64,000 nt of DNA from Chryseobacterium sp. 6424 (lineage in GTDB: Bacteria > Bacteroidota > Bacteroidia > Flavobacteriales > Weeksellaceae), in assembly GCF_003692615.1 (NCBI RefSeq), contig NZ_CP023540.1:1736001-1800000 (forward strand). Reading direction: 5' to 3'. Made by a program: the position numbers and the translations under genes. The notes under the pieces are model-generated. The model had not been told where the DNA came from, did not search any database, and saw only the letters and a list, made by a program, of their open reading frames with translations. This document shows, one piece after another, positions 1 through 64,000 of the stretch (positions within the stretch are counted from its first letter, which is position 1; each line of letters opens with the position of its first letter).

Positions 1-106
1 CCTTATCTTTACCGGCACCCCGGAAGGCGTAGGAAAAGTGTACGAAAACGATGTGTTAGAGGCTTACCTGGAACAACAGAAAGTGCTGGACCTAAGGATT
101 CAGTAA
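1..106 (+). CDS. Fumarylacetoacetate hydrolase family protein, C-terminal fragment
   Basis: The reading frame is open from base 2 and stops with TAA at 104-106; the start lies before the window. The last 34 residues are visible. They contain FTGTPEGVGKV, close to the TGTPxGVG segment near the C-terminus of FAH-fold hydrolases and isomerases (for example 2-hydroxyhepta-2,4-diene-1,7-dioate isomerase-like proteins). These enzymes use a divalent metal to cleave or isomerise C-C bonds in acyl-pyruvate-like substrates. The substrate cannot be told from this fragment. Confidence 0.75.
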   Translation, partial: LIFTGTPEGVGKVYENDVLEAYLEQQKVLDLRIQ

Positions 107-164
107 ACGTAATTTTTCTGTCACAGATAATTTTTGTAATTTTAAGAAAACAAAACCTAAAGTT

Positions 165-599
165 ATGACAAATATCGTATTGCCCGTAGATTTTGGAGAT
201 TCAACCGAAAAACTCATCAGCAGCGCAGTAAAATTTGCAAAAGAAGTGAATGGCCGCATCTGCCTTATACATGTGGCACCCGCGGACATTGGTTTTGCCA
301 TTGGCGACATGGGTTTCCAGTACTTTCCGGAAGTGGAACAAAATGAGATCAAGGAAGAGCTTCTTCAACTAAATAGCCTTGAGCAACGAATCCTAAGCGA
401 GGATCTGGAGTGTGAACACCTACTGAAACAAGGGGTGCCCGGCGACATCATTTTAGAATATGCCAAAGAGAAAAACGCAGGCTATATCGTAATGGGTTCG
501 CACGGACGCAGCGGTATTTATGATGTATTTGTAGGTAGCCTTACCAAAGAACTCACCCGCCGGTCAACCATCCCGGTACTTGTGATCCCGATGCATTAA
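165..599 (+). CDS. Universal stress protein, UspA family
   Basis: The 144-residue product is a single Usp domain of normal length. It starts with the hydrophobic strand NIVLPVDFGDSTEKL and ends with the nucleotide-binding signature G-x2-G-x9-G(S/T), seen as GSHGRSGIYDVFVGS followed by a strand PVLVIP. This marks the ATP-binding branch of the family. Such proteins are cytoplasmic, usually dimeric, and accumulate under starvation or stress; the precise role is unknown here. The gene follows the FAH-like gene by 58 bases and is followed by a hairpin at 622-655, so it is probably its own unit or the end of the upstream operon. Confidence 0.9.
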   Translation: MTNIVLPVDFGDSTEKLISSAVKFAKEVNGRICLIHVAPADIGFAIGDMGFQYFPEVEQNEIKEELLQLNSLEQRILSEDLECEHLLKQGVPGDIILEYAKEKNAGYIVMGSHGRSGIYDVFVGSLTKELTRRSTIPVLVIPMH

Positions 600-621
600 G
601 TCACCTTTATCATTAAAATAC

Positions 622-655
622 AAATCCCGGAACTGCGACAGCACTTCCGGGATTT
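622..655. terminator. Bidirectional hairpin between convergent genes
   Basis: A perfect 11-bp inverted repeat AAATCCCGGAA / TTCCGGGATTT with a 12-base loop sits between the plus-strand usp gene and the minus-strand small membrane protein. The A/T flanks of the stem can supply a U-run in either direction. Confidence 0.65.
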
Positions 656-680
656 ACATAAAATTAGACGAATCAATTAT

Positions 681-914
681 TTAGTCTTCTTTTCTGTGGA
701 TTTTTGGATCGTAGTACGGATACTTACCTTCCGTAGGAGAAAAATACTCTTTATCCTTATCTCCCCCAAGCTTTGAAACCAATACCCAGCACCAGTAGGT
801 GAACAGCGCCGAAGCTACCAGAAATAAAACCCAGTTGATCAGGTTACCTGCTGCATCAAACAAACCGAAAGACCATTTAAATGCATCGCTTAAGAAGAGA
901 AAGAAAGACGTCAT
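681..914 (-). CDS. Small membrane protein, DUF6341-like
   Basis: The frame is open back to 974, but the ATG at 914 (product MTSFFLFLSDAFKWSFG..., 77 residues) is preferred: it avoids overlap with the divergent gene at 956 and has an AAAAGGAAAAA purine stretch upstream. One strong membrane segment (about residues 25-45, NWVLFLVASALFTYWCWVL) is followed by a charged tail with GGDKDKEYFSPTEGKYPYYDP. I recognise this as a short Flavobacteriia family (DUF6341 by memory) that sits beside the DUF6427 gene, as it does here in divergent orientation. Function unknown. Confidence 0.75.
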   Translation of the reverse strand: MTSFFLFLSDAFKWSFGLFDAAGNLINWVLFLVASALFTYWCWVLVSKLGGDKDKEYFSPTEGKYPYYDPKIHRKED

Positions 915-931
915 TTTTTCCTTTTTTAAAT

Positions 932-940
932 TAACTTTGC
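932..940 (+). promoter_or_regulatory. Bacteroidota -7 promoter element
   Basis: TAACTTTGC fits the TAnnTTTG consensus of the Bacteroidota primary sigma factor. It lies 15 bases before the ATG at 956, giving a very short leader. No clear -33 TTG is seen. Confidence 0.5.
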
Positions 941-955
941 ACAAAAATAATAAAA

Positions 956-1849
956 ATGTTCCGATTACTTTCAAAAGAAAGCAATATTTTTTCTGCTCCG
1001 GTTTATATTGGTGTACTTCTTTTAATTGTTATTGGATTTAATTTTTTGGATTTCAACAGGTTAGGAATCCTCTCTGCGGCAATTACGTTTGCGGGCGTGG
1101 CTTTAGGCTACTTTTGTTTCAACGCAATAGCGCTTAATTATCAGACCCATCTGCCGCTTTTTTTGTACACAGCATTTATTTTTGCCCTATACCCGGGAAA
1201 TCTTGATATTGGCATCGCCGTTTCTCTTTTCACCAATGCCATTATTCTGTTGTTACTTACCAATCCCGATATGTCGGTCCGTAAAAACTCTTATGTGCTG
1301 GTAGGAGTCTTGTTGGCGCTTAATTTTATCTTTTTGCCCACTACCTGGCCCATGTCGCTGTTCGTTATATTTCACATTATCGGCACTTCAGATCGGGTGG
1401 GGCTGCATTTTTTCAGGCTGTGTTACGGCATTTTAGTGATTGCGCTATCCTATTTCAGCATCGCCTATTTCTTGGATATGAATGCGTGGGATGATGCGTA
1501 TTTTCCGTTCGGGAAATTCAGGCCATCAAAGAACCTTCAAGACCTGTTCTGGCTGATACCGACCGCTGTGATGCTGATTCATGCTGTTTGGGACCATTTC
1601 CGCAACTATAACCGGAAAAGCCCGGCAAGTAAATTCAAATACACATTTTTACTTGTATTTTCGGTAGCGCAACTTATCACCATTGTACTGTACATGGGCA
1701 ACAGCTACGAATATCTGTTGTTACTTGCGTTTCCGTGTGCGATCATCCTCAGCAGGATGCTGAAATTTCTACCTAAAAGCTGGCTACAGGAAACTGCGCT
1801 CTGGCTTCTTATTCTCTCGCTGGTTGGTTTTAAACTGGCTAATTTTTAG
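956..1849 (+). CDS. Polytopic membrane protein, DUF6427-like
   Basis: The 297-residue product is almost entirely hydrophobic, with roughly eight to ten predicted membrane segments separated by short polar loops (for example RPSKNLQDLFWLIPT and RNYNRKSPASKF). The length and pattern fit the DUF6427 family of Bacteroidota inner-membrane proteins, for which no function is established. It pairs divergently with the small DUF6341-like gene. The start at 956 is supported by the -7 element at 932-940. Assignment is by pattern recall, so the family name is less certain than the membrane nature. Confidence 0.7.
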   Translation: MFRLLSKESNIFSAPVYIGVLLLIVIGFNFLDFNRLGILSAAITFAGVALGYFCFNAIALNYQTHLPLFLYTAFIFALYPGNLDIGIAVSLFTNAIILLLLTNPDMSVRKNSYVLVGVLLALNFIFLPTTWPMSLFVIFHIIGTSDRVGLHFFRLCYGILVIALSYFSIAYFLDMNAWDDAYFPFGKFRPSKNLQDLFWLIPTAVMLIHAVWDHFRNYNRKSPASKFKYTFLLVFSVAQLITIVLYMGNSYEYLLLLAFPCAIILSRMLKFLPKSWLQETALWLLILSLVGFKLANF

Positions 1850-1869
1850 ACTTAAATTATAAATGAAGT

Positions 1870-2472
1870 ATGATTCAGATTGAAGAAAAACTCATCTCCG
1901 AAGATATATTTTCCGAAGAGTTTGTATGTAACTTAACCAGATGTAAAGGCGCCTGCTGTGTTGCCGGAGACGTAGGTGCCCCACTTGAAAAATATGAAAC
2001 CGAGATACTGGAAAATATTTTCGATCAGGTGAAACCTTATCTTCGGCCTGAAGGTGTAGCCGCCCTTGAAGGACAGGGGACCTGGACAATTGATCCCCAC
2101 GATGGTGATTATGTAACCCCGATGGTGAACGGGGAAGAATGCGCGTACGTTATTTTTGACGATAAAGGCATTACAAAATGTGGCATTGAAAAGGCCTATG
2201 AAGATGGCGCAGTAGAGTGGCAAAAACCCATCTCGTGCCACCTCTACCCGATTCGTGTGACGGAATATTCGACCTTCACCGCGCTCAACTATCATGAATG
2301 GGAAATCTGCAACCCAGCCTGCGAACTGGGTAAGGAACTAAAGGTGCCGGTATATAAATTCCTGAAAACGCCTATTACACGAAAATACGGTGAAGAATTT
2401 TATGAAACCCTTTGCGAAGCAGCCGAAGAATGGGACCGCGAATTCAATCCAAAGAAAAAAGGTTACCTTTAA
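1870..2472 (+). CDS. DUF3109 family protein (cysteine-rich, possible metal site)
   Basis: The 200-residue product begins MIQIEEKLISEDIFSEEF and has the cluster CNLTRCKGACC at about residues 20-30, with further cysteines at ECAYV, KCGI, SCHLYP and CNPACELG. Spaced cysteines of this sort are typical of DUF3109/YkgJ-like proteins, which are thought to hold a metal or Fe-S centre. The gene is cytoplasmic in type (no signal peptide). It lies 20 bases after the DUF6427-like gene and 9 bases before the MgtC-like gene, so the three are probably one operon. Reaction unknown. Confidence 0.85.
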   Translation: MIQIEEKLISEDIFSEEFVCNLTRCKGACCVAGDVGAPLEKYETEILENIFDQVKPYLRPEGVAALEGQGTWTIDPHDGDYVTPMVNGEECAYVIFDDKGITKCGIEKAYEDGAVEWQKPISCHLYPIRVTEYSTFTALNYHEWEICNPACELGKELKVPVYKFLKTPITRKYGEEFYETLCEAAEEWDREFNPKKKGYL

Positions 2473-2481
2473 AATAAAAAA

Positions 2482-3126
2482 ATGTCTGAACACTTTGAAC
2501 TTTTAGATATTTACAAAGCCGTCATTTCGGTGATCGCTGGTCTTATTTTGGGTTTCGAGCGCGAAATGAAAGACAAATCCGCAGGTTTGAAGACCATTAC
2601 TGTAATTTGCCTCGGCTCTACCCTTTTCTCTATCATCTCCTACAAGCTGGCAGGCAATGGCGACCCTACACGGATAGCCTCTTATATCGTGAGCGGCATT
2701 GGCTTCCTTGGCGCCGGTGTCATCTTCAAATCGGGCTTTACAGTGTACGGACTAACCACTGCCGGGGTGATATGGATTGCGGCGGCCATTGGGATGGCGA
2801 TAGGCTTCGGTGAAGTGTATATGGCTTTTACCTTTTTGGTTTCGGCGATATTGGTAATAAATGCGGGCAGTTTCATTTCTCGTAAATACCTACCCCAACA
2901 CCTCAACAAAATCCTGAAACTACAGTTGAATGAAGATAACTTCCGTGAGAAAACAGAATTAATGGAGCAGATCCGCAGGTTTGCCTCGCGCGCGGAAGAA
3001 ATCGCTATTGAAAAGAAAGACCGTCATATTACGCTGACGCTTGAGATTCGTATTAAGAATTCCGAATTGGTGAAATTTGAGCAGTATCTTGTAGAAAACG
3101 AACATCTGTTATATTTCAGTTACTGA
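2482..3126 (+). CDS. MgtC/SapB family membrane protein
   Basis: The 214-residue protein has the MgtC N-terminal membrane domain: GLILGFEREMKDKSAGLKT (about residues 20-38) is the conserved G-x-ERE...K.AGLrT motif, followed by GIGFLGAGVIFKSG and GLTTAGVIWIAAAIGMAIG, which are the hallmark membrane segments. A soluble C-terminal part of about 75 residues follows. Family members have been linked to growth at low magnesium and to F-type ATPase control; which applies here is unknown. It is the last gene before the strong hairpin at 3141-3167. Confidence 0.9.
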   Translation: MSEHFELLDIYKAVISVIAGLILGFEREMKDKSAGLKTITVICLGSTLFSIISYKLAGNGDPTRIASYIVSGIGFLGAGVIFKSGFTVYGLTTAGVIWIAAAIGMAIGFGEVYMAFTFLVSAILVINAGSFISRKYLPQHLNKILKLQLNEDNFREKTELMEQIRRFASRAEEIAIEKKDRHITLTLEIRIKNSELVKFEQYLVENEHLLYFSY

Positions 3127-3140
3127 TTCTCCGTAAAAAA

Positions 3141-3167
3141 AGCCGCCGCATCGTAGATGCGGCGGCT
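3141..3167. terminator. Strong bidirectional terminator
   Basis: A 12-bp GC-rich perfect stem (AGCCGCCGCATC / GATGCGGCGGCT) with a 3-base loop lies between the convergent mgtC-like and tig genes. It is followed by CTTTT on the plus strand and by an A-run of seven on the other side, giving U-runs in both directions. Confidence 0.9.
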
Positions 3168-3189
3168 CTTTTGGCGTCTTTTTATAGAC

Positions 3190-4524
3190 TTATTTTTTAA
3201 TTTCCTCTAAAAACTCGTCGTGTGAGATCTGAGATTCATTTTTTGTAGCTTTTTCAAGGATCACATCTTTCAGTTTGGCCATCCCAACTTCAGAAGAGAT
3301 CTGACGAAGCTGATCCTGATCTTTCAGCATTTCTACCGCATATTTCTGGATTTCTTCATCACCTAAATGGTGGATACCGTAAATCGCCAATTGGTTTCTT
3401 ACCAACTGCTCTGCCTGTGCTAATACATCAGCATAATCAAGCTTTATTTCGTTATCGTTCATCAGTTTCCCTTCGATGATCTGGAATTTCAGTTGCTTCT
3501 TCTCGGATTCAAGGATTTCCTTAGCTTGGTTTTCATCCTTTACATTTTCATTGCTGAACATCAACCATTTTACCAAGAATTCCTCAGGTAGCTGTACTTC
3601 TTCTTTTTCGTTGATTTGCTCGAGGATTTTATTTACGAAGTGTACATCTGCATTCTGCTGAAAGTATTCATCAAGTTCGGTTTTCACCTTTTCTTTCAGT
3701 TCATCTTCGGATTTAATGTTTCCTTCACCATATACTTTATCGAAAAGTTCCTGGTTAAGTTCCGCAAGATTCAGTGCGTAGAAGTCTTTTACCTTCACTT
3801 CGATTTGGTCGTGGTGCAGGTGTGCGGTCTCTTCTTTACCGAAGCCGAGTTCAGAAGCAAGGGTTTCGTTATTTTGAAGATCTTCTTTTGAAACTTTTAC
3901 AGAATCATCCATTTTAAGGTCTTTCACAAGATTGAAAGCCTCTTTTTTCTCGTTGTTAATCACGATGTTCTTTGGCGGATGGTTGTGCGCACCTTCAGCA
4001 TCCTCTTCTACTACTTGGCTGATTTCCAATGCGATATGAGAATCATCACCGATGTTTTCTTGTGCAACCTGTTCAGCAAAACGCTTCTGCATATTTTCGA
4101 TGCTCTGCATGATTTCCTTCTCAGAAGCTTCTACTTTATAATGTGGAGCCTCATATTTTGCAAGGTCAATAGTGAAATCTGGCTCATAACCTACTTCAAA
4201 TGCTACTGAAAGCTGCTCTGCATTCAGGTTCAGCTCATCTACCGGCTGTGGGATAGGCTGGCCTACAAGGCGCAGGTTTTTTTCGTTGATATAACCGTTC
4301 AGTGCTTCAGAAACCTGCTTGTTGATTTCATCGTACGCAATCCCGGCTTCATATTGTTTTCTTACCATGCTCAGGGGCACTTTTCCTTTTCTGAAACCCG
4401 GAACCTGTGCATTTTTAGCATAATTAATCAGTTGTTTTTCAACTTTTTCCTTATAATCCGATTTATCTAAGGTAACTGTAAGTAACGCGCTTACTTCATC
4501 GTGATTGGTCGCTGTAACGTTCAT
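3190..4524 (-). CDS. tig: Trigger factor, ribosome-associated chaperone
   Basis: The 444-residue product carries the ribosome-binding signature GFRKGKVP at residues 43-50 in the N-terminal domain, then the region where the peptidyl-prolyl isomerase domain sits, and a long helical C-terminal arm domain. The middle domain is divergent, as is usual in Bacteroidota trigger factors. The protein binds ribosomal protein L23 and shields nascent chains. The ATG at 4524 is preceded by a -7 element (4549-4557). It is a single gene followed by the terminator at 3141-3167. Confidence 0.93.
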   Translation of the reverse strand: MNVTATNHDEVSALLTVTLDKSDYKEKVEKQLINYAKNAQVPGFRKGKVPLSMVRKQYEAGIAYDEINKQVSEALNGYINEKNLRLVGQPIPQPVDELNLNAEQLSVAFEVGYEPDFTIDLAKYEAPHYKVEASEKEIMQSIENMQKRFAEQVAQENIGDDSHIALEISQVVEEDAEGAHNHPPKNIVINNEKKEAFNLVKDLKMDDSVKVSKEDLQNNETLASELGFGKEETAHLHHDQIEVKVKDFYALNLAELNQELFDKVYGEGNIKSEDELKEKVKTELDEYFQQNADVHFVNKILEQINEKEEVQLPEEFLVKWLMFSNENVKDENQAKEILESEKKQLKFQIIEGKLMNDNEIKLDYADVLAQAEQLVRNQLAIYGIHHLGDEEIQKYAVEMLKDQDQLRQISSEVGMAKLKDVILEKATKNESQISHDEFLEEIKK

Positions 4525-4548
4525 TGTTATATATTGAAATTTTAGTTC

Positions 4549-4557
4549 GCAAAAATA
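4549..4557 (-). promoter_or_regulatory. -7 promoter element of tig
   Basis: On the minus strand the sequence reads TATTTTTGC, a match to TAnnTTTG, 25 bases before the tig start codon. Confidence 0.6.
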
Positions 4558-4654
4558 GGAATTTTTTTTAGAATATTGGGTGGTTTATTGCTAAATTAAA
4601 AAACGGGAATGCACTACACACAGAGTTCTTCCCGCTGAAAATCAATCGTATCTG

Positions 4655-5215
4655 TTAATTGATGCCAATTACCGCGTTCACATCTGTCTCACCACCGGTG
4701 GTTTTCCCCTGCTGATTGGTTGCTGTAGGGAAATTTTGCTGGGCAGTAGCCGGCAGATGTACTAGTTTAATAACTGTATTTGCGTTGTTGGTGATGCTTT
4801 TTACATGCCATTCGGTGCGCAGACCTAGTTTCTGCCCGTCGGTTCTTACCACATCATTGTCGCGGCGCAAAATAGTGATGTCCGTTCCTGCAAACTCGTA
4901 GGTAATGAAATGCTCGTCTTTTTCTTGAGCAATTTCCTCATTCACACTGTCATAGTGGTCATTGTGTTTTACCAGGAAATCAAGTGATACATCATACGTT
5001 TGGCCTGCCAGAAGTGTAAGCTTTTTATCCGCAATCCCACCAATATAATTAATCGTTTGTCGGTCTTGCGGGTTGTTTTTATTCACCGCGGTCAACACTA
5101 CTTTTTCAATTTCATCATGTTCATGGATATCTTCAGGAATATCGGCTGAATCGCGGCACGAAATCACCAGAACAACAGCAAAAAGCAATAGTAAGAGTTG
5201 GGTTACATTTTTCAT
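4655..5215 (-). CDS. Putative lipoprotein of a metal-uptake locus
   Basis: The 186-residue product has a lipoprotein signal peptide: MKNVTQLLLLLFAVVLVISC, with the lipobox Cys at residue 20. A short acidic His-containing stretch (IHEHDEIEKV) follows, then a predicted all-beta domain with TINYIGG, LLAGQTYDV and TVIKL. The gene lies 24 bases after the TonB-dependent receptor gene, in the same direction, so it is probably co-transcribed and acts at the outer membrane with the receptor. I do not recognise a named family. The histidines suggest metal binding, but this is inference. Confidence 0.75.
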   Translation of the reverse strand: MKNVTQLLLLLFAVVLVISCRDSADIPEDIHEHDEIEKVVLTAVNKNNPQDRQTINYIGGIADKKLTLLAGQTYDVSLDFLVKHNDHYDSVNEEIAQEKDEHFITYEFAGTDITILRRDNDVVRTDGQKLGLRTEWHVKSITNNANTVIKLVHLPATAQQNFPTATNQQGKTTGGETDVNAVIGIN

Positions 5216-5239
5216 TTTTAAATATTTTTATTGGTTAAA

Positions 5240-7621
5240 TTAAAATTTGAACTGAAGTGTAGCGACGATATTCCTGCCCGGTTCTGGCATAAAATAGCGC
5301 AGGCGGTTAAGATATTCGCGGTAGTCTGTATTGAAGATATTATTGAACTTAAGGTGAACATTGATGTTTTTCAGCGGGCTGATCCCTACCCCGAAATGGA
5401 AGATATTATAACCCGGCGGCGGCGTACTGTAGTCAATTTCGCGGGAGACCATCATTCCGTTTTCAATGAAATCCACTGTTTGATTTCTCATAGGAAAACG
5501 CTTCTGCCGGGCTGTCGTTTCGTTTTCAAGCCTTATATAAAATTTGGACTCGGAAGTCGGTTTCCACTCGATCACATTGCGCCAGTGGGTTGGCATCATC
5601 AAAATCAATGGTTCATCATGTGAATAATCGTGCCCACGCAACAGGCTGAAAGAGGATGTCCAGCTCAACAGGTCCGAAACTTTCAGCGCCATATCCGCAT
5701 CTATCCCTAAAATCTGTGCTTTGATCTGCTGATAGTTCCACACCACGAAAACGCCACGATTGGTGGTTTTCACACCTGTTGGCACCTGATTTATGAACGA
5801 ATCTGAAAACATCAAGTAAGGATTAATCTCCACTGTAAACCCTTTCAATAAACTTGCTTTTGCCAATGCGGTAAAGTTCAGGCTGTACATCGTTTCTTTA
5901 CCAATGCGCAGATCACCTTCTTCCATAATCGCCGCGGAATGATGCAGGCCGTCCGCGAAAAGTTCTGCCGCGTTGGGCGCACGATCGGTCTTTGCCGCAT
6001 TAAATCTTAAAGTGAAATCTTTCCCTACCATATAGTTCATGCCAATATTACCCGATAAGTTGTGATAACCCAATACCGGCCTTGCCAGCACACGACTCCC
6101 GCTTTCCTTAATAAAAAACTGCGGATACAGTGTGGTGTAAGTATCCCAAGTTGATCGGTCGTAATATTTATACGCATCGAAACGGTTAAAATCATATCTG
6201 ATGCCGGCTTCTACATCAACTTTGGGGTTAATCGCATATTTGAAAATCGAAAAGGCACCGGCGTCATAGCGGTAATAATCAGGGATCAAGCGGCGTGCTT
6301 CTGTAGCTGGATTGGGGTAATTATCTTGCATCCTGCCAGAAATGCCACTTTCCAAGCTCCATTTCCCTCTTTCTAAAAGATGACTGAGCGTGGCCTCATG
6401 CGTGGTTAACTGCAGGTCCATCGAAGGCACATCGCTGAGTTCTCCTTTACGGATATCAAATTCCTGCCGTTGGTTTAATTGAAAACTGTACTGAAAATCT
6501 AACCGTCCAAAGCCTGCAAACCTTTGATAAGCAGAAATCTTTGCAATATGATGTGTGACTTCTTGCCTCGGTGCGCCGATGTCGTAACTGAAGTCATCTA
6601 AAAAATAAGGCTGCCCGAAATTGATGGCCTGATAAAAATCCTGCGGCCCTCCTAAATGTGCTCCCTTAAAGATCCCAAACGTCTGCTGAATAGCGCTGTA
6701 ACTAAGATCTATGCCATGCAAAAAACTGCGTTTCCCTATTGAAAAATTGAATGAGCCTATATCAGCACCCGTATTTTGAAGGGTATGATGAGACACATAC
6801 TGGTCGCCGAGCTTCCGGTAACTACCCCCAGATTTCACAAACCACTGGTTTTCCCAGGTCTTTACAATTTCTGTCGACACTTCACCACCACGCCCGTTAC
6901 TGATGGCAGAAAACTTCAGGTTTCCGTACAGCGAATCTTTTTTGGCGATTTCAGCTGGCTCTAACAACACTACACCGCCGGAGACTTCGTTACCATACCG
7001 CAGCGCAGAGGCACCTTTCACCACATCAATATGGCCGAACTGGTTCACATCCACATTCGGGGCGTGCTCTACTCCCCACTCCTGCTCAGCCATTTTCACA
7101 CCATTATTCAGAATCGAGACACGTGTGCCATAAAGCCCATGGATAATAGGTTTCGAGATATTGTTACCCGTTTTCAAAGTGGTGACACCGGAAATATTCT
7201 TAAGTAAATTCCCAAGATTTTCTGGGGCACTTTTAGCGATTTCTTCTTCATTAAGCGTTCGCAGCACCACAGATCCCCCTTTTTTGTGGTTGGCGTGTAT
7301 GGTAACTCCCTCAATGTCACCACTGTGATGCTCCAGACTTATGTTAATCATCAAATCCCTATCTACATTGATGAAATCGGTGAAATTATTACAGGCCGGG
7401 TGTGTGACCAAAAGTTTATGCGTTCCTTTCTTTACCCCGCTTAATTTGAAATTACCGTTGTTGTCAGAAGTGGTTTCAAGCGTCCCAAGTACGAGTCGCG
7501 CACCCGAGAGTACTGTTTTGTCATGAAAATCCTGTACGGTACCGGTTATTGTAAAATTTTTTTGCGCATGCATGAGTGTAATTCCAAACAGGAAAAACAC
7601 TATTTTAAGAAGTGAATTCAT
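5240..7621 (-). CDS. TonB-dependent outer-membrane receptor, ZnuD-like
   Basis: Start chosen at the ATG at 7621, which gives a signal peptide (MNSLLKIVFFLFGITLMHAQ) and 793 residues; an upstream in-frame start at 7672 would bury it. A carboxypeptidase-like regulatory domain (about 20-110, ITGTVQDF...SGARLVLG) is followed by a plug domain with IIHGLYGTRVSILNNGVKM and EHAPNVDVNQFGHIDVVKGA, then a 22-strand-type barrel ending in ...NIVATLQFKF with terminal Phe. The plug resembles ZnuD-type zinc receptors. The neighbours are a lipoprotein and a small HxH/CxxC protein. The ligand is inferred to be a metal, probably zinc. Confidence 0.88.
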   Translation of the reverse strand: MNSLLKIVFFLFGITLMHAQKNFTITGTVQDFHDKTVLSGARLVLGTLETTSDNNGNFKLSGVKKGTHKLLVTHPACNNFTDFINVDRDLMINISLEHHSGDIEGVTIHANHKKGGSVVLRTLNEEEIAKSAPENLGNLLKNISGVTTLKTGNNISKPIIHGLYGTRVSILNNGVKMAEQEWGVEHAPNVDVNQFGHIDVVKGASALRYGNEVSGGVVLLEPAEIAKKDSLYGNLKFSAISNGRGGEVSTEIVKTWENQWFVKSGGSYRKLGDQYVSHHTLQNTGADIGSFNFSIGKRSFLHGIDLSYSAIQQTFGIFKGAHLGGPQDFYQAINFGQPYFLDDFSYDIGAPRQEVTHHIAKISAYQRFAGFGRLDFQYSFQLNQRQEFDIRKGELSDVPSMDLQLTTHEATLSHLLERGKWSLESGISGRMQDNYPNPATEARRLIPDYYRYDAGAFSIFKYAINPKVDVEAGIRYDFNRFDAYKYYDRSTWDTYTTLYPQFFIKESGSRVLARPVLGYHNLSGNIGMNYMVGKDFTLRFNAAKTDRAPNAAELFADGLHHSAAIMEEGDLRIGKETMYSLNFTALAKASLLKGFTVEINPYLMFSDSFINQVPTGVKTTNRGVFVVWNYQQIKAQILGIDADMALKVSDLLSWTSSFSLLRGHDYSHDEPLILMMPTHWRNVIEWKPTSESKFYIRLENETTARQKRFPMRNQTVDFIENGMMVSREIDYSTPPPGYNIFHFGVGISPLKNINVHLKFNNIFNTDYREYLNRLRYFMPEPGRNIVATLQFKF

Positions 7622-7687
7622 TAAATAGATAAATTGCGCAGATGATTCTGTGAAAAATCTGCATAGTGACACATGATTTAAATTAAA

Positions 7688-8041
7688 TTAAACAGCGTAC
7701 ACTGGGGGACCCCGAAGATAAAAAGCAGTAAAGGACTGGGAGTTGAAGCCATGAGCCACAAACCAATTGACCACCGATACAGCCTCTGCCTCGGAAAAAG
7801 CAAGAGGGAATTCCGCTGGAATCACAGAATGGCCGGTGCTTAAGAAATGACACCAGATACACGAAGCCGAATGCCCCGCCAAGGTTTCCTTGGAAAAGGT
7901 TTTCTCCGTATTCTTTTTCGCGAATTTCAGCAGAACCGGGCTGTTGTGCTGGTGCAGGCCCTGGGCGAATAACGCAACGAAAAGATAAACCCCCAAAAAG
8001 AGAGTTGATAAGAACTTTGCTATATCCTTATTCCTAAACAT
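7688..8041 (-). CDS. Small membrane-anchored protein upstream of TonB receptor
   Basis: Start chosen at the ATG at 8041 (117 residues, MFRNKDIAKFLSTLFLGVYL...); the frame is open to 8092, but the longer version puts charged residues before the signal. One N-terminal membrane segment or signal peptide is followed by GLHQHNS and, later, CIWCHFLSTGH, a CxxCH-like cluster. Small proteins with HxH and CxxC motifs are common just ahead of TonB receptors for metals in Bacteroidota. It lies 66 bases from the receptor gene and reads the same way. The CxxCH could bind haem or metal; neither is shown. Confidence 0.7.
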   Translation of the reverse strand: MFRNKDIAKFLSTLFLGVYLFVALFAQGLHQHNSPVLLKFAKKNTEKTFSKETLAGHSASCIWCHFLSTGHSVIPAEFPLAFSEAEAVSVVNWFVAHGFNSQSFTAFYLRGPPVYAV

Positions 8042-8156
8042 CCGGGCGAAAATAAGGATTTTATCCGAATCGGCGAAACAAAAACCGCGCATTTAAACAA
8101 GAATTAAAACAGCATCTTCCACTCTCAAAAACAAGGTTTATTTAAGGGAGTTTTTG

Positions 8157-8164
8157 TAAATTTG
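8157..8164 (+). promoter_or_regulatory. -7 promoter element of pfkA
   Basis: TAAATTTG matches TAnnTTTG and lies 17 bases before the ATG at 8182. This supports 8182 rather than the GTG at 8167 as the start. Confidence 0.5.
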
Positions 8165-8181
8165 TAGTGAAAATTTTGAGT

Positions 8182-9168
8182 ATGAAAGAAAGCGCTGTAA
8201 AAAAAATTGCAGTTTTTACGTCAGGTGGCGACGCACCTGGGATGAACGCCGCACTGCGGGCAGTTGTACGTACTGCCAGCCATTATAACATTGACTGTTA
8301 TGGTGTAAGAGAAGGATATAATGGTCTTATAAATGATGATTTTACCAAAATGGGCCCGCGCTCGGTAAAAAATATCATCACCGAGGGAGGCACCATCCTG
8401 AAATCAGCCCGTTCCTTGGAATTCAAAACCAAACAAGGGCGCCAAAAAGCCTTCGATAACTGCCAGAAACATGACATTGATGCACTGGTTTGTATCGGTG
8501 GTGATGGCACTTTTACCGGCGCAAAAATTTTCAATGAAGAATTTGGTATTAAAGTAATTGGTGTGCCAGGTACCATTGATAATGATATTTTCGGTACTGA
8601 TAACACCATAGGTTATGATACCGCACTGAATACCGCGATGGAAGCCATCGATAAAATACGTGATACCGCTACCTCCCACAACCGGGTATTCTTCGTGGAA
8701 GTGATGGGACGTGATGCCGGCTTCATCGCACTGAACAGCGGGTTGGCTACCGGCGCGATTGACATCCTGATCCCGGAACGCAAAGACAGCATCGAAGACC
8801 TCTTCAAAACCTTCGAACGTGCGGAAAAAGCCGGAAAGGCATCCAGCATCGTTGTAGTAGCAGAAGGTGAAAAGCTGGGCAGCATCTATGATCTGGCCAA
8901 AGCCACCAAAGCTGGTTTCCCGGATTATGATATTCGGGTGGCAGTTTTAGGACACATACAGCGCGGTGGTTCGCCAAGCTGTGCAGACCGTGTACTTGCC
9001 AGCCAACTTGGTTATGCAGCTGTAGTAGGACTTATGGAAGGCCGTACGAATGTGATGGCCGGTCTGAAATCTAATCAGATTGTTTATACGCCCATCGAGG
9101 AAGCCATTAAAAAACATAATGAAATTGACGCTAACCTGCTGAAAATTTCAGAAATTCTGGCCATCTAA
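8182..9168 (+). CDS. pfkA: 6-phosphofructokinase
   Basis: The 328-residue product phosphorylates fructose 6-phosphate to the 1,6-bisphosphate, the committed step of glycolysis. Visible motifs are SGGDAPGMNAALRAVVR near the N-terminus (ATP loop), CIGGDGTFTGA, GTIDNDIFGTD with the catalytic Asp, EVMGRDAGFIAL and HIQRGGSPSCADR. The GGDGT glycine pattern indicates an ATP-dependent enzyme. The ATG at 8182 gives the usual length; the frame is open to a GTG at 8167. gapA follows 41 bases downstream, so the two are probably co-transcribed up to the terminator at 10234-10260. Confidence 0.96.
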   Translation: MKESAVKKIAVFTSGGDAPGMNAALRAVVRTASHYNIDCYGVREGYNGLINDDFTKMGPRSVKNIITEGGTILKSARSLEFKTKQGRQKAFDNCQKHDIDALVCIGGDGTFTGAKIFNEEFGIKVIGVPGTIDNDIFGTDNTIGYDTALNTAMEAIDKIRDTATSHNRVFFVEVMGRDAGFIALNSGLATGAIDILIPERKDSIEDLFKTFERAEKAGKASSIVVVAEGEKLGSIYDLAKATKAGFPDYDIRVAVLGHIQRGGSPSCADRVLASQLGYAAVVGLMEGRTNVMAGLKSNQIVYTPIEEAIKKHNEIDANLLKISEILAI

Positions 9169-9194
9169 TTTAAATTAACATTATTAATCATTAA

Positions 9195-10214
<1,020 letters not shown>

Positions 10215-10233
10215 TAAGCAAGACATACCTCTT

Positions 10234-10260
10234 AAAAACCTTCCTTCCCGGAAGGTTTTT
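10234..10260 (+). terminator. Rho-independent terminator after gapA
   Basis: An 11-bp perfect stem (AAAAACCTTCC / GGAAGGTTTTT) with a 5-base loop ends in a T-run, 19 bases past the gapA stop codon. Confidence 0.9.
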
Positions 10261-10323
10261 TCGTTCATAAACACCACGTCAAGATTTTATAGGCAAGATT
10301 TTTGTACAAACTCCAAATAAAAA

Positions 10324-11529
10324 ATGCTTGCAAAACCGCAGTTTTATAACGCTCCACACTTCCGGAGTTTTTGGGAAAAAGGAAATGGAAAGGAACTTCT
10401 GGATTGGGCAAATATCACCATCGACATACAGGACTTTGATCAGTTTGCGCCACTTTACCATCAGTATGACGAGCTGGCCGATGATGTAGTGAAGGAAACC
10501 TATCTGAAGATGCCTTACAAACAAGCGAGCTCGCTGATCCATCATGGTGCCAGCAACAGGATCTCCGTTGATGATGACTATCCAGATATTCTTAAAGAAT
10601 TCTTCATGCAAATGCAGCAAGTACCTGTATGGTTGAATAGAGACCTGGCAAATGCAGGCGCCCGTTTCTGTATGAGAAGCGGCACCAATGCCCTCATTAT
10701 CCTTCGTGATTTTTCCCTTATGGGCGGTTACGATTATGCCTATCTGAATAAGCCTCTGATCTTTACCGGAATCTTGAAAAAAGGAGCCGTAAAAAGACTG
10801 AAGGACACCCTTGAATTCTGGATTGGCGTTACGCGTGAAAACGCGCTTGAAATTAATTCCGAAGCTTATCAACTCGTTGTCCGTACACGGTTGATGCACG
10901 CCTATGCACGCTTAAAAATAAAATCTGAAAGCACTAATTGGGATTACGAAAAATGGGGTGAACCTATTAATTATTGGGATATGATCGCCACGTATACCGG
11001 TTTCAGTCTGGTATTGATGCAGGGTTTACGGAAATTAGGGCTCGAAATTTCTGAACAGGAAGAACTCGGTGTTTTTCATCTTTGGAAGTACATTGGATAT
11101 CTGCTCGGTATCCCAGCGGTATATTTGCCAGAGAACCGTCAAGAGGCGGTAAAACAATTATACCTCTGGAGTTCGGTACAGGACCAGGGCGATGAGGATT
11201 CTGTGCAACTCGCCCGTGCGCTGCTGGATGAAAATCTGGAAAATACCATCTACAAATATCCTTTCCAGCGGAAAATGCTGCTGAAGCTTCATCAAAGCAT
11301 GAACTGGTTTCTGCTGGATGAAGACATTAATGAAAGACTACAAATTCCGAAGGTTGGGATAGCCACCGCTTTCCCGAAATTCATCATAACCGCCAACAAA
11401 ATCGCACAAAGAATTTTCAGCCTTGATGATCCCGAGAAATATCAAAAACTTGTCATACGCGGTGATAAAGACCAAGTGCAGGTGCTGGAGGATTACATAA
11501 AACACTCCCCAAAAGATTTCAGGTATTAG
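10324..11529 (+). CDS. Oxygenase MpaB-like (DUF2236) family protein
   Basis: The 401-residue product resembles the MpaB/latex-clearing-protein-like family: MPYKQASSLIHHG, GARFCMRSGTNALIILRDF, a conserved hydrophobic segment after LMGGYDYAYLNKPLI, and RLKDTLEFWIGVTREN. The later LMHAYARLK and LLGIPAVYLPEN are also typical. Family members can bind haem and include oxygenases, but the substrate is unknown. There is no signal peptide. It is a single gene between two hairpins, so it is likely monocistronic. Confidence 0.8.
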   Translation: MLAKPQFYNAPHFRSFWEKGNGKELLDWANITIDIQDFDQFAPLYHQYDELADDVVKETYLKMPYKQASSLIHHGASNRISVDDDYPDILKEFFMQMQQVPVWLNRDLANAGARFCMRSGTNALIILRDFSLMGGYDYAYLNKPLIFTGILKKGAVKRLKDTLEFWIGVTRENALEINSEAYQLVVRTRLMHAYARLKIKSESTNWDYEKWGEPINYWDMIATYTGFSLVLMQGLRKLGLEISEQEELGVFHLWKYIGYLLGIPAVYLPENRQEAVKQLYLWSSVQDQGDEDSVQLARALLDENLENTIYKYPFQRKMLLKLHQSMNWFLLDEDINERLQIPKVGIATAFPKFIITANKIAQRIFSLDDPEKYQKLVIRGDKDQVQVLEDYIKHSPKDFRY

Positions 11530-11537
11530 AAATAAGA

Positions 11538-11561
11538 AAGGTCCGCAAAAATGCGGACCTT
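11538..11561. terminator. Hairpin between convergent genes
   Basis: A perfect 10-bp stem AAGGTCCGCA / TGCGGACCTT with a 4-A loop lies between the MpaB-like and amylase genes. The U-rich tail is better on the minus strand (TTTCTTATTT), so it probably ends the amylase transcript, and it may serve both. Confidence 0.75.
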
Positions 11562-11584
11562 ACTGGTTGTGTTTAACTAAAGTT

Positions 11585-14461
11585 TTATCTGACGATCATT
11601 TTGGTAACAGCTACCCCGTTTTCAGATTCCAGTTGCACCAGATACATACCGGATTTCAATACGTTCAGGGAAATGGTTTCCTCTCCGTTTTCCTTGTTAA
11701 GTTTCACTGTTTTAACGAGTGCACCAGATAAATCATACACGGAGACAGTGCCGTTTTTAGCATTGGTAAATCTTAGGTTGGCTAAACCGTTAGTAACCGG
11801 ATTTTGCGCAAGCTTCAGTGAAACATTGTTTTTATTAGTACCTGTTTCATCTGTAGCTAGGGCTTGGGCGGCCGCGTTACCGAATATCCTGAAACCTCCC
11901 GGCTCTATCGTAATCGGCGCCGATGTACTGTTAACTGCTATTGTAGAATTATCCATGAGATTTACCCAGTTGCCGGTGTACGGAAAATCTGGAACTATGT
12001 TTTGTGGACTCAGCGTAAAGTTCGCCAAGATGACTACATTCTTCAATGCTGAAACAGCCGTTTCTTTCCAGATATAAATCCTAGGTGTCAGATTGCCGGA
12101 CTCTACAGTGAAGGTTTTGGTATTAAATACTTCGTTAGACAATCTCAGTTCAAGGATTTTTGCCCAGGTATCAAATACCGATTTTCTGTCTGTATTGGTG
12201 TCATAGCCTAACCCGAAGGCGGTGGGTTTCGGGCTTAGCTTACAATCGCCCGGCAAAGAATCACCTTCCGTATTTACCGTTACACCATCTTCGCAGGTAA
12301 AGATACTTTTGTCATATCCAAGTTCTGCAAACTGCCAGATCATCTTTGGGCCTGGAACCGTAAGGAAAACTGCGCCATACGCTTTCTGGCGCTGCAATGC
12401 GTTGTTTAAATTCTTTGTGTCATAACCACCTGCCGCGTTACCGAAAGTGATATTCTTGTACATCAGCCTTTCTTCATCATGACTTTCACCATAACTCATG
12501 GCTCGTCTTTCGGTGAAACCGTGTGCTTCATAATCCACTCTGCTGAAATTGCTGGAAGCAGCGAACCCCATGGTATTCTGGTTATAGGCATTGGTATGTT
12601 TGTCCCACATCATAATTCCTTTACCTTCGCCGATGCGGTAATTTGCCCACTGCGTTTCCTCGGAATCGGTACCCAGGTGTTCAAAAATAATGTATGAAGA
12701 CGCGTCATGGCTCCATTGGTTATCGGCATAGCCACGCAGGATGTTCACACGGTCAATTTGAAAACTGTTGGTACAGGCATCATCGCTGGCTGTGCAGTTT
12801 TGTGTAAAGCCTTTGGTTAAATCCCATCGGAAACCGTCTACTTTATATTCTTTAATCCAATGCTCGATGACACGGTTTACGTAATATTTTGTTTCCGGTT
12901 TTGAATGGTTAAAATCATTGAAAACATTGTAAGAATGCTTCGGTACCTGATTGAAATAAGGGTTATTGGCAGCGGTATCACCAAAGCCATCACCATCAGG
13001 ATCATTCATCCATAACCTTTGTAACGGACTACGGCCAGTGGCGTGGTTCAGTGCGATATCTAAAATCACCGCAATACCATTCTGGTGGCAGAGATCAATA
13101 AATTCCTTGAATTTTTCGGGTGTTCCGTATGCTTTATCTAACGCATAGTGGAAGGAGGTGTTGTAGCCCCAGGAATTGTTGCCTTCAAATTCCATCACTG
13201 GCATCAGTTCAATAGCGTTGATCTTAAGTGATTTAAAATAAGCCATCTTATCAATCAGTGATTGCCAAGTCCTTTCAGTCGTAAAATCACGCACCAGCAA
13301 TTCATAAACGATCAGGTTTTCTTTCGCTGGTTTCGCAAAGTTGGTAACCTTCCATGGATATTCAGATTGAGCGGTTTGGATAACCGAAACTTCAAACTGC
13401 TGTCCCGCCGGATATGCAGGCAGATTCGGGTAAACCATCGCATTTTGATTGATATACGGATCATCATATGGCGACAGCACGATTGGTGAATAAGGATCCG
13501 CGACCTTCACACCATCAGCGGCTCTGTACTGAAAAGTGTACACTTGCTGTGGCGTAAGCCCGGTAATCTCAATCCAATATAAATCAGGGTTTGTTGTGTC
13601 TCGCTTCATTAGATAGGCATCACTCACGGTCCAGTTATTAAAACTTCCAATAACGTGCAAGTGAAACTTATTTGGTGCGTAGATCGCCAGCCCCACTTTG
13701 GTAGGGTCCGCAGGATCATAATTAATCCCTTGTCTGATATAAGAAGGAATGGCTTGAGATACCACAGGTAATGCTAACGTGATATTAAAGGATTTGGTAA
13801 CACTGCTGGTACCTGTGGTCGCAACAACATCAATCGTTGCAGTCTGGTTTGCGGTATAAGCATAGTTAAGTGTGGCAGATGCTGAAGGAGAAGTGTAAAC
13901 AGTAGTCCCATTAGCTTTAACGGTATAAGTCGCTGCTTGAGAAGAAGTCCCCGTAATGTTAATCACCGCGCCTGGGTTTACCACCGTCGTGCTTCCGGAG
14001 AGTGGGTTGGTAAGATTAAACTGAAATTTCCCCACAGCCAGACTAATATCCTGGGATTGATAAGAACCATTCTGGGTTTTTACAAGAAAACTGACTTTTG
14101 AAAGCGGCTTTTCTCTGTTTCCGTAAAACGATTTCACCGTGTTCATCGTAAAAGTGTACGTCCCGGTAGATCCGGAGCTTGATACATGCGTGAGCTTATT
14201 GGCGGCGTTAGAGGCTCCCCAACTGCCGTTCGTAGGCGCGTCTGCCTGTACATTCGAAGAATCTGTGGACCAAGCCCAAAGATATAACGCCTTGGAGGCG
14301 GCCACACCAAAGGCCGTTTCGTTTACGGTAAACGTAATGGTGATAGATTCAGTTTCATCAAACTGTGACGGGTTAACCGAATACTGTATATTTTGTACTT
14401 GCTGCGCAAAAGCTACAGATGGTAACAGCACAGCCAAAATAAAGGCATAAAAATATTTCAT
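11585..14461 (-). CDS. Secreted GH13 alpha-amylase family enzyme with T9SS sorting domain
   Basis: The 958-residue protein starts with a signal peptide (MKYFYAFILAVLLPSVAFAQ). Two N-terminal beta domains (about 22-230) are followed by a CBM48-like starch-branching N domain (about 255-330, VIGSFNNW) and a GH13 catalytic barrel (about 380-800). Catalytic residues are Asp547 in DGFRWDLTK, Glu594 in IIFEHLG and His661-Asp662 in YGESHDEE. The C-terminus (about 880-958) has NPVTNGLANLRF and ends SGMYLVQLESENG...KMIVR, a type A sorting domain of the type IX secretion system. It probably degrades or debranches alpha-glucans outside the cell or at its surface. Confidence 0.92.
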   Translation of the reverse strand: MKYFYAFILAVLLPSVAFAQQVQNIQYSVNPSQFDETESITITFTVNETAFGVAASKALYLWAWSTDSSNVQADAPTNGSWGASNAANKLTHVSSSGSTGTYTFTMNTVKSFYGNREKPLSKVSFLVKTQNGSYQSQDISLAVGKFQFNLTNPLSGSTTVVNPGAVINITGTSSQAATYTVKANGTTVYTSPSASATLNYAYTANQTATIDVVATTGTSSVTKSFNITLALPVVSQAIPSYIRQGINYDPADPTKVGLAIYAPNKFHLHVIGSFNNWTVSDAYLMKRDTTNPDLYWIEITGLTPQQVYTFQYRAADGVKVADPYSPIVLSPYDDPYINQNAMVYPNLPAYPAGQQFEVSVIQTAQSEYPWKVTNFAKPAKENLIVYELLVRDFTTERTWQSLIDKMAYFKSLKINAIELMPVMEFEGNNSWGYNTSFHYALDKAYGTPEKFKEFIDLCHQNGIAVILDIALNHATGRSPLQRLWMNDPDGDGFGDTAANNPYFNQVPKHSYNVFNDFNHSKPETKYYVNRVIEHWIKEYKVDGFRWDLTKGFTQNCTASDDACTNSFQIDRVNILRGYADNQWSHDASSYIIFEHLGTDSEETQWANYRIGEGKGIMMWDKHTNAYNQNTMGFAASSNFSRVDYEAHGFTERRAMSYGESHDEERLMYKNITFGNAAGGYDTKNLNNALQRQKAYGAVFLTVPGPKMIWQFAELGYDKSIFTCEDGVTVNTEGDSLPGDCKLSPKPTAFGLGYDTNTDRKSVFDTWAKILELRLSNEVFNTKTFTVESGNLTPRIYIWKETAVSALKNVVILANFTLSPQNIVPDFPYTGNWVNLMDNSTIAVNSTSAPITIEPGGFRIFGNAAAQALATDETGTNKNNVSLKLAQNPVTNGLANLRFTNAKNGTVSVYDLSGALVKTVKLNKENGEETISLNVLKSGMYLVQLESENGVAVTKMIVR

Positions 14462-14551
14462 CTGAATTTATTTAAGACAGTAAAAATAATAAAAATACCT
14501 GTCTTTAAATTCTTTATTTTATGATATTCAGCTGGTGATGTACTTTGGTAA

Positions 14552-15280
14552 TTAAGATCCTGCTTCTTGCGGTTCCTGCGGCAGCATCTTACCCTGATCG
14601 CGGATGACCGATGTATTCTCTATGCTGAAGTTTTTGCCGGCAAGCAGTTCGGTAAGCAAAGTACGCATCTGTTCGGCGGCCACCTGTGGTAAATGCGATT
14701 TGCGGGCAGCTTCCATTACCTGCCGTTTTCCGTTTTGCTGAACTTTGGCCAAGTCATCTTTACTAAAAAGGTTAAAGAACTGCTCTTCGATGTTGTAATA
14801 TTTGTAATCGGTTTCTGTAGAAAGAATTTCGGGTGGCGGAAAATGCACAAGCCTCACCGAACGGTTTTGCTCATCAATTTCCCATTTAAATTTCTCGAAA
14901 TCATATCCTACCAACACTTTAGCCTGCACAATTACGAGCGCTTTTTTCTTCGATGGAATAAAATTAAATATCCGTGAAGTCTCTTCATAGTTATAAATCT
15001 CATTGAAATGTCCTTCCGCAGATACAATTTTGAAGACTTTGCGCATGCTTTCAGCAATGGTGTGCGAACTTTCGGTAATCACGGGTGGTGGCGAAACTGT
15101 TTTTTTTAAGGCTAAAAAAGTGATCAGCCCGCCCAGCATCAGCCCCAAAAGCAGCATCAGCAAAATCATCAAAGAGTTTACTGATTCGCTTTGTGTCATC
15201 TGATACATAAAAAATCCGAGGGATATTACCACGGCCAAGCCGATCAGCCAGATGATGGTTTTTGTATTTTTAGTATTCAT
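14552..15280 (-). CDS. DUF4230 domain-containing membrane-anchored protein
   Basis: The ATG at 15280 (242 residues) is preferred over a TTG two codons earlier. Two adjacent membrane segments (about residues 8-26 and 36-58) are followed by a DUF4230 domain with ESMRKVFKIVSAEGHFNEI, KKALVIVQAKVLVGYDF and RLVHFPPPEILS. It ends with a Gln/Glu-rich tail. DUF4230 proteins are widespread in Bacteroidota and Firmicutes; no reaction is known. The soluble part probably faces the periplasm. It heads a run of minus-strand genes but may be transcribed alone. Confidence 0.85.
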   Translation of the reverse strand: MNTKNTKTIIWLIGLAVVISLGFFMYQMTQSESVNSLMILLMLLLGLMLGGLITFLALKKTVSPPPVITESSHTIAESMRKVFKIVSAEGHFNEIYNYEETSRIFNFIPSKKKALVIVQAKVLVGYDFEKFKWEIDEQNRSVRLVHFPPPEILSTETDYKYYNIEEQFFNLFSKDDLAKVQQNGKRQVMEAARKSHLPQVAAEQMRTLLTELLAGKNFSIENTSVIRDQGKMLPQEPQEAGS

Positions 15281-15337
15281 GCACAATTATTTACACATCT
15301 GTATCAAATAAAGTGCAAATAGCGCATTGAAGGAAAT

Positions 15338-15874
15338 TTATTGACCGGGATATTTCGGCGGTAGGATGAGTTCATCCCATTTCCCTTTGAGTTCAAGCTT
15401 TTTGAAGTAATAATTTCGGGCTATCATCCTTAGCATCAGGTCTTTGTCCACCAGATTCCAGAAACTTTCACCATGTACTTTTCGCGGCTTTCGGATTTCA
15501 TGGAAAACGGTGGTCCAGTTATCGGGATTATGGTCAAACTCAATGATACCGCAGTGTTCTGGTATTTTATCATGATCTACCATCCCCATCGGAAGCAGGA
15601 AACTGAATTGATTGCACAAATAATCGCCACATGAGATTTTATCGTGTTTCAAGAATTTCTCTTTGGTTTTCGCATTCTGATAATGCTTCTTGAAATCGTT
15701 TTTGAAGTCGCTTTTAGAAAGTTTTATTTCAAATTCGTGGCTACAGCCGCCTTCATTCACCACCAGAATATCAGCTTCCCAGTCGGAATGGAAATGATTG
15801 GTGAGTACCAGATCTTTCTCAAAATCGCAGAACTGATTGATGAAATTATAGGTAAGTTCTTCTGCCTTAATCAT
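15338..15874 (-). CDS. Uncharacterised protein with PD-(D/E)XK-like motif
   Basis: The 178-residue protein has no signal peptide. Residues 31-51 (DWEADILVVN, then HEFEIKLSKSDF) fit the order Asp35...Glu49-x-Lys51 on two predicted strands, which is the catalytic pattern of PD-(D/E)XK nucleases such as the MmcB-like family. The rest (YLCNQFSFLLPMGM, EHCGIIEFDHNP) would give the remaining strands, consistent with the fold. It is 11 bases downstream of the LuxE-like gene in the same direction. Nuclease activity is inference from the motif only. Confidence 0.6.
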   Translation of the reverse strand: MIKAEELTYNFINQFCDFEKDLVLTNHFHSDWEADILVVNEGGCSHEFEIKLSKSDFKNDFKKHYQNAKTKEKFLKHDKISCGDYLCNQFSFLLPMGMVDHDKIPEHCGIIEFDHNPDNWTTVFHEIRKPRKVHGESFWNLVDKDLMLRMIARNYYFKKLELKGKWDELILPPKYPGQ

Positions 15875-15884
15875 TTAAACATAT

Positions 15885-16871
15885 TTATGAAACCAGCAAG
15901 CTACAGCCTCGAATGTCCGAATGGTCTATCCGGCCTAAAACCTGAAAGGTGTGACCTGATTTTTTACCCAAATCCTGTGTCGCAATAAAACTGCAACTGT
16001 GTCGGTTTGCCAGGTCTATAATATTTATGGCACCGGTGCGGCCATCTTCCATATAAGAAAACGGGTCTTCGGTATTGCGGATTAACACGCGCATCCAGGC
16101 CGGGCTTTGGTAAATGTTTTCACCCATAGAATAAGCCTGCGATAACAGTTCAGTCATCGAATATTCCGAAAAAATACGGTCTGTACCAAATCCTTGCTGT
16201 AAAATCCTCAGCAGTTCATCCTTGGTCATCTCCTCTTTTCTACCTTTCATGCCGCCTGTTTCAATAACGGTGAAGTTTTCATTTGCATATAATTTCTGAC
16301 CGTTTTTTTCAGTGGAATCTAAAAAATCCAGCAACGCAAAAGACACCCCGAATAACACCACCTTTTTGTTTTCTACAGAAAGGCGATGCAAAAGTTGCCA
16401 AAGTTCTTCATGATTATACAGAAAATAGCCGTTTTCTGGTTTGGTAGATTTCTTCATCAGGTAATCCACCATATAAATCAGCGATGAATGTTGCTTCTCG
16501 AGGTAACTGGGCAATAGGCCAAGAAAAACATACTCTTCCGGCGGGCCTATAAACTGGGTGAAACTGCGGTAAATACTTTGCTGATACAGTTTTTCATCAG
16601 CAATATGGTGTTTTGAAAGCGTCATTCTTGTCGTCCCTGAACTCTGGAAGAACAAACTGCTTTGTTTACCCGCATCAAGGATGGTATGGTTCTTAAACAT
16701 CTCGATGGGCAGAAACGGTATCTTATGCACCTCATCCACAGATTCAGGAGAAATATGAAGGTAGTCCACAAATTTTCGGTACACTTCTACCTGTTTATAC
16801 TGATGCAGAAAAGTCTCCAGACAGTGTTGGCGGAAAGCAGCTTCGGTGTTGATATTAAATATAGCGTTCAT
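15885..16871 (-). CDS. LuxE/PaaK-like acyl-protein synthetase family protein
   Basis: The ATG at 16871 (328 residues, MNAIFNINTEAAF) is chosen; the longer frame to 16943 would overlap the next gene. It shows IPFLPIEMFKNH and FFQSSGTTRMTLSKHH, the latter a Ser/Thr-Gly-rich loop like that of adenylate-forming enzymes, and a C-terminal SEYSMTELLSQAYS, where the acyl-transferring segment lies in LuxE. LuxE activates fatty acids and passes the acyl group on. In Bacteroidota this solitary homologue is conserved, and its acceptor is unknown. It follows the LpxH-like gene by 22 bases, suggesting a lipid-related operon. Confidence 0.8.
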   Translation of the reverse strand: MNAIFNINTEAAFRQHCLETFLHQYKQVEVYRKFVDYLHISPESVDEVHKIPFLPIEMFKNHTILDAGKQSSLFFQSSGTTRMTLSKHHIADEKLYQQSIYRSFTQFIGPPEEYVFLGLLPSYLEKQHSSLIYMVDYLMKKSTKPENGYFLYNHEELWQLLHRLSVENKKVVLFGVSFALLDFLDSTEKNGQKLYANENFTVIETGGMKGRKEEMTKDELLRILQQGFGTDRIFSEYSMTELLSQAYSMGENIYQSPAWMRVLIRNTEDPFSYMEDGRTGAINIIDLANRHSCSFIATQDLGKKSGHTFQVLGRIDHSDIRGCSLLVS

Positions 16872-16893
16872 TGGAAAATGCCTGAAGTTAATT

Positions 16894-17661
16894 TTAAGAC
16901 TCGAAAGTCCTGAGGTCGAATTGTTCACCGGTGAAGACACCATAAGTAAAATAGCTGATCCAGTCGCCTAAATTGATGTATTTCGCCTTCGCTTCAAGAT
17001 CAAGTATCATAGGGAGATGGCGGTGTCCGTAGATGAAATAATCAATCTTTTCTGTTTTCAGTTTTTCTTTAGAGTAAATGATCAGATACTCTTTATCTTC
17101 TCCTAAAAACGCTTTGTCTTCCTCGCCCGAAATCATTTTATTTTTAGTAGAAAGGTACACGGCGATTTTCATTGCAATATCCGGATGAAGCCACCGGAAT
17201 GCCCATTGCGCCAACGGATTGGTAAAAAGTTTTTTCATCCTTTTATACCCTTTATCTCCCGGTCCCAGTCCGTCACCATGTGCCAATAGAAAATGTTTTC
17301 CGTTGATATCGAAATATTGCTTTCCAAAAAAAACCGTACAGCCAATTTCTTCTTCAAAATAGTTTTTCATCCACAGATCATGGTTGCCTACGAACATAAA
17401 AAGCGCAATACCGGCATCTTTAAGCTCCGCAAGTTTCCCCAAAACCCGTACATATCCTTTGGGAATTACATGATGCCACTCGTGCCAGAAATCAAAAAGA
17501 TCACCCATTAAAAACAACACCTGCGCGTCGTGCTTAATCTCCTCCAGCCAGCGAATGAATTTTTCTTCACGGATTTTGCTCCGTTTGGCGTCCGGCGCAC
17601 CAAAATGCTGGTCTGACGCAAAATAAACTTTCTTATCTGGCTGTAAATGAATCTGTTTCAT
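16894..17661 (-). CDS. lpxH: UDP-2,3-diacylglucosamine diphosphatase (LpxH-like)
   Basis: The 255-residue metallophosphoesterase carries all the metal-site motifs in order: SDQHFG (Asp17, His19), GDLFDFWHEW, GNHDLW, LAHGDGLGPGD and YGHRHLP. The LxH-type lipid A enzyme hydrolyses UDP-2,3-diacylglucosamine to lipid X and UMP at the inner membrane. Length and the HEW segment fit the LpxH branch found in Bacteroidota rather than general phosphodiesterases. It is co-directional with queD upstream (43 bases) and the LuxE-like gene downstream (22 bases). Confidence 0.87.
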   Translation of the reverse strand: MKQIHLQPDKKVYFASDQHFGAPDAKRSKIREEKFIRWLEEIKHDAQVLFLMGDLFDFWHEWHHVIPKGYVRVLGKLAELKDAGIALFMFVGNHDLWMKNYFEEEIGCTVFFGKQYFDINGKHFLLAHGDGLGPGDKGYKRMKKLFTNPLAQWAFRWLHPDIAMKIAVYLSTKNKMISGEEDKAFLGEDKEYLIIYSKEKLKTEKIDYFIYGHRHLPMILDLEAKAKYINLGDWISYFTYGVFTGEQFDLRTFES

Positions 17662-17704
17662 GGGCTAACAAGGCATTCCGATGGATTATGAATTAAGAGG
17701 GCAA

Positions 17705-18148
17705 TTAATTTTCTTCAGCAAACCATTCTCCGTAAGAGTTTTCGGTTTCATGAAGTTTAAGGTAAGCGAGTTGCACATGTGACGGGAGTTGCCGTTTAAT
17801 TTTATCAGCGATTTCATAGAGCATATTTTCGCACGTAGGCTGGTAGTTACAGAAAATCACTTTATGCCCTTTCTCCTCCAGCTCTTTCCCCAGTTGAAGA
17901 TGCGGCGAAGCGCCATTTACTAACACCGCATGATCCCAAATATCTACAATCTCTGATTTTACAATGCTTTTTATATCACCAAAATCTACCACCATCCCAT
18001 TCTTCGGATCGCCCAAATCGGCTATGGGTTTCCCTTTCACACTCACAAACAATTTATAAGAATGCCCATGCATGTTTTTGCATTTGCCATCGTAATTATA
18101 CAGAACATGAGCGGTCTCAAAGGTGAAAATCTTGGTAATTCTTATCAT
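17705..18148 (-). CDS. queD: 6-carboxytetrahydropterin synthase QueD
   Basis: The 147-residue protein converts 7,8-dihydroneopterin triphosphate to 6-carboxytetrahydropterin in queuosine synthesis. Zinc ligands His14, His27 and His29 and the nucleophile Cys23 are visible in TAHVLYNYDGKCKNMHGHSY. PTCENMLYEIAD and LHETENSYGEW complete the family pattern. The -7 element (18152-18160) almost touches the start codon, so the mRNA may be leaderless. The genes downstream (lpxH, luxE-like) follow closely. Confidence 0.92.
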   Translation of the reverse strand: MIRITKIFTFETAHVLYNYDGKCKNMHGHSYKLFVSVKGKPIADLGDPKNGMVVDFGDIKSIVKSEIVDIWDHAVLVNGASPHLQLGKELEEKGHKVIFCNYQPTCENMLYEIADKIKRQLPSHVQLAYLKLHETENSYGEWFAEEN

Positions 18149-18151
18149 GGT

Positions 18152-18160
18152 GCAAAGATA
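18152..18160 (-). promoter_or_regulatory. -7 promoter element of queD
   Basis: On the minus strand this reads TATCTTTGC, a full match to TAnnTTTG. Its last base is only 4 bases from the ATG at 18148. Confidence 0.6.
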
Positions 18161-18224
18161 ACGAAAGTTGATTTATCATCTTGCCAGATGAAAAGTTGCG
18201 TTTGCCTATGGTACAAAACAAAAA

Positions 18225-18252
18225 GTGCCACAAAGATTTCTCCCCATGGCAC
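18225..18252 (-). terminator. Possible terminator after aceA
   Basis: GTGCCA and TGGCAC form a short 6-bp stem with a 16-base loop; on the minus strand it is followed by TTTTTGTTTTG. The long loop makes it a weak candidate. Confidence 0.45.
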
Positions 18253-18271
18253 AAAAATATAACCAAAAAAA

Positions 18272-19558
18272 TTACTGAAATTGCGCAGCTTCCGTGGAAT
18301 CCTTCATAGCGGTAACCGAAGAATTGCCAGCGGTAATAATCGTTTGTAACGCATCAAAATAAGAAGTACCAACGAAGGTCTGATGCTTTACAGCCCTAAA
18401 ACCTTCTTTCTGAAGGGCAAACTCTCGTTCCTGAAGTTCGCTGTAACCAGCCATACCCCGTTTTTTGTATGCTAAAGCCAGTTCAAACATCGAAGTATTC
18501 AGCGCATGGAAACCGGCAAGGGTGATGAACTGAAATTTATAGCCCATTTTTGCCAGTTCCTCACGGAAGGTCTCCATTTCAGCGACAGAGAGTTTCGCGG
18601 CCCAGTTGAAGGAGGGCGAGCAGTTGTAAGCAAGCATTTTACCGGGATATTTCGCGTGTATCCCTTCAGCGAATTTCCATGCATATTCTAAGTCAGGATT
18701 GCTGGTTTCCATCCAGATAAGGTCTGCGTACGGCGCATACGAAAGTCCACGGTCGATGCCCTGTTCCACCCCATTTCTCACATGATAAAAGCCTTCGGAA
18801 GTACGTTCCCCGGTAATGAACTTACGGTCGCGTCCATCAATATCAGAGGTTAGCAAATCAGCGGCATCAGCATCTGTACGGGCTACCAAAACAGTAGGCA
18901 CACCGCAAACATCAGCAGCAAGCCGTGCCGCGATTAGTTTGTTTACCGCTTCCTGGGTGGGTACCAAAACTTTACCGCCAAGATGTCCGCATTTTTTGGC
19001 AGAAGAGAGCTGATCTTCAAAATGTACCCCGGCTGCACCTGCCTCGATCATCTGTTTCATAAGTTCATACGCATTGAGGTTTCCGCCAAAGCCTGCCTCA
19101 GCATCTGCAACAATAGGGACCAAATAGTTTTTGCGGTTGACTTCATCTACCCTATTAACGGACTGAATTTGGTCTGCGCGCAGTAGCGCATTATTGATTT
19201 TTTTAACAACACTTGGGACCGAATTGGCAGGGTAAAGGCTTTGATCAGGATACATTTCCCCGGATAAATTGGCATCTGCTGCCACTTGCCAACCAGAGAG
19301 ATAAATCGCCTCCAGTCCTGCGTCAACCTCCTGTACTGCTTGGTTTCCGGTAAGTGCGCCAAGGCCGGCAACAAAATCCTGACGGTTAAGCTTCTCCCAA
19401 AGTTGCTGCGACATTAGCCGGGCAATGGTATGCTCGATGTTATAAGTCCCACGCAGTCTAAGGACTTCTTCGGCACTGTACGGTCTTTCAATGCCTTTCC
19501 AGCGGGGATTTTCTAGCCAGTCTTTTTCAAGTTGGGCTGTTTCGTTTTGATTTTTCAT
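18272..19558 (-). CDS. aceA: Isocitrate lyase
   Basis: The 428-residue enzyme splits isocitrate to succinate and glyoxylate, the first step of the glyoxylate shunt. The signature KKCGHLGGK with catalytic Cys190 is at residues 188-196; [12 protein letters not shown] and [10 protein letters not shown] are further conserved segments. The ATG at 19558 is chosen because the longer frame to 19639 runs into the end of aceB. It lies 31 bases downstream of aceB, forming an aceBA operon. Confidence 0.96.
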
Positions 19559-19589
19559 AATATTTAGATTTATTTTAATGATGGTGATT

Positions 19590-21167
19590 TCAGAGATATT
19601 TATAAGTTTCGAGGGTAAGGAATTCCGCGAAATAATCATTTAATACCAAATCGCTGAAAATCTCAGCTGCCAGCGAAAATTTTCCGTTTTCAAACCGTTC
19701 AGTCCCTATATATTGACGGATTTTCTGTAATTCTTCTTCCTGCCACTGTAAAATGAGTCCGGGTAAAAGCCGTCGCCCATCATCAAGTTTCACATCATTT
19801 TTAAGCCACTGCCAAAGCTGTGATCGGGATATTTCTGCTGTTGCCGCATCTTCCATCAAGTTATAAATTGCCGCAGCACCTACGCCCATCAACCACGATT
19901 CTATGTACAGAATCCCAACATTGATGTTCTTTCTAACCCCTGATTCCGTTACTTTTCCCTCAGGGACTTCAAGCAGGTCTTCGGCTGTAATTTGATATTC
20001 AAGAAACTTCTTATCTATTTGATTTGGTTGTGGCATATACGCATCAAAAATATCTTTTGCTATCGCTACCAGGCCAGGATGCGCCACCCATGTCCCGTCA
20101 TGCCCATTCTTCACCTCACGCTCTTTGTCTGCCTTTATCTTTTTGAAAGCGGCTTCGTTTTCTTTCACATTATCTTTCACCGGTATATGTGCGGCCATAC
20201 CACCAATTGCGTGTACATTTCTGCGATGACACGTCTGGATTACACTTTTAGAATAGGCTGCCATAAATGGTGATTCCATTGTGACCTGATCCCGGTCCGG
20301 AACCGTAAATTCAGGCAGATTCCTAAACTTTTTTATGTAAGAAAATATATAATCCCAACGTCCGCAGTTGAGGCCGGCACTATGTTCTCGCAGTTCATAC
20401 AGGATCTCATGAAGCTGGAAGGATGCGGTGATGGTTTCAATTAAAACGGTGGCTTTGATGGTACCGTTGGGAATGTTCAGGTATTGTTGCGAGAACATGA
20501 AAACCTCGTTCCACCATCGCGCTTCGCGGTAATGTTCTAATTTTGGGAGATAGAAATAGGGCGCACTGCCTTTTTCAATTAGTTTCTGCGCATTCCGGAA
20601 GAAATAAATCCCGAAATCTATCAGCGACGCAGAAGCCTGGTCACCGTTAATGAGGATATGTTTTTCTTCCAGATGAAGACCGCGTGGCCGAACCTGTAAT
20701 ACGGCAGTACGCTCGTTCAGACGATATGCTTTGCCACTTTCATTCAAGAAACTGATGGTGCCAGTTACAGCATCGCTTAAGTTGATCTGCCCGTTCATAC
20801 AGTTCTCCCAAGTGGGCGAATTGCTGTCCTCGAAATCTGCCATAAAAGTTGACGCACCCGAATTGAGTGCATTGATAATCATCTTACGCTCCACGGGCCC
20901 GGTAATTTCAACACGTCGGTCGAGCAAATCTGCGGGAAGCGGCGCGCATACCCAATCCGATGTGCGGATGTGTTCGGTATCCGGGAACAATCTAGGCATT
21001 TGGTGATGATCAAAATCTACCTGCTTCATGGCACGTGCAATGAGAAGTCGCTTTCTGGCTGAGTTAAATTTCTGATGCAACTGCACAAGAAACTCTTTCA
21101 ATTCAGGTAAAAAGATTTCTGGATAAGCTTTTTGGGTAGTTATTCTAAAGTCTTCTGTAGATATCAT
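19590..21167 (-). CDS. aceB: Malate synthase A
   Basis: The 525-residue enzyme condenses glyoxylate with acetyl-CoA to malate. Conserved segments include [47 protein letters not shown] with the general-base region, [14 protein letters not shown] and GGMAAHIPV. The length fits the A (AceB) form rather than GlcB. It heads the aceBA operon from a -7 element at 21194-21202, next to a palindrome shared with the divergent regulator gene. Confidence 0.96.
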
Positions 21168-21193
21168 AATTCAAATAATTATCAGTCCGCATA

Positions 21194-21202
21194 GCAAATC
21201 TA
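21194..21202 (-). promoter_or_regulatory. -7 promoter element of aceBA
   Basis: The minus strand reads TAGATTTGC, matching TAnnTTTG, 27 bases before the aceB start codon. Confidence 0.6.
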
Positions 21203-21222
21203 CTTAAAATATTTTCACCATC

Positions 21223-21236
21223 AGCGAACGTTCGCT
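21223..21236. promoter_or_regulatory. Palindromic operator candidate for aceBA and its regulator
   Basis: AGCGAACGTTCGCT is a perfect 14-bp palindrome between the divergent aceB and XRE-regulator genes. Its centre is about 31 bases upstream of the aceBA -7 element, over the expected -33 region. It is the natural candidate for the binding site of the adjacent HTH protein. Confidence 0.6.
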
Positions 21237-21280
21237 AAAATATCAGCAGAATAATTATGCAGAAAATATAGATTTTTCGT

Positions 21281-21288
21281 TAGCTTTG
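21281..21288 (+). promoter_or_regulatory. -7 promoter element of the XRE regulator
   Basis: TAGCTTTG matches TAnnTTTG and lies 45 bases before the ATG at 21333. Confidence 0.5.
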
Positions 21289-21332
21289 TATTCATCAGCA
21301 ATTTAAAATACAAATCACGAATTATATAACAA

Positions 21333-22809
21333 ATGGTACAGGACGGAGGATTGATAAAGTTAATTTTCGGACTGAAAGTGAAACAGTTGCGACAAAGGAA
21401 AAATCTGTCCTTACAAGAAGTAGCTGCCTTAACCGGAATCTCGAAATCTTATCTGAACGAGATTGAAAATGGTAAAAAATACCCAAAGCACGATAAAATC
21501 ATCCCCATCGCGGCAGCGCTGGGCTGCACTTACAATGATTTGGTCTCTACCAAACTTGATAAAACGTTGGCACCTGTGATGGAAATGGTACAGTCGGATT
21601 TTTTTAAAGAAGTGCCACTTGAACTTTTTGGCATCAATAAGAATAACCTAATCGGCATCATCAGCGAGGCGCCTAAGCAAGTAACCGCTTTTGTAAATAC
21701 GCTGATTGAAATCTCAAAAAATTATAACCTCAGCAAAGAGAATTTCTATTTTGCCGTCCTGCGAAGTTTCCAGGAACTTCATGACAATTATTTTGAAGAA
21801 ATTGAAGAAAAGGCAGCGGCATATACCTCTAAAAACCATTTATCAGGCAACCCAAAAAGCGATGAGCTGGCTGCGTTGTTACAAAAAATTTCGGTTACGA
21901 AATTGAGACGGTGGACTTTGAAAGTTACGGCGCCGGCGGAAAACTGCGTTCACTGTTCATTCCTGAAAAAAACTGCTTCTACTGAACGCGCTGCTGAACG
22001 AAAACCAAAAGACATTTATATACGCAAAAGAAATCGGGTTTGAAGTATTGCAGCTAAATCCCCGCCCACACACCTATTCATGGCTTGATTTCAAAAGTTT
22101 CGAAGAGTTGTTGCATAATTACTACGCCTCTTATTTCGCGGGCTGTTTGTTAATCCCAAAAGAAGTCTTGAGTAAGAAAATCTGGCAGTTCTTTCAGTTA
22201 CCGGTATGGCATCCCGCGTCTTTCGATCAGTTGATGTCGTCATTTACAGATTCTCCCGAGACTTTTTATTACCGGCTCACCAATATACTCCCGCAGGATT
22301 TGGGTATTAAGGATTTATTTTACCTCTGTCTTACCCGTAAAAAGCATAGTGACGATGTACATATCCTAAAAGAACTTCACCTGAATCAGCAACAGGCACC
22401 TTATGCAAATGCTACGAGCGAGCACTATTGCCGAAGATGGGTAGCCATTAAAAACCTGCAAAACCTATCTGAAAACCAAACCGTTACAGCAGCACAAATC
22501 TCCCATTACAAAGACAGCGGCCTCAGTTACTTGGTAATCTCTACCTCGCAGAAAAATCCGTTTTCGGACGGTACTAACCGCAGTTACTGCCTTGGGATTT
22601 TATTGAACAGTAGCATCATCAAGAAAATTAATTTCCTAAAAAACGGAAGTATACCGGCCATTAACGTAGGAATTACCTGCGAGTCCTGCAGTATATTGGA
22701 TTGTGAGGTCCGGCAGGCCCCTCCTGTTCGGCTAGAAAAGGAAATCTTCAGCCAGCAGATGATTCGCTCGGTAGAAGCTATAAGACAACAGGTTCTTCAA
22801 TCCTCCTAA
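21333..22809 (+). pseudogene. XRE/short-chain fatty acyl regulator family protein, two frameshifts
   Basis: The first part (21333 to about 21888) encodes an XRE helix-turn-helix (LSLQEVAALTGISKSYLNEI). The frame then shifts at an A-run (21883-21888) to one encoding NFGYEIETVDFESYG...LRSLFIPEK, and again at a second A-run (21966-21972) to LLLNALLNENQKTFIYAKE and on to the stop at 22809. One extra A in each run would restore a protein of about 492 residues. The family (HTH plus an ImmA/IrrE-like and a C-terminal Cys domain; related to RamB/ScfR) controls acetate and glyoxylate genes, and here it is divergent from aceBA. Either a recent pseudogene or two homopolymer sequencing errors. Confidence 0.85.
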
Positions 22810-22814
22810 ATACT

Positions 22815-23468
22815 ATGTCAGTCACCGATCTGCTATTCCCGAACCGCTGCCTGGAGTGTAACAGGATTATCGCCGCAGATGATCTTGTTTGCGCGTTGTG
22901 CTATAGCCTGATTAACTTCCGGCATTATGATTTTGAGGAAAAAAATCCATTACAGGAGAAATGTGGTCTGTTATTTCCGGTGAAATATGCATTTGGACTG
23001 ATGCAATTTGAAGATGAAAGCCTGAGCCGGAAAATTGTACATCAACTTAAATATGCCAACCGGGAGAAAGTGGGCAGCATCCTTGCCGACTGGGTTGCGG
23101 AAAGAGTTAAATTCAACAAAGACAAACCGGACGTACTAATCACCATTCCGCTGCATCCAAAGAAAATGAAATCCCGAGGCTATAATCAGTTACATTTATT
23201 TGCAGAACGCTTATCACAAAGATTAGGCATCCCGTGTGACCACAGTCTGCTAAAAAGAAATTCGCACAAAACAGCACAGGCCAGAAAAGACCGTAAACAC
23301 CGCGCAGAAACGGAAAACCAATTTTCGTGCACGCGAGAAGTATCAGGTCAGCATATACTGATCATTGATGATGTTTTCACGACCGGCAATACCATGAGTT
23401 CGGCCGCGTGGGAGTTGCTACAATCGGGTGACAACATGGTTTCTGTACTTGTAATGGCGGTGGATTAG
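22815..23468 (+). CDS. ComF family phosphoribosyltransferase-like protein
   Basis: The 217-residue product has an N-terminal zinc-ribbon-like cluster (CLECNRI...CALC) and a C-terminal PRTase domain with IPLHPKKMKSRGYNQ and the PRPP-loop ILIIDDVFTTGNTM. Members are needed for DNA uptake in competent bacteria; many non-competent species carry them too. It begins 6 bases after the regulator gene and overlaps upp by 4 bases at its 3' end (convergent). Confidence 0.88.
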   Translation: MSVTDLLFPNRCLECNRIIAADDLVCALCYSLINFRHYDFEEKNPLQEKCGLLFPVKYAFGLMQFEDESLSRKIVHQLKYANREKVGSILADWVAERVKFNKDKPDVLITIPLHPKKMKSRGYNQLHLFAERLSQRLGIPCDHSLLKRNSHKTAQARKDRKHRAETENQFSCTREVSGQHILIIDDVFTTGNTMSSAAWELLQSGDNMVSVLVMAVD

Positions 23469-24115
23469 CGCTGTAGCTTCTCGCCGTAACTTAGGTCGCC
23501 GGCATCGCCCAAACCTGGGGTTATATACCCTTTTGCCGTTAATTTTTCATCAATAACCCCTACCCAGACTTTGGCGTCGGGATATTCTTTCTCAATGGTT
23601 TCAACCCCTTGTCGCGAGGCAATAGCTGCGACTATATGTAATTGTGATGGCTTGCCGTGGCCCAGCAAATCCTTAATGGCTTCAATAAGACTTGCGCCTG
23701 TAGCCAACATAGGATCAGCTACAATCAAAGGTCGGCCATCAATATTGGGGCAGGTAAGATAATCCTGTTTTATAGAAAAATAATCATTGGCATCGTGTTT
23801 CCGGTAGGCAGCCACGAAACCGCAATCGGCTTTGTCGAGATAATTTAAAATACCCTGAAAAAGTGGCACACCTGCACGCAGAATGGTCGTGATAACCGGC
23901 TGAACCGCAATTTCTTTTACCTTAATCTTATCAAGCGGAGTGGTGATTTCTATTTCTTTCTGCACTAATCCTTTGCTGATTTCAAAAGCGGCAATTTCGC
24001 CGATGCGCTCCATATTTCTGCGGAACTTCATCCGGTCGTTCTGGATTTCGATGTTACGAAGTTCGTTAATCCAAGTATTTACAAGTGAAAACTGATCTGA
24101 TAAAACAATGGCCAT
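23465..24115 (-). CDS. upp: Uracil phosphoribosyltransferase
   Basis: The 216-residue enzyme makes UMP from uracil and PRPP (pyrimidine salvage). The PRPP-binding loop is VADPMLATGASLIEAI, and the uracil-binding end YITPGLGDAGDLSYG is present. TTILRAGVPLFQGIL is also typical. The start ATG at 24115 gives full length. Its stop overlaps the comF stop. Confidence 0.95.
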   Translation of the reverse strand: MAIVLSDQFSLVNTWINELRNIEIQNDRMKFRRNMERIGEIAAFEISKGLVQKEIEITTPLDKIKVKEIAVQPVITTILRAGVPLFQGILNYLDKADCGFVAAYRKHDANDYFSIKQDYLTCPNIDGRPLIVADPMLATGASLIEAIKDLLGHGKPSQLHIVAAIASRQGVETIEKEYPDAKVWVGVIDEKLTAKGYITPGLGDAGDLSYGEKLQR

Positions 24116-24162
24116 AATTGTATTTTGGGTTAAATTTCGGAAAAATAAAAATTAAAAAAAAA

Positions 24163-24188
24163 GCCTTCCAGAAAAAATTCTGAAAGGC
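24163..24188 (-). terminator. Terminator after der
   Basis: GCCTT-C-CAGAA / TTCTG-A-AAGGC forms a stem with one C/A mismatch and a 4-base loop. On the minus strand it is followed by nine Ts, 6 bases past the der stop codon. Confidence 0.8.
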
Positions 24189-24193
24189 GCATG

Positions 24194-25504
24194 TTATTTC
24201 TGTCGGAAATAAACTTCAATAGGAACACCGGTAAAACCGAAATGTTTCCGAAGTTGATTTTCGGTAAATCTCTTATAAGGCTCTTTCACATACTGTGGAA
24301 GGTTACAGAAAAATACGAACTGTGGGCTAGGCGTTGGCAACTGCACACAATATTTTATCTTCACATATTTCCCTTTGGTGGCAGGTGGTGGTGTGTGCTC
24401 GAAAACCGGTAGCATCACCTCATTCAACTTAGAAGTCTTTATTTTCTTCGCACGGTTTTCATAGACTTCCATAGCGACTTCCACTGCTTTCAGGATTCTC
24501 TGTTTCGTCAATGCAGAGATGAACAGAATAGGAATATCCGTAAACTGACCGATCCGTTCTTTAATTTTATTCTCGAAATCGCGGGTGGAATTGGTACTTT
24601 TATCCTCTACAAGGTCCCATTTGTTCACTAAGATGACAATGCCTTTGCGGTTTTTCTGTGCAAGGCCAAAGATGTTCATATCCTGGGATTCCCAACCAAG
24701 GGTAGCATCTACCATAATAATCACCACATCGGAATATTCAATAGAACGGATAGACCTCATCACCGAGTAGAACTCCAGATCTTCTTTTACTTTAGCTTTA
24801 CGGCGCATTCCGGCGGTATCTACAAGCACAAACTCGTGGCCGAATTTATTATACAGCGTCTCGATAGAATCTCGTGTGGTACCCGCAACATCGGTAACAA
24901 TATTACGCTCTACATCTAAAAGTGCGTTGGTAAGAGTAGATTTCCCTACGTTTGGGCGACCGGCAATGGTGATTTTCGGCAGGCCTTCGAAGGGATCTTT
25001 ATATTCTGCGGTAGGAAATTCCTTCACGATATCATCAAGCAGTTCACCAGTACCGGATCCTGTTGAAGAAGAAAGTGTATAATATTTCTCAATGCCTAAT
25101 TGATAAAATTCGGTCGCAGCAAGTTCTTCAGTGGCAGAATCCACTTTATTCACCACCACATAAACTGGTTTGGTTGAGCGGCGCAGCATTTCGAAAATTT
25201 CCTGGTCGGTATCAGTAAGACCTTCCTCCACATTCAGCATGAAGATGATAGAAGTCGCCTCATCAACGGCTAACTGCACTTGCTTGGAAATTTCTTCCTG
25301 AAATACATCGTCTGTATTTACCTCATAACCACCAGTGTCAATAACCGTAAATTCTACCCCATTCCAGTCAGATTTCCCGTAATGACGGTCGCGCGTAACA
25401 CCCGCAACAGAATCTACAATCGCTTCCCGACGTTCCAGGAAACGGTTAAAAAGTGTGGACTTACCAACATTCGGCCGTCCTACGATCGCAACAATATTGC
25501 TCAT
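24194..25504 (-). CDS. der: Ribosome biogenesis GTPase Der
   Basis: The 436-residue protein has two tandem GTPase domains. G1 of the first is [12 protein letters not shown] at residues 8-19, and a second [12 protein letters not shown] lies near residue 182. Switch motifs DTGGYE and DTAGMRR and the NKWD/NKVD motifs are present, and a C-terminal KH-like domain follows. It acts in 50S subunit assembly. The promoter at 25568-25576 and terminator at 24163-24188 suggest a single-gene unit. Confidence 0.96.
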
Positions 25505-25567
25505 AAAATTTGTTTAATAATAAGATTATTAATGGGTTACTTCAACTTTTGAAGCCCAAAAATTTTT

Positions 25568-25576
25568 GCAAAGATA
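25568..25576 (-). promoter_or_regulatory. -7 promoter element of der
   Basis: The minus strand reads TATCTTTGC, 64 bases ahead of the der ATG at 25504. Confidence 0.55.
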
Positions 25577-25626
25577 GTTTATTAAAATTTGGCATGAAAA
25601 CGCACGGTAAAAATGCTTGTCTAAGC

Positions 25627-25655
25627 AAAAAAAGACTGGCTATAGCCAATCTTTT
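25627..25655 (-). terminator. Terminator after murA
   Basis: AGA-C-TGGCTA / TAGCCA-A-TCT forms a stem around a perfect 12-bp core palindrome with one mismatch, followed on the minus strand by a run of Ts (plus-strand As at 25627-25633). Confidence 0.65.
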
Positions 25656-25660
25656 ATATT

Positions 25661-26968
25661 CTACACACGCTCAATCTCTGCACCTAAAGCGCGGAGGCGG
25701 CCATCAATATTCTCATAACCGCGGTCTATCTGTTCGATGTTATGGATGACTGAATTCCCTTCTGCCGAAAGCGCCGCGATCAGCAACGCGTTACCCGCCC
25801 TGATGTCTGGCGAAACCATGGTGGTACCACGCAGTGGCGATTCGTGATTAAGGCCCACGACTGTAGCTCTGTGGGGATCACAAAGGATGATTTGCGCACC
25901 CATATCAATGAGTTTATCGACAAAGAACAGCCTGGATTCAAACATTTTCTGATGAACCAGCACAGTACCTTTCGCCTGGGTCGCCACTACTAAAATAATC
26001 GAGAGCAAATCTGGGGTGAAACCCGGCCACGGCGCATCTGAAACCGTAAGAATTGATCCATCAATGAACTTTTGAATGGTATATTGCTCCTGAGAAGGGA
26101 TAAATATATCATCCCCACGCTGCTCCAGCCGAATACCGAGTTTACGGAATGTGTTAGGGATCACGCCAAGCTCTTCCCAGCATACGTTTTTAATGGTAAT
26201 TTCAGATTTTGTCATGGCAGCCAAACCAATCCATGAACCGATTTCCACCATATCCGGCAACATTGTGTGTTCTGTCCCGCTAAGTTTTTCCACACCTTCA
26301 ATGACAAGCAAGTTGGAGCCGATACCTGAAATATTGGCGCCCATGCGGTTGAGCATTTTGCATAATTGCTGCAAATAAGGTTCGCAGGCAGCGTTGTAAA
26401 TACTTGTTTTCCCTTTTGCAAGTACAGCGGCCATTATGATATTGGCTGTACCAGTGACGGAAGCTTCTTCTAAAAGAATGAACTTACCCGTAAGTTGCGC
26501 CGCTTTCAACGAATACAGATGAGCGTTCTCATCATATTTGAATTCAGCACCCAGTTCTACAAAACCCTGAAAATGGGTATCTAGACGGCGGCGACCAATT
26601 TTATCGCCTCCGGGTGTTGGCATATACGCTTCACCAAACCGAGCGAGCATTGGACCTAAAAGCATGATGGAACCGCGCAGTTTGGAGCCATCTTCTTTAA
26701 AATCATCTGATTTTATGTATCCGAAGTTTACCGCATCGGCTTTGAAGGTATAATCGCCGTGGCCATTCTTGGTAATTCTCACACTAAAGTCGCCTAGAAT
26801 TTCGATGAGGCGATTAACGTCGTGGATATCGGGGATGTTCTTAATCCGTATTTCATCATCAGTCAGCAGTACGGCACACAGGATCTGCAATGCCTCGTTT
26901 TTAGCGCCTTGCGGCGTAATCTCTCCCTGAAGTTTTTTTCCTCCTTTAATCTTAAATGTTCCGCTCAT
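25661..26968 (-). CDS. murA: UDP-N-acetylglucosamine 1-carboxyvinyltransferase MurA (Cys to Asp)
   Basis: The 435-residue enzyme transfers enolpyruvate to UDP-GlcNAc, the first step of peptidoglycan synthesis. GAKNEALQ (about residues 21-28) holds the conserved Lys-Asn. The active-site loop reads PGGDKIGRRRLDTH at about residues 119-132, with Asp122 where E. coli MurA has Cys115. This substitution is known to make MurA insensitive to fosfomycin. Other family motifs (LPDMVEIGSWIG, GSILTVSDAPWPGFTPDL) are intact. It starts 4 bases after the DUF4290 gene ends, so the two are coupled. Confidence 0.95.
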   Translation of the reverse strand: MSGTFKIKGGKKLQGEITPQGAKNEALQILCAVLLTDDEIRIKNIPDIHDVNRLIEILGDFSVRITKNGHGDYTFKADAVNFGYIKSDDFKEDGSKLRGSIMLLGPMLARFGEAYMPTPGGDKIGRRRLDTHFQGFVELGAEFKYDENAHLYSLKAAQLTGKFILLEEASVTGTANIIMAAVLAKGKTSIYNAACEPYLQQLCKMLNRMGANISGIGSNLLVIEGVEKLSGTEHTMLPDMVEIGSWIGLAAMTKSEITIKNVCWEELGVIPNTFRKLGIRLEQRGDDIFIPSQEQYTIQKFIDGSILTVSDAPWPGFTPDLLSIILVVATQAKGTVLVHQKMFESRLFFVDKLIDMGAQIILCDPHRATVVGLNHESPLRGTTMVSPDIRAGNALLIAALSAEGNSVIHNIEQIDRGYENIDGRLRALGAEIERV

Positions 26969-26971
26969 TCC

Positions 26972-27634
26972 CTACTTCCTGTTTTTATTTTGATGAAAAT
27001 TTCTTTTTTTGTTTTGGTTGTTTTGCTGGTTTTGGCTATTCTGCCCGTTTTTACCATTAGATTTCCCGTTGCTACGGTTGTTCGCGTAGTAGATCTTGCT
27101 TTTTTCAAGGGAATCAATACCGGTAAGATCCAGCCGGTTTTCTGAAAGATCCTTTAAATGACGGAAGATCACCTCATCCTGTACATGTTCTTTGTTATAT
27201 ACATTGTAGGATTTCTTCATATTGTTTGCGATCACTTGTATCAACGCGTCTTTTTCATCACCAGGCTCTAATTGTATCGCCTTTTCGATCAGTTGTAAGA
27301 TGCTTTTCCCGTAAAATTTAAACTCACCCTGAAGTTTGGGATATTCCATACGTTTGGGCTTTTCCTTTATTTCTTCGATGGTAGGAAAAGGAAACGGCGA
27401 ATCGACATCCAAGTCGTAACCGGAAAGTATAAAAAGGTGATCCCAGAGTTTATGTTTGTAATTATCTTCGTCGCGAAGTTGGGGATTGCGCTGTCCCATA
27501 AAATCGACAATAGCAAATGCCATCTCATTACGCTCTTCTTTAGTCGCAAGCTCTTTGCATCGGGTGACGAGCTGCTGTATGATTCTGCCATATTCAGGCA
27601 TATGGAGCCGCGGCCTCGAGGTGTTATATTCCAT
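26972..27634 (-). CDS. DUF4290 domain-containing protein
   Basis: The ATG at 27634 (220 residues, MEYNTSRPRLHMPEYG) is preferred over one at 27661. The DUF4290 core includes IQQLVTRCKELATKEERNEMA, FMGQRNPQLRDEDNYKHKLWDHLFI and YPKLQGEFKFYGKSI. The C-terminal 35 residues are low-complexity Asn/Gln/Lys-rich. The family is nearly confined to Bacteroidota and is often next to murA, as here. Function unknown. Confidence 0.88.
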   Translation of the reverse strand: MEYNTSRPRLHMPEYGRIIQQLVTRCKELATKEERNEMAFAIVDFMGQRNPQLRDEDNYKHKLWDHLFILSGYDLDVDSPFPFPTIEEIKEKPKRMEYPKLQGEFKFYGKSILQLIEKAIQLEPGDEKDALIQVIANNMKKSYNVYNKEHVQDEVIFRHLKDLSENRLDLTGIDSLEKSKIYYANNRSNGKSNGKNGQNSQNQQNNQNKKRNFHQNKNRK

Positions 27635-27702
27635 GACTGCAAATATATGAATTAGTTTCAAGGTATTATGCGGCGTGCTACTACAGAAATCTTCGGATTA
27701 AA

Positions 27703-28116
27703 TTAATTTCCGACAAATCTTTTGCGCTCTTCTGGTGTGGGAAGAAAGCATTTCTGTGAGGCCAGTTGCTGCCTGTGTTTGGAAATTCGGTCATAGAAAA
27801 AATCGGTGATCGCGGATGGTAAGAACCTTAAATAGCTTAGCAAGCGGTACTTGCCACCCAGGATTTTTGCGATGGCAAAAGCTGCCTGCGACTTCATATA
27901 ATAAAACCCTCCGGGCCCGGGTTTCCAGAGGTACACCGTATCGAAATTTTCGGTGCGCAGGTTTCTTTCAGTGAGAAATTGCTGTCCAAAATCAGACTGC
28001 AGCGCCGCGAACATGATTTTCTTCTGATGATCATTCTCAAGAATCCATTGTACCCAGTGATTACAGAAGCCGCAATCGCCATCATAAAAAACGTAATATT
28101 TATTTTGATCAAGCAT
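27703..28116 (-). CDS. DCC1-like thiol-disulfide oxidoreductase family protein (DUF393)
   Basis: The 137-residue protein has the family signature YDGDCGFCNHWVQWI with the CxxC pair Cys15 and Cys18, and RLLSYLRFLPSAITDFFYD towards the C-terminus. DUF393 proteins have a thioredoxin-like fold. The gene starts 1 base after the upstream haem-binding protein gene ends, so they are probably co-transcribed and may share a redox role. Partner proteins are unknown. Confidence 0.88.
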   Translation of the reverse strand: MLDQNKYYVFYDGDCGFCNHWVQWILENDHQKKIMFAALQSDFGQQFLTERNLRTENFDTVYLWKPGPGGFYYMKSQAAFAIAKILGGKYRLLSYLRFLPSAITDFFYDRISKHRQQLASQKCFLPTPEERKRFVGN

Positions 28117-28117
28117 T

Positions 28118-28597
28118 TCAATTTATTTTTTCGGGGAGTAAATTATGTTTAAACCGAAGGTCTTTCTCTAAAGTCAGCAAATACTTTACCAGTTGCGTGC
28201 GTTGCTGGGTAGATAAATTTGACTGTGGATGTACCAAAAGGTAGGAATCCAGCGGCATTTCGTGATTTCCAACCATTTCAACGGCTTCTTTCAGTTTGTG
28301 CGCCTGCCGTTTAGGCTCATAAGTAGCGAATACCGAGAAGTTAAGGTGCTTCCTGCCTTCATCAATATGGCTTTTCATGAACCAGCCGACAGGTTGCAAA
28401 CGTGTATACCAAGGGTAATTTGTTTCATTACTGTGGCAATCGTAACAACTGTTTCGGATAATGGCCGACATATATTCAGGTGCTTTTTTAATTCTTAAAA
28501 AATCCATATCGGGATTTGTCATCGGATTATTCCGTTCTACAGGAAAAAATTGTATCAAAATGAATGCTATAAACAGTACTGCTAATAACTTTTTCAT
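28118..28597 (-). CDS. Haem-binding domain-containing protein, c-type cytochrome-like
   Basis: The 159-residue protein has an N-terminal signal/anchor (MKKLLAVLFIAFILIQFFPV) and one CxxCH motif, CYDCH at residues 51-55, within a segment NETNYPWYTRLQPVGWF typical of the small haem-binding domain family. WFMKSHIDEGRKHLNFS and a later Met (NHEMPLDSY) could supply the axial ligand. It is exported to the periplasm, where haem c would be attached. It heads a two-gene unit with the DCC1-like gene. Confidence 0.88.
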   Translation of the reverse strand: MKKLLAVLFIAFILIQFFPVERNNPMTNPDMDFLRIKKAPEYMSAIIRNSCYDCHSNETNYPWYTRLQPVGWFMKSHIDEGRKHLNFSVFATYEPKRQAHKLKEAVEMVGNHEMPLDSYLLVHPQSNLSTQQRTQLVKYLLTLEKDLRFKHNLLPEKIN

Positions 28598-28710
28598 ATT
28601 TCATGGCATATTTAAAAAGGAAATTACGAATTATAATTTATTTCTTTACTTTCATTCGTAGCGATAGATATTATAAATTGAATCTTCTTTTTCAATTGAT
28701 TGAAACTTAT

Positions 28711-28719
28711 TATCTTTGC
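28711..28719 (+). promoter_or_regulatory. -7 promoter element of the peroxiredoxin operon
   Basis: TATCTTTGC, a full match to TAnnTTTG, lies 27 bases before the ATG at 28746. Confidence 0.65.
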
Positions 28720-28745
28720 ACTGTAAAAATTTAACAATACACATT

Positions 28746-29381
28746 ATGTCATTAGTAGGAAAAAAATTCCCGAATATTGCGATTGACGCAATGAGCGAAA
28801 TGGGAGATGATTTGAAAATCAACATCTTTGAAGAAGCAACTTCTAACCAACAAAAAGTGTTGCTGTTTTGGTATCCAAAAGACTTTACTTTCGTTTGCCC
28901 TACCGAATTACATGCATTCCAAGAAGCTTTAGGCGATTTCGAAAAAAGAAATACCAAAGTGATCGGTGCGTCTTGCGATACCAATGAAGTACACTTTGCA
29001 TGGCTGAACACATCTAAAGATAACGGCGGTATTGAAGGCGTAACTTACCCAATCCTTGCAGATACGCACCGTCAATTGGCCAACATCCTTGGGATCGTTG
29101 ACCAAGAGTTTGAATATGATGAAGAAGGAAACGAAATCTTCTCTGGCTCTAATGTAACTTATCGCGCCACTTATCTGATTGATGAAACCGGAAAAATCTT
29201 CCACGAGTCTGTAAACGATATGCCATTGGGAAGAAACGTAAAAGAATATCTAAGACTGATTGATGCCTATACCCACGTACAGAAGCACGGTGAAGTTTGC
29301 CCTGCAAACTGGGAAGAAGGGAAAGATGCGATGCAGGCTAACAGAAAATCCACAGCCGAGTATCTAGCTTCTAAGAACTAA
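28746..29381 (+). CDS. Peroxiredoxin, AhpC/typical 2-Cys type
   Basis: The ATG at 28746 (211 residues) is chosen because the frame open to 28716 starts inside the promoter. The peroxidatic Cys51 is in FTFVCPTEL and the resolving Cys is in GEVCPANW near residue 180. It reduces hydrogen peroxide and alkyl hydroperoxides. The downstream thioredoxin-like gene (38 bases) and DUF6952-like gene are in the same direction. The thioredoxin-like protein may be the electron donor; this is inference from the context. Confidence 0.93.
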   Translation: MSLVGKKFPNIAIDAMSEMGDDLKINIFEEATSNQQKVLLFWYPKDFTFVCPTELHAFQEALGDFEKRNTKVIGASCDTNEVHFAWLNTSKDNGGIEGVTYPILADTHRQLANILGIVDQEFEYDEEGNEIFSGSNVTYRATYLIDETGKIFHESVNDMPLGRNVKEYLRLIDAYTHVQKHGEVCPANWEEGKDAMQANRKSTAEYLASKN

Positions 29382-29419
29382 AAAAAGCAATCACCTTATT
29401 TTCACTAAAAAATAATAAT

Positions 29420-29728
29420 ATGTACACAGAATTAGCTGAAGACACCCTGCAACAGTTGGTAGCGGATCACGATAAAGTAGTGGTTCAGTACGGTGCTACA
29501 TGGTGCGGAAACTGCCGCATTATGAAACCGAAATTCAAAAAACTGGCTGCAGAGAATGAAGAGATCCCTTTCTATTATGTAGATGCGGAAAAACTGCCAG
29601 AAAGCCGCAAATTGGCAAAAGTGGACAACCTGCCTACATTTGCCATCTTTAAAAATGGTGAACTGATAAACCAGGTACAAACCAACCAGGCAGAGAGTCT
29701 TATTAATCTTTTTAATGAATTAAACTAA
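29420..29728 (+). CDS. Thioredoxin family protein
   Basis: The 102-residue protein is a single thioredoxin fold with the active site WCGNC (Cys29, Cys32) in GATWCGNCRIMKP; the cis-proline is in NLPTFAIF. CGNC differs from the classic CGPC. There is no signal peptide, so it is cytoplasmic. It follows the peroxiredoxin gene and its stop overlaps the next start (TAATG). Confidence 0.92.
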   Translation: MYTELAEDTLQQLVADHDKVVVQYGATWCGNCRIMKPKFKKLAAENEEIPFYYVDAEKLPESRKLAKVDNLPTFAIFKNGELINQVQTNQAESLINLFNELN

Positions 29729-29976
29729 TGAAACTACCCATCATCAGACAGTTTTATCAAACCCAAACCCCTGAGAAGCTAGAGGCTACGCTGGAGGTTC
29801 TGGAGGCATTCTGCGAATTTCGTGGTGCTACCGATGAAGACCTGAACGTTGCCGGAGAACTGATAACCAATATCTGTGGCGCATTAGAAGTTCATCAAAG
29901 TGTAAATAACGGGGTTGCGGAACGCGATGCGCTTAATGGATTTGCGCAGAAGGTACTGGGATCCATTGATAAATAA
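29728..29976 (+). CDS. Small DUF6952-like protein
   Basis: The 82-residue protein (MKLPIIRQFYQTQTPEKLEATLEV...) is predicted to be mostly helical. The family occurs right after thioredoxin in Flavobacteriia; DUF6952 is recalled by pattern. Its start overlaps the stop of the thioredoxin-like gene by one base, implying translational coupling. Function unknown, possibly linked to peroxide defence by its position. Confidence 0.75.
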   Translation: MKLPIIRQFYQTQTPEKLEATLEVLEAFCEFRGATDEDLNVAGELITNICGALEVHQSVNNGVAERDALNGFAQKVLGSIDK

Positions 29977-30000
29977 GACTTTTATAGTCGTTGAATAAAA

Positions 30001-30033
30001 TAAGGCAGGAAAAATTGATTTTTTCCTGCCTTA
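30001..30033. terminator. Bidirectional terminator
   Basis: A 14-bp stem TAAGGCAGGAAAAA / TTTTTCCTGCCTTA with a 5-base loop separates the peroxiredoxin operon from the convergent lipoprotein gene. Confidence 0.9.
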
Positions 30034-30037
30034 TTAT

Positions 30038-30514
30038 TTATCGCTTGCCGGCTTTTTTGCCGTGCTCGTGTCTTTGGTGTTTATCGTGTTGCCGTTTGTC
30101 ATCGAACTTTCGGTTCTGCTGCTTCCTCACATCTTTCTGGTAGGCATTATTTCGGCTTTTGTTATGCCCGGGCGTGTAATCCCTGGCATTTCCACCGTAG
30201 ATTTTTTTCATTTGTCCCGGTGCGTTCCTTCTGGCAGTGTTGTTTTTAGAGTAAACAGTATTGCCTTTTCTGGCAACCACTCCCGGTCTGCCATAGACAG
30301 CGTCTCGCCGTACTACCCTGCCGTTTTGGTACACATTGCCGTTTCTGTCCCGGTAGATCTCTCCCTGGCGGTACACATTACCATCCGGCGCACGATAAAC
30401 GCCATTATTGTTGGTTGGGTATCTGTTATTACCGTACACATCATTTGTGGTTCCACAAGAAGTTAAGGTAAGGGCAAGCCCAAGTACTGCGGATATTTTG
30501 ATAAGATTTTTCAT
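30038..30514 (-). CDS. Putative basic lipoprotein with YR-G repeats
   Basis: The 158-residue product has a lipoprotein signal (MKNLIKISAVLGLALTLTSC, Cys20). The mature part is very basic, with short repeats of the type YRxGxxYRDRNGNVYQNG and a C-terminal Lys/His/Arg-rich tail. Similar repeated Y-x-G proteins are frequent in Bacteroidota but have no known function. It would sit on a membrane facing the periplasm or surface. Single gene. Confidence 0.7.
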   Translation of the reverse strand: MKNLIKISAVLGLALTLTSCGTTNDVYGNNRYPTNNNGVYRAPDGNVYRQGEIYRDRNGNVYQNGRVVRRDAVYGRPGVVARKGNTVYSKNNTARRNAPGQMKKIYGGNARDYTPGHNKSRNNAYQKDVRKQQNRKFDDKRQHDKHQRHEHGKKAGKR

Positions 30515-30593
30515 AATTAATATTTACAAAGACAATCGTTTCAATCATAATGCCAAAATCGCCTATTTATTGCCTGCTTATTGTAATAAAATA

Positions 30594-31088
30594 TTAATTA
30601 ACAACTTTGCTGCGGCGTTCCAATAATAGAATATCCCGCCACACACCATTCATCTTACCGATTTTTTCTCGAAAACCTACTTCGCGGAACCCGAACTTTT
30701 TATGTAACGATATACTGGCTATATTCTCACGGAAAATGCCCGCCTGAAGCATCCAGAAACCTTGCTTTTCACTGTCCTCAACCAATTTTCCGAGCAGTCG
30801 CGCGCCTAATCCCTGGCCGTGTACCGAATGGGCAAGATAGATACTCACCTCTGCCACACCACGGAAACAATCGCGCGGGCTCACCGCCTGTATTGCAGCC
30901 CAACCTACAACTTTACCATGTTCATCCACGGCAACAAAACGGCAGTTCTGCAGATACTTCAAATCCCAGGCTTCCCAACTTGGCGCATCGCGGTCGAAGG
31001 TGGCGTTACCGCCTGCGATCCCCTCTTTAAAAATCGAGATGATGGCAGCCCCGTCTTTAGGCTCTACAGGTCTTATCAGATAATCCAT
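30594..31088 (-). CDS. GNAT family N-acetyltransferase, phosphinothricin acetyltransferase-like
   Basis: The 164-residue protein has the acetyl-CoA-binding motif A as VHGQGLGARLLGKLVEDS, followed by GFWMLQAGIFRENIASISLH and FGFREVGF, which together match the Pat/Bar subfamily. It acetylates a small amine substrate, but which is unknown; the family is broad, so resistance to phosphinothricin should not be assumed. It lies 36 bases downstream of uvrA in the same direction. Confidence 0.87.
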   Translation of the reverse strand: MDYLIRPVEPKDGAAIISIFKEGIAGGNATFDRDAPSWEAWDLKYLQNCRFVAVDEHGKVVGWAAIQAVSPRDCFRGVAEVSIYLAHSVHGQGLGARLLGKLVEDSEKQGFWMLQAGIFRENIASISLHKKFGFREVGFREKIGKMNGVWRDILLLERRSKVVN

Positions 31089-31124
31089 GACTATAATTGC
31101 ATTAAGACAAATATCATTAAATGA

Positions 31125-33959
31125 TTATGAGCGAAGTTCACGTTTCAGGAATTTGGCTGTAAGACTTTTCTTTGATCTCGCGACTTCTTCCGGGGTGCCT
31201 TTCGCGATGATCTCACCGCCTTTATTTCCGCCTTCCATCCCTACATCGATAATATGATCGGCAAGTTTTATCACATCTAGGTTATGCTCGATGATTACAA
31301 AGGAATTACCGAGGTCCACTAACTTATTGATGGCATCCATCAGTACCTTCACATCTTCAAAATGCAGTCCGGTAGTAGGTTCATCCAGAATATAGAGTGT
31401 ATTTCCGGTTTGTTTTTTAGACAGTTCTGTGGCCAGTTTTATACGCTGTGCCTCGCCACCGGAAAGTGTGGTGGATTGTTGCCCCAACGTGATATATCCC
31501 AGACCGACATCATGTAAAGTCTTTACCTTGGCATAAATTTTCGGTAAGGGCTTAAAGAATTCAGTAGCTTCATCGATCGTCATCTCCAGCACATCGGAAA
31601 TGGATTTACCTTTATACCTCACCTCTAGAGTTTCGCGGTTAAAGCGTTTTCCGTTACAGGTTTCGCAATGCACATATACATCAGGCAAGAAATTCATTTC
31701 GATCACTTTCAGTCCACCACCCTGGCAGGTTTCGCAGCGGCCGCCTTTTACATTAAAGGAAAACCGACCTGCTTTATAACCACGGATCTTAGATTCGGGG
31801 AGTTCGGCAAAGAGATTCCGGATATCGGTAAACATGCCGGTGTAAGTGGCGGGGTTTGAACGTGGTGTGCGCCCAATAGGTGCCTGATCCATGTCCACGA
31901 TCTTATCGATATGCTCAATACCTTCAAATTTTTTATACGGCAATGGCTCCTGAACGGCACGGTAGAAATGTTTATTTAGAATAGGATAAAGCGTTCCGCT
32001 GATGAGTGAGGATTTGCCACTTCCTGAAATACCTGTTACCACCACGAGTTTACCCAGCGGAATTTCGAGCGTTACGTTCTTCAGGTTATTGCCGGTGGCG
32101 CCTTTCAGGATCAGGGATTTTCCGTTTCCTTCCCTGCGTTGCGCGGGTATCTCGATTTTCCGTTTTCCGGTCATATAATCCGCGGTCACGGTATCAGCTT
32201 TTAGCAGATCCTCAGGTTTTCCCTGCCACAGTACCTCCCCGCCGAATTTGCCGGCACGCGGGCCGATATCCAATACTTCATCGGCTTCCAGAATCATGTC
32301 TTTATCATGCTCCACCACCAAAACGGAGTTGCCGATGTCGCGCAGATTTTTCAGTGAGTTTATCAGTCTTTCATTATCTCTCTGGTGAAGACCAATGGAA
32401 GGCTCATCAAGGATATAAAGCACATTAACGAGCTGCGAACCAATCTGTGTCGCCAAGCGGATGCGTTGTGATTCGCCACCCGAAAGCGTCCGCGAACTGC
32501 GGCTGAGACTCAGGTAATCTAGCCCTACATCAAGCAGAAACTGCAGACGTGTTTTAATTTCCTTTAAGATTTCGTGTGCGATGACTTTATTTTTCTCACT
32601 GAATTTATCTTCTATTTCGTTCAGCCACTGCATGAGATCCAGCAAGGACAGCGCGTTGACTTCCGCAATGTTCTTACCGGCGATCCTAAAACTTAAACTG
32701 GTTGGCTGCAGGCGTGTCCCTTTACATTCGGGGCAGGTTTCTTCGGTGGTAAAATGTCTTTCAAGCAGGGTGGCGTCATAGCTTTCCTTATCATCAATCA
32801 TCTCTGTAATGATCGGCACTAAACCATCGAAATTAACTTTTATTTTCTTTGTGATGCCCGCATATTTCAGGTCTTTGTTAAATTCTTTATGGCAGCCGTG
32901 ATAGATGTAGTGCAAGGCTTCTTCGGGGATGTCTTTAATGGAGGTAGAAAGACTCAAACCAAAGATTTCCAGAATGTTTTTTATCTGCCCGACAATCCAT
33001 TTATTCGACTTCATATCTTCCAATGGCAACATACCTCCCTGGTTTACGGAGAGTTTCGGATTCTCGACAAAATAATCGGTGTTTACCTTCTGTACGGTGC
33101 CAAGGCCTTTGCAAAACGGACAACTGCCTTTTGGGGAATTGAATGAAAAGGTATTCGGTTCGGGCAAGGCAAGCGATTGTCTCGACTCGGAATCCATCAG
33201 GTTCTTTGAGAAATACTCGATATCGTTGCTGCCTAATATCTGGATGCCGATGGTGCCATCACCCATTTGCATCGCTGTGCGGATGGATTTTTCCATGCGG
33301 TTTTCGGTGGCGCTTTCACCAATGATCCAGCGGTCGATCACGATATCAATATCGTGGGTTTTGTAACGGTCGAGTTTCAAGTCGTTTTCAATATCCTGAA
33401 TTTCACCATCAATTCTGGCCTGCGAATAACCTTTTTTGGCCATCTGAATGAAAAGTTCATGATAATGCCCTTTTCTTGAACGAATGACGGGTGCCAGCAG
33501 CATTACTTTACTGCCACTGTAATTTTCTTTTATCACCTCTATTATCTGTTCTTCGGTATAGCTTACCAACTTTTTTCCTGTGGTAAGGGAATACGCATCT
33601 GATACGCGCGCGAAGAGCAGCCGTAGAAAGTCATATAACTCCGTTACGGTCCCTACGGTTGACCGCGGATTTTTGTTTGTGGTTTTCTGTTCAATCGCGA
33701 TTACGGGTGAAAGTCCGTCAATTTTATCAACATCAGGTCGCTCCAGCCCACCCAGAAACTGTCTTGCATAAGCCGAAAAGGTTTCGATATACCTACGCTG
33801 TCCCTCAGCAAAAATGGTATCGAAAGCCAACGAAGATTTTCCGCTGCCCGACAGTCCGGTAATCACCACCAGTTCATTACGTGGGATTTTTACTGATATG
33901 TTTTTTAGGTTATGTTCGCGTGCGCCATAAACCTCTATATATTCTTTATTATTTTCCAT
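31125..33959 (-). CDS. uvrA: Excinuclease ABC subunit A
   Basis: The ATG at 33959 (944 residues, [18 protein letters not shown]) is chosen: the longer frame to 34073 crosses the promoter. Two ABC modules are present: Walker [10 protein letters not shown] at 35-43 and [10 protein letters not shown] in the second half, each with an LSGGE(A/S)QRI signature. Zinc-finger cysteines are in [16 protein letters not shown] and [16 protein letters not shown]. UvrA finds bulky DNA lesions for nucleotide excision repair. A -7 element lies at 33995-34003. Confidence 0.97.
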
Positions 33960-33994
33960 GTAGGGTTTCCTGAAATTTTGTGTTTTAGGAGTCT

Positions 33995-34003
33995 GCAAAA
34001 ATA
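33995..34003 (-). promoter_or_regulatory. -7 promoter element of uvrA
   Basis: The minus strand reads TATTTTTGC, 36 bases ahead of the uvrA start codon. Confidence 0.55.
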
Positions 34004-34124
34004 CGGATTTTTTGTGGGTTAGCCATTGCAGCAAAAGCATATACAAAAACCGTACGCAGCCGGTTACGCACATGGAGAGTGCTGTTTATTATCCTATAGC
34101 AAGACGCCGCAGGCGTGGCTTTTG

Positions 34125-34132
34125 TATCTTTG
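34125..34132 (+). promoter_or_regulatory. -7 promoter element of the DsbA-like gene
   Basis: TATCTTTG matches TAnnTTTG, 23 bases before the ATG at 34155. Confidence 0.55.
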
Positions 34133-34154
34133 ATTTATATAAAATCATACACTT

Positions 34155-34859
34155 ATGAAAGTAGATATCTGGAGTGACATCCGCTGCCCATTCTGTTATG
34201 TAGGCAAAAAGAATTTCGAGAAGGCTTTGTCCGATTTTTCAGATGCGTCGGATATTGAGGTTGTTTGGCATAGCTTCCAGCTGGATCCGCAACTGAAAAC
34301 ACAACCCGAACGCGATCCTTATGACTTTTTCGCGGAAGCAAAACAAATCCCTCTCACACAGGTAAAAGCCATGCACCAACATGCGTTGCAAGCCGGAAAA
34401 ATGGCTGGCATTGATTTTAATTTTGATGAATCAAAGGTTGCCAATTCCTATCGCGGACATCTTCTAATCCAATATGCAAAAACCAAAGGTCTTGGGGATG
34501 AGATGAAAGAATTGATGTTTAAAGCCCAATTCATTGAAGGGAAAAACATAGATGACCCTGCTACCCTGCTTGAAATAGGCAAACAGGCCGGTTTTACAGA
34601 AGAGGAGATCAATATCGCACTGGCTTCAGATGATCTGGCGCACGCTATATCTCAGGATGGTCTCATGGCGCGACAATTAGGCATCAATGCCGTACCTTTT
34701 TTTGTCTTCAATGATAAATATGGTGTTTCCGGGGCGCAGCAGCCCGCACTCTTTCTGGAGGTGCTCGAGAAATCCTGGGAAGAATTTTCCTCAGGTGACA
34801 AAGGGCTACAAATTATTAATGAAGGAGACGTATGTGATACCGACGGAAACTGTGATTAA
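34155..34859 (+). CDS. DsbA family oxidoreductase, FrnE-like
   Basis: The 234-residue protein has the thioredoxin-fold active site RCPFC (Cys11, Cys14) in WSDIRCPFCYVGKKNFE, followed by a helical insertion typical of FrnE, and INAVPFFVFNDKYGVSGAQ with the cis-Pro loop. There is no signal peptide, so it is a cytoplasmic thiol oxidoreductase or isomerase. A CDTDGNCD tail adds two more cysteines. The GreA/GreB-like gene is 53 bases downstream. Confidence 0.9.
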   Translation: MKVDIWSDIRCPFCYVGKKNFEKALSDFSDASDIEVVWHSFQLDPQLKTQPERDPYDFFAEAKQIPLTQVKAMHQHALQAGKMAGIDFNFDESKVANSYRGHLLIQYAKTKGLGDEMKELMFKAQFIEGKNIDDPATLLEIGKQAGFTEEEINIALASDDLAHAISQDGLMARQLGINAVPFFVFNDKYGVSGAQQPALFLEVLEKSWEEFSSGDKGLQIINEGDVCDTDGNCD

Positions 34860-34911
34860 AACCAATTCATTTTAGGTCTGAATATTGATGCAAAACTCAT
34901 AAAAACTATAT

Positions 34912-35409
34912 ATGAGTCGTGGATTTGTAAAAGAAGATGACCAGGAGGAAATCCCCATCGTGCCACCCCGAGCGGATTTACCTGTCGGAACAGAAAACCT
35001 GGTGACACCGGGCGGATATAAGGAACTGCTAAGTGAACGCGAAAAACTGCTTGCTGAACAGGAACAGCTAGATGCCTCGAATGAAAAAGAGTATCGCATC
35101 GCCGTCAATTATCTGAACGCCCGCCTTCATCTGCTGAACGAAAGGATTAACAGCGCAAAAGTGGTTGACCCAACCAGATTTCCCCAACAAGAGGTTCATT
35201 TCGGTACTAAAGTGACGATAATGAACATCAATAATCAACAACAGCAGACTTTCGAGATTGTAGGTGTGGACGAAGCAAAGATCTCTAAAGGTAAAATTTC
35301 ATTCATCACACCGTTGGCAAAAGCTTTAACCGGTAAGAAGGTGGGTGAAAGCGCTATCCTGAAATTACCCGGCAGGGAAACAGTGTTCAAGATTTTACAC
35401 ATCAGCTAA
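34912..35409 (+). CDS. GreA/GreB family transcription elongation factor
   Basis: The 165-residue protein has an N-terminal coiled coil (about 35-90, LLSEREKLLAEQEQLDAS...NARLHLLNERI) and a C-terminal FKBP-like domain with VHFGTKVTI, ISKGKISFITPLAKALTGKKVGE and KLPGRETVFKIL. GreA/GreB proteins rescue backtracked RNA polymerase by stimulating transcript cleavage. The N-terminal extension (about 30 residues, DDQEEIPIVPPRADLPVG) is longer than in E. coli GreA. Confidence 0.88.
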   Translation: MSRGFVKEDDQEEIPIVPPRADLPVGTENLVTPGGYKELLSEREKLLAEQEQLDASNEKEYRIAVNYLNARLHLLNERINSAKVVDPTRFPQQEVHFGTKVTIMNINNQQQQTFEIVGVDEAKISKGKISFITPLAKALTGKKVGESAILKLPGRETVFKILHIS

Positions 35410-35454
35410 AGGCGGTTATTAACATACGTCAATGCACGCCTTTGTGGTCATCCG

Positions 35455-35463
35455 TATCTTTGC
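35455..35463 (+). promoter_or_regulatory. -7 promoter element of the YceI-like gene
   Basis: TATCTTTGC matches TAnnTTTG and lies 32 bases before the ATG at 35495, ruling out the upstream in-frame start at 35432. Confidence 0.6.
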
Positions 35464-35494
35464 ATTAGAAATTAACACCCAAAAATATATCATT

Positions 35495-36067
35495 ATGAAA
35501 AAATTATTATCGGTACTTACCATGTTGCTGTTATCAGTCTCAACTTTTGCGCAGCTTACCCTTAAAAGTGACCCCGCACACTCCAGAATTCAGTTTACAG
35601 TGATGCATTTAGGCATCAATGACATCACAGGAAACCTTGAAAAAGCAAACCTGACAATAAACGCAAACGAGAAAAATTTTGTAAATTCTACAGTGAATTT
35701 CTCTGCCGACATCAACTCGATTAACACGCACATCGAAGCACGCGACAACCACTTGAAAAGCGCGGATTTCTTTGATGCAGCCAAATATCCGACACTACAG
35801 TTTACCAGTACATCGCTTAAAAAAGTACGCAACAATTATTATACACTAAAAGGTAACCTTACGATGCACGGCATTACCAAACCTGTAACACTAACGCTGG
35901 TATACCGCGGCTCCACCGTGAACGCCATGAATAAAAAAACAACCTATGGCTATCAGGTAATGGGAACTTTGAAAAGATCCGACTTCAAGGTTGGTTCTAA
36001 TTTCCCCGAAGCAGTCATCAGTGATCTGGTAAGAATTAAAGGTGACTTCGAGTTGACTTCAGAATAA
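35495..36067 (+). CDS. YceI family periplasmic protein
   Basis: The 190-residue product has a signal peptide (MKKLLSVLTMLLLSVSTFAQ) and a YceI lipocalin-like beta barrel: DPAHSRIQFTVMHLGIND, ADINSINTHIEARDNHLKSA, FFDAAKYPTLQFTSTSL and GNLTMHGITKPVTL. Family members bind isoprenoid lipids such as polyprenols in the periplasm. The role here is unknown. A terminator follows at 36093-36121. Confidence 0.92.
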   Translation: MKKLLSVLTMLLLSVSTFAQLTLKSDPAHSRIQFTVMHLGINDITGNLEKANLTINANEKNFVNSTVNFSADINSINTHIEARDNHLKSADFFDAAKYPTLQFTSTSLKKVRNNYYTLKGNLTMHGITKPVTLTLVYRGSTVNAMNKKTTYGYQVMGTLKRSDFKVGSNFPEAVISDLVRIKGDFELTSE

Positions 36068-36092
36068 AAAATGATGATTAAAGATTCTTTAG

Positions 36093-36121
36093 AGGAAATC
36101 CAAATTCGGGTTTCCTTTTTT
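36093..36121 (+). terminator. Terminator after the YceI-like gene
   Basis: AGGAAATCC / GGGTTTCCT gives a 9-bp stem (one G-T pair) with a 6-base loop and six Ts after it, 25 bases past the stop codon. Confidence 0.8.
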
Positions 36122-36971
36122 ATTTAAAAGCGTGGAAGCGCTTAATGACAGTCGGTGAGAAAGTATATCGGCTCGTTTTGGTGGTGGCAGCCTTCACATC
36201 AAGCTCATACCAAGGTGAAATACCTGTGTTAAAAGGATTCTGAAGGATATGGATGTCTTGTGCAGGCATAAAACTTTCGGCAAGTAAGTACAGTCTTTTC
36301 CCTGCAGTATTCTCAGCCACGCCGACAATCATCACCAGATGGCCGGGGCTTCCGGGTTTTATAATAAAGTCACCGGGTTGGATGTCGGTATTTCTTTCAA
36401 CTTCAAATGATTCGCGATCCAGGGAAATCGTCCCCGCATACTGAAAAATAATACTCAGGTAATCGCGGAACGCCAAATAATCATCCCGCAGGTCCTCCGT
36501 TTCAATAAACTGTACCTTTTTATTTCTTTCCACAGTCCTCAAACCCTTGCGGTAATCTGCCCAGGAATAGAATTGCCTGCTAGTGAACTGAAAACCAATC
36601 TCTTCAAAACGTTGCCGCGACCAAAGATACTCCGCATACAGGCGCATCCACGCATCGGCGCACTGCTGCAAATCGCGGTTTCCTACATCAATTTTTAAGA
36701 CAGCAGCATGATTGGCCTGATTTTCTATGGGGACAGCGCGGAAATCGCGTACCGGAAAACCCGGTGGCAATAAGGGGAAATTCACAAGATACTCGCCAAA
36801 GCTTCCAGGCTGTGTTTTCACCCACTGGTAGCCGCCAGGCGGGCTGAAACGGGTGTTGATCTTATTTTTGGTTTGGTCAAACTTCAGTTCCTGTGTTATT
36901 TCAGTCACTTGCGAAGCCATTGGCTGAAAAACAAATGATAAAAACAGAAAAAAAAGCCGCGTGGTTGCCAC
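36120..36971 (-). CDS. DUF4846 domain-containing secreted protein
   Basis: The 283-residue product has a signal peptide (MATTRLFFLFLSFVFQPMASQ) and the DUF4846 core: INTRFSPPGGYQWVK, SFGEYLVNFPLLP, NHAAVLKIDVGNRDLQQCADAWMRLYAEYLW and PGDFIIKPGSPGHLVMIVGVAEN. The segment with CADA and GHLVMI resembles the spacing of a Cys-His peptidase fold (NlpC/P60-like), but the active-site assignment is a guess. It is periplasmic or surface-located. Function unknown. Confidence 0.8.
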   Translation of the reverse strand: MATTRLFFLFLSFVFQPMASQVTEITQELKFDQTKNKINTRFSPPGGYQWVKTQPGSFGEYLVNFPLLPPGFPVRDFRAVPIENQANHAAVLKIDVGNRDLQQCADAWMRLYAEYLWSRQRFEEIGFQFTSRQFYSWADYRKGLRTVERNKKVQFIETEDLRDDYLAFRDYLSIIFQYAGTISLDRESFEVERNTDIQPGDFIIKPGSPGHLVMIVGVAENTAGKRLYLLAESFMPAQDIHILQNPFNTGISPWYELDVKAATTKTSRYTFSPTVIKRFHAFK

Positions 36972-37044
36972 TAAAGGTTATTTTACCAAATTTAACCATT
37001 ATTTTGAAATATCCACTGATGTAAGAGTTATAAAAAAACATCAT

Positions 37045-37053
37045 TATATTTGC
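37045..37053 (+). promoter_or_regulatory. -7 promoter element
   Basis: TATATTTGC, a full match to TAnnTTTG, lies 11 bases before the ATG at 37064. Confidence 0.55.
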
Positions 37054-37063
37054 TTCTATCGAA

Positions 37064-39883
37064 ATGAAAAATCTGCTTTGGGGATTAATGCTGTTCACTA
37101 ATTTCGCTGCTGTTTCTGCACAGCAGGACAGCATTTATATACATGTTGCACTGCACGAGAGCAGTAACCTTATCACCGTAAACCAAGAAATTGCCTATAC
37201 CAACCGTACGGCGACACCGCTACATAATATTAAACTGCTTAACTGGGTGGCCGCCTACAAACCGCAAACTACCGAACTGGCGCACCGCAAACTAGAAGAC
37301 CGGAAGAATGACCTTTATTTTGCTAAAAACAGTGCGCTTGGTAAATTACAACAACTGGATGCCACTATCGGGAATAACAAAGTACCAGTTCAGCACCTAA
37401 ATGATGAGAACATTTATTTTCCGCTTACCGAACCGCTGGATCCCGGTGAAAAGATAACAGTAAAACTGCAATACCAACTGCTGCTGCCTTCAACGGATTT
37501 CACCGGTTATGGCTTCGCGCCCGGCACTTGGGCCTTAAAATACTTCTTCCTAGCGCCTGACAGTTTCGAGACGCATGAACAGACGCCGAGATTCTATACC
37601 GACACTGAGGAGAACCAAAGTCCCGGAAATTACTGGAAAATCATCCTGGATGTACCGGCAAATCATTTCTCGCAGAGCAATTTGCCCGCAAAAGCGTCCA
37701 ACTATTTTGAAGGAACCCTTAGCGGAGATCCGGAAATACTAATCTCAGCAAATAAAAATCCCGTCATCATCGCACAAGTCGGTAACCAGCAGGTCTCTGT
37801 AGCGTTCGGCTATGCACTTACCGAGTCGGAAAAGGAACATCTGGAGTTTTATCTACCGCTTCATCTAAAATATATTCAGGAAAAAACGGGTTTCCTACCA
37901 CAGAAAATTTTCATCTCGTCAAAATTCCGGAAGAATGAAAGTTTCATTGGGATAGATGACATTGATTTCTGGAAGTTCCATTATCAGCTTTTCAGTGAGA
38001 AAGAACAGGTTGACCTTACTTACTTCAGCATCATTTCAAAGAACGTCATCGAACAGGCGGCGATCACTGAAAAAAACACGAATCACTGGATCATTAACGG
38101 ACTGAAGACCCATCTCGAAATTCAATACATCGACGAAAATTACCCTGACCGTAAATTGCTTGGCGACCTTCCCGAAAACGTGAAGATTTTCGGCATGAAA
38201 CCACTGAAATTCTTCTACGCCTCAAAACTGCGTTTGGCAGAGCGCTACGGATTGGCGTACCAATATATGATCACGCAAAACCTTGATCAGGCGATTAATG
38301 AACCTTTCCAAAACCTAAGTAACTTCAACGCGACTGCTATCAGTCATTTCGAAACCGGCACTTTGTTTTCTTTCCTTGCCGAGAAAATGGGGCAGGAAAA
38401 ATTCGATGCGTTTTTAAAGAACTTCTTAGCACAGAAAAAAGAACAACAGATTACGCAAGAGGATTTTCTGGATCAGTTGACGGTCGCTTCGGGCTATTCG
38501 GCAGAATTCCTAGAGACGTTCATCAACCACAAGAACCGTGTGAATTTTAAACTTAAAAGATACTATAAAAAGTCAGACGCGCTTGAACTTAAAATTTCAA
38601 AGAATACGGCGCTAAGCATCCCATTTGTTATTGAGACTGAAAATGCCGAGGGTAAAACCGAAACCTTCTGGTTTGATACTGACCACAATAAAGGCAACAA
38701 ACTCTACAAAATTCCGCTGACTGAAGCTGAAAAAATCGTCATAAACGATGATTACACCTTCCCAGAGTCGAACTTCAGAGATAATTACCTGTACACCAAA
38801 GGACTATTCGCGAATACGAAACGGATAAAACTGAGACTTTTCAATGATATTCCCAACCCCGAATACAATGAAATATATCTGAATCCTAGGATCAACTTCA
38901 ATGCGTATGATAAAGTATTGGTGGGGGTGAATCTTCGAAACACCTCTTTCTTCAACAGAAAGTTTGTGTATTCGTTAACACCTTATTTTAGTTCCGGAAC
39001 GGGCAAACTCACCGGATCAGGCGGCATTGCCTACTCTTTTCAGCCCGCAGAAAGTTTTTACCGTTCGCTTGATATAGGATTTTCGGCCTCACATTTCCAT
39101 TACGACTATGATTTGACCTATCAAAAGTTTTCAACTTTTGCCAACATCAATTTCTCTAAAGATCCGCGGAGCGCTATCGGGCGCAGTTTAGCTTTTTCCT
39201 ATAATTATTTCGAGAAAGACCTCAACCCGTTACTTGACCCGGAGAAAGAATATGGCAAATATAACCTGTGGAGCTTGGGATACAGCTACGCTGACCGCCG
39301 GGCCATCCATGAAAAGTACTTTGGGACTAACCTACAGTGGATGGAGGATTTCCAGAAAATCATGGCGGAGGCATCTTACCGTTGGGAATTCGCAAAAGAC
39401 AAGAAGATTTTCTTCCGGTTTTTTGGGGGGTATTTCCTTACCAATAAGACCAAGAACAACCTGTTCGATTATGGTATTTCCCGTGTCAGCAATTATTCAT
39501 TCTCCTACGGACTTTTAGGGCAAAGCGCCACTTCCGGCCTGTTATCGCAACAGCTCATCCTCGCAGAAGGCGGTTTTAAATCTAATGTTGGCAACACAGC
39601 CAACCAATGGATCACATCGGTCAATGTAGATTCGCACGTCTGGAGATGGTTCAACATCTATGCGGATGCTGGTATGTATAAAAGCAAGCACCGCAAAGCG
39701 GAATTCATTTGGGATTCGGGTATCAAGGTAAAGGTGATCCCGGATTTCTTGGAAGTGTACTTCCCCATCCAAAGTTCATTAGGTTTTGAGCCTTCCTATA
39801 AAGACTATGCACAGCGTATACGCTTCACCTTGATGCTGAATTTTTCGGCTATAACCGATTATTTCAGACGAGGCTGGTTCTAA
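37064..39883 (+). CDS. M1-peptidase-like domain fused to outer-membrane beta barrel
   Basis: The 939-residue protein has a signal peptide (MKNLLWGLMLFTNFAAVSAQ), an N-terminal beta domain (about 21-250) and a helical domain (about 250-500) that resembles the M1 aminopeptidase gluzincin domain. The HExxH position appears as VIEQA (about 328-332), and the Glu ligand position as NHWIINGLKTHLE, so the metal site is missing. From about residue 590 an amphipathic barrel pattern runs to the C-terminal ...YFRRGWF with terminal Phe. It is probably an inactive peptidase-like surface protein anchored by the barrel. Its stop overlaps the next gene's stop by 4 bases. Confidence 0.7.
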   Translation: MKNLLWGLMLFTNFAAVSAQQDSIYIHVALHESSNLITVNQEIAYTNRTATPLHNIKLLNWVAAYKPQTTELAHRKLEDRKNDLYFAKNSALGKLQQLDATIGNNKVPVQHLNDENIYFPLTEPLDPGEKITVKLQYQLLLPSTDFTGYGFAPGTWALKYFFLAPDSFETHEQTPRFYTDTEENQSPGNYWKIILDVPANHFSQSNLPAKASNYFEGTLSGDPEILISANKNPVIIAQVGNQQVSVAFGYALTESEKEHLEFYLPLHLKYIQEKTGFLPQKIFISSKFRKNESFIGIDDIDFWKFHYQLFSEKEQVDLTYFSIISKNVIEQAAITEKNTNHWIINGLKTHLEIQYIDENYPDRKLLGDLPENVKIFGMKPLKFFYASKLRLAERYGLAYQYMITQNLDQAINEPFQNLSNFNATAISHFETGTLFSFLAEKMGQEKFDAFLKNFLAQKKEQQITQEDFLDQLTVASGYSAEFLETFINHKNRVNFKLKRYYKKSDALELKISKNTALSIPFVIETENAEGKTETFWFDTDHNKGNKLYKIPLTEAEKIVINDDYTFPESNFRDNYLYTKGLFANTKRIKLRLFNDIPNPEYNEIYLNPRINFNAYDKVLVGVNLRNTSFFNRKFVYSLTPYFSSGTGKLTGSGGIAYSFQPAESFYRSLDIGFSASHFHYDYDLTYQKFSTFANINFSKDPRSAIGRSLAFSYNYFEKDLNPLLDPEKEYGKYNLWSLGYSYADRRAIHEKYFGTNLQWMEDFQKIMAEASYRWEFAKDKKIFFRFFGGYFLTNKTKNNLFDYGISRVSNYSFSYGLLGQSATSGLLSQQLILAEGGFKSNVGNTANQWITSVNVDSHVWRWFNIYADAGMYKSKHRKAEFIWDSGIKVKVIPDFLEVYFPIQSSLGFEPSYKDYAQRIRFTLMLNFSAITDYFRRGWF

Positions 39884-40452
39884 GGAGACTTTACAGGGGA
39901 ATTTTTGTAAATCACTTTAAATGAAAGCACAGAAAAAAAGCCGCCTAGCAGAAAACCCATTGCCGCACCCATCAGAATATCCATAGGGAAGTGAACGCCC
40001 AGATAAATTCGGCTATACGATACCATACCTGCCCAGAAATAAAGGAGATACGGCAGATACCTGTGTTTATGACGTAAAAGCATACTCATTAAAGTGCTGA
40101 TAAAAAAAGTATTGGAAGCGTGACTGGAATAGAAACCATATTTCCCGCCGCATTTTACTTCGCGCATCAATGCATCTAAAGTAGGATCGTGGCACGGCCG
40201 TAATCTGCCGATTCCGCTTTTAAAAATACCGGCAAGCTGATCCGAAATGGTTACCCCTAACGCTATGAAGATCAGGATAAAAACCACATGACGCACGGCA
40301 TAGCTTTTCACCAATAGATAAAGGAAAATTACGTAAAGCGGCACCCAGATCCAGGTGGCGGAAACCATGATCCAAAACTGATCAAACGTGTTGCTGCCTA
40401 GATTATTAAAGAACAGAAAAACCTCTTTATCCCACTGTATAACTTCGTGCAT
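39880..40452 (-). CDS. Phosphatase PAP2 family protein
   Basis: The 190-residue membrane protein has the three PAP2 motifs: KSGIGRLRP (KxxxxxxRP), SSHAS (PSGH variant) and SRIYLGVHFPMD (SRxxxxxHxxxD). About five to six membrane segments are visible. Members dephosphorylate lipid phosphates such as undecaprenyl diphosphate or phosphatidic acid. It starts 1 base after the tatA-like gene ends, in the same direction. Confidence 0.93.
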   Translation of the reverse strand: MHEVIQWDKEVFLFFNNLGSNTFDQFWIMVSATWIWVPLYVIFLYLLVKSYAVRHVVFILIFIALGVTISDQLAGIFKSGIGRLRPCHDPTLDALMREVKCGGKYGFYSSHASNTFFISTLMSMLLRHKHRYLPYLLYFWAGMVSYSRIYLGVHFPMDILMGAAMGFLLGGFFSVLSFKVIYKNSPVKSP

Positions 40453-40453
40453 A

Positions 40454-40777
40454 TCAACGGCTTACTGGTCCTGTATAATCGTCATTATCTGCCAAGTTCA
40501 CTTTAGGAGGTTCATTGTCCAAAGCGGTTTTCTGAGCAGATTCGGCTAACGGATTATAATCCTGCGCAGCCTGTTTCACCTTATCGATCTCACGCTTTAT
40601 CTCGGAGACTGGGTTGTCAGTTTCTTTAAGGATTTCAGTCTTCACATCTTCCATGGCACCGCGCATTTTGCGTACACCCTGTCCCAGGTCACGGGCAATC
40701 TGCGGAAGTTTATCGGGCCCAAAGAGGACCACAATCGCCACCGCTATTAACAACATTTCGCCTATACTTAATTCCAT
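40454..40777 (-). CDS. tatA: Sec-independent translocase TatA/TatE family subunit
   Basis: The 107-residue protein has one N-terminal membrane helix (MELSIGEMLLIAVAIVVLF), the hinge FGPDKLP and an amphipathic helix IARDLGQGVRKMRGAME, with an acidic, Lys-rich tail. This is the TatA pattern. TatA assembles with TatC to export folded proteins. No tatC is seen in this window. It is between the MFS gene and the PAP2 gene. Confidence 0.92.
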   Translation of the reverse strand: MELSIGEMLLIAVAIVVLFGPDKLPQIARDLGQGVRKMRGAMEDVKTEILKETDNPVSEIKREIDKVKQAAQDYNPLAESAQKTALDNEPPKVNLADNDDYTGPVSR

Positions 40778-40820
40778 CCCGTAAAATTACAAAAGTTTAT
40801 CAAACTGATTAAGTGAAGTT

Positions 40821-42044
40821 TTAATGCGTACGCTTGTTTCGGAAAACGTAATACACAATGACCGCACTGGCCGACATCAGAACAAACCCAAGGAAAAACG
40901 GTGCCCCCGGAAATATAAACGGTGCCGAATCGTGCGTAAAGTAATAAAAAGTGTTCGTCATTAAAGGCGGACCAATAATGGCGGTAAGGCTTACCAAACT
41001 CGCCAGCGCGCCCTGTAGTTCGCCCTGCTCATTCCGTGGGACTTCCACCGAAATTACCGACTGTAAAGCTGGGCCGGCGATCCCGCCAAGACCATATGGG
41101 ATAAGAAACGCAAACATCATCCAGCTTTGTGTGGCAAATGCAAACAATAGCATCCCGAGAGCATATAAAGTAAGTCCGTAGAAAATACTTTTTTCGTTCC
41201 CAATTTTGGGTTGTATGTATCGGATTAGATATCCCTGAACCAAGGCAGCCATAAACCCTGAGATCCCAAGGGAGATGCCTACCAAGGTTTCTGTCCAGTT
41301 AAATTTGTACATTGTATAGAAAGTCCAGTTGGTTTGCACCGCATGTCCTGCGATATATACGAAAATAAGCGCAGCGATAAGACCTAAAATCTGTGGATAT
41401 TTTCGCAGTTGTAACAGCGAGCCGACTGGGTTTGCACGTCTCCAGTTGAATGGTCGCCGGTTTTCCTTCTCTAAACTTTCGGGGAGTATAAACCAACCGT
41501 AAAGGAAATTCACAAGACATAGTACAGAAGCCGCATAAAAAGGGATACGGGCACCGTACTGCCCCAGCACACCGCCAATCACCGGCCCAATGATAAAGCC
41601 CAGACCAAAAGCGGCGCCTATCATCCCAAAATTCTTCGCACGGTCTTCATCAGTGGAAATATCGGCAATGTAGGCACTTGCCGTAGTAATGCTGGCACCG
41701 GTGACGCCGGAGAACAGCCTGCCGACAAATAACCAAAAGATTGTCGGAGCCAATGCCTGTATCATGAAATTAATTGAAAAGCCGAGCAATGAAAATAAAA
41801 TAACCGGTCGGCGCCCATATTTGTCACTCAATCCACCTAAAACCGAGGCAAAGATGAACTGCATGCCGGCGTACGCAAAACTCAGCCAGCCACCATATTG
41901 TGAGGCTACACTAAGATCGGGGTTGTTTATTAGCTCCTGGATCAGCTTTGGGACGACAGGTATGACAATGCCCCACCCCGTAATATCAATTAGCAGGGTG
42001 ATGAATATGAAGCCAATGGCAGCTGATTTCTGTTTCTTTTTCAT
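40821..42044 (-). CDS. MFS transporter, TCR/Tet family
   Basis: The ATG at 42044 (407 residues, [20 protein letters not shown]) is preferred over one at 42074. Twelve membrane segments are expected. The motif A-like [14 protein letters not shown] between helices 2 and 3 and [18 protein letters not shown] are typical of the TetA-like drug/proton antiporters. Resistance to tetracycline should not be inferred from this alone. It lies in the same direction as tatA and PAP2. Confidence 0.9.
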
Positions 42045-42094
42045 TCCAATATGCAAAGATAGTTTTTGTAACAATACCCCATCTTTATGAAAAC

Positions 42095-42122
42095 AAAAAA
42101 TCCTTCTTGCGAAGGACTTTTT
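42095..42122 (-). terminator. Terminator after secDF
   Basis: TCCTTC / GAAGGA with a 4-base loop is extended by A/T pairs; the minus strand reads GAAGGATTTTTTG after the stem, 16 bases past the secDF stop codon. Confidence 0.75.
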
Positions 42123-42137
42123 GAGGAGTGTATCTTT

Positions 42138-45050
42138 TTATTTTCTTTTATCTTCTGTCACCTTATCTGCTGCCAGTTTATTCGATGTACCTGCAGGATT
42201 TTTCTTCTTCAGCAAGTCATACGAAACCGCAGATGCAATGAACCAGGTAGAATAGGTACCGAAGCCTACCCCAATCAGGAGCGCAAACATAAAGCCCCGA
42301 AGATTTTCCCCACCGAAAATAAAGATGGCCAAAATTACAAGGAAGGTCATGAAAGCTGTGTTAAAGGTTCTTCCCAAGGTACTGGAGATGGAATCATTAA
42401 ACAATCCTTCAAGAGTAAGTGATTTTTTCTCGGCTAAATATTCACGGATGCGGTCGAAAATAATTACAGTATCATTAATTGAATAACCAAGAACCGTAAG
42501 AATCGCCGCAATAAAATCCTGATTGATCTCCATATTAAACGGCATCACGTTTTTCAGGAGTGAATAAACCCCAAGAATTACGATAGCATCGTGCACCAGT
42601 GAAGCGATTGCCCCGGTAGAGAACTGCCATTTCTTGAAACGTACAAGGATGTAAAGGAAGATCCCCGCCAACGCGATCAGCATGGCGATTGCACCACCAC
42701 TCTTAATATCATCAGCCACGGTTGGTCCTACTTTTACAGAACTTACAATACCATAATTGCTGGCACCAGAATCTTTAAACCCGCTAATCTGCGCGTCCTC
42801 CGGAAGATATGGCTGTAGGCCTGTGAAGAGTTTGTTCTCAACATCCAAATCTGCTTCAAGGCTTTCTTCATCAACCCTGTAATCGGTTGTAATTTTCAAC
42901 TGGTCGCTGCTTCCGAAAGTCTTTACATCAACTGCATTTTTTTGTCCTTCTTTATTTACGAACTGCTTTTCCAAACTCTCCGCAGCTTCATCGGCTACAA
43001 CCGGATTTGCAAAACGTACGACATAGCTTCGGCCTCCTTTAAAGTCTACCCCATATTTAAAACCTGAAGTAAAAATGGATGCAAGACAGATTAAGGTAAT
43101 AATCCCAGAGAAAATATAAGCAAGTTTTCTTTTGCCGATAAAGTTAATCCAAGTATTTCTGAAAATATTCTTACTAAATTTCGTCCAAACTGACAGGGAT
43201 TTCCCTTTCTCGAGTCTGCTGAAGATCAATACTCTGGTCAATACCACACACGTGAACATCGAAAGCAGGATACCGATACCCAATGTTACAGCAAAGCCCT
43301 GAATAGGCCCGGTACCGAAAATATACAGTACAATGGCAGTAAGCAAGGAGGTAATGTTACCATCAATAATCGCTGAAAGCGAGAATTTGAAGCCTTCGTT
43401 ATACGCCTCGCGGATGTTTTTACCAGCGAAGAGTTCTTCCTTGGTTCGTTCATATACAATTACGTTGGCATCAATAGACATCGCCATAGATAATACGATA
43501 CCCGCAATACCAGGCAATGTAAGCGTAGCATCCACCGAGTCCATGATTCCTAGCAGATAGAAAAGGTTGATACTAATGGCGATGATGGCGTAAACACCGG
43601 CTCCGCCGTAATAGAACAACATGTATAAAATAATGATTACAAACGCGATGATGAAGGAATACATACCGGCCTGTACAGATTCTGCGCCCAGCGATGGCCC
43701 AACGACCTCAGCCTGAACGATCTTCGCACCGGCTGGCAATTTACCCGCTCCCAGTACGTTTACCAAATCCTGCGCTTCTTCCTGTGAGAAACTGCCCGAG
43801 ATTTGGGTACGCCCGTTCGGGATTTCATTTACGACATTCGGTGCGGTATATACCACATTATCAAGCGTTACCGCTACTGGTTTGTTTACATTGCGACTGG
43901 TAAGCGTTTTCCAGTCTTTGGATCCTTTGGAGTCCATCTGCATATCCACCACAATTCTACCAAGGTCATCATAATTTACCCTTGCAGATTCTACAGCGCC
44001 ATCTACTGGTGCTTTCTGGTTGATATTGCCACGGATGGCATACAGCACCAAATTATTCGGATCGTTGACTTCCGGCTTATATCCCCACATAAATTGAGAA
44101 TATTTCAAGTTTTGTGGTCTTAAATTTTTCGCAGCTTCGCTGTTGAGGATTTTATTTACAACCGCTGTATCAGAAAGTTTTACATTGGCTACACCATTAG
44201 ACCTCAGCGTACCCAATTGCATCAGCGCTACCAAGTTTGTATTGGCAGGCACCCCGATAGAATCCGCTTTTGCGTTAACGATCGTGTTTAACTGCTCAAA
44301 ATAAGGTAATACTTCCTGAACCTGCTGTACTTCCCAGAACTGAAGTTTGGCAGAAGTCTGAAGCATTTTCTTCACGCGGTCGATATCTTTTACGCCTGGC
44401 ATTTCTACGGAGATACGTCCGGTACGTGGTACACGCTGAACGTTTGGTTGGGTAACGCCCATTTTATCGATACGTGTACGGATGACTTCATAGGCGGTAC
44501 CTGTAGAAAGTTCGATGCGGTTTTCTATGATATTCCTAACTTTATCGTCGGGTGTGTTGAATTTGATTTCAGAAAGGTTGGTATTCCCGAAGATTTCAGG
44601 GTCGGCAAGTTTCAGGTTGGTTCCCTTTTCTTTATTTACCTGCTCGAATTGGGTAAAGAAATCTTTAATGTAAGTATTGGTAGAGTTTTTCTGTTGCTGA
44701 TCTGTCCTGTCCAATGCCTCGATGAGTACAGGGTTGGTGGAGTAATTGGTAAGGTTGTTCACCAAATCTCTCTGGTTAATTTCCAATAGAACGTTGATGC
44801 CGCCTTTAAGGTCTAGCCCAAGTTTCATCTCTTTCTCTTTGGACTTTGAGTAATATAGTTTTGTAAAACCGAGATTCAGGGTGTCTTTTGAAAGTCTGGC
44901 CAGTTCTTTCTGGTATTTCTCCGGATTATCACCGGCTATTTCAGTGGCCTGCTTCTCCAACTTGCTGGCATACCAGGTAGGCAACAATTCGTTAAGGCAA
45001 ATAAGCCCAAGAATGACTGCAACCAGCGTAATAAGTCCTTTTCCTTGCAT
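42138..45050 (-). CDS. secDF: Protein translocase subunit SecDF (fused)
   Basis: The 970-residue protein is a SecD-SecF fusion. SecD part: one N-terminal helix, the conserved DLKGGINVLLEI, a large periplasmic domain and five C-terminal helices including AYNEGFKFSLSAIIDGNIT. SecF part (from about residue 680): DFKGGRSYVVRF, GGAIAMLIALAGIFLYILVRF and GYSINDTVIIFDRIREYL. SecDF uses the proton gradient to pull exported proteins through SecYEG. The fused form is common in Bacteroidota. The promoter is at 45084-45092. Confidence 0.96.
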   Translation of the reverse strand: MQGKGLITLVAVILGLICLNELLPTWYASKLEKQATEIAGDNPEKYQKELARLSKDTLNLGFTKLYYSKSKEKEMKLGLDLKGGINVLLEINQRDLVNNLTNYSTNPVLIEALDRTDQQQKNSTNTYIKDFFTQFEQVNKEKGTNLKLADPEIFGNTNLSEIKFNTPDDKVRNIIENRIELSTGTAYEVIRTRIDKMGVTQPNVQRVPRTGRISVEMPGVKDIDRVKKMLQTSAKLQFWEVQQVQEVLPYFEQLNTIVNAKADSIGVPANTNLVALMQLGTLRSNGVANVKLSDTAVVNKILNSEAAKNLRPQNLKYSQFMWGYKPEVNDPNNLVLYAIRGNINQKAPVDGAVESARVNYDDLGRIVVDMQMDSKGSKDWKTLTSRNVNKPVAVTLDNVVYTAPNVVNEIPNGRTQISGSFSQEEAQDLVNVLGAGKLPAGAKIVQAEVVGPSLGAESVQAGMYSFIIAFVIIILYMLFYYGGAGVYAIIAISINLFYLLGIMDSVDATLTLPGIAGIVLSMAMSIDANVIVYERTKEELFAGKNIREAYNEGFKFSLSAIIDGNITSLLTAIVLYIFGTGPIQGFAVTLGIGILLSMFTCVVLTRVLIFSRLEKGKSLSVWTKFSKNIFRNTWINFIGKRKLAYIFSGIITLICLASIFTSGFKYGVDFKGGRSYVVRFANPVVADEAAESLEKQFVNKEGQKNAVDVKTFGSSDQLKITTDYRVDEESLEADLDVENKLFTGLQPYLPEDAQISGFKDSGASNYGIVSSVKVGPTVADDIKSGGAIAMLIALAGIFLYILVRFKKWQFSTGAIASLVHDAIVILGVYSLLKNVMPFNMEINQDFIAAILTVLGYSINDTVIIFDRIREYLAEKKSLTLEGLFNDSISSTLGRTFNTAFMTFLVILAIFIFGGENLRGFMFALLIGVGFGTYSTWFIASAVSYDLLKKKNPAGTSNKLAADKVTEDKRK

Positions 45051-45083
45051 TGTTAATAGTTTACAACATTAAAATTATAGTCG

Positions 45084-45092
45084 GCAAATATA
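45084..45092 (-). promoter_or_regulatory. -7 promoter element of secDF
   Basis: The minus strand reads TATATTTGC, matching TAnnTTTG, 34 bases before the ATG at 45050. Confidence 0.6.
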
Positions 45093-45196
45093 ATGATTTT
45101 CACTACAATTAAGAATTTTTAACAGAATAATTTGGAAGGCCGAACAATCATCAATCACAGGTATTATTTGCCCTTTAGAGAATGCTAATACGGCAC

Positions 45197-45224
45197 AAAA
45201 AAAGGAGAAACTTTCAATTTCTCC
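45197..45224 (-). terminator. Terminator of the truncated outer-membrane gene
   Basis: GGAGAAA / TTTCTCC with a 7-base loop is followed on the minus strand by seven Ts (plus-strand As at 45197-45203), 49 bases past the stop codon at 45273. Confidence 0.75.
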
Positions 45225-45272
45225 CTTAAACCGCCGCATTTTGCCAATACGATGTTGTGTACTTTATTTTTT

Positions 45273-45573
45273 CTAGAAGAAATTAACAGCAACAAATCCT
45301 CCGAAGTTGTTTTGATTGGTTTTCATAGGGCCATACCAGTCAAAATTTGATGCCGCTCCGAAAGTAATATCTCTATAAGTCAATCCGGCACGAAGCATTA
45401 TATAACTTCTCGTATGAAAGTCATATCCTAGATTATGGGTATATAATCCTTGTAATCTTGTATAAATATTTAATTTTTCGGTTAGTTTTGGTTTGTATTC
45501 CACTAATGCAAGAGCATCAAAATTTGCGTTTTTTGATAAATCAACTCTTGGATTTATTATTGCTAATAATATA
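45273..45573 (-). pseudogene. Outer-membrane beta-barrel protein, 3' fragment cut by IS3
   Basis: The last 99 or so codons of a minus-strand gene remain. They encode alternating-residue strands (FDALALVEYKPKLTEKLN, YIMLRAGLTYRDITFGAASN) and end GGFVAVNFF, a typical barrel C-terminus. The frame continues into the IS element (to 45638) but that part is IS sequence. The 5' half and signal peptide are not in the window. The gene is therefore broken and its function is unknown beyond the membrane location. Confidence 0.8.
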
Positions 45574-45631
45574 GTTACCCCCGAAAATCGGACAGTAAGT
45601 TTAGTTGAAAAAAAACAATTAAATTTACGAT

Positions 45632-45904
45632 ATGTCACAGCGAAGAAAATTCAATTCAGGATTTAAATTTAAAGTAGTGGTGGAAGCTTTGAGCGAGCGA
45701 TACACTATGCAGGAACTCGGCCGAAAGCACGATCTGCACCCCAACCAGATTTCTTCATGGAAGAAAGAGTTCCTGCAAAAAGGCGCCGATGTTTTTGGTA
45801 AGGAGACCGCTGCAGAAGATAAAAAAGAGGATGTCGACAAGCTTTATAAGGTTATCGGTCAGCAGAAAATGGAGATTGATTTTTTAAAAAAAGCCTTGTC
45901 ATGA
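45632..45904 (+). CDS. IS3 family transposase OrfA
   Basis: The 90-residue protein has an HTH DNA-binding region (MSQRRKFNSGFKFKVVVEAL...LHPNQISSWKKEFL) and a C-terminal leucine-zipper-like stretch (VDKLYKVIGQQKMEIDFLKKAL). OrfA regulates and, in many IS3 elements, joins OrfB by frameshifting. Here the OrfA stop and OrfB start overlap as ATGA, suggesting coupling. Confidence 0.93.
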   Translation: MSQRRKFNSGFKFKVVVEALSERYTMQELGRKHDLHPNQISSWKKEFLQKGADVFGKETAAEDKKEDVDKLYKVIGQQKMEIDFLKKALS

Positions 45905-46761
45905 AACAGTGCCGCCGAGCCCGTAAAGCTCATATTGACAAGGCCAATGCGCTCAGCGTTAAAAAGCAGTGTGAGGTGTTGCAGATATCGCGCAGCTCCC
46001 ATTATTACAGGAAAGTTCCGCAAAGCAGTCTGAACCTGAATCTGATGCGGCTGATCGATGAAGAGTTCCTGAACCGTCCCTGGAAAGGAGTTCCCAGGAT
46101 GACCAACTGGCTCCAAAAGGACATGGGGTATACCATCAACAAAAAGCGTGTGGAAAGGCTTTACCGGGTGATGGGTCTGAGTGCTTCGGCACCTGGCCCT
46201 GCCACCTCCAAAAAAGGCAAAGGCAAGAAACACAAGATCTTCCCATATCTTTTGAGAAATTTAAACATTACGGCTTCCAATCAAGTTTGGGCAATGGATA
46301 TCACCTATATTCCTGTGCAGGGCGGCTATCTTTATCTTTGTGCGGTAATCGATCTGTACAGCAGGTTTGTGGTAGGCTGGAGCCTGAGCAACACGATGAC
46401 TTCCGAATGGTGCCGCGATACCGTGGAGACGGCCATTGGAAAATACGGCAAGCCTGAAATCTTCAATACCGATCAGGGCAGTCAGTTCACTGCAGATCTC
46501 TTCACCGAATTTATCACCAAACAGGGAATAGCCCTAAGCATGGATGGCAAAGGACGGGCGTTGGATAATATTTTTATTGAAAGACTCTGGCGAAGTGTGA
46601 AATACGAGAATGTTTATCTGTATGCTTATCAGGATGGACGAGCGTGCTATGACGGCCTGAAACAGTATTTTCAATATTACAACAACGAGAGAAGGCATCA
46701 AAGTCTTGCATACGAAGTACCTGCGGAAGTCTACGACCGTACAAAGAAGGAGGCGGCATAA
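45901..46761 (+). CDS. IS3 family transposase OrfB, DDE integrase
   Basis: The 286-residue protein has the HTH_21 region (HIDKANALSVKKQCEVLQIS, RPWKGVPRMTNWL) and an rve integrase core with the DDE residues in WAMDITYIP (Asp), FNTDQGSQFT (Asp) and NIFIERLWRSVKYE (Glu), in the D-D-35-E spacing of IS3 elements. It appears full length and intact, so the element may still move. Confidence 0.95.
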   Translation: MKQCRRARKAHIDKANALSVKKQCEVLQISRSSHYYRKVPQSSLNLNLMRLIDEEFLNRPWKGVPRMTNWLQKDMGYTINKKRVERLYRVMGLSASAPGPATSKKGKGKKHKIFPYLLRNLNITASNQVWAMDITYIPVQGGYLYLCAVIDLYSRFVVGWSLSNTMTSEWCRDTVETAIGKYGKPEIFNTDQGSQFTADLFTEFITKQGIALSMDGKGRALDNIFIERLWRSVKYENVYLYAYQDGRACYDGLKQYFQYYNNERRHQSLAYEVPAEVYDRTKKEAA

Positions 46762-46915
46762 ATGAACTTTCACACAGTTTTACACATTCCCACACTACAC
46801 GGAAAAATCTTTGAAGGGATTTTTCCTATGTGGAAATTTGCAAAACTGCTACCCTTAAAAACAAATAAAATCAAACTTAACTTTTAAGATTTACTGTCCA
46901 AACTTTGGGGGTAAC

Positions 46916-48182
46916 TATAGATACGGTATTGTTTCTACGGCCCACCGAAAGTTTAACGATCTTTCTTCAGCAATTAGGAAGAGGTTTGCGCTTATCGGAT
47001 GATAAAGATGTCCTAACGGTTTTAGATTTTGTTGGACAAGCCAGGGACGAGTACGACTTCGAAAATAAATTTCGTGCGCTTATTGGCAAAACAAATACTA
47101 CAGTTCTCAAGGAAATCGAGCAGGATTTTCCTCATTTACCTTTAGGATGTTCGATCGTATTAGAGAAAAAAGCGAAAGATTTTATCCTTGAAAATATAAG
47201 GAAAGCGACCTCTATTAATAAACGACAATTGGTCTCTAAAATCCAGAAATTTCAACATGATACCCATTTAGAACTCACCTTAAGCAACTTCCTTGCGTTT
47301 TATAATTTACGACTCCAACAGGTGTATAAAAACCATACTTTTAACGAACTCTTAGAAGAAGCAGTAAGAAAGCCTTTTAATAAAGTTAATTATGCCAGCT
47401 ATAAATCGATGATTTCCAATAAGCTTATGGCTACGGAATCGCTGAGTTATTTCAAATTCATTTTAGAATTAATTGATCAAAATTTCGAGCTCGCCAACTT
47501 GGAGTGGTCAGAGAATAATAAAATATTAGCAACTATGGTTTTTTATGATTTCTATCAAAGCGCCTCCAAAGAGATGTCGCTTGAAGACGGCATTAGAAGA
47601 ATAGGCGAGAACAAAGACATGGTAAAGGAGCTTCACGATTTCATTTCCTTCAAGATAGCGCAGATCAATTATGAGGAATTCCCACTCGAAGATTTTGCAT
47701 TTCCTTTTCCACTGAAACTACATTCAAGGTATACAAGAGATCAAATTTTAGTGGCGATGCAATTAAGCACAATAGAAAGTAAAAGTTCAAGCAGGGAAGG
47801 GGTTGCAGAAAATAAGCTTCTTAACTGCGAGGCCCTTTTCGTGAACTTAAAAAAGTCGGAAGAAGATTTTTCACCTACTACAATGTATGACGACTATGCC
47901 ATTAATGAATCCTTATTTCATTGGCAATCTCAAAATAAAACCGCCGATACTTCAGTGAAAGGAAAATCCTATATTAACCAGTTGAAAAGTAAGAAGATCA
48001 TTCTTTTATTTATACGAGAATCAAAAACAGACGCTGACAGTTTTACGCGGGGCTACGTATTTGTTGGCCCAGTTAGTTTCGTTGAATTTACGGGCTCAAA
48101 ACCAATGTCCATCACTTGGCAACTAAGCAAAGAAATGCCACATTTCCTGTGGCGAGATTCCGCAAAACTACAAGTAGGTTAA
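46916..48182 (+). pseudogene. DEAD/DEAH helicase with DUF3427, 3' fragment
   Basis: About 421 residues of a plus-strand gene remain, starting at helicase motif V/VI: DTVLFLRPTESLTIFLQQLGRGLRL (in two pieces here: DTVLFLRPTES and QQLGRGLRL). The middle is helical and the end (IILLFIRESKTDAD, GYVFVGPVSFVEF, KPMSITWQL) matches the DUF3427 domain. Full-length members have about 950-1050 residues with a PLD-like nuclease and helicase core in front, all missing here. An apparent start at 46905 lies in the IS end. Such helicases are often in defence loci. Confidence 0.8.
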
Positions 48183-48283
48183 AATTAATTATTACATTAG
48201 ATGCTATTGCAACAAAAAACCATGTTGCCTCTTATATAATACTTAGTATTGAATCTGTTCAACTAGAAATTAATACAACCCAC

Positions 48284-48313
48284 AAAAAAACCGCTCCGCA
48301 GCATGCGGAACGG
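48284..48313 (-). terminator. Terminator downstream of a tRNA remnant
   Basis: CCG-C-TCCGCA / TGCGGA-A-CGG forms a 10-bp stem with one mismatch and a 3-base loop; the minus strand continues with seven Ts. It follows the tRNA 3' end by a few bases, as expected for the native tRNA transcript end. Confidence 0.75.
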
Positions 48314-48316
48314 TTG

Positions 48317-48361
48317 TGGCCCAGCTTGGGCTCGAACCAAGGACTTGCTGATTATGAGTCA
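48317..48361 (-). other. tRNA (CAT anticodon) 3'-half fragment, island attachment site
   Basis: Read on the minus strand, this holds the 7-base anticodon loop CTCATAA, the variable loop, a perfect T arm (CTTGG TTCGAGC CCAAG) and the acceptor 3' strand CTGGGCC plus discriminator A. The anticodon stem pairs for only three positions (TGA/TCA) and no D arm follows, so this is not a working tRNA. It is the duplicated 3' end left when an element integrates into a tRNA gene (Met or Ile2 type). The intact tRNA should lie beyond the right edge. Confidence 0.8.
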
Positions 48362-48482
48362 CTTTTTTTATGTTTTATTATATTTTTAGTTTAATTTATA
48401 ATACTTTATTTCTCTCTGATTATCAATATTTTACACCGTTTTAATTTTCAGATTATTTTATTTTATCTTACTTTTACAACAT

Positions 48483-48515
48483 AAATGTTCGTCAAATGTT
48501 CGTCAAATGTTCGTC
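48483..48515 (+). repeat. Three tandem copies of AAATGTTCGTC
   Basis: Three exact head-to-tail copies of an 11-bp unit end 19 bases before the integrase start codon. One unit is one helical turn, so bound proteins would lie on one face. Direct repeats by an integrase gene and attachment site commonly act as arm-type sites for the integrase or its accessory factor. Confidence 0.85.
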
Positions 48516-48534
48516 AAAAATTTAAGATAAAATC

Positions 48535-49746
48535 ATGACTACTTTTCAATTTACTCTCAAAAATGGTTCAAAAGCCAATGGTGAAAAAAGTATCGTTGCG
48601 CTGTTTATTAAAGACCGCAAAAATACCAGCTTATCAATTCAGAAATCGTGTAAAGAAGAACAATGGAGTTTTGAGACAGAACGGGTAAAAAAGAGCCATC
48701 CGGAATACCAAAAAATCAACACTTTTATTGAAAAATATAAAATGATTATCCAAAAAATCATCGATGATTTGGAGGATGAGAATATCCAGTACACCCTACC
48801 TGATTTAATTGACCGCATAAAAAACTTTAAGGGAAAAGGAAAGACAAAAACTTTTACCGAATTTATTTCTGAAAACACCGAAAATCTTAAATCTCTGGAC
48901 AAATTAGGTTCTGCTAAAATTGAAAAGCAGACGCTGCAATCGCTACAAACTTTTCTTGGCAAAAAAGATATTGGGTTTAATGAGCTATCTTTCCAATGTC
49001 TAAAGAAATATGAGAATTATTGCGTTTTGAAGGGAAACAAACCAGCTACGATTGGAATGAGACTTCGCACGATCCGCTATATTTTCAACATGGCGATAAA
49101 GTCTAAAATTATTAAGGAATCTCAATACCCGTTTAAAGAATATAAAATATCAAGTGTAAAAAGCACGAGCAAAAAGGAATTTTTGACACAAGATGAAATC
49201 AGCAAACTTATCAATTACGAACCTGCAAATGAGTACGAACAATTTGCCAAGGACATGTTTCTCTTCAGCTATTACGGGCGCGGAATCAATTTTATAGATG
49301 TGTTAAAATTAGAAAAGAATGGCATATACAATGATACGGTTAGTTATCTGCGCACTAAAACCGGCGTTGCTGTACGATTTAAACTTACCGAGATTTCCAA
49401 GGAAATTATTGAACGGTACCAATCGGATCCTGAATCTAAATTGATATTTAGAATTCTGAAGGACAACAACACGGAAGTAACCTATGTAAAAAACAAGTCC
49501 GCCAAATATTTACAGGTGTATGTAAATCCTTATCTGAAGACGATGATGTCGAAACTAAAAATCAGCAAAAACATTACATACTATTGCGCAAGGCATTCCT
49601 TTGCAACTGCTCTCAAGTTTAATAATGTTTCAATTGAAATCATCCGTGAAGCATTGGGACATAAGGACATTAATTCTACCATGTCTTATCTCAATTCTTT
49701 ACCTGATGCAAAACTGGATAAGATTATTGAGGATGTTATTAAATAG
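48535..49746 (+). CDS. Tyrosine-type site-specific recombinase (integrase)
   Basis: The 403-residue protein has the arm-binding region and a phage-integrase SAM-like domain (about 105-200) and a C-terminal catalytic domain. Catalytic residues are Arg249 in YGRGINFID, Lys275 in RTKTG, Arg353 in CARHSFAT, His376 in LGHKDI and Tyr385 in MSYLNSL. The first His of the HxxR box is Tyr350, a change often seen in Bacteroidota recombinases. It probably integrates and excises the island at the tRNA site 170 bases upstream. Confidence 0.93.
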   Translation: MTTFQFTLKNGSKANGEKSIVALFIKDRKNTSLSIQKSCKEEQWSFETERVKKSHPEYQKINTFIEKYKMIIQKIIDDLEDENIQYTLPDLIDRIKNFKGKGKTKTFTEFISENTENLKSLDKLGSAKIEKQTLQSLQTFLGKKDIGFNELSFQCLKKYENYCVLKGNKPATIGMRLRTIRYIFNMAIKSKIIKESQYPFKEYKISSVKSTSKKEFLTQDEISKLINYEPANEYEQFAKDMFLFSYYGRGINFIDVLKLEKNGIYNDTVSYLRTKTGVAVRFKLTEISKEIIERYQSDPESKLIFRILKDNNTEVTYVKNKSAKYLQVYVNPYLKTMMSKLKISKNITYYCARHSFATALKFNNVSIEIIREALGHKDINSTMSYLNSLPDAKLDKIIEDVIK

Positions 49747-49827
49747 GGATTTTACTTTCTGTTCAACGAAACTGGTATTCAATGACATTGAAGTTGTGAT
49801 TTTATCGAACATTCCTCGTCCTATAAT

Positions 49828-50826
49828 CTAATCATTATTTAATATCTTCATAATTTCTTCCATTGTTTGAATTAAAATTTCAAAGCTTGGACTTTCCCCT
49901 ACAATCATATTGCTTTGCATAATTTTATAATCGTTTCCCCATTCTTTAATCACTTCTTTGGGAGGAATAATATTGATAAATCCCTTTTTGTGATTTTCAT
50001 AATTAATCCATTTGGAACGATTCATTTTCTCTCTAAATACCACAATCTTCTCAAAAAGCTCATCATCTACTAAAGCATTTTTACCATAATCGCTATAATA
50101 AAGTTGATACAAATCGAACAAATGACGACTCATCCTCTCACCTCTAATTCGATCTTTCGGTTTTGAAAACTCTTCATGAAGCAAAAGAATTTTTTCCAAA
50201 AAAGTTTTTGTCGGCACGGTAACCAATACTTCAAATGGCGGTAGTGAAAATGGAGCTTCTTCGTAATAATCTTCAATAAATGATTGAACCATTTTTCTCT
50301 CGGAAGGTTCGGTCATTGCTCTTGCGCCCATTTCAATTAATACCTTTTGTTGAACATAACTTTCTTGAGGCATTACACTTTTATAAACCAACTCTAAGTG
50401 ATTAGGATCACTTAAATCGTCCACAATTTCTGAATATTTGATTTCGTAATCGTTTGGAGAAATACCCAAGTTCTTCAACTGGCATTCTAATTCTTCTCTA
50501 AAATCCGATATCACAAACTTCCCCGCAGTTTTACGCAGTTTCTTCATTTGTGTTATTGTGTCGGGCTCTGCAGAAAACCCCAATAAATTTCTATCAATAA
50601 TCAAATCAACATCTTCGGAAAAGCGTTCGATAATTTGATACGCTTTGCTTAAAGAAGTTCCACCCTTAAAAATAATCTGATCCTTATATTTTGACTGAAA
50701 AACGGCGCGTAACACCATACAAACCCACCAATCCTTTTCTATTGCAAATGGCGCATAACCTGTAGATAAACCTAACTGATTTAAAGTTTCAACCCGCTGT
50801 TCCTTAGTAAGTTGTTGATGCCACAT
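49828..50826 (-). CDS. AbiEii/AbiGii family nucleotidyltransferase toxin
   Basis: The 332-residue protein has the nucleotidyltransferase motifs FKGGTSLSKAY (about 53-63) and SEDVDLIID with Asp72 and Asp74. AbiEii toxins add nucleotides to tRNA acceptor stems and block growth, giving phage abortive infection. The gene is 1 base after the AbiEi-like antitoxin gene, as in classic type IV pairs. Confidence 0.92.
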   Translation of the reverse strand: MWHQQLTKEQRVETLNQLGLSTGYAPFAIEKDWWVCMVLRAVFQSKYKDQIIFKGGTSLSKAYQIIERFSEDVDLIIDRNLLGFSAEPDTITQMKKLRKTAGKFVISDFREELECQLKNLGISPNDYEIKYSEIVDDLSDPNHLELVYKSVMPQESYVQQKVLIEMGARAMTEPSERKMVQSFIEDYYEEAPFSLPPFEVLVTVPTKTFLEKILLLHEEFSKPKDRIRGERMSRHLFDLYQLYYSDYGKNALVDDELFEKIVVFREKMNRSKWINYENHKKGFINIIPPKEVIKEWGNDYKIMQSNMIVGESPSFEILIQTMEEIMKILNND

Positions 50827-50827
50827 T

Positions 50828-51427
50828 TTATGATAGGTTTATATTTTTAATTCTTTTCTGAATCCAAACTGGTGCAAATTTCAGCTGAGAATTCAAGATA
50901 TTTTCGTCTAATTTCTTAATATATGGGATAAGTTTTTCTTCAAAAGCTTGTGAAATATTTTTCTCGCCAGTAATTTTATACGCCTGAATGATAAGTTGCA
51001 GCAGGCCATCTTTTACAGCCAAATTTCTCGGAGAAGTTTTCTTGAACTTAATTTTGCTTTTCCCTATGTTGATTTCCCGTTGCGCACCATCGGTTAAATA
51101 TACAGCGTGCAAAGGAATTTGAGTGGAAAGTCCGAGAAGATACATTGCCATAACCCCCGTAGGTGCAATCCTGGCTTTATCTCGTTTGGCAATCTCTTTA
51201 GCAATCTGTTCTATACTTGGATAAACAATTCCTAAAAGCTCATCCTTTTTTGGGTTTAAATAAATTCCATGAGCCAAGCGAACGACAACCCCTTGCTCTT
51301 CCAATCGACGAAGGACTTGGCGGATATTTTCTGGAGTGCCAAATTTTTGAAAATCTTCTGCGAAAAATATTTTTCCCTTTGAAGACTTCCTTATCTTGTT
51401 TTCTATTTGACTATGAGTATTTTGCAT
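50828..51427 (-). CDS. AbiEi-like antitoxin, DUF6088 family
   Basis: The ATG at 51427 (199 residues, MQNTHSQIENKIRKSSKG) is chosen; the frame open to 51475 would start inside the operator palindrome. An N-terminal winged-helix region (IFFAEDFQKFGTPENIRQVLRRLEEQGVVVRL) is followed by the antitoxin domain with ARIAPTGVMAMYLLGLSTQ. AbiEi antitoxins repress their own operon and counter the toxin. The palindrome at 51444-51476 is the likely binding site. Confidence 0.88.
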   Translation of the reverse strand: MQNTHSQIENKIRKSSKGKIFFAEDFQKFGTPENIRQVLRRLEEQGVVVRLAHGIYLNPKKDELLGIVYPSIEQIAKEIAKRDKARIAPTGVMAMYLLGLSTQIPLHAVYLTDGAQREINIGKSKIKFKKTSPRNLAVKDGLLQLIIQAYKITGEKNISQAFEEKLIPYIKKLDENILNSQLKFAPVWIQKRIKNINLS

Positions 51428-51443
51428 CACTTTTTGAAAATTA

Positions 51444-51476
51444 TTTGTCACAAATTTAGTAAATATTTGTGACAAA
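51444..51476 (-). promoter_or_regulatory. AbiE operator: 12-bp inverted repeat over promoter
   Basis: TTTGTCACAAAT and ATTTGTGACAAA are perfect inverted repeats separated by 9 bases, 17 bases ahead of the antitoxin start. On the minus strand a -7-like TAAATTTG (51451-51458) lies in the start-proximal arm, so binding would block transcription. This fits known AbiEi negative autoregulation. Confidence 0.8.
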
Positions 51477-51531
51477 AGATAGAGAGGCTACAATCGCTTT
51501 TGCAACAATCTAAATTAAAATTTTCAATTTC

Positions 51532-54500
51532 CTATTCCCTAAACCTCCTGAAATTTTCTGCCTGCTCAAAAATTTCTTTGTACACTTCGTCGCGGGTTAC
51601 GGGTGGATAGCCGTGTTCGGCAAGCTTCAAAATTAAATCTACTTTCAGTTCGGCTTTGATGTCTTCTCTTTCGCTCCAGTCGGTATATTTGGCTTTGTCA
51701 TCCACGATGATTTTGATGTCTTTGGCGAGGGCAATGAGTTTTTCTTCAGGATACTCAAATTTGTATTTGTCCCGGATTTCTTTCAGGATATCATAGAAAG
51801 ATTTCTCCTCGAAGTCGATTCCTAATTGCTCGAAAGAATATTTCTCCGTTTTTAGATCGCGTAGCAAGTCCGCCATTTGTCCGGCAAGATCATCCAAAAC
51901 ATCGTTGGCCAAAACCATATCTTCACTTCTTTCATTGTATTTGTCTACAATCGTTTGAAGCCTTTTAGTGAAATCAACCCCTTTTACTTTATTCACTTTC
52001 TTGAAATCATCAATTGCCATTTTCAAAAGCCGTTGCAGAATCTTAATTTTCGTATTCGGAAGTTTAATGCGGTCGATTCTTTCCAGATACTCTTCACCGA
52101 AAATATCTATTTTTTCTCCTGCGTTTTCATCCATTTTGAAAACTTCTTCCACACCGTCACTTTGTACGGCTTCTTCCACCATTTTAGCAACGCGGGCGTT
52201 CATCTGCGCAATATCCGGTGCTTCTTTTTTCGTAAGTTTATAAATGATGGAACGAATTGCCACAAAATAATGGATCTCCTCTTTCTCAGAATAAGTAAAC
52301 GCTTCCGATGAACAGCAGATGTTATACGCCTCCTTCATCTTCCGCACGATTCGCATAAAGCGCTTTTCCAAATCTTCAGTCGTTTGGACAAATTCTGCTG
52401 CTAAATTGAGGTTTTCCAATTGCTGAACCGGGCTGCCTTCAAAGTAGGGTTTAGTATTGAAGTTGTGGAATATTTTCCGCAGCAAATCCAACTGGTCTTT
52501 TACAATGGTAATGGCTTTATCAATGTCTTCAAACTCGTTTTGGTCTTCTTTATTGAATTTCGCCAAAGCATAATTCATATTGTTTTTGATGCCGATATAA
52601 TCTACAACCAAACCTTTATCCTTCCCTTTAAATTTTCGGTTGACCCGTGAAATCGTTTGAATCAGAGAATGCTCCTGAATGGGTTTATCAATATAAATAC
52701 TGTCCAGAAACGGTACATCAAAACCTGTAAGCCACATATCTACCACAATGGCGATTTTGAAATTGGATTTTTCCTGCTTAAACTGCCGGTCCAGTTCCTT
52801 GCGGTCGTCTTTCGTTCCGAGCAGTTCATACAAATCCTTTTCATCATCTTTATCCCTCGTCATCACCATATTGACTTTGGCAATCGGTTTTAACTCCTTC
52901 ATTTCCTTTTCAGAAAGTTCTATGCCGTCCTCATGCGTTTTGATGATGCCCCATTCCGGGCGGAGTTCTAACAGTTCTTTATAAAAATTGTACGCAATCT
53001 CCCTGCTCGAAGAAACAAACATCGCCTTTCCGCATACCGTTGCACCTTCGTTTACCCGATTTTCATAGTGTTTTACAAAATCTTCTGCAACGGCTTTCAG
53101 CCGGTCTTTGTCGCCAAGAATGGCATTCATTCCGGTAGTCGCTTTTTTGCTTTCTTCCACCTGATATTCGCTGGAACCTTCTGCCACGCACTGGGCATAG
53201 TATTCTTCTATCTCTTTTAGTTTTTCCGTTTTCAGGATTACTTTTGAGGCACGGCCTTCATACACAATCCGTACGGTGATTTCATCCTGAACAGATTCGT
53301 TCATCGTATAGGCATCTACCACATCGCCGAAAACTTCAAAAGTTTTGTCGATCGGTGTTCCGGTGAACCCTACATAAGTGGCGTTGGGCAAGGACTGATG
53401 CAGATAATAGGCGAAACCGAAACTGGTCTTCACCTCCTTATCGGTGATTTTAAGATTTTTATCGAGGTTAATTTGCGAACGGTGCGCCTCATCCGAAATA
53501 CAGATGATGTTGTTCCGCTCGGAAAGCAGTTCGGTATCTTCCGCAAATTTGTGGATGGTGGTGAGAAAAACTCCGCCACTTTCTCTGTTTCGCAACTGGT
53601 TTCTCAGGTCTTCGCGAGATTCTACGCTTACGATATGATTATCACCAATGAAGTTTTTGGCGTTGGTAAAAGTTCCGGACAGTTGCTCGTCCAAATCGGT
53701 ACGGTCGGTGATGAGGATGATGGTAGGACTTGCCATTTCTGTACTCCGCATCAGCAAGCGAGAAAGATATAGCATGGTGTAGCTTTTCCCGCATCCGGTG
53801 GCTCCGAAATAGGTTCCGCCCTTGCCGTCGCCCAAAGGTTTCCGGTGGGCTAAAATATTTTCGTACAGTTTTCTGCTGGCGTAATATTGCGGATACCGGC
53901 AGACAATTTTCTCCTGCTTCTTGCCGGTGTCCGGGAAAAAGATAAAATTGTGAATCACATCACGAAGTCGGTCTTTATTGAATAGCCCTTTGATCATCGT
54001 GTAAAGCGAGGCAATTCCGTCTTTGGAAATCTTTTCGTGGCTTTCGGCTTTTCGCCAACCGTAGAAAAATTCGTACGGCGCAAAAAGCGAACCCGCCTTA
54101 TTATTCACTCCATCGCTGAGCACCAGAAACGCATTGTATTTCAGCAGTTCGGGGATGTCCCTTTTGTAGCGGATGGTGAGTTGCTTGTAGGCATCGTGGA
54201 TGGTGGTATTTTCCTGAATGGCAGTTTTAAATTCAAACACCACCAAAGGAATTCCGTTGATGTACAGAATACCGTCCGGAATTCTTTTTTCCGAACCCTT
54301 TATCTCCAACTGATTCACAAAGTGGTAGATGTTTTGGTCTTTGTCGGAATAATCGATGAGCTGGATGAACAAATCTTTTTTAGAGGCGTCTTCGCGTTTC
54401 AGCGTGAAACCATCGGCAATGAGTCGCAGAATATCACGGTTGCTCTCGTAGAGCGCCGAAGAGGAAAAATATTCCAGTTTCAGGATGATTTGCTGCACCT

Positions 54501-54669
54501 CGCCCGGCGAAATATCCGCATAAATCTGATAGAGGAAATTTTTTAAATCCTCTTTCAGCAGTACCTCTTCCAGCGTTTTGTGGATGTGCAACCCAGAAGT
54601 ATGCGGTATGCCCTGCTCTGCCAACAAGGATATAACGCTTTGCTCTAATTGGGATTCGGTGAATTTCAT
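51532..54669 (-). CDS. hsdR: Type I restriction endonuclease subunit R (HsdR)
   Basis: The 1045-residue protein has an N-terminal PD-(D/E)XK nuclease (Asp132 in PDGILY, Glu146 and Lys148 in FEFK), Walker A GATGCGKSYTM at 289-299, DEAH at 393-396 and later SF2 helicase motifs such as FTGTPI and QTISRVNRKF. The C-terminal helical part would dock to HsdMS. It cuts unmethylated DNA after translocation. It now has its own promoter, because an opposing two-gene operon lies directly upstream. Confidence 0.95.
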   Translation of the reverse strand: MKFTESQLEQSVISLLAEQGIPHTSGLHIHKTLEEVLLKEDLKNFLYQIYADISPGEVQQIILKLEYFSSSALYESNRDILRLIADGFTLKREDASKKDLFIQLIDYSDKDQNIYHFVNQLEIKGSEKRIPDGILYINGIPLVVFEFKTAIQENTTIHDAYKQLTIRYKRDIPELLKYNAFLVLSDGVNNKAGSLFAPYEFFYGWRKAESHEKISKDGIASLYTMIKGLFNKDRLRDVIHNFIFFPDTGKKQEKIVCRYPQYYASRKLYENILAHRKPLGDGKGGTYFGATGCGKSYTMLYLSRLLMRSTEMASPTIILITDRTDLDEQLSGTFTNAKNFIGDNHIVSVESREDLRNQLRNRESGGVFLTTIHKFAEDTELLSERNNIICISDEAHRSQINLDKNLKITDKEVKTSFGFAYYLHQSLPNATYVGFTGTPIDKTFEVFGDVVDAYTMNESVQDEITVRIVYEGRASKVILKTEKLKEIEEYYAQCVAEGSSEYQVEESKKATTGMNAILGDKDRLKAVAEDFVKHYENRVNEGATVCGKAMFVSSSREIAYNFYKELLELRPEWGIIKTHEDGIELSEKEMKELKPIAKVNMVMTRDKDDEKDLYELLGTKDDRKELDRQFKQEKSNFKIAIVVDMWLTGFDVPFLDSIYIDKPIQEHSLIQTISRVNRKFKGKDKGLVVDYIGIKNNMNYALAKFNKEDQNEFEDIDKAITIVKDQLDLLRKIFHNFNTKPYFEGSPVQQLENLNLAAEFVQTTEDLEKRFMRIVRKMKEAYNICCSSEAFTYSEKEEIHYFVAIRSIIYKLTKKEAPDIAQMNARVAKMVEEAVQSDGVEEVFKMDENAGEKIDIFGEEYLERIDRIKLPNTKIKILQRLLKMAIDDFKKVNKVKGVDFTKRLQTIVDKYNERSEDMVLANDVLDDLAGQMADLLRDLKTEKYSFEQLGIDFEEKSFYDILKEIRDKYKFEYPEEKLIALAKDIKIIVDDKAKYTDWSEREDIKAELKVDLILKLAEHGYPPVTRDEVYKEIFEQAENFRRFRE

Positions 54670-54670
54670 T
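54599..54670 (-). repeat. hsdR 5'-end repeat, copy 1 (functional gene)
   Basis: These are the first 24 codons of the real hsdR. Copy 2 at 56306-56377 matches it at 69 of 72 positions, and copy 3 at 58229-58260 matches the start-codon-proximal 32 bases at 31 positions. Confidence 0.9.
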
Positions 54671-54700
54671 AAAAAATGTTAAAATATTAATTTCTAATAA

Positions 54701-54708
54701 CAAAAATA
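54701..54708 (-). promoter_or_regulatory. -7 promoter element of hsdR
   Basis: The minus strand reads TATTTTTG, matching TAnnTTTG, 32 bases ahead of the hsdR ATG. Confidence 0.5.
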
Positions 54709-54728
54709 AGTATTTTAGCAGAGAATTT

Positions 54729-55865
54729 ATGGAAAATAATCAAAACACTTTTATTGCGCCAAAGTTAACAGGTTCTCGTTTTGATGACCATTCTATACCC
54801 GTAGATCTATTAGAAAATTTTGCAGTTCTTCAAGATTTGATTTTCGACATTGCAAAAGACATTTATTTAGAACAAAATCCCGAAAGACAGCGCGTTCCTA
54901 AAGGTTTTACAGATGATGTTTATTTAAAACTAGTGGATGTAGATCCGGGAAGTGCAATTGCTAAATTTATTTTGGCAAGCACTATCGGCTTATCGTCCGG
55001 TCTTTTCCCAAAAAACATTGAATATTTCGAACAGGCAAAAGATAAATTAATACAATTTGTTGAGCAATCAGAAAAAAAAGAAATTACACCCGAATTCAAA
55101 GACAAGTATAAATTTTATTTCAATAGATTAGGTAAAAACTTATTAGAAAACGAAGAATTGATATTAAATCCTAATTCTACTTCCCAGTATAAATCAGCAA
55201 TCAATATCACTACCAGGAAACAAATTATACTTTCATCGAATAATAACCGCGAATACAGCAGTTCTATTACAATTAATGCTCTGGTTCACGAACTGGATCA
55301 GGACAAAAAAACTTTTGGTATTACTTTCGGCGAAACGAAATTGCAAAACATACCCTGCGGAGATTTTTTCCATGAAATTCTTTCTGCATTTGTAGAGTTT
55401 AAAAACAATGCACTTATATCTATAAAAGCCACCGGTATTTACAATAGCAATGATAAACTGGTTAAGATTGATGAGATAGAGTCTGCCAATATTCTCGATC
55501 CGCTGGATGTCTCCGTAAGACTTAAAAATCTTTCCGAATTGAAAGACGGTTGGTATCATGGTGAAGGTAAGGGATTGAATTCTGAAAATCTGAAAAAATT
55601 TGAGAATGCTTTTTCATCTTTTTATGATTCACACCTTCCACTTCCTGCAATTTTTCCTACCATTGATGGCCATATACAATTAGAATGGTCTATTAACCAG
55701 TCTGAAATATCCCTCGAAGTAAATACAGATGACTTTACAGCAGAATATTTTGCTTCTGATATTAACAGTGATGATTTTGAAGAAGTTCACTTATCATCAT
55801 TATTACAGGAACACGCCTGGGAAACCATTAATAAAGACATTTCATTAAAAATGATAAAAGTTTAA
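54729..55865 (+). CDS. Uncharacterised protein of a two-gene operon, 378 aa
   Basis: No named domain is recognised. The N-terminal part (about 1-110) has SRFDDHSIPVDLLENFAVLQDLI, RQRVPKGFTDDVYLKLVDVDPGSAIAKF; a predicted beta region follows (ITINALVHELDQDKKTFGI, IKATGIYNSNDKLVKI), and the C-terminal part has LKDGWYHGEGKGLN and LPAIFPTIDGHIQLEWSIN. The same order of motifs is familiar from uncharacterised proteins of other phyla, found with a small partner. It is divergent from hsdR and its stop overlaps the next start (TAATG). Cytoplasmic. Confidence 0.7.
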   Translation: MENNQNTFIAPKLTGSRFDDHSIPVDLLENFAVLQDLIFDIAKDIYLEQNPERQRVPKGFTDDVYLKLVDVDPGSAIAKFILASTIGLSSGLFPKNIEYFEQAKDKLIQFVEQSEKKEITPEFKDKYKFYFNRLGKNLLENEELILNPNSTSQYKSAINITTRKQIILSSNNNREYSSSITINALVHELDQDKKTFGITFGETKLQNIPCGDFFHEILSAFVEFKNNALISIKATGIYNSNDKLVKIDEIESANILDPLDVSVRLKNLSELKDGWYHGEGKGLNSENLKKFENAFSSFYDSHLPLPAIFPTIDGHIQLEWSINQSEISLEVNTDDFTAEYFASDINSDDFEEVHLSSLLQEHAWETINKDISLKMIKV

Positions 55866-56257
55866 TGAAAGAGGAAACACTATTACACAGACAAATACAC
55901 CCCACATTTATTTTGGGAAAAATTATATCTGCACAAGTATTTGAGATTTCATCCCAAGTCTTTACTCCTACGCCGAAAGATGATTTTAAATTATCGGTTT
56001 ATAATGGTGAAAAATTTACTCCAAAAGAATCTTATGAACATTATACCAAAGAATTAGTTTCTGCCGGAACTGCTTCTGTAACGATACGCGAATGTAAATC
56101 TCAGGTACTAAATGTTACAGAAGATAATGATCCTTTTGATGGACATAGTTACATTGATTATACAGGATTATCAAACGGTGAAATAAAAGCAAAAGCAAAA
56201 AAACTTAAGGCTATAGCCATAACCCGTGGTTTAACCTATATTCCTGAAGAATATTAA
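55865..56257 (+). CDS. Uncharacterised partner protein, 130 aa
   Basis: The product starts MKEETLLHRQIHPTFILGKI, then SSQVFTPTPKDDFKLSVYNGEKFT and ends GHSYIDYTGLSNGEIKAKAKKL...RGLTYIPEEY. The HRQIHP, FTPTPKDD and IDYTGLSNGEIKxKAKKL segments look strongly conserved, by recollection, in a family that always follows a homologue of the upstream gene. The start codon overlaps the upstream stop by one base, so the two proteins are made in step and may form a complex. A terminator follows at once. No function known. Confidence 0.7.
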   Translation: MKEETLLHRQIHPTFILGKIISAQVFEISSQVFTPTPKDDFKLSVYNGEKFTPKESYEHYTKELVSAGTASVTIRECKSQVLNVTEDNDPFDGHSYIDYTGLSNGEIKAKAKKLKAIAITRGLTYIPEEY

Positions 56258-56291
56258 AACCGCGAGATTCTCGTTAAATCTCGCGGTTTTT
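56256..56291 (+). terminator. Terminator after the two-gene operon
   Basis: A perfect 14-bp stem AAAACCGCGAGATT / AATCTCGCGGTTTT with a 7-base loop and terminal T-run begins at the stop codon. It would also hinder minus-strand transcripts coming from hsdMS. Confidence 0.9.
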
Positions 56292-56305
56292 AAATAGTTT
56301 ATTGG

Positions 56306-56377
56306 GTAGGCGGTAGGCCCTGCTCTGCCAACAGGGATATAACGCTTTGCTCTAATTGGGATTCGGTGAATTTCATT
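56306..56377 (-). repeat. hsdR 5'-end repeat, copy 2 (remnant)
   Basis: This matches 54599-54670 at 69 of 72 positions. Read on the minus strand it starts ATG at 56376 and encodes MKFTESQLEQSVISLLAEQG before a stop five codons later. Its ATG overlaps the TGA stop of the DUF3644 gene (ATGA), so an hsdR gene once followed that gene directly. Confidence 0.9.
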
Positions 56378-57479
56378 GGTTATTTATTTGAAAATCTTCT
56401 AAATTTAATTTCTGTTTTTTATCATATGAACCTTTCCAAACAGTTTTGGTTAGTTTTTCCAAGGAAATGTTTTCGACCAAAAATTTCACCCATGCTTCTT
56501 GAAATACATAATCGTCGTGAACTTCATCATAATGGCAAAAATTTGTATTACAGTCAAAAGGATCGTTTTGCCCTTCATCTTGTGCAGTCGGCCTAATTGA
56601 AAATGCATAGTACAAACATTTCAAATCAAAATGATTAATTTTTTTTGAAAGCTCAATTTCGTCGTTAACAAGCCTTATTACTTCGCCAGGTTTTAATTTT
56701 CCAGGATTTAATACTTCTTTATGAACTACCTTATCTTTAATAATCGTAGTAATTTTTTCATAATTAAATCTATCTTCTTCAGAAAGATTATTCCAATTAA
56801 CAAATTCTATTGCTAAATCACTCCTATTTGTGTTAGAAATCTTGGGAACTTGAATTAATTTAATACTGTACTCCTGTGAATCAAAAACATCATTAGGTAG
56901 TGCATTTTTATATCTATCAATAAATTCCCTCAAATCTTTAACCTCTTTGGAAAGTAACGTTTTACTGGCAATACTTTGCCCGCTAGTTCTAATTCGGGAA
57001 AACTGCAATGCAAACGATAGTGATTCATTCAAAGCATATTCTTCACCAAAAAAATCTATTAGCTTGCTTTCGAAATTATAAAGTAAAGATTGGCATTCTC
57101 CAAAAATCGTGATACCAATTTCATCTTTTTCAATATGTCTATGCTCAATTTTATTTCTCAGTTTTATAAAGAAATCTAGATTAGCTTTTTGTGAAAGGCT
57201 TAGTTGTCCATATTTAGTAATGCATGTTTTCAGTTCCCATGCTTTTTTTTCTCCTTCAATTAATTCATATCGTCCACTTTTATTTTTATAATAGAATTTA
57301 TCACCAATGGTGTAGTGGAAATGCGCTTGAAACAATTTAGTCCATGCCATAATCATATTTGTAATATAGCCTTCGACTCTATAATTAGTCCGGGGCTTAT
57401 TATAAATCTCTACTGCTAAAAGCGCACATTCAATCGCATTTTCGAGAATAACCTTTGTCTTTCCTTTTCGTAGTTGCAT
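56373..57479 (-). CDS. DUF3644 domain-containing protein, HEPN-like
   Basis: The 368-residue protein opens with a helical domain: LENAIECALLAVEIYNKPRTNYRVEGYI, AWELKTCITKYGQLSLSQKANLDFFIKLRNKIEHRHI (seen in parts). RNKIEH (Arg108, His113) is the RX4H motif of HEPN RNases. The C-terminal part (about 200-368) has a predicted winged-helix-like region and CNTNFCHYDEVHDDY. DUF3644 proteins occur in defence loci. It is 9 bases after the DUF4145 gene and directly precedes an hsdR 5' remnant. RNase activity is inferred. Confidence 0.8.
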   Translation of the reverse strand: MQLRKGKTKVILENAIECALLAVEIYNKPRTNYRVEGYITNMIMAWTKLFQAHFHYTIGDKFYYKNKSGRYELIEGEKKAWELKTCITKYGQLSLSQKANLDFFIKLRNKIEHRHIEKDEIGITIFGECQSLLYNFESKLIDFFGEEYALNESLSFALQFSRIRTSGQSIASKTLLSKEVKDLREFIDRYKNALPNDVFDSQEYSIKLIQVPKISNTNRSDLAIEFVNWNNLSEEDRFNYEKITTIIKDKVVHKEVLNPGKLKPGEVIRLVNDEIELSKKINHFDLKCLYYAFSIRPTAQDEGQNDPFDCNTNFCHYDEVHDDYVFQEAWVKFLVENISLEKLTKTVWKGSYDKKQKLNLEDFQINNQ

Positions 57480-57488
57480 TTTTATATT

Positions 57489-58127
57489 TTAATCAGGCAT
57501 CTCTTCCAAAATTTGACGTGTTGTCTCTTCTGTTTCGATCCAAGAAATTGTAAGGTCGATAAGTTTTTTTAAACTTTGAACATCCTTCCCTTCCCATTTT
57601 CTTTCATAGTGAGTTTCGTCATTTCCCAACCAAACTGCTCTTTTTGCAACATTTTTTATATTATCACTTTTAATGTAATCATTTATAACTGGCATTAACA
57701 TTTTGGCTTTAATTTCACTTTCTTTTTCGGGATATAATTTGCAGGAATAATCCTTTATTAAAAATTCTAAAGCTTTTCGGAAGCCTACACCCGAAATCTG
57801 GTCAAGATTGTAGTGTTCTGCAGTTTCAGCTTGATTGTATATGGTTATAAAATTTGGTGAAATACTAGAAATTATTTCACTAAATTTTTTAACTTCAAGA
57901 AACCCTCCAATAGCATTTTTATAAAAATAAGTGTTCGATTGTAACTTTTCGTAAACAGTTACAAAAGCCTTTCCACAAGCCAAATTTGTGCATATTATAA
58001 AAAAACTTAATTCAGAATTTTTTAATGAATGTGAATTAGTTTTTGGAATTATGTGTTTATGGCAGTAAGGACAAAAATCTATAATTCTGCCAATATCGAA
58101 TACCCGACTATCCAAATGTATTTGCAT
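57489..58127 (-). CDS. DUF4145 domain-containing protein
   Basis: The 212-residue protein has a zinc-ribbon-like pair CPYCHKHI (about 19-26) and CTNLACG (about 47-53), then the DUF4145 helical domain with YNLDQISGVGFRKALEFLIKD and AVWLGNDETHYERKW, the latter at the position of the family's N-E-x-x-H motif. DUF4145 is known as a domain of, or neighbour to, type I R subunits. It probably acts with the DUF3644 protein. It lies between an hsdS 3' remnant and the DUF3644 gene. Confidence 0.83.
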   Translation of the reverse strand: MQIHLDSRVFDIGRIIDFCPYCHKHIIPKTNSHSLKNSELSFFIICTNLACGKAFVTVYEKLQSNTYFYKNAIGGFLEVKKFSEIISSISPNFITIYNQAETAEHYNLDQISGVGFRKALEFLIKDYSCKLYPEKESEIKAKMLMPVINDYIKSDNIKNVAKRAVWLGNDETHYERKWEGKDVQSLKKLIDLTISWIETEETTRQILEEMPD

Positions 58128-58140
58128 AATTTTATTGTTT

Positions 58141-58179
58141 TTATTTCGCCATCGCGATTTTCCTCAGCAGCCGTTTTTT
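58141..58179 (-). pseudogene. hsdS 3'-end remnant
   Basis: The minus strand encodes KKRLLRKIAMAK and a TAA stop, very like the end of the intact HsdS (LKSLLLGKMAVEN, stop). No ORF extends further upstream. With the hsdR 5' remnant at 58229-58260 it marks an old hsdS-to-hsdR boundary region. Short length makes this suggestive rather than certain. Confidence 0.55.
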
Positions 58180-58228
58180 TATTACTTTACATTTTAAATC
58201 ATAAAATGTCCTTTACTTTTAACTAAGT

Positions 58229-58260
58229 CTTTGCTCTAATTGGGATTCAGTGAATTTCAT
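58229..58260 (-). repeat. hsdR 5'-end repeat, copy 3 (remnant)
   Basis: This matches the first 32 bases of hsdR at 31 positions. On the minus strand it reads MKFTESQLEQ from an ATG at 58260, then diverges and stops three codons later. It lies 12 bases downstream of the coiled-coil gene's stop codon. Confidence 0.85.
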
Positions 58261-58272
58261 GGTTTTTATTTT

Positions 58273-59699
58273 TTAGACAATTTCGTCGTCATCAGTTTCG
58301 GTAGATAAATCATCAATTGCTTTATCTATAATATCTTCCTTTTCAGCTATTTTTTTCTTTGCTCTATTTTCTAAAATTGCTACAATTTTACTCATACCTG
58401 GGATTCCATCCAATTTATCAATGGCGATTTGGAATTTATAGCTTTGCTCTAGAGCCTCCATTAATGGGTGATCAGAAGCCTCATAATTTGAAATTAACTT
58501 TCCTGGATTTTCTGACGAAACTTGTAGAAAAGCAGAAAGTAACCGATATCTTAATTCTTCACTCTCTTCATGATCATTAAGATTATTTATTTGCTTGGAT
58601 AGTCCTTCGTATGTTTTACTTAAAACCTCTTTATGAGAATACTCTTCGATTAATCTTTTTGAAAGATTAAGTTTTTTATTTGCCGAATACGTAAACCAAA
58701 GTACTGGTATATAGATAGGAATTATTGCCAAAACTAGCCGTGGCAATTTGAGAATGGTTTCCTCAAGTTGATGACCACTAAATATATAATAAATACTCAC
58801 GCACACAGGTAATAAACTGACAGCGATCATCATATATATACCTCTATTAAAACTTTTTCGTAAATCACTTGATTGTTGCATTTCTTCCGTTCTTTTTGCT
58901 GAAAATGCCGAGGACAAACCAGCTGTCATTGCATTGGGCAATAAACTTTGTATTTCATCTATATTAGCTTTATATCGATCTTTATGATCTGACTCAAAAA
59001 GCGAGAATTTTTCTTTATATTCTATATTAATACTATTAACTCTATTAGTAGCCACATTAATTGCAGTATCTAACTCAGAATATATTTCTTCAAGTTGTTC
59101 TTTCTTTCCTGGAATATGCATTGCAGACCCATCTTCCTCTTCATCATCATATCCAAAAATATCTTGATATAACTCATCAATGTCTTTTACTCTATTATTA
59201 ATTAGAGAGAGTGAAGTTTTAGATTTGTTAGCATTATTTTCTACAGAATTAATAAAACCTTCAATTCAGCTAGTTTTTCATCTAAATTTGGATAATTTTC
59301 AGTAAATGAATCGATTTTATCAATTCTTTCGCTTAATTCCGAAAAATTATTTTTTGCTTTCTCGTCAATTTGTTCAATTTGTGTTTTAAGAACTGTAATT
59401 TCATCCTTCTTACTTACTATCTCGTTGAAAAAACTCTCCGCATCCTTCAATTTTTGCTCAATATTAGAAACAAAAGTAGTTGCTTCATTAAATCTCTGCT
59501 CACTTCTATTCTTATATTCTGCTGCTTTTCGCGAACTTTGAAATGCTTCAGATTGAGATTCAGATGTTTTGGAAACGATTTCTTTTCTAATTTCATTATC
59601 CTGCGCTTCAAGTTTAGTTATTCTTTCCCATAACTTCTTTCTCTCGTCTTCCAGATACTGAACTTTCTTTTTCAAATCTTTATCTTCAAAAAATGCCAT
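58273..59699 (-). pseudogene. Coiled-coil and transmembrane protein gene, one frameshift
   Basis: The first part (59699 to about 59262) encodes a long coiled coil (KKKVQYLEDERKKLWERITKLE...). The frame then breaks near 59256-59264; one added base gives GFINSVENNANKSKTSLSL and INNRVKDIDELYQDIFGYDDE and continues without a stop into the second part (apparent ATG at 59121), which has two membrane segments (IYMMIAVSLLPVCVSIYYIF and LVLAIIPIYIPVLWFTY) and more coiled coil. Restored length is about 475 residues. No named family is recognised. Its place between hsdS and hsdR is like that of rlo genes. Mutation or sequencing error are both possible. Confidence 0.75.
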
Positions 59700-59710
59700 A
59701 GTTAATGTTT

Positions 59711-60934
59711 TTAATTTTCCACCGCCATTTTACCCAGCAGCAGGCTTTTTAGTTCTTCGAATTTTTGGGTTTGTCTGGTAATTAGTTTTATTTTTTTTAT
59801 TAAATTACCTATTATTCCATCATATTTTTTAACTATTTCATTTTGGGGTATTAAAATCTTGAATGCTGTTAATTGCGGAACAGTTAATTGATTTTGAACA
59901 GAACCTGAATCGTCGAATTCAAATTTATTAATGTAATCAAAAAGATATTTTGCAAAAAAATCTTCATTCGGTATTACTACAATTAATCTTACAATAGGAA
60001 CAAAAGGCTCATCTCTTAAAACACAAAATCCAATTGTACCTCTTGCGGAAATAGAAATGCTTTTTTTGAAAATTTTTGCCTCGTTTGTAAATCCATAAAG
60101 ACCTTCATCGGTAACACCATTTGAATAAATGGGAATTCTACACTCAGTAGACTTAATGTTTGAAAATACATTGGGTCTGTCACCTCCCGCTGATAGCGTT
60201 GCAATTTCTTTAATCGGTTGCAAATTCCACCCCTCCGGAATTTCCTTGCCCAGTTCTTCGTTGTATACCATTTTTCCTCCGGAAGATTTGTAAGTTGGGT
60301 GGGTGGTTGATGGTTGATGGTTGTGGGATTCTTTGCTCTTTGTTCTTTCTTCTTTGTTCTCAACCGGAAATTCAAAATCCTCAAACCAATGCTTATAAAT
60401 GGTTTGTGCGGTTTCCTCTAATTTCCAGCAAAGTTTTTTGTTCAACAGGATGCGCTGCTCCACGGCTTGGTATTCCGCAACGATCTCTTTTTGCTTTTCG
60501 AGGGAGGGCAAAGGAAATTTCATATTCAAAAAATCTTCCCACTCCAAACTTCCTCTTACACCACCAACGGCCAAAAAACATGCTTCGCGGTCAAACTCGC
60601 TTCGCGTAAACCACATCATAAGATAATCTGGAGAAAGACTGCCTTCATCTACAATTTCAAATATTGGATAAGCTTGCGATATAATACCGGGCTCGTTCTT
60701 TTTCCATAACGCAACGGGCATCTTTTTATCTCTGCGCACTTGCATAACGCTACACGCAAACTGATTTTTGCGAATAATCTTGTAAGTGGACATATCTGTT
60801 CCCACCACATTTGCAACAGAAGTAATGAAGTTTTTATTAATGGTCAAACCTGCCAAATTGCTTATTTCCAAATTCCGGTTACGCTCGTCCACCAATCGGA
60901 TATAGTCGCCCAGTCTTTTATAATTCGAATGCAT
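59711..60934 (-). CDS. hsdS: Type I restriction-modification specificity subunit (HsdS)
   Basis: The ATG at 60934 (407 residues) is preferred to a TTG at 60949; either overlaps the end of hsdM. Two target-recognition domains are each followed by a helical conserved region: FPLPSLEKQKEIVAEYQAVEQRI after the first and ILIPQNEIVKKYDGIIGNLIKKI after the second (in parts). Between them is a linker with repeated Lys/Glu/Ser/His residues and GKEIPEGWNL. HsdS sets the DNA site for both methylation and cutting. The C-terminus is LLLGKMAVEN. Confidence 0.93.
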   Translation of the reverse strand: MHSNYKRLGDYIRLVDERNRNLEISNLAGLTINKNFITSVANVVGTDMSTYKIIRKNQFACSVMQVRRDKKMPVALWKKNEPGIISQAYPIFEIVDEGSLSPDYLMMWFTRSEFDREACFLAVGGVRGSLEWEDFLNMKFPLPSLEKQKEIVAEYQAVEQRILLNKKLCWKLEETAQTIYKHWFEDFEFPVENKEERTKSKESHNHQPSTTHPTYKSSGGKMVYNEELGKEIPEGWNLQPIKEIATLSAGGDRPNVFSNIKSTECRIPIYSNGVTDEGLYGFTNEAKIFKKSISISARGTIGFCVLRDEPFVPIVRLIVVIPNEDFFAKYLFDYINKFEFDDSGSVQNQLTVPQLTAFKILIPQNEIVKKYDGIIGNLIKKIKLITRQTQKFEELKSLLLGKMAVEN

Positions 60935-62534
60935 ACCCCAATTTTTCAAAAACTTTCTTTAAATCCTCATTGCTCTGCTGCTCTTCTTTCAGCAAGCCTA
61001 CGATGTCCTGTTGAAGCTCCGTCATTTTCTCATGATAATCCACATTCTCATCGCGGTTTACAAACTCGATGTATTTGCTGGGCACCAATGAATAATCTTT
61101 GTTTTTAATTTCTTCTTTCGTGGCAGAATAGCAATATTCTGGGATGTTCTGGTAGGAAATACCCTCAACAATATCTTCATTGGGCGTCCACTGTTTTGTG
61201 GTTTCATCGTAGTTGTTCGCAGTCTGCCAGCGATGGTAGGTATGGGCGATATTGTAAATGTCGAGTTCCGAAAACTGCGTGAATTTTTTCTCAAAAGGAA
61301 TCCCCTTTTCCCGCAAATCCATAAACAGGACTTCATCCACACGGTGGCGATAGCGGCGTATTTGGTCGCCTTTTTCCACGGTGTGTTGCTTTTTATTTTT
61401 GTTCAATATCCAGAGCGTTACGCTGATATTGGTAGTATAAAACATATTCTGCGGTAGAATGATGATGGCTTCCACGAGGCCGTTTTCTACGAGTGTTTTT
61501 CGGATGGCTTTTTCCGTGCCGTCGCCACTCAGCGCACCGTTGGCAAGGATGAAGCCCGCCACGCCGTTCTCGGAAAGTTTGGAAACCATGTGCAAAATCC
61601 AGCCGTAATTGGCATTGCTGGTAGGCGGAACTTCGTAGCCGTTCCATCGTGGATCGTCCACCAGTTCATTCGCAGCACGCCAGTCCTTTTGATTAAAAGG
61701 CGGATTGGCCATAATGAAATCGGCTTTCAAATCCTTATGCTGGTCGTTGGAAAAAGTGTCTGCCGCCACCTCGCCAAGATTTGCGGAAATCCCGCGGATA
61801 GCGAGGTTCATTTTTGCCAGTTTGTAGGTGGCATTAGTGTACTCCTGCCCATAGACGGAGATTTGCTTCTTGTTGCCGCTGTGCTCGTTTACAAACTTTA
61901 CCGACTGCACGAACATTCCACCGGAACCGCAGCAAGGATCATAGATTTTGCCCTCGAAAGGTTCTATCATCTCAGCAATCAAGTTTACAATGGATTTTGG
62001 GGTGTAGAATTCGCCTTTGCCCTTTCCTTCCGCCAAAGCAAAATTGGAGAGGAAATATTCGTACACGCGACCTACCAAATCGTGCTCCTTATCCGCAATG
62101 GTATTTATTTGATTAATGGTATCCAGCAATGCCGAAAGTTTACTCACATCCAGCCCCAGTCGGGAAAAATAATTATCAGGAAGTGCACCTTTCAGCGCAG
62201 GATTGTTTTGCTCTATCGTAAAAAGCGCGGTATCTATTTTCAGGGCGATGTCGGATTGCTTCGCCTGCTGCATCATGTAGCTCCAACGCGCTTGCTCGGG
62301 TAGATAGAAAACATTTTTCATGGTGTAGAATTCCACCATGTCGGTAAACTGTTCTTTGCCTTCGGCAATGAGTTCCTGTTTTCTTTCTTCGAAGGTATCT
62401 CCTGCAAATTTCAGGAAGATGAGACTGAGGACAATGTGTTTATATTCAGCAGATTCCACAGAACCCCGCAATTTGTTTGCGGAATCCCAAAGTGTTTCTT
62501 CAATGGATTTGGACTTGGTAATTTTTTTGGCCAT
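60918..62534 (-). CDS. hsdM: Type I restriction-modification methyltransferase subunit (HsdM)
   Basis: The 538-residue protein has the SAM-binding motif YDPCCGSGGM (about 198-207) and the N6-adenine catalytic motif NPPF at 277-280, with the N-terminal helical HsdM_N domain (LWDSANKLRGSVESAEYKH). It methylates adenine in the site chosen by HsdS. It is first in the operon, 15-20 bases downstream of the inferred start of transcription, and overlaps hsdS by 17 bases. Confidence 0.96.
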   Translation of the reverse strand: MAKKITKSKSIEETLWDSANKLRGSVESAEYKHIVLSLIFLKFAGDTFEERKQELIAEGKEQFTDMVEFYTMKNVFYLPEQARWSYMMQQAKQSDIALKIDTALFTIEQNNPALKGALPDNYFSRLGLDVSKLSALLDTINQINTIADKEHDLVGRVYEYFLSNFALAEGKGKGEFYTPKSIVNLIAEMIEPFEGKIYDPCCGSGGMFVQSVKFVNEHSGNKKQISVYGQEYTNATYKLAKMNLAIRGISANLGEVAADTFSNDQHKDLKADFIMANPPFNQKDWRAANELVDDPRWNGYEVPPTSNANYGWILHMVSKLSENGVAGFILANGALSGDGTEKAIRKTLVENGLVEAIIILPQNMFYTTNISVTLWILNKNKKQHTVEKGDQIRRYRHRVDEVLFMDLREKGIPFEKKFTQFSELDIYNIAHTYHRWQTANNYDETTKQWTPNEDIVEGISYQNIPEYCYSATKEEIKNKDYSLVPSKYIEFVNRDENVDYHEKMTELQQDIVGLLKEEQQSNEDLKKVFEKLGYAFEL

Positions 62535-62553
62535 TCAAATTATCGTTATTCTT

Positions 62554-62561
62554 CAAAAATA
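62554..62561 (-). promoter_or_regulatory. -7 promoter element of hsdMS
   Basis: The minus strand reads TATTTTTG, matching TAnnTTTG, 20 bases ahead of the hsdM ATG. Confidence 0.5.
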
Positions 62562-62656
62562 AGAAAAAATAACTTTACTATATTTTCTTTTAATTTGATT
62601 CTCTGAACATCTCGGTTCTTTTTCTTCAGGTAGAATCTCGGTTAGATAGTCGTTCC

Positions 62657-64000
<1,344 letters not shown>

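Follow-up and report, generated by a model that had tools for sequence, protein, structure and literature searches.

The gap between hsdS and hsdR in type I restriction-modification (R-M) operons is an established site of embedded defence genes, with DarTG2 placed there in EPEC at a position termed a potential recombination hotspot (PMC12255303) and both TgvAB of V. cholerae VPI-2 and RloF of C. jejuni located in the equivalent gap (PMC11411939). The locus described here is alike in the slot used and in the kind of payload. The sections of those two reports drawn upon here are concerned with single modules, and in them gene fragments, cassette edges, stacking and a mechanism of entry are not described. 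Another parallel is provided by the arrays of orphan cdiA-CT/cdiI modules in CDI systems, in which every payload module begins with a piece of the resident gene, strains are homologous from one shared piece to the next, and recombination between the conserved stretches has been proposed (PMC3150448, which also treats Rhs).

As in the CDI/Rhs arrays, fragments of the resident gene stand at the head of modules in the hsdR family examined here (37 fragments in 29 of 85 loci), and similarity between loci starts at the shared fragment, here between species. In CDI systems the fragment belongs to the toxin gene itself, the gene that has its 3' end exchanged. The hsdR fragment is instead a dead 5' end, and hsdR stays unchanged while entire unrelated operons are added upstream of it. 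The slot payloads include AbiE, RhuM, Schlafen-like, Fic, SIR2, TIR and CBASS-like families and not the exchangeable C-terminal toxin domain with immunity gene of CDI/Rhs, indicating that the hsdR arrays work like CDI/Rhs arrays but are not such arrays. In the open-access literature no description of hsdR 5' fragments as cassette edges was found, and the "truncated hsdR" of PMC6918075 denotes, in the part of that paper used here, a nonfunctional hsdR gene; the slot is already known, and published accounts of scars that delimit cassettes were not encountered there. Each fragment, termed a scar, is probably the left-hand boundary of a defence-gene cassette, with such cassettes stacked in the hsdS-hsdR gap.

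Results

The window is a 64,000-nucleotide stretch of the Chryseobacterium sp. 6424 genome (contig NZ_CP023540.1, positions 1,736,001 to 1,800,000) carrying hsdM, hsdS and hsdR of one type I system, with three foreign modules in the hsdS-hsdR gap from 59699 to 54729 (Table 1). The two ORFs of module 1 look like a single gene probably split by a frameshift, and neither has a Pfam family at E 1e-3. The embedded genes assigned by PADLOC (PDC-S19 and PDC-M32A/B) are defence candidates. A 46% relative of the first gene of module 2 immediately precedes hsdR in locus L090. Module 3 is oriented opposite to the operon, and a 62% M32 pair, likewise inverted, lies between a scar and hsdR in L089; the two pairs were rejected as a shared junction, the similarity beginning ~150 nt past both scars, and were left out of the pairwise comparisons described below. 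A tyrosine integrase gene (48535-49746) is located near the locus, outside the slot and beyond AbiE.

Table 1. Features of the type I R-M operon and its embedded modules, in window coordinates
Feature	Position	Strand	Basis
hsdM, type I methyltransferase subunit	60918..62534	-	Pfam N6_Mtase 5e-100, HsdM_N
hsdS, specificity subunit	59711..60949	-	Pfam Methylase_S 6e-23; PADLOC Specificity_I
Module 1, two ORFs (59241-59699 and 58273-59121)	58273..59699	-	
Scar A (copy 3), first 32 nt of hsdR, 31/32	58229..58260	-	
hsdS 3'-end remnant, 33 nt past scar A	58132..58195	-	DNA alignment vs shuffles
Module 2 gene 1, 212-aa protein	57489..58127	-	weak DUF4145, below cut-off
Module 2 gene 2, DUF3644, candidate PDC-S19	56373..57479	-	PADLOC
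Scar B (copy 2), first 71 nt of hsdR, 68/71	56306..56376	-	
Module 3, candidate defence pair PDC-M32B (55865-56257) and PDC-M32A (54729-55865)	54729..56257	+	PADLOC
hsdR, intact restriction subunit	51532..54669	-	Pfam HSDR_N, SWI2_SNF2, T1RH-like_C

The beginning of hsdR recurs twice upstream on the same strand, as a 72-nt pair (54599-54670 and 56306-56377) with 96% identity (69/72) and as a third partial copy, the three-copy repeat family taking in 58224-58273. The ATG codons lie at 54669-54667 in hsdR, 56376-56374 in copy 2 and 58260-58258 in copy 3, and copy 2 shares an ATGA with the DUF3644 gene, its ATG overlapping that gene's TGA stop. An earlier note on this DNA had claimed both upstream copies and the overlapped stop, and all three observations are confirmed. 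Throughout the 2.59-Mb single-contig genome the hsdR start region has no match at E < 1e-3 other than these three, the next-best being a 24-nt match at E 0.007, so that the dispersal of the repeats beyond hsdR, which the note had counted against its own reading, is absent.

The hsdS remnant past copy 3, overlooked in the earlier note, aligns over 64 nt with the last 55 nt of hsdS and 9 nt past its stop. Its alignment score of 48 is reached by none of 2000 shuffles (maximum 30) and by none of 322 windows elsewhere in 20 kb, with a blastn E of 3e-4 that equals the best reversed-control match and a negative protein-level test in which 49 of 200 shuffles are as good. Altogether an hsdS 3' tail comes after three scars: scar A of the window, one in L090 and one in L177. 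The tail in L090 is 55 nt long (93%, E 2e-19), and the 54-nt tail in L177, a locus of another HsdR family, was spotted by eye. The search for such tails was positive for two of the 37 scars of the window's family; a blastn screen at E 0.05 gave matches in 14/37 stretches compared with 20/37 in the reversed control, meaning that by this screen alone just L090 stands.

Across the 85 loci all 37 scars lie upstream of hsdR on the same strand, with none downstream and a single weak opposite-strand match. They start at nucleotides 1-7 of hsdR and none extends past nucleotide 123 of the ~3.1-kb gene; their lengths run from ~23 to 123 nt, about a fivefold range. When the full-length hsdR is used as query at E < 1e-4, 35 of 36 same-strand upstream fragments start at nucleotides 1-4 and end by nucleotide 123; the 36th (L038), together with two opposite-strand matches (L046 and L056), is an internal hsdR piece upstream of hsdM, outside the slot. 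Reversed sequences gave one chance match in the 85 loci, and upstream 5' fragments were found for 24 of 78 hsdR genes compared with 1 of 847 other genes, the latter also showing one same-strand downstream and three opposite-strand matches. Chance repeats are ruled out by these reversed-sequence, opposite-strand and other-gene controls. An assembly artefact was also rejected as a general cause, scars being present in single-contig genomes (the window genome, G316, G064, G213 and G204) and in the finished plasmid NZ_CP041688.1.

The remaining 56 of the 85 loci have no detectable scar. The median hsdM-hsdR gap is 4.4 kb in the 48 scarless loci measured compared with 5.9 kb in 24 scarred loci, the long gaps of the scarless loci suggesting that cassettes also come in scar-free or that scars decay. 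In L012, L015, L020, L048 and L049 the scar falls at the hsdS stop, as would be expected of a junction formed in an empty slot. Scar length correlates negatively with identity to the locus's own hsdR (Spearman -0.46, p 0.004, n 37, shared ancestry being ignored), and the longest exact run between a scar and hsdR is 55 nt. Toward hsdR, identity to the own hsdR rises in four of the seven multi-scar loci, falls in two and ties in one. Among 1035 windows, codon identity is highest at hsdR codons 1-10 (0.654 compared with 0.418 +/- 0.059). The hsdM start is also elevated (rank 21 of 528), indicating that the conservation is partly an ordinary gene-start effect, and an additional DNA-level constraint on the hsdR start is not taken as main evidence.

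Outside the window's family, scars occur in 4 of the 54 loci with an HsdR of another family, where, as for L141-L154, the query was the own hsdR only and some loci have little upstream sequence. Three further kinds of repeat were seen and left uncounted: an internal hsdR stretch of 40 nt that recurs upstream in L134 and L135 (other families), short repeats of the bases preceding the start codon in L152 (the window's family), and an opposite-strand match in L169. Scars are absent from all six further plasmid loci inspected. A close hsdR start is present in 854 of 5426 E. coli genomes at 879 places, and three of three loci inspected, by annotation only, have no scar and an hsdS-hsdR gap of 94 nt each. 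The E. coli count includes 25 places beyond one per genome, one of them in GPEC996.

For 13 of the 37 scars, in 24 locus pairs, a relative retains what appears to be the earlier state, with an intact hsdR following similar upstream sequence; no such relative is present in the set for the other 24. The paired loci (for example L115/L126, L093 and L096/L126, L113/L104 and L012/L043) are 67-95% similar to within 15 nt of the ATG, at which hsdR is intact in one and a scar is present in the other. Sequence following the scar is common to 21 locus pairs, which form six clusters and are not independent, the comparisons being between species rather than strains. No similarity preceding the scar is detectable in 18 of the 21 (8 of 9 under a strict cut in which the shared sequence starts at most 15 nt from both scars), and in the other three the preceding sequence is also common. 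The breakpoints of exchange thus fall at the scar, as illustrated by L035 and L045, which are 100% identical over 300 nt past the scar and 50-58% identical ahead of it (random median 48). The clusters account for 18 of the 37 scars, and 25 distinct junctions are present among the 37, or 18 if any downstream similarity merges them. The cassette chains of L126 and L043 resemble sums of other loci; no strain-level series of cassette addition was found among the loci compared.

Discussion

The proposed mechanism, which we infer as a whole from these patterns, would have three steps. In the first and rare step, DNA from a related locus in the order hsdS 3' tail, module, hsdR would join the resident hsdR within its first ~120 nt, by homology on the hsdR side and by an illegitimate joint of hsdR start to hsdS tail on the other, leaving the old hsdR start as a scar and bringing in a complete new start. 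In the second, a scar-headed cassette ending at hsdR could be added to any locus with a module X between hsdS and hsdR, with X kept, by plain homologous recombination between the cassette scar and the resident hsdR start; the pattern of this step is seen in the loci compared, and recombination of this kind may be the process behind it. In the third, the scar and the hsdR start would form a pair of direct repeats, so that long or near-identical scars would be deleted and short or diverged ones would persist. The earlier note had proposed that modules entered the hsdS-hsdR gap serially with their own hsdR starts, and this is supported by the earlier states retained in relatives and by the scar-plus-cassette stretches common to loci with different contexts. 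A single fixed order with identical remnants, which the note had regarded as contrary evidence, is not what the relatives show. Any order of module entry assigned to the window itself would be inferential. Between the two routes that the note offered, recombination between related hsd loci fits, and insertion with target duplication does not, because scar length varies between ~23 and 123 nt, the 5' edge lying in the start-codon region, and because no recombinase is found among the 25 most frequent of 52 Pfam families of cassette ORFs. The variation also departs from the constant length of a transposon target-site duplication.

Homology-facilitated illegitimate recombination is described in three naturally competent species and in E. 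coli conjugation (PMC3240628), and each scar could be an independent one-step integration of foreign DNA by this route with no later role for the scar. Such events would account for a homologous right side with a random left joint and are in keeping with the number of distinct junctions. This explanation is nevertheless unlikely, as about half of the scars (18 of 37) fall in shared clusters and the sequence common after the scar with unlike sequence before it indicates that scar and cassette travel as one with the boundary reused; one-step integration alone also leaves the 123-nt maximum unexplained. A collapse of tandem complete R-M loci, in which one locus inserts next to another and DNA is then deleted from the hsdR start of the neighbour to the next hsdS tail, would yield precisely the scar followed by an hsdS tail observed in the window, L090 and L177, and it would substitute for the first step only, leaving the second unaffected. 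It is considered quite improbable, since both ends of the joint must hit short stretches every time and no piece of the hsdR body lies between modules (E < 1e-4 in a search covering hsdR sequence).

Tandem genomic islands at tRNA genes and integron cassettes have a fixed att core and an integrase, and at tRNA genes insertion rebuilds the target gene, with a fragment left behind and further inserts piling up in tandem. A site-specific integrase using the hsdR start as attachment site and leaving a piece of the gene at the distal end of each insert would give a like geometry, and the tyrosine integrase gene near the window locus could be viewed in this light. That gene lies outside the slot, however, the scar end point is variable where a fixed recombination core would be expected, and no integrase or recombinase family occurs among the 25 most frequent of the 52 Pfam families in 96 cassette ORFs, making this explanation very unlikely. 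RAYT/IS200-like genes were rejected as a general agent, being present in several slots while many scars adjoin other modules; Y1_Tnp was below cut-off in two of the five RAYT-like ORFs examined (E 2e-4 and 4e-4), and no such gene was seen in the window slot. Retention of the fragments as short leader ORFs coupling translation between modules would suit the several scars that begin at an ATG overlapping the preceding stop and the 29 of 37 whose aligned part has no in-frame stop. The in-frame stops in 8/37, the indels in 8/37, the opposite strand of the genes past scar B and the many scarless loci make it extremely improbable.

With scars read as cassette edges, they suggest that R-M operons can gain stacked antiviral genes without a dedicated recombinase. 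The way in which defence islands grow is not settled, and many proposals invoke integrases or transposons. The scars are a readable record, suggesting that modules are added singly and exchanged between genera with the joint retained, and they provide a sequence mark for locating cassette edges and attempting to order the additions. The DNA between scars is a place to seek unknown defence genes, and the trade-off among short homology, stability and defence-gene gain becomes testable. A bolder and more tentative reading, to which we give somewhat less than even credence, is that the hsdR start serves as the portable homology arm of a recombinase-free cassette system. Defence modules would have a captured hsdR start at their left end and could be stacked across genera on any R-M locus of the family, and scars would be kept within a size range that permits recombination between cells yet, through shortness or divergence, avoids deletion within one. 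If this were true, type I R-M operons would be self-assembling defence islands.

The hsd operon of the window

The type I restriction-modification operon carries three modules between hsdS and hsdR, and these are separated by same-strand copies of the hsdR start, one of nucleotides 1-32 (31/32 identical) between modules 1 and 2 and the other of nucleotides 1-71 (68/71 identical) between modules 2 and 3. The repeats of the hsdR start claimed in the earlier note are real on inspection and represent a local case of a recurring structure. No further copies are found at E < 1e-3 across the 2.59-Mb single-contig genome. A short same-strand 5' fragment of hsdR lying upstream of the intact gene is termed a scar, the hsdS-hsdR gap the slot, and the scar-headed payload within it a cassette; L numbers denote individual hsd loci collected for comparison.

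Features of the hsd operon and its surroundings (window positions)
Feature	Position	Strand	Description
hsdM	60918-62534	-	type I R-M operon
hsdS	59711-60949	-	type I R-M operon
Module 1	58273-59699	-	two ORFs; looks like a single gene split by a frameshift
Scar A	58229-58260	-	copy of hsdR start
Module 2		-	212-aa protein with weak DUF4145 similarity; DUF3644/PDC-S19
Scar B	56306-56376	-	copy of hsdR start
Module 3		+ (opposite to operon)	PDC-M32A/B candidate pair
hsdR	51532-54669	-	type I R-M operon
AbiEi/AbiEii pair	49828-51475		immediately downstream of hsdR
Flank	45632-49746		transposase with rve core, DUF3427 protein fragment, tyrosine integrase
Other flank	62657-64000		DUF772 transposase

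The split in module 1 may mean that the module is dead or that the sequence contains an error; by eye its ORFs show a coiled coil and then membrane segments. By hsdR, the closest named relatives (89%) are Kaistella palustris and Chryseobacterium sp. HSC-36S06. In a whole-genome search, the four top-ranking genomes apart from its own come from the same genus as the window. AbiEi has relatives (57-61%) within the slot of nine loci of the same hsdR family, five of which also hold relatives of AbiEii (54-56%). No tRNA genes were found in the window.

Scars match the hsdR start

The locus set comprises 85 non-duplicate members of the window's hsdR family (the window plus 48 and 40 loci, minus three duplicates and minus L032, which has no hsdR start). 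In those with a detected hsdM, the gap from hsdM to hsdR, including hsdS, spans 1.1-10.9 kb. Searching these loci with all hsdR starts (E < 1e-3) locates scars in 29 of them, amounting to 37 same-strand 5' fragments, every one upstream of hsdR and none downstream, with one weak opposite-strand match (L098) and one match in the reversed-sequence control. The 5' edge is hsdR nucleotide 1 in 31/37 scars and nucleotides 2-7 in the remainder. A same-strand upstream copy of the gene's own start occurs for 24 of 78 hsdR genes compared with 1 of 847 control genes drawn from these loci, the sole positive being a RAYT-like gene repeated in L118; this control also gives one same-strand downstream and three opposite-strand matches. 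When whole hsdR (~3140 nucleotides) is searched (E < 1e-4), the same-strand matches upstream number 36, of which 35 start at nucleotides 1-4 and end by nucleotide 123, and the 36th (L038), together with opposite-strand matches in L046 and L056, consists of internal hsdR pieces upstream of hsdM and outside the slot.

By record titles the scars come from Bacteroidota and Desulfobacterota, and from single contigs whose titles read Verrucomicrobia, Limnohabitans and uncultured bacterium. An additional 14 loci from the window's family include one with a scar (L144); in other HsdR families scars are present in 1/14 (L134) and 3/40 (L173, L177 and L187), starting at, or at most 15 nucleotides from, the start codon. 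A 40-nucleotide internal hsdR stretch is repeated upstream in L134 (near 8112) and L135 (near 8528), of another HsdR family. Codons 1-10 of hsdR have the top same-codon conservation in the gene (rank 1/1035 windows, 90 sequences), and conservation of the hsdM start is raised less (rank 21/528 windows).

The scarred locus L090 (the L160 record, NZ_CP041688.1) resides on a Chryseobacterium sp. SNU WT5 plasmid of 66 kb, with modules of DUF4062, a nucleotidyltransferase (SMODS) with S_4TM, and DUF4145. Relatives occur in 156 plasmid records; of the seven inspected, the six other than L090 (Psychrobacter, Klebsiella, E. coli and Enterococcus) contain no scars. A close hsdR start is found in 854/5426 E. 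coli genomes, and the hsdS-hsdR gap is 94 nucleotides by annotation in three E. coli loci inspected. These three and the six scarless plasmid loci indicate that the system can exist without cassettes.

Payloads of the scarred slots

Twenty-six scarred slots, a set that excludes the window's, hold 96 ORFs of at least 80 amino acids, 93 of them in the hsdR orientation. Pfam assigns DUF6088 (AbiEi in PADLOC) to 10, RhuM to 8, AbiEii to 6, Schlafen AlbA_2 to 5, AAA_21 to 4, PD-(D/E)XK and SIR2 to 3 each, TIR and Fic to 2 each and S_4TM to 1, and no integrase is among the 25 commonest of the 52 families. RAYT/IS200-like genes, with weak Pfam support, follow scars as cassettes in L026, L033, L104, L108, L115, L118, L122 and L126, some with GCGAATTGCAATTCGC-type palindromes nearby. 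Palindromes (e.g. TTTGTCCAG...CTGGACAAA) also separate the scar from the gene that follows (AbiE at several of the loci) in L012, L013, L022, L025, L043, L049, L093 and L126, and appear similar to the operators of self-regulated toxin-antitoxin pairs.

Scars as probable cassette boundaries

The scars are very probably the left edges of exchangeable cassettes. When similarity must begin within 60 nucleotides, the sequences following the 37 scars form 25 distinct junctions, six of them common to 18 scars (18 clusters when any later similarity may join them). In the six shared clusters 18 of 21 similar pairs, which are non-independent, have no detectable similarity in the 300 nucleotides before the scar, the exceptions being L012/L049, L013/L043 and L118/L122; requiring similarity to begin at most 15 nucleotides from both scars leaves 8/9 such pairs, again non-independent. 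Identity between L035 and L045 is 100% for the 300 nucleotides after the scar and 50-58% before it. Stacked cassettes are seen in L126 and L043. From hsdS to hsdR, L126 holds X, a scar, an L115-type RAYT cassette, a scar, an L093-type AbiE cassette, a scar and a HipA-like cassette, and L043 holds an L016-type cassette, a scar, an L012-type cassette, a scar and a Schlafen-like cassette. The M32 pair recurs in L089 (62% to the window's), likewise inverted between scar and hsdR with different modules ahead; the junctions of the two loci have lost their resemblance. Another locus's hsdR start is a better match than their own for 26/37 scars, a comparison blurred by short scar length; such a match would be the expected outcome of horizontal exchange.

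Putative states before and after cassette entry can be paired. The scar overlaps the hsdS stop in L012, L015, L048 and L049 and lies two bases past it in L020, and hsdR of the empty locus L027 occupies the position held by the scar in these five. For 13/37 scars (24 pairs), intact hsdR stands in another locus behind upstream sequence that is 67-95% similar, the similarity reaching to 15 nucleotides or fewer from the ATG. Among these, L126 has putative before-states in L115 (94-100% over the last 150 nucleotides) and in L093 and L096 (90-96% over the last 100), L104 in L113 (74-94%), L013 and L011 in L016 and L053 (68-80%), and L043 in L012 (86-92%). Past the scar, the 14 pairs profiled drop to 48-59% similarity, near random (median 48, 95% at 58).

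Scar origin and relation to known systems

prrC is an accessory gene in the hsd gap of EcoprrI. The slot is already known to house defence genes, as with DarTG2 (PMC12255303) and TgvAB (PMC11411939). No account of hsdR-start scars was found in the open literature searched. The system closest in its way of working is the orphan cdiA-CT/cdiI array, in which, according to PMC3150448, modules are bounded by resident-gene fragments and exchange starts at the fragments. Payload and geometry differ, making this a likeness rather than membership.

The hsdS 3' end follows 2 of the 37 scars searched, in L090 (55 nucleotides, 93%, E 2e-19) and at scar A of the window, where a 64-nucleotide alignment is reached by 0/2000 shuffles but has an E of 3e-4 and a negative protein-level test. 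A 54-nucleotide hsdS tail, spotted by eye and then aligned, follows the scar in L177, of another HsdR family. At L177 8781-8954 the scar continues in frame into this tail (LRDTLLPKLMSGEVRV); a short peptide fusing hsdR to hsdS would be encoded across the joint. A scar with an hsdS tail would be the trace expected from a resident hsdR start joined to an incoming hsdS tail-module-hsdR segment, with the hsdR side of the joint presumably anchored by homology and the other side probably made illegitimately.

Each scar repeats the hsdR start in direct orientation. Across the 37 scars, greater length goes with lower identity to the hsdR of the same locus (Spearman -0.46, p 0.004, a statistic that ignores shared ancestry), and the longest uninterrupted match is 55 nucleotides; the trend fits a loss of long, near-identical repeats by deletion, which may act as a stability filter. 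Taken with this filter, the complete two-step mechanism is somewhat favored, in which a rare illegitimate join would make a scar-headed cassette and the scar would then serve as the homology arm for stacking further cassettes in the slot.
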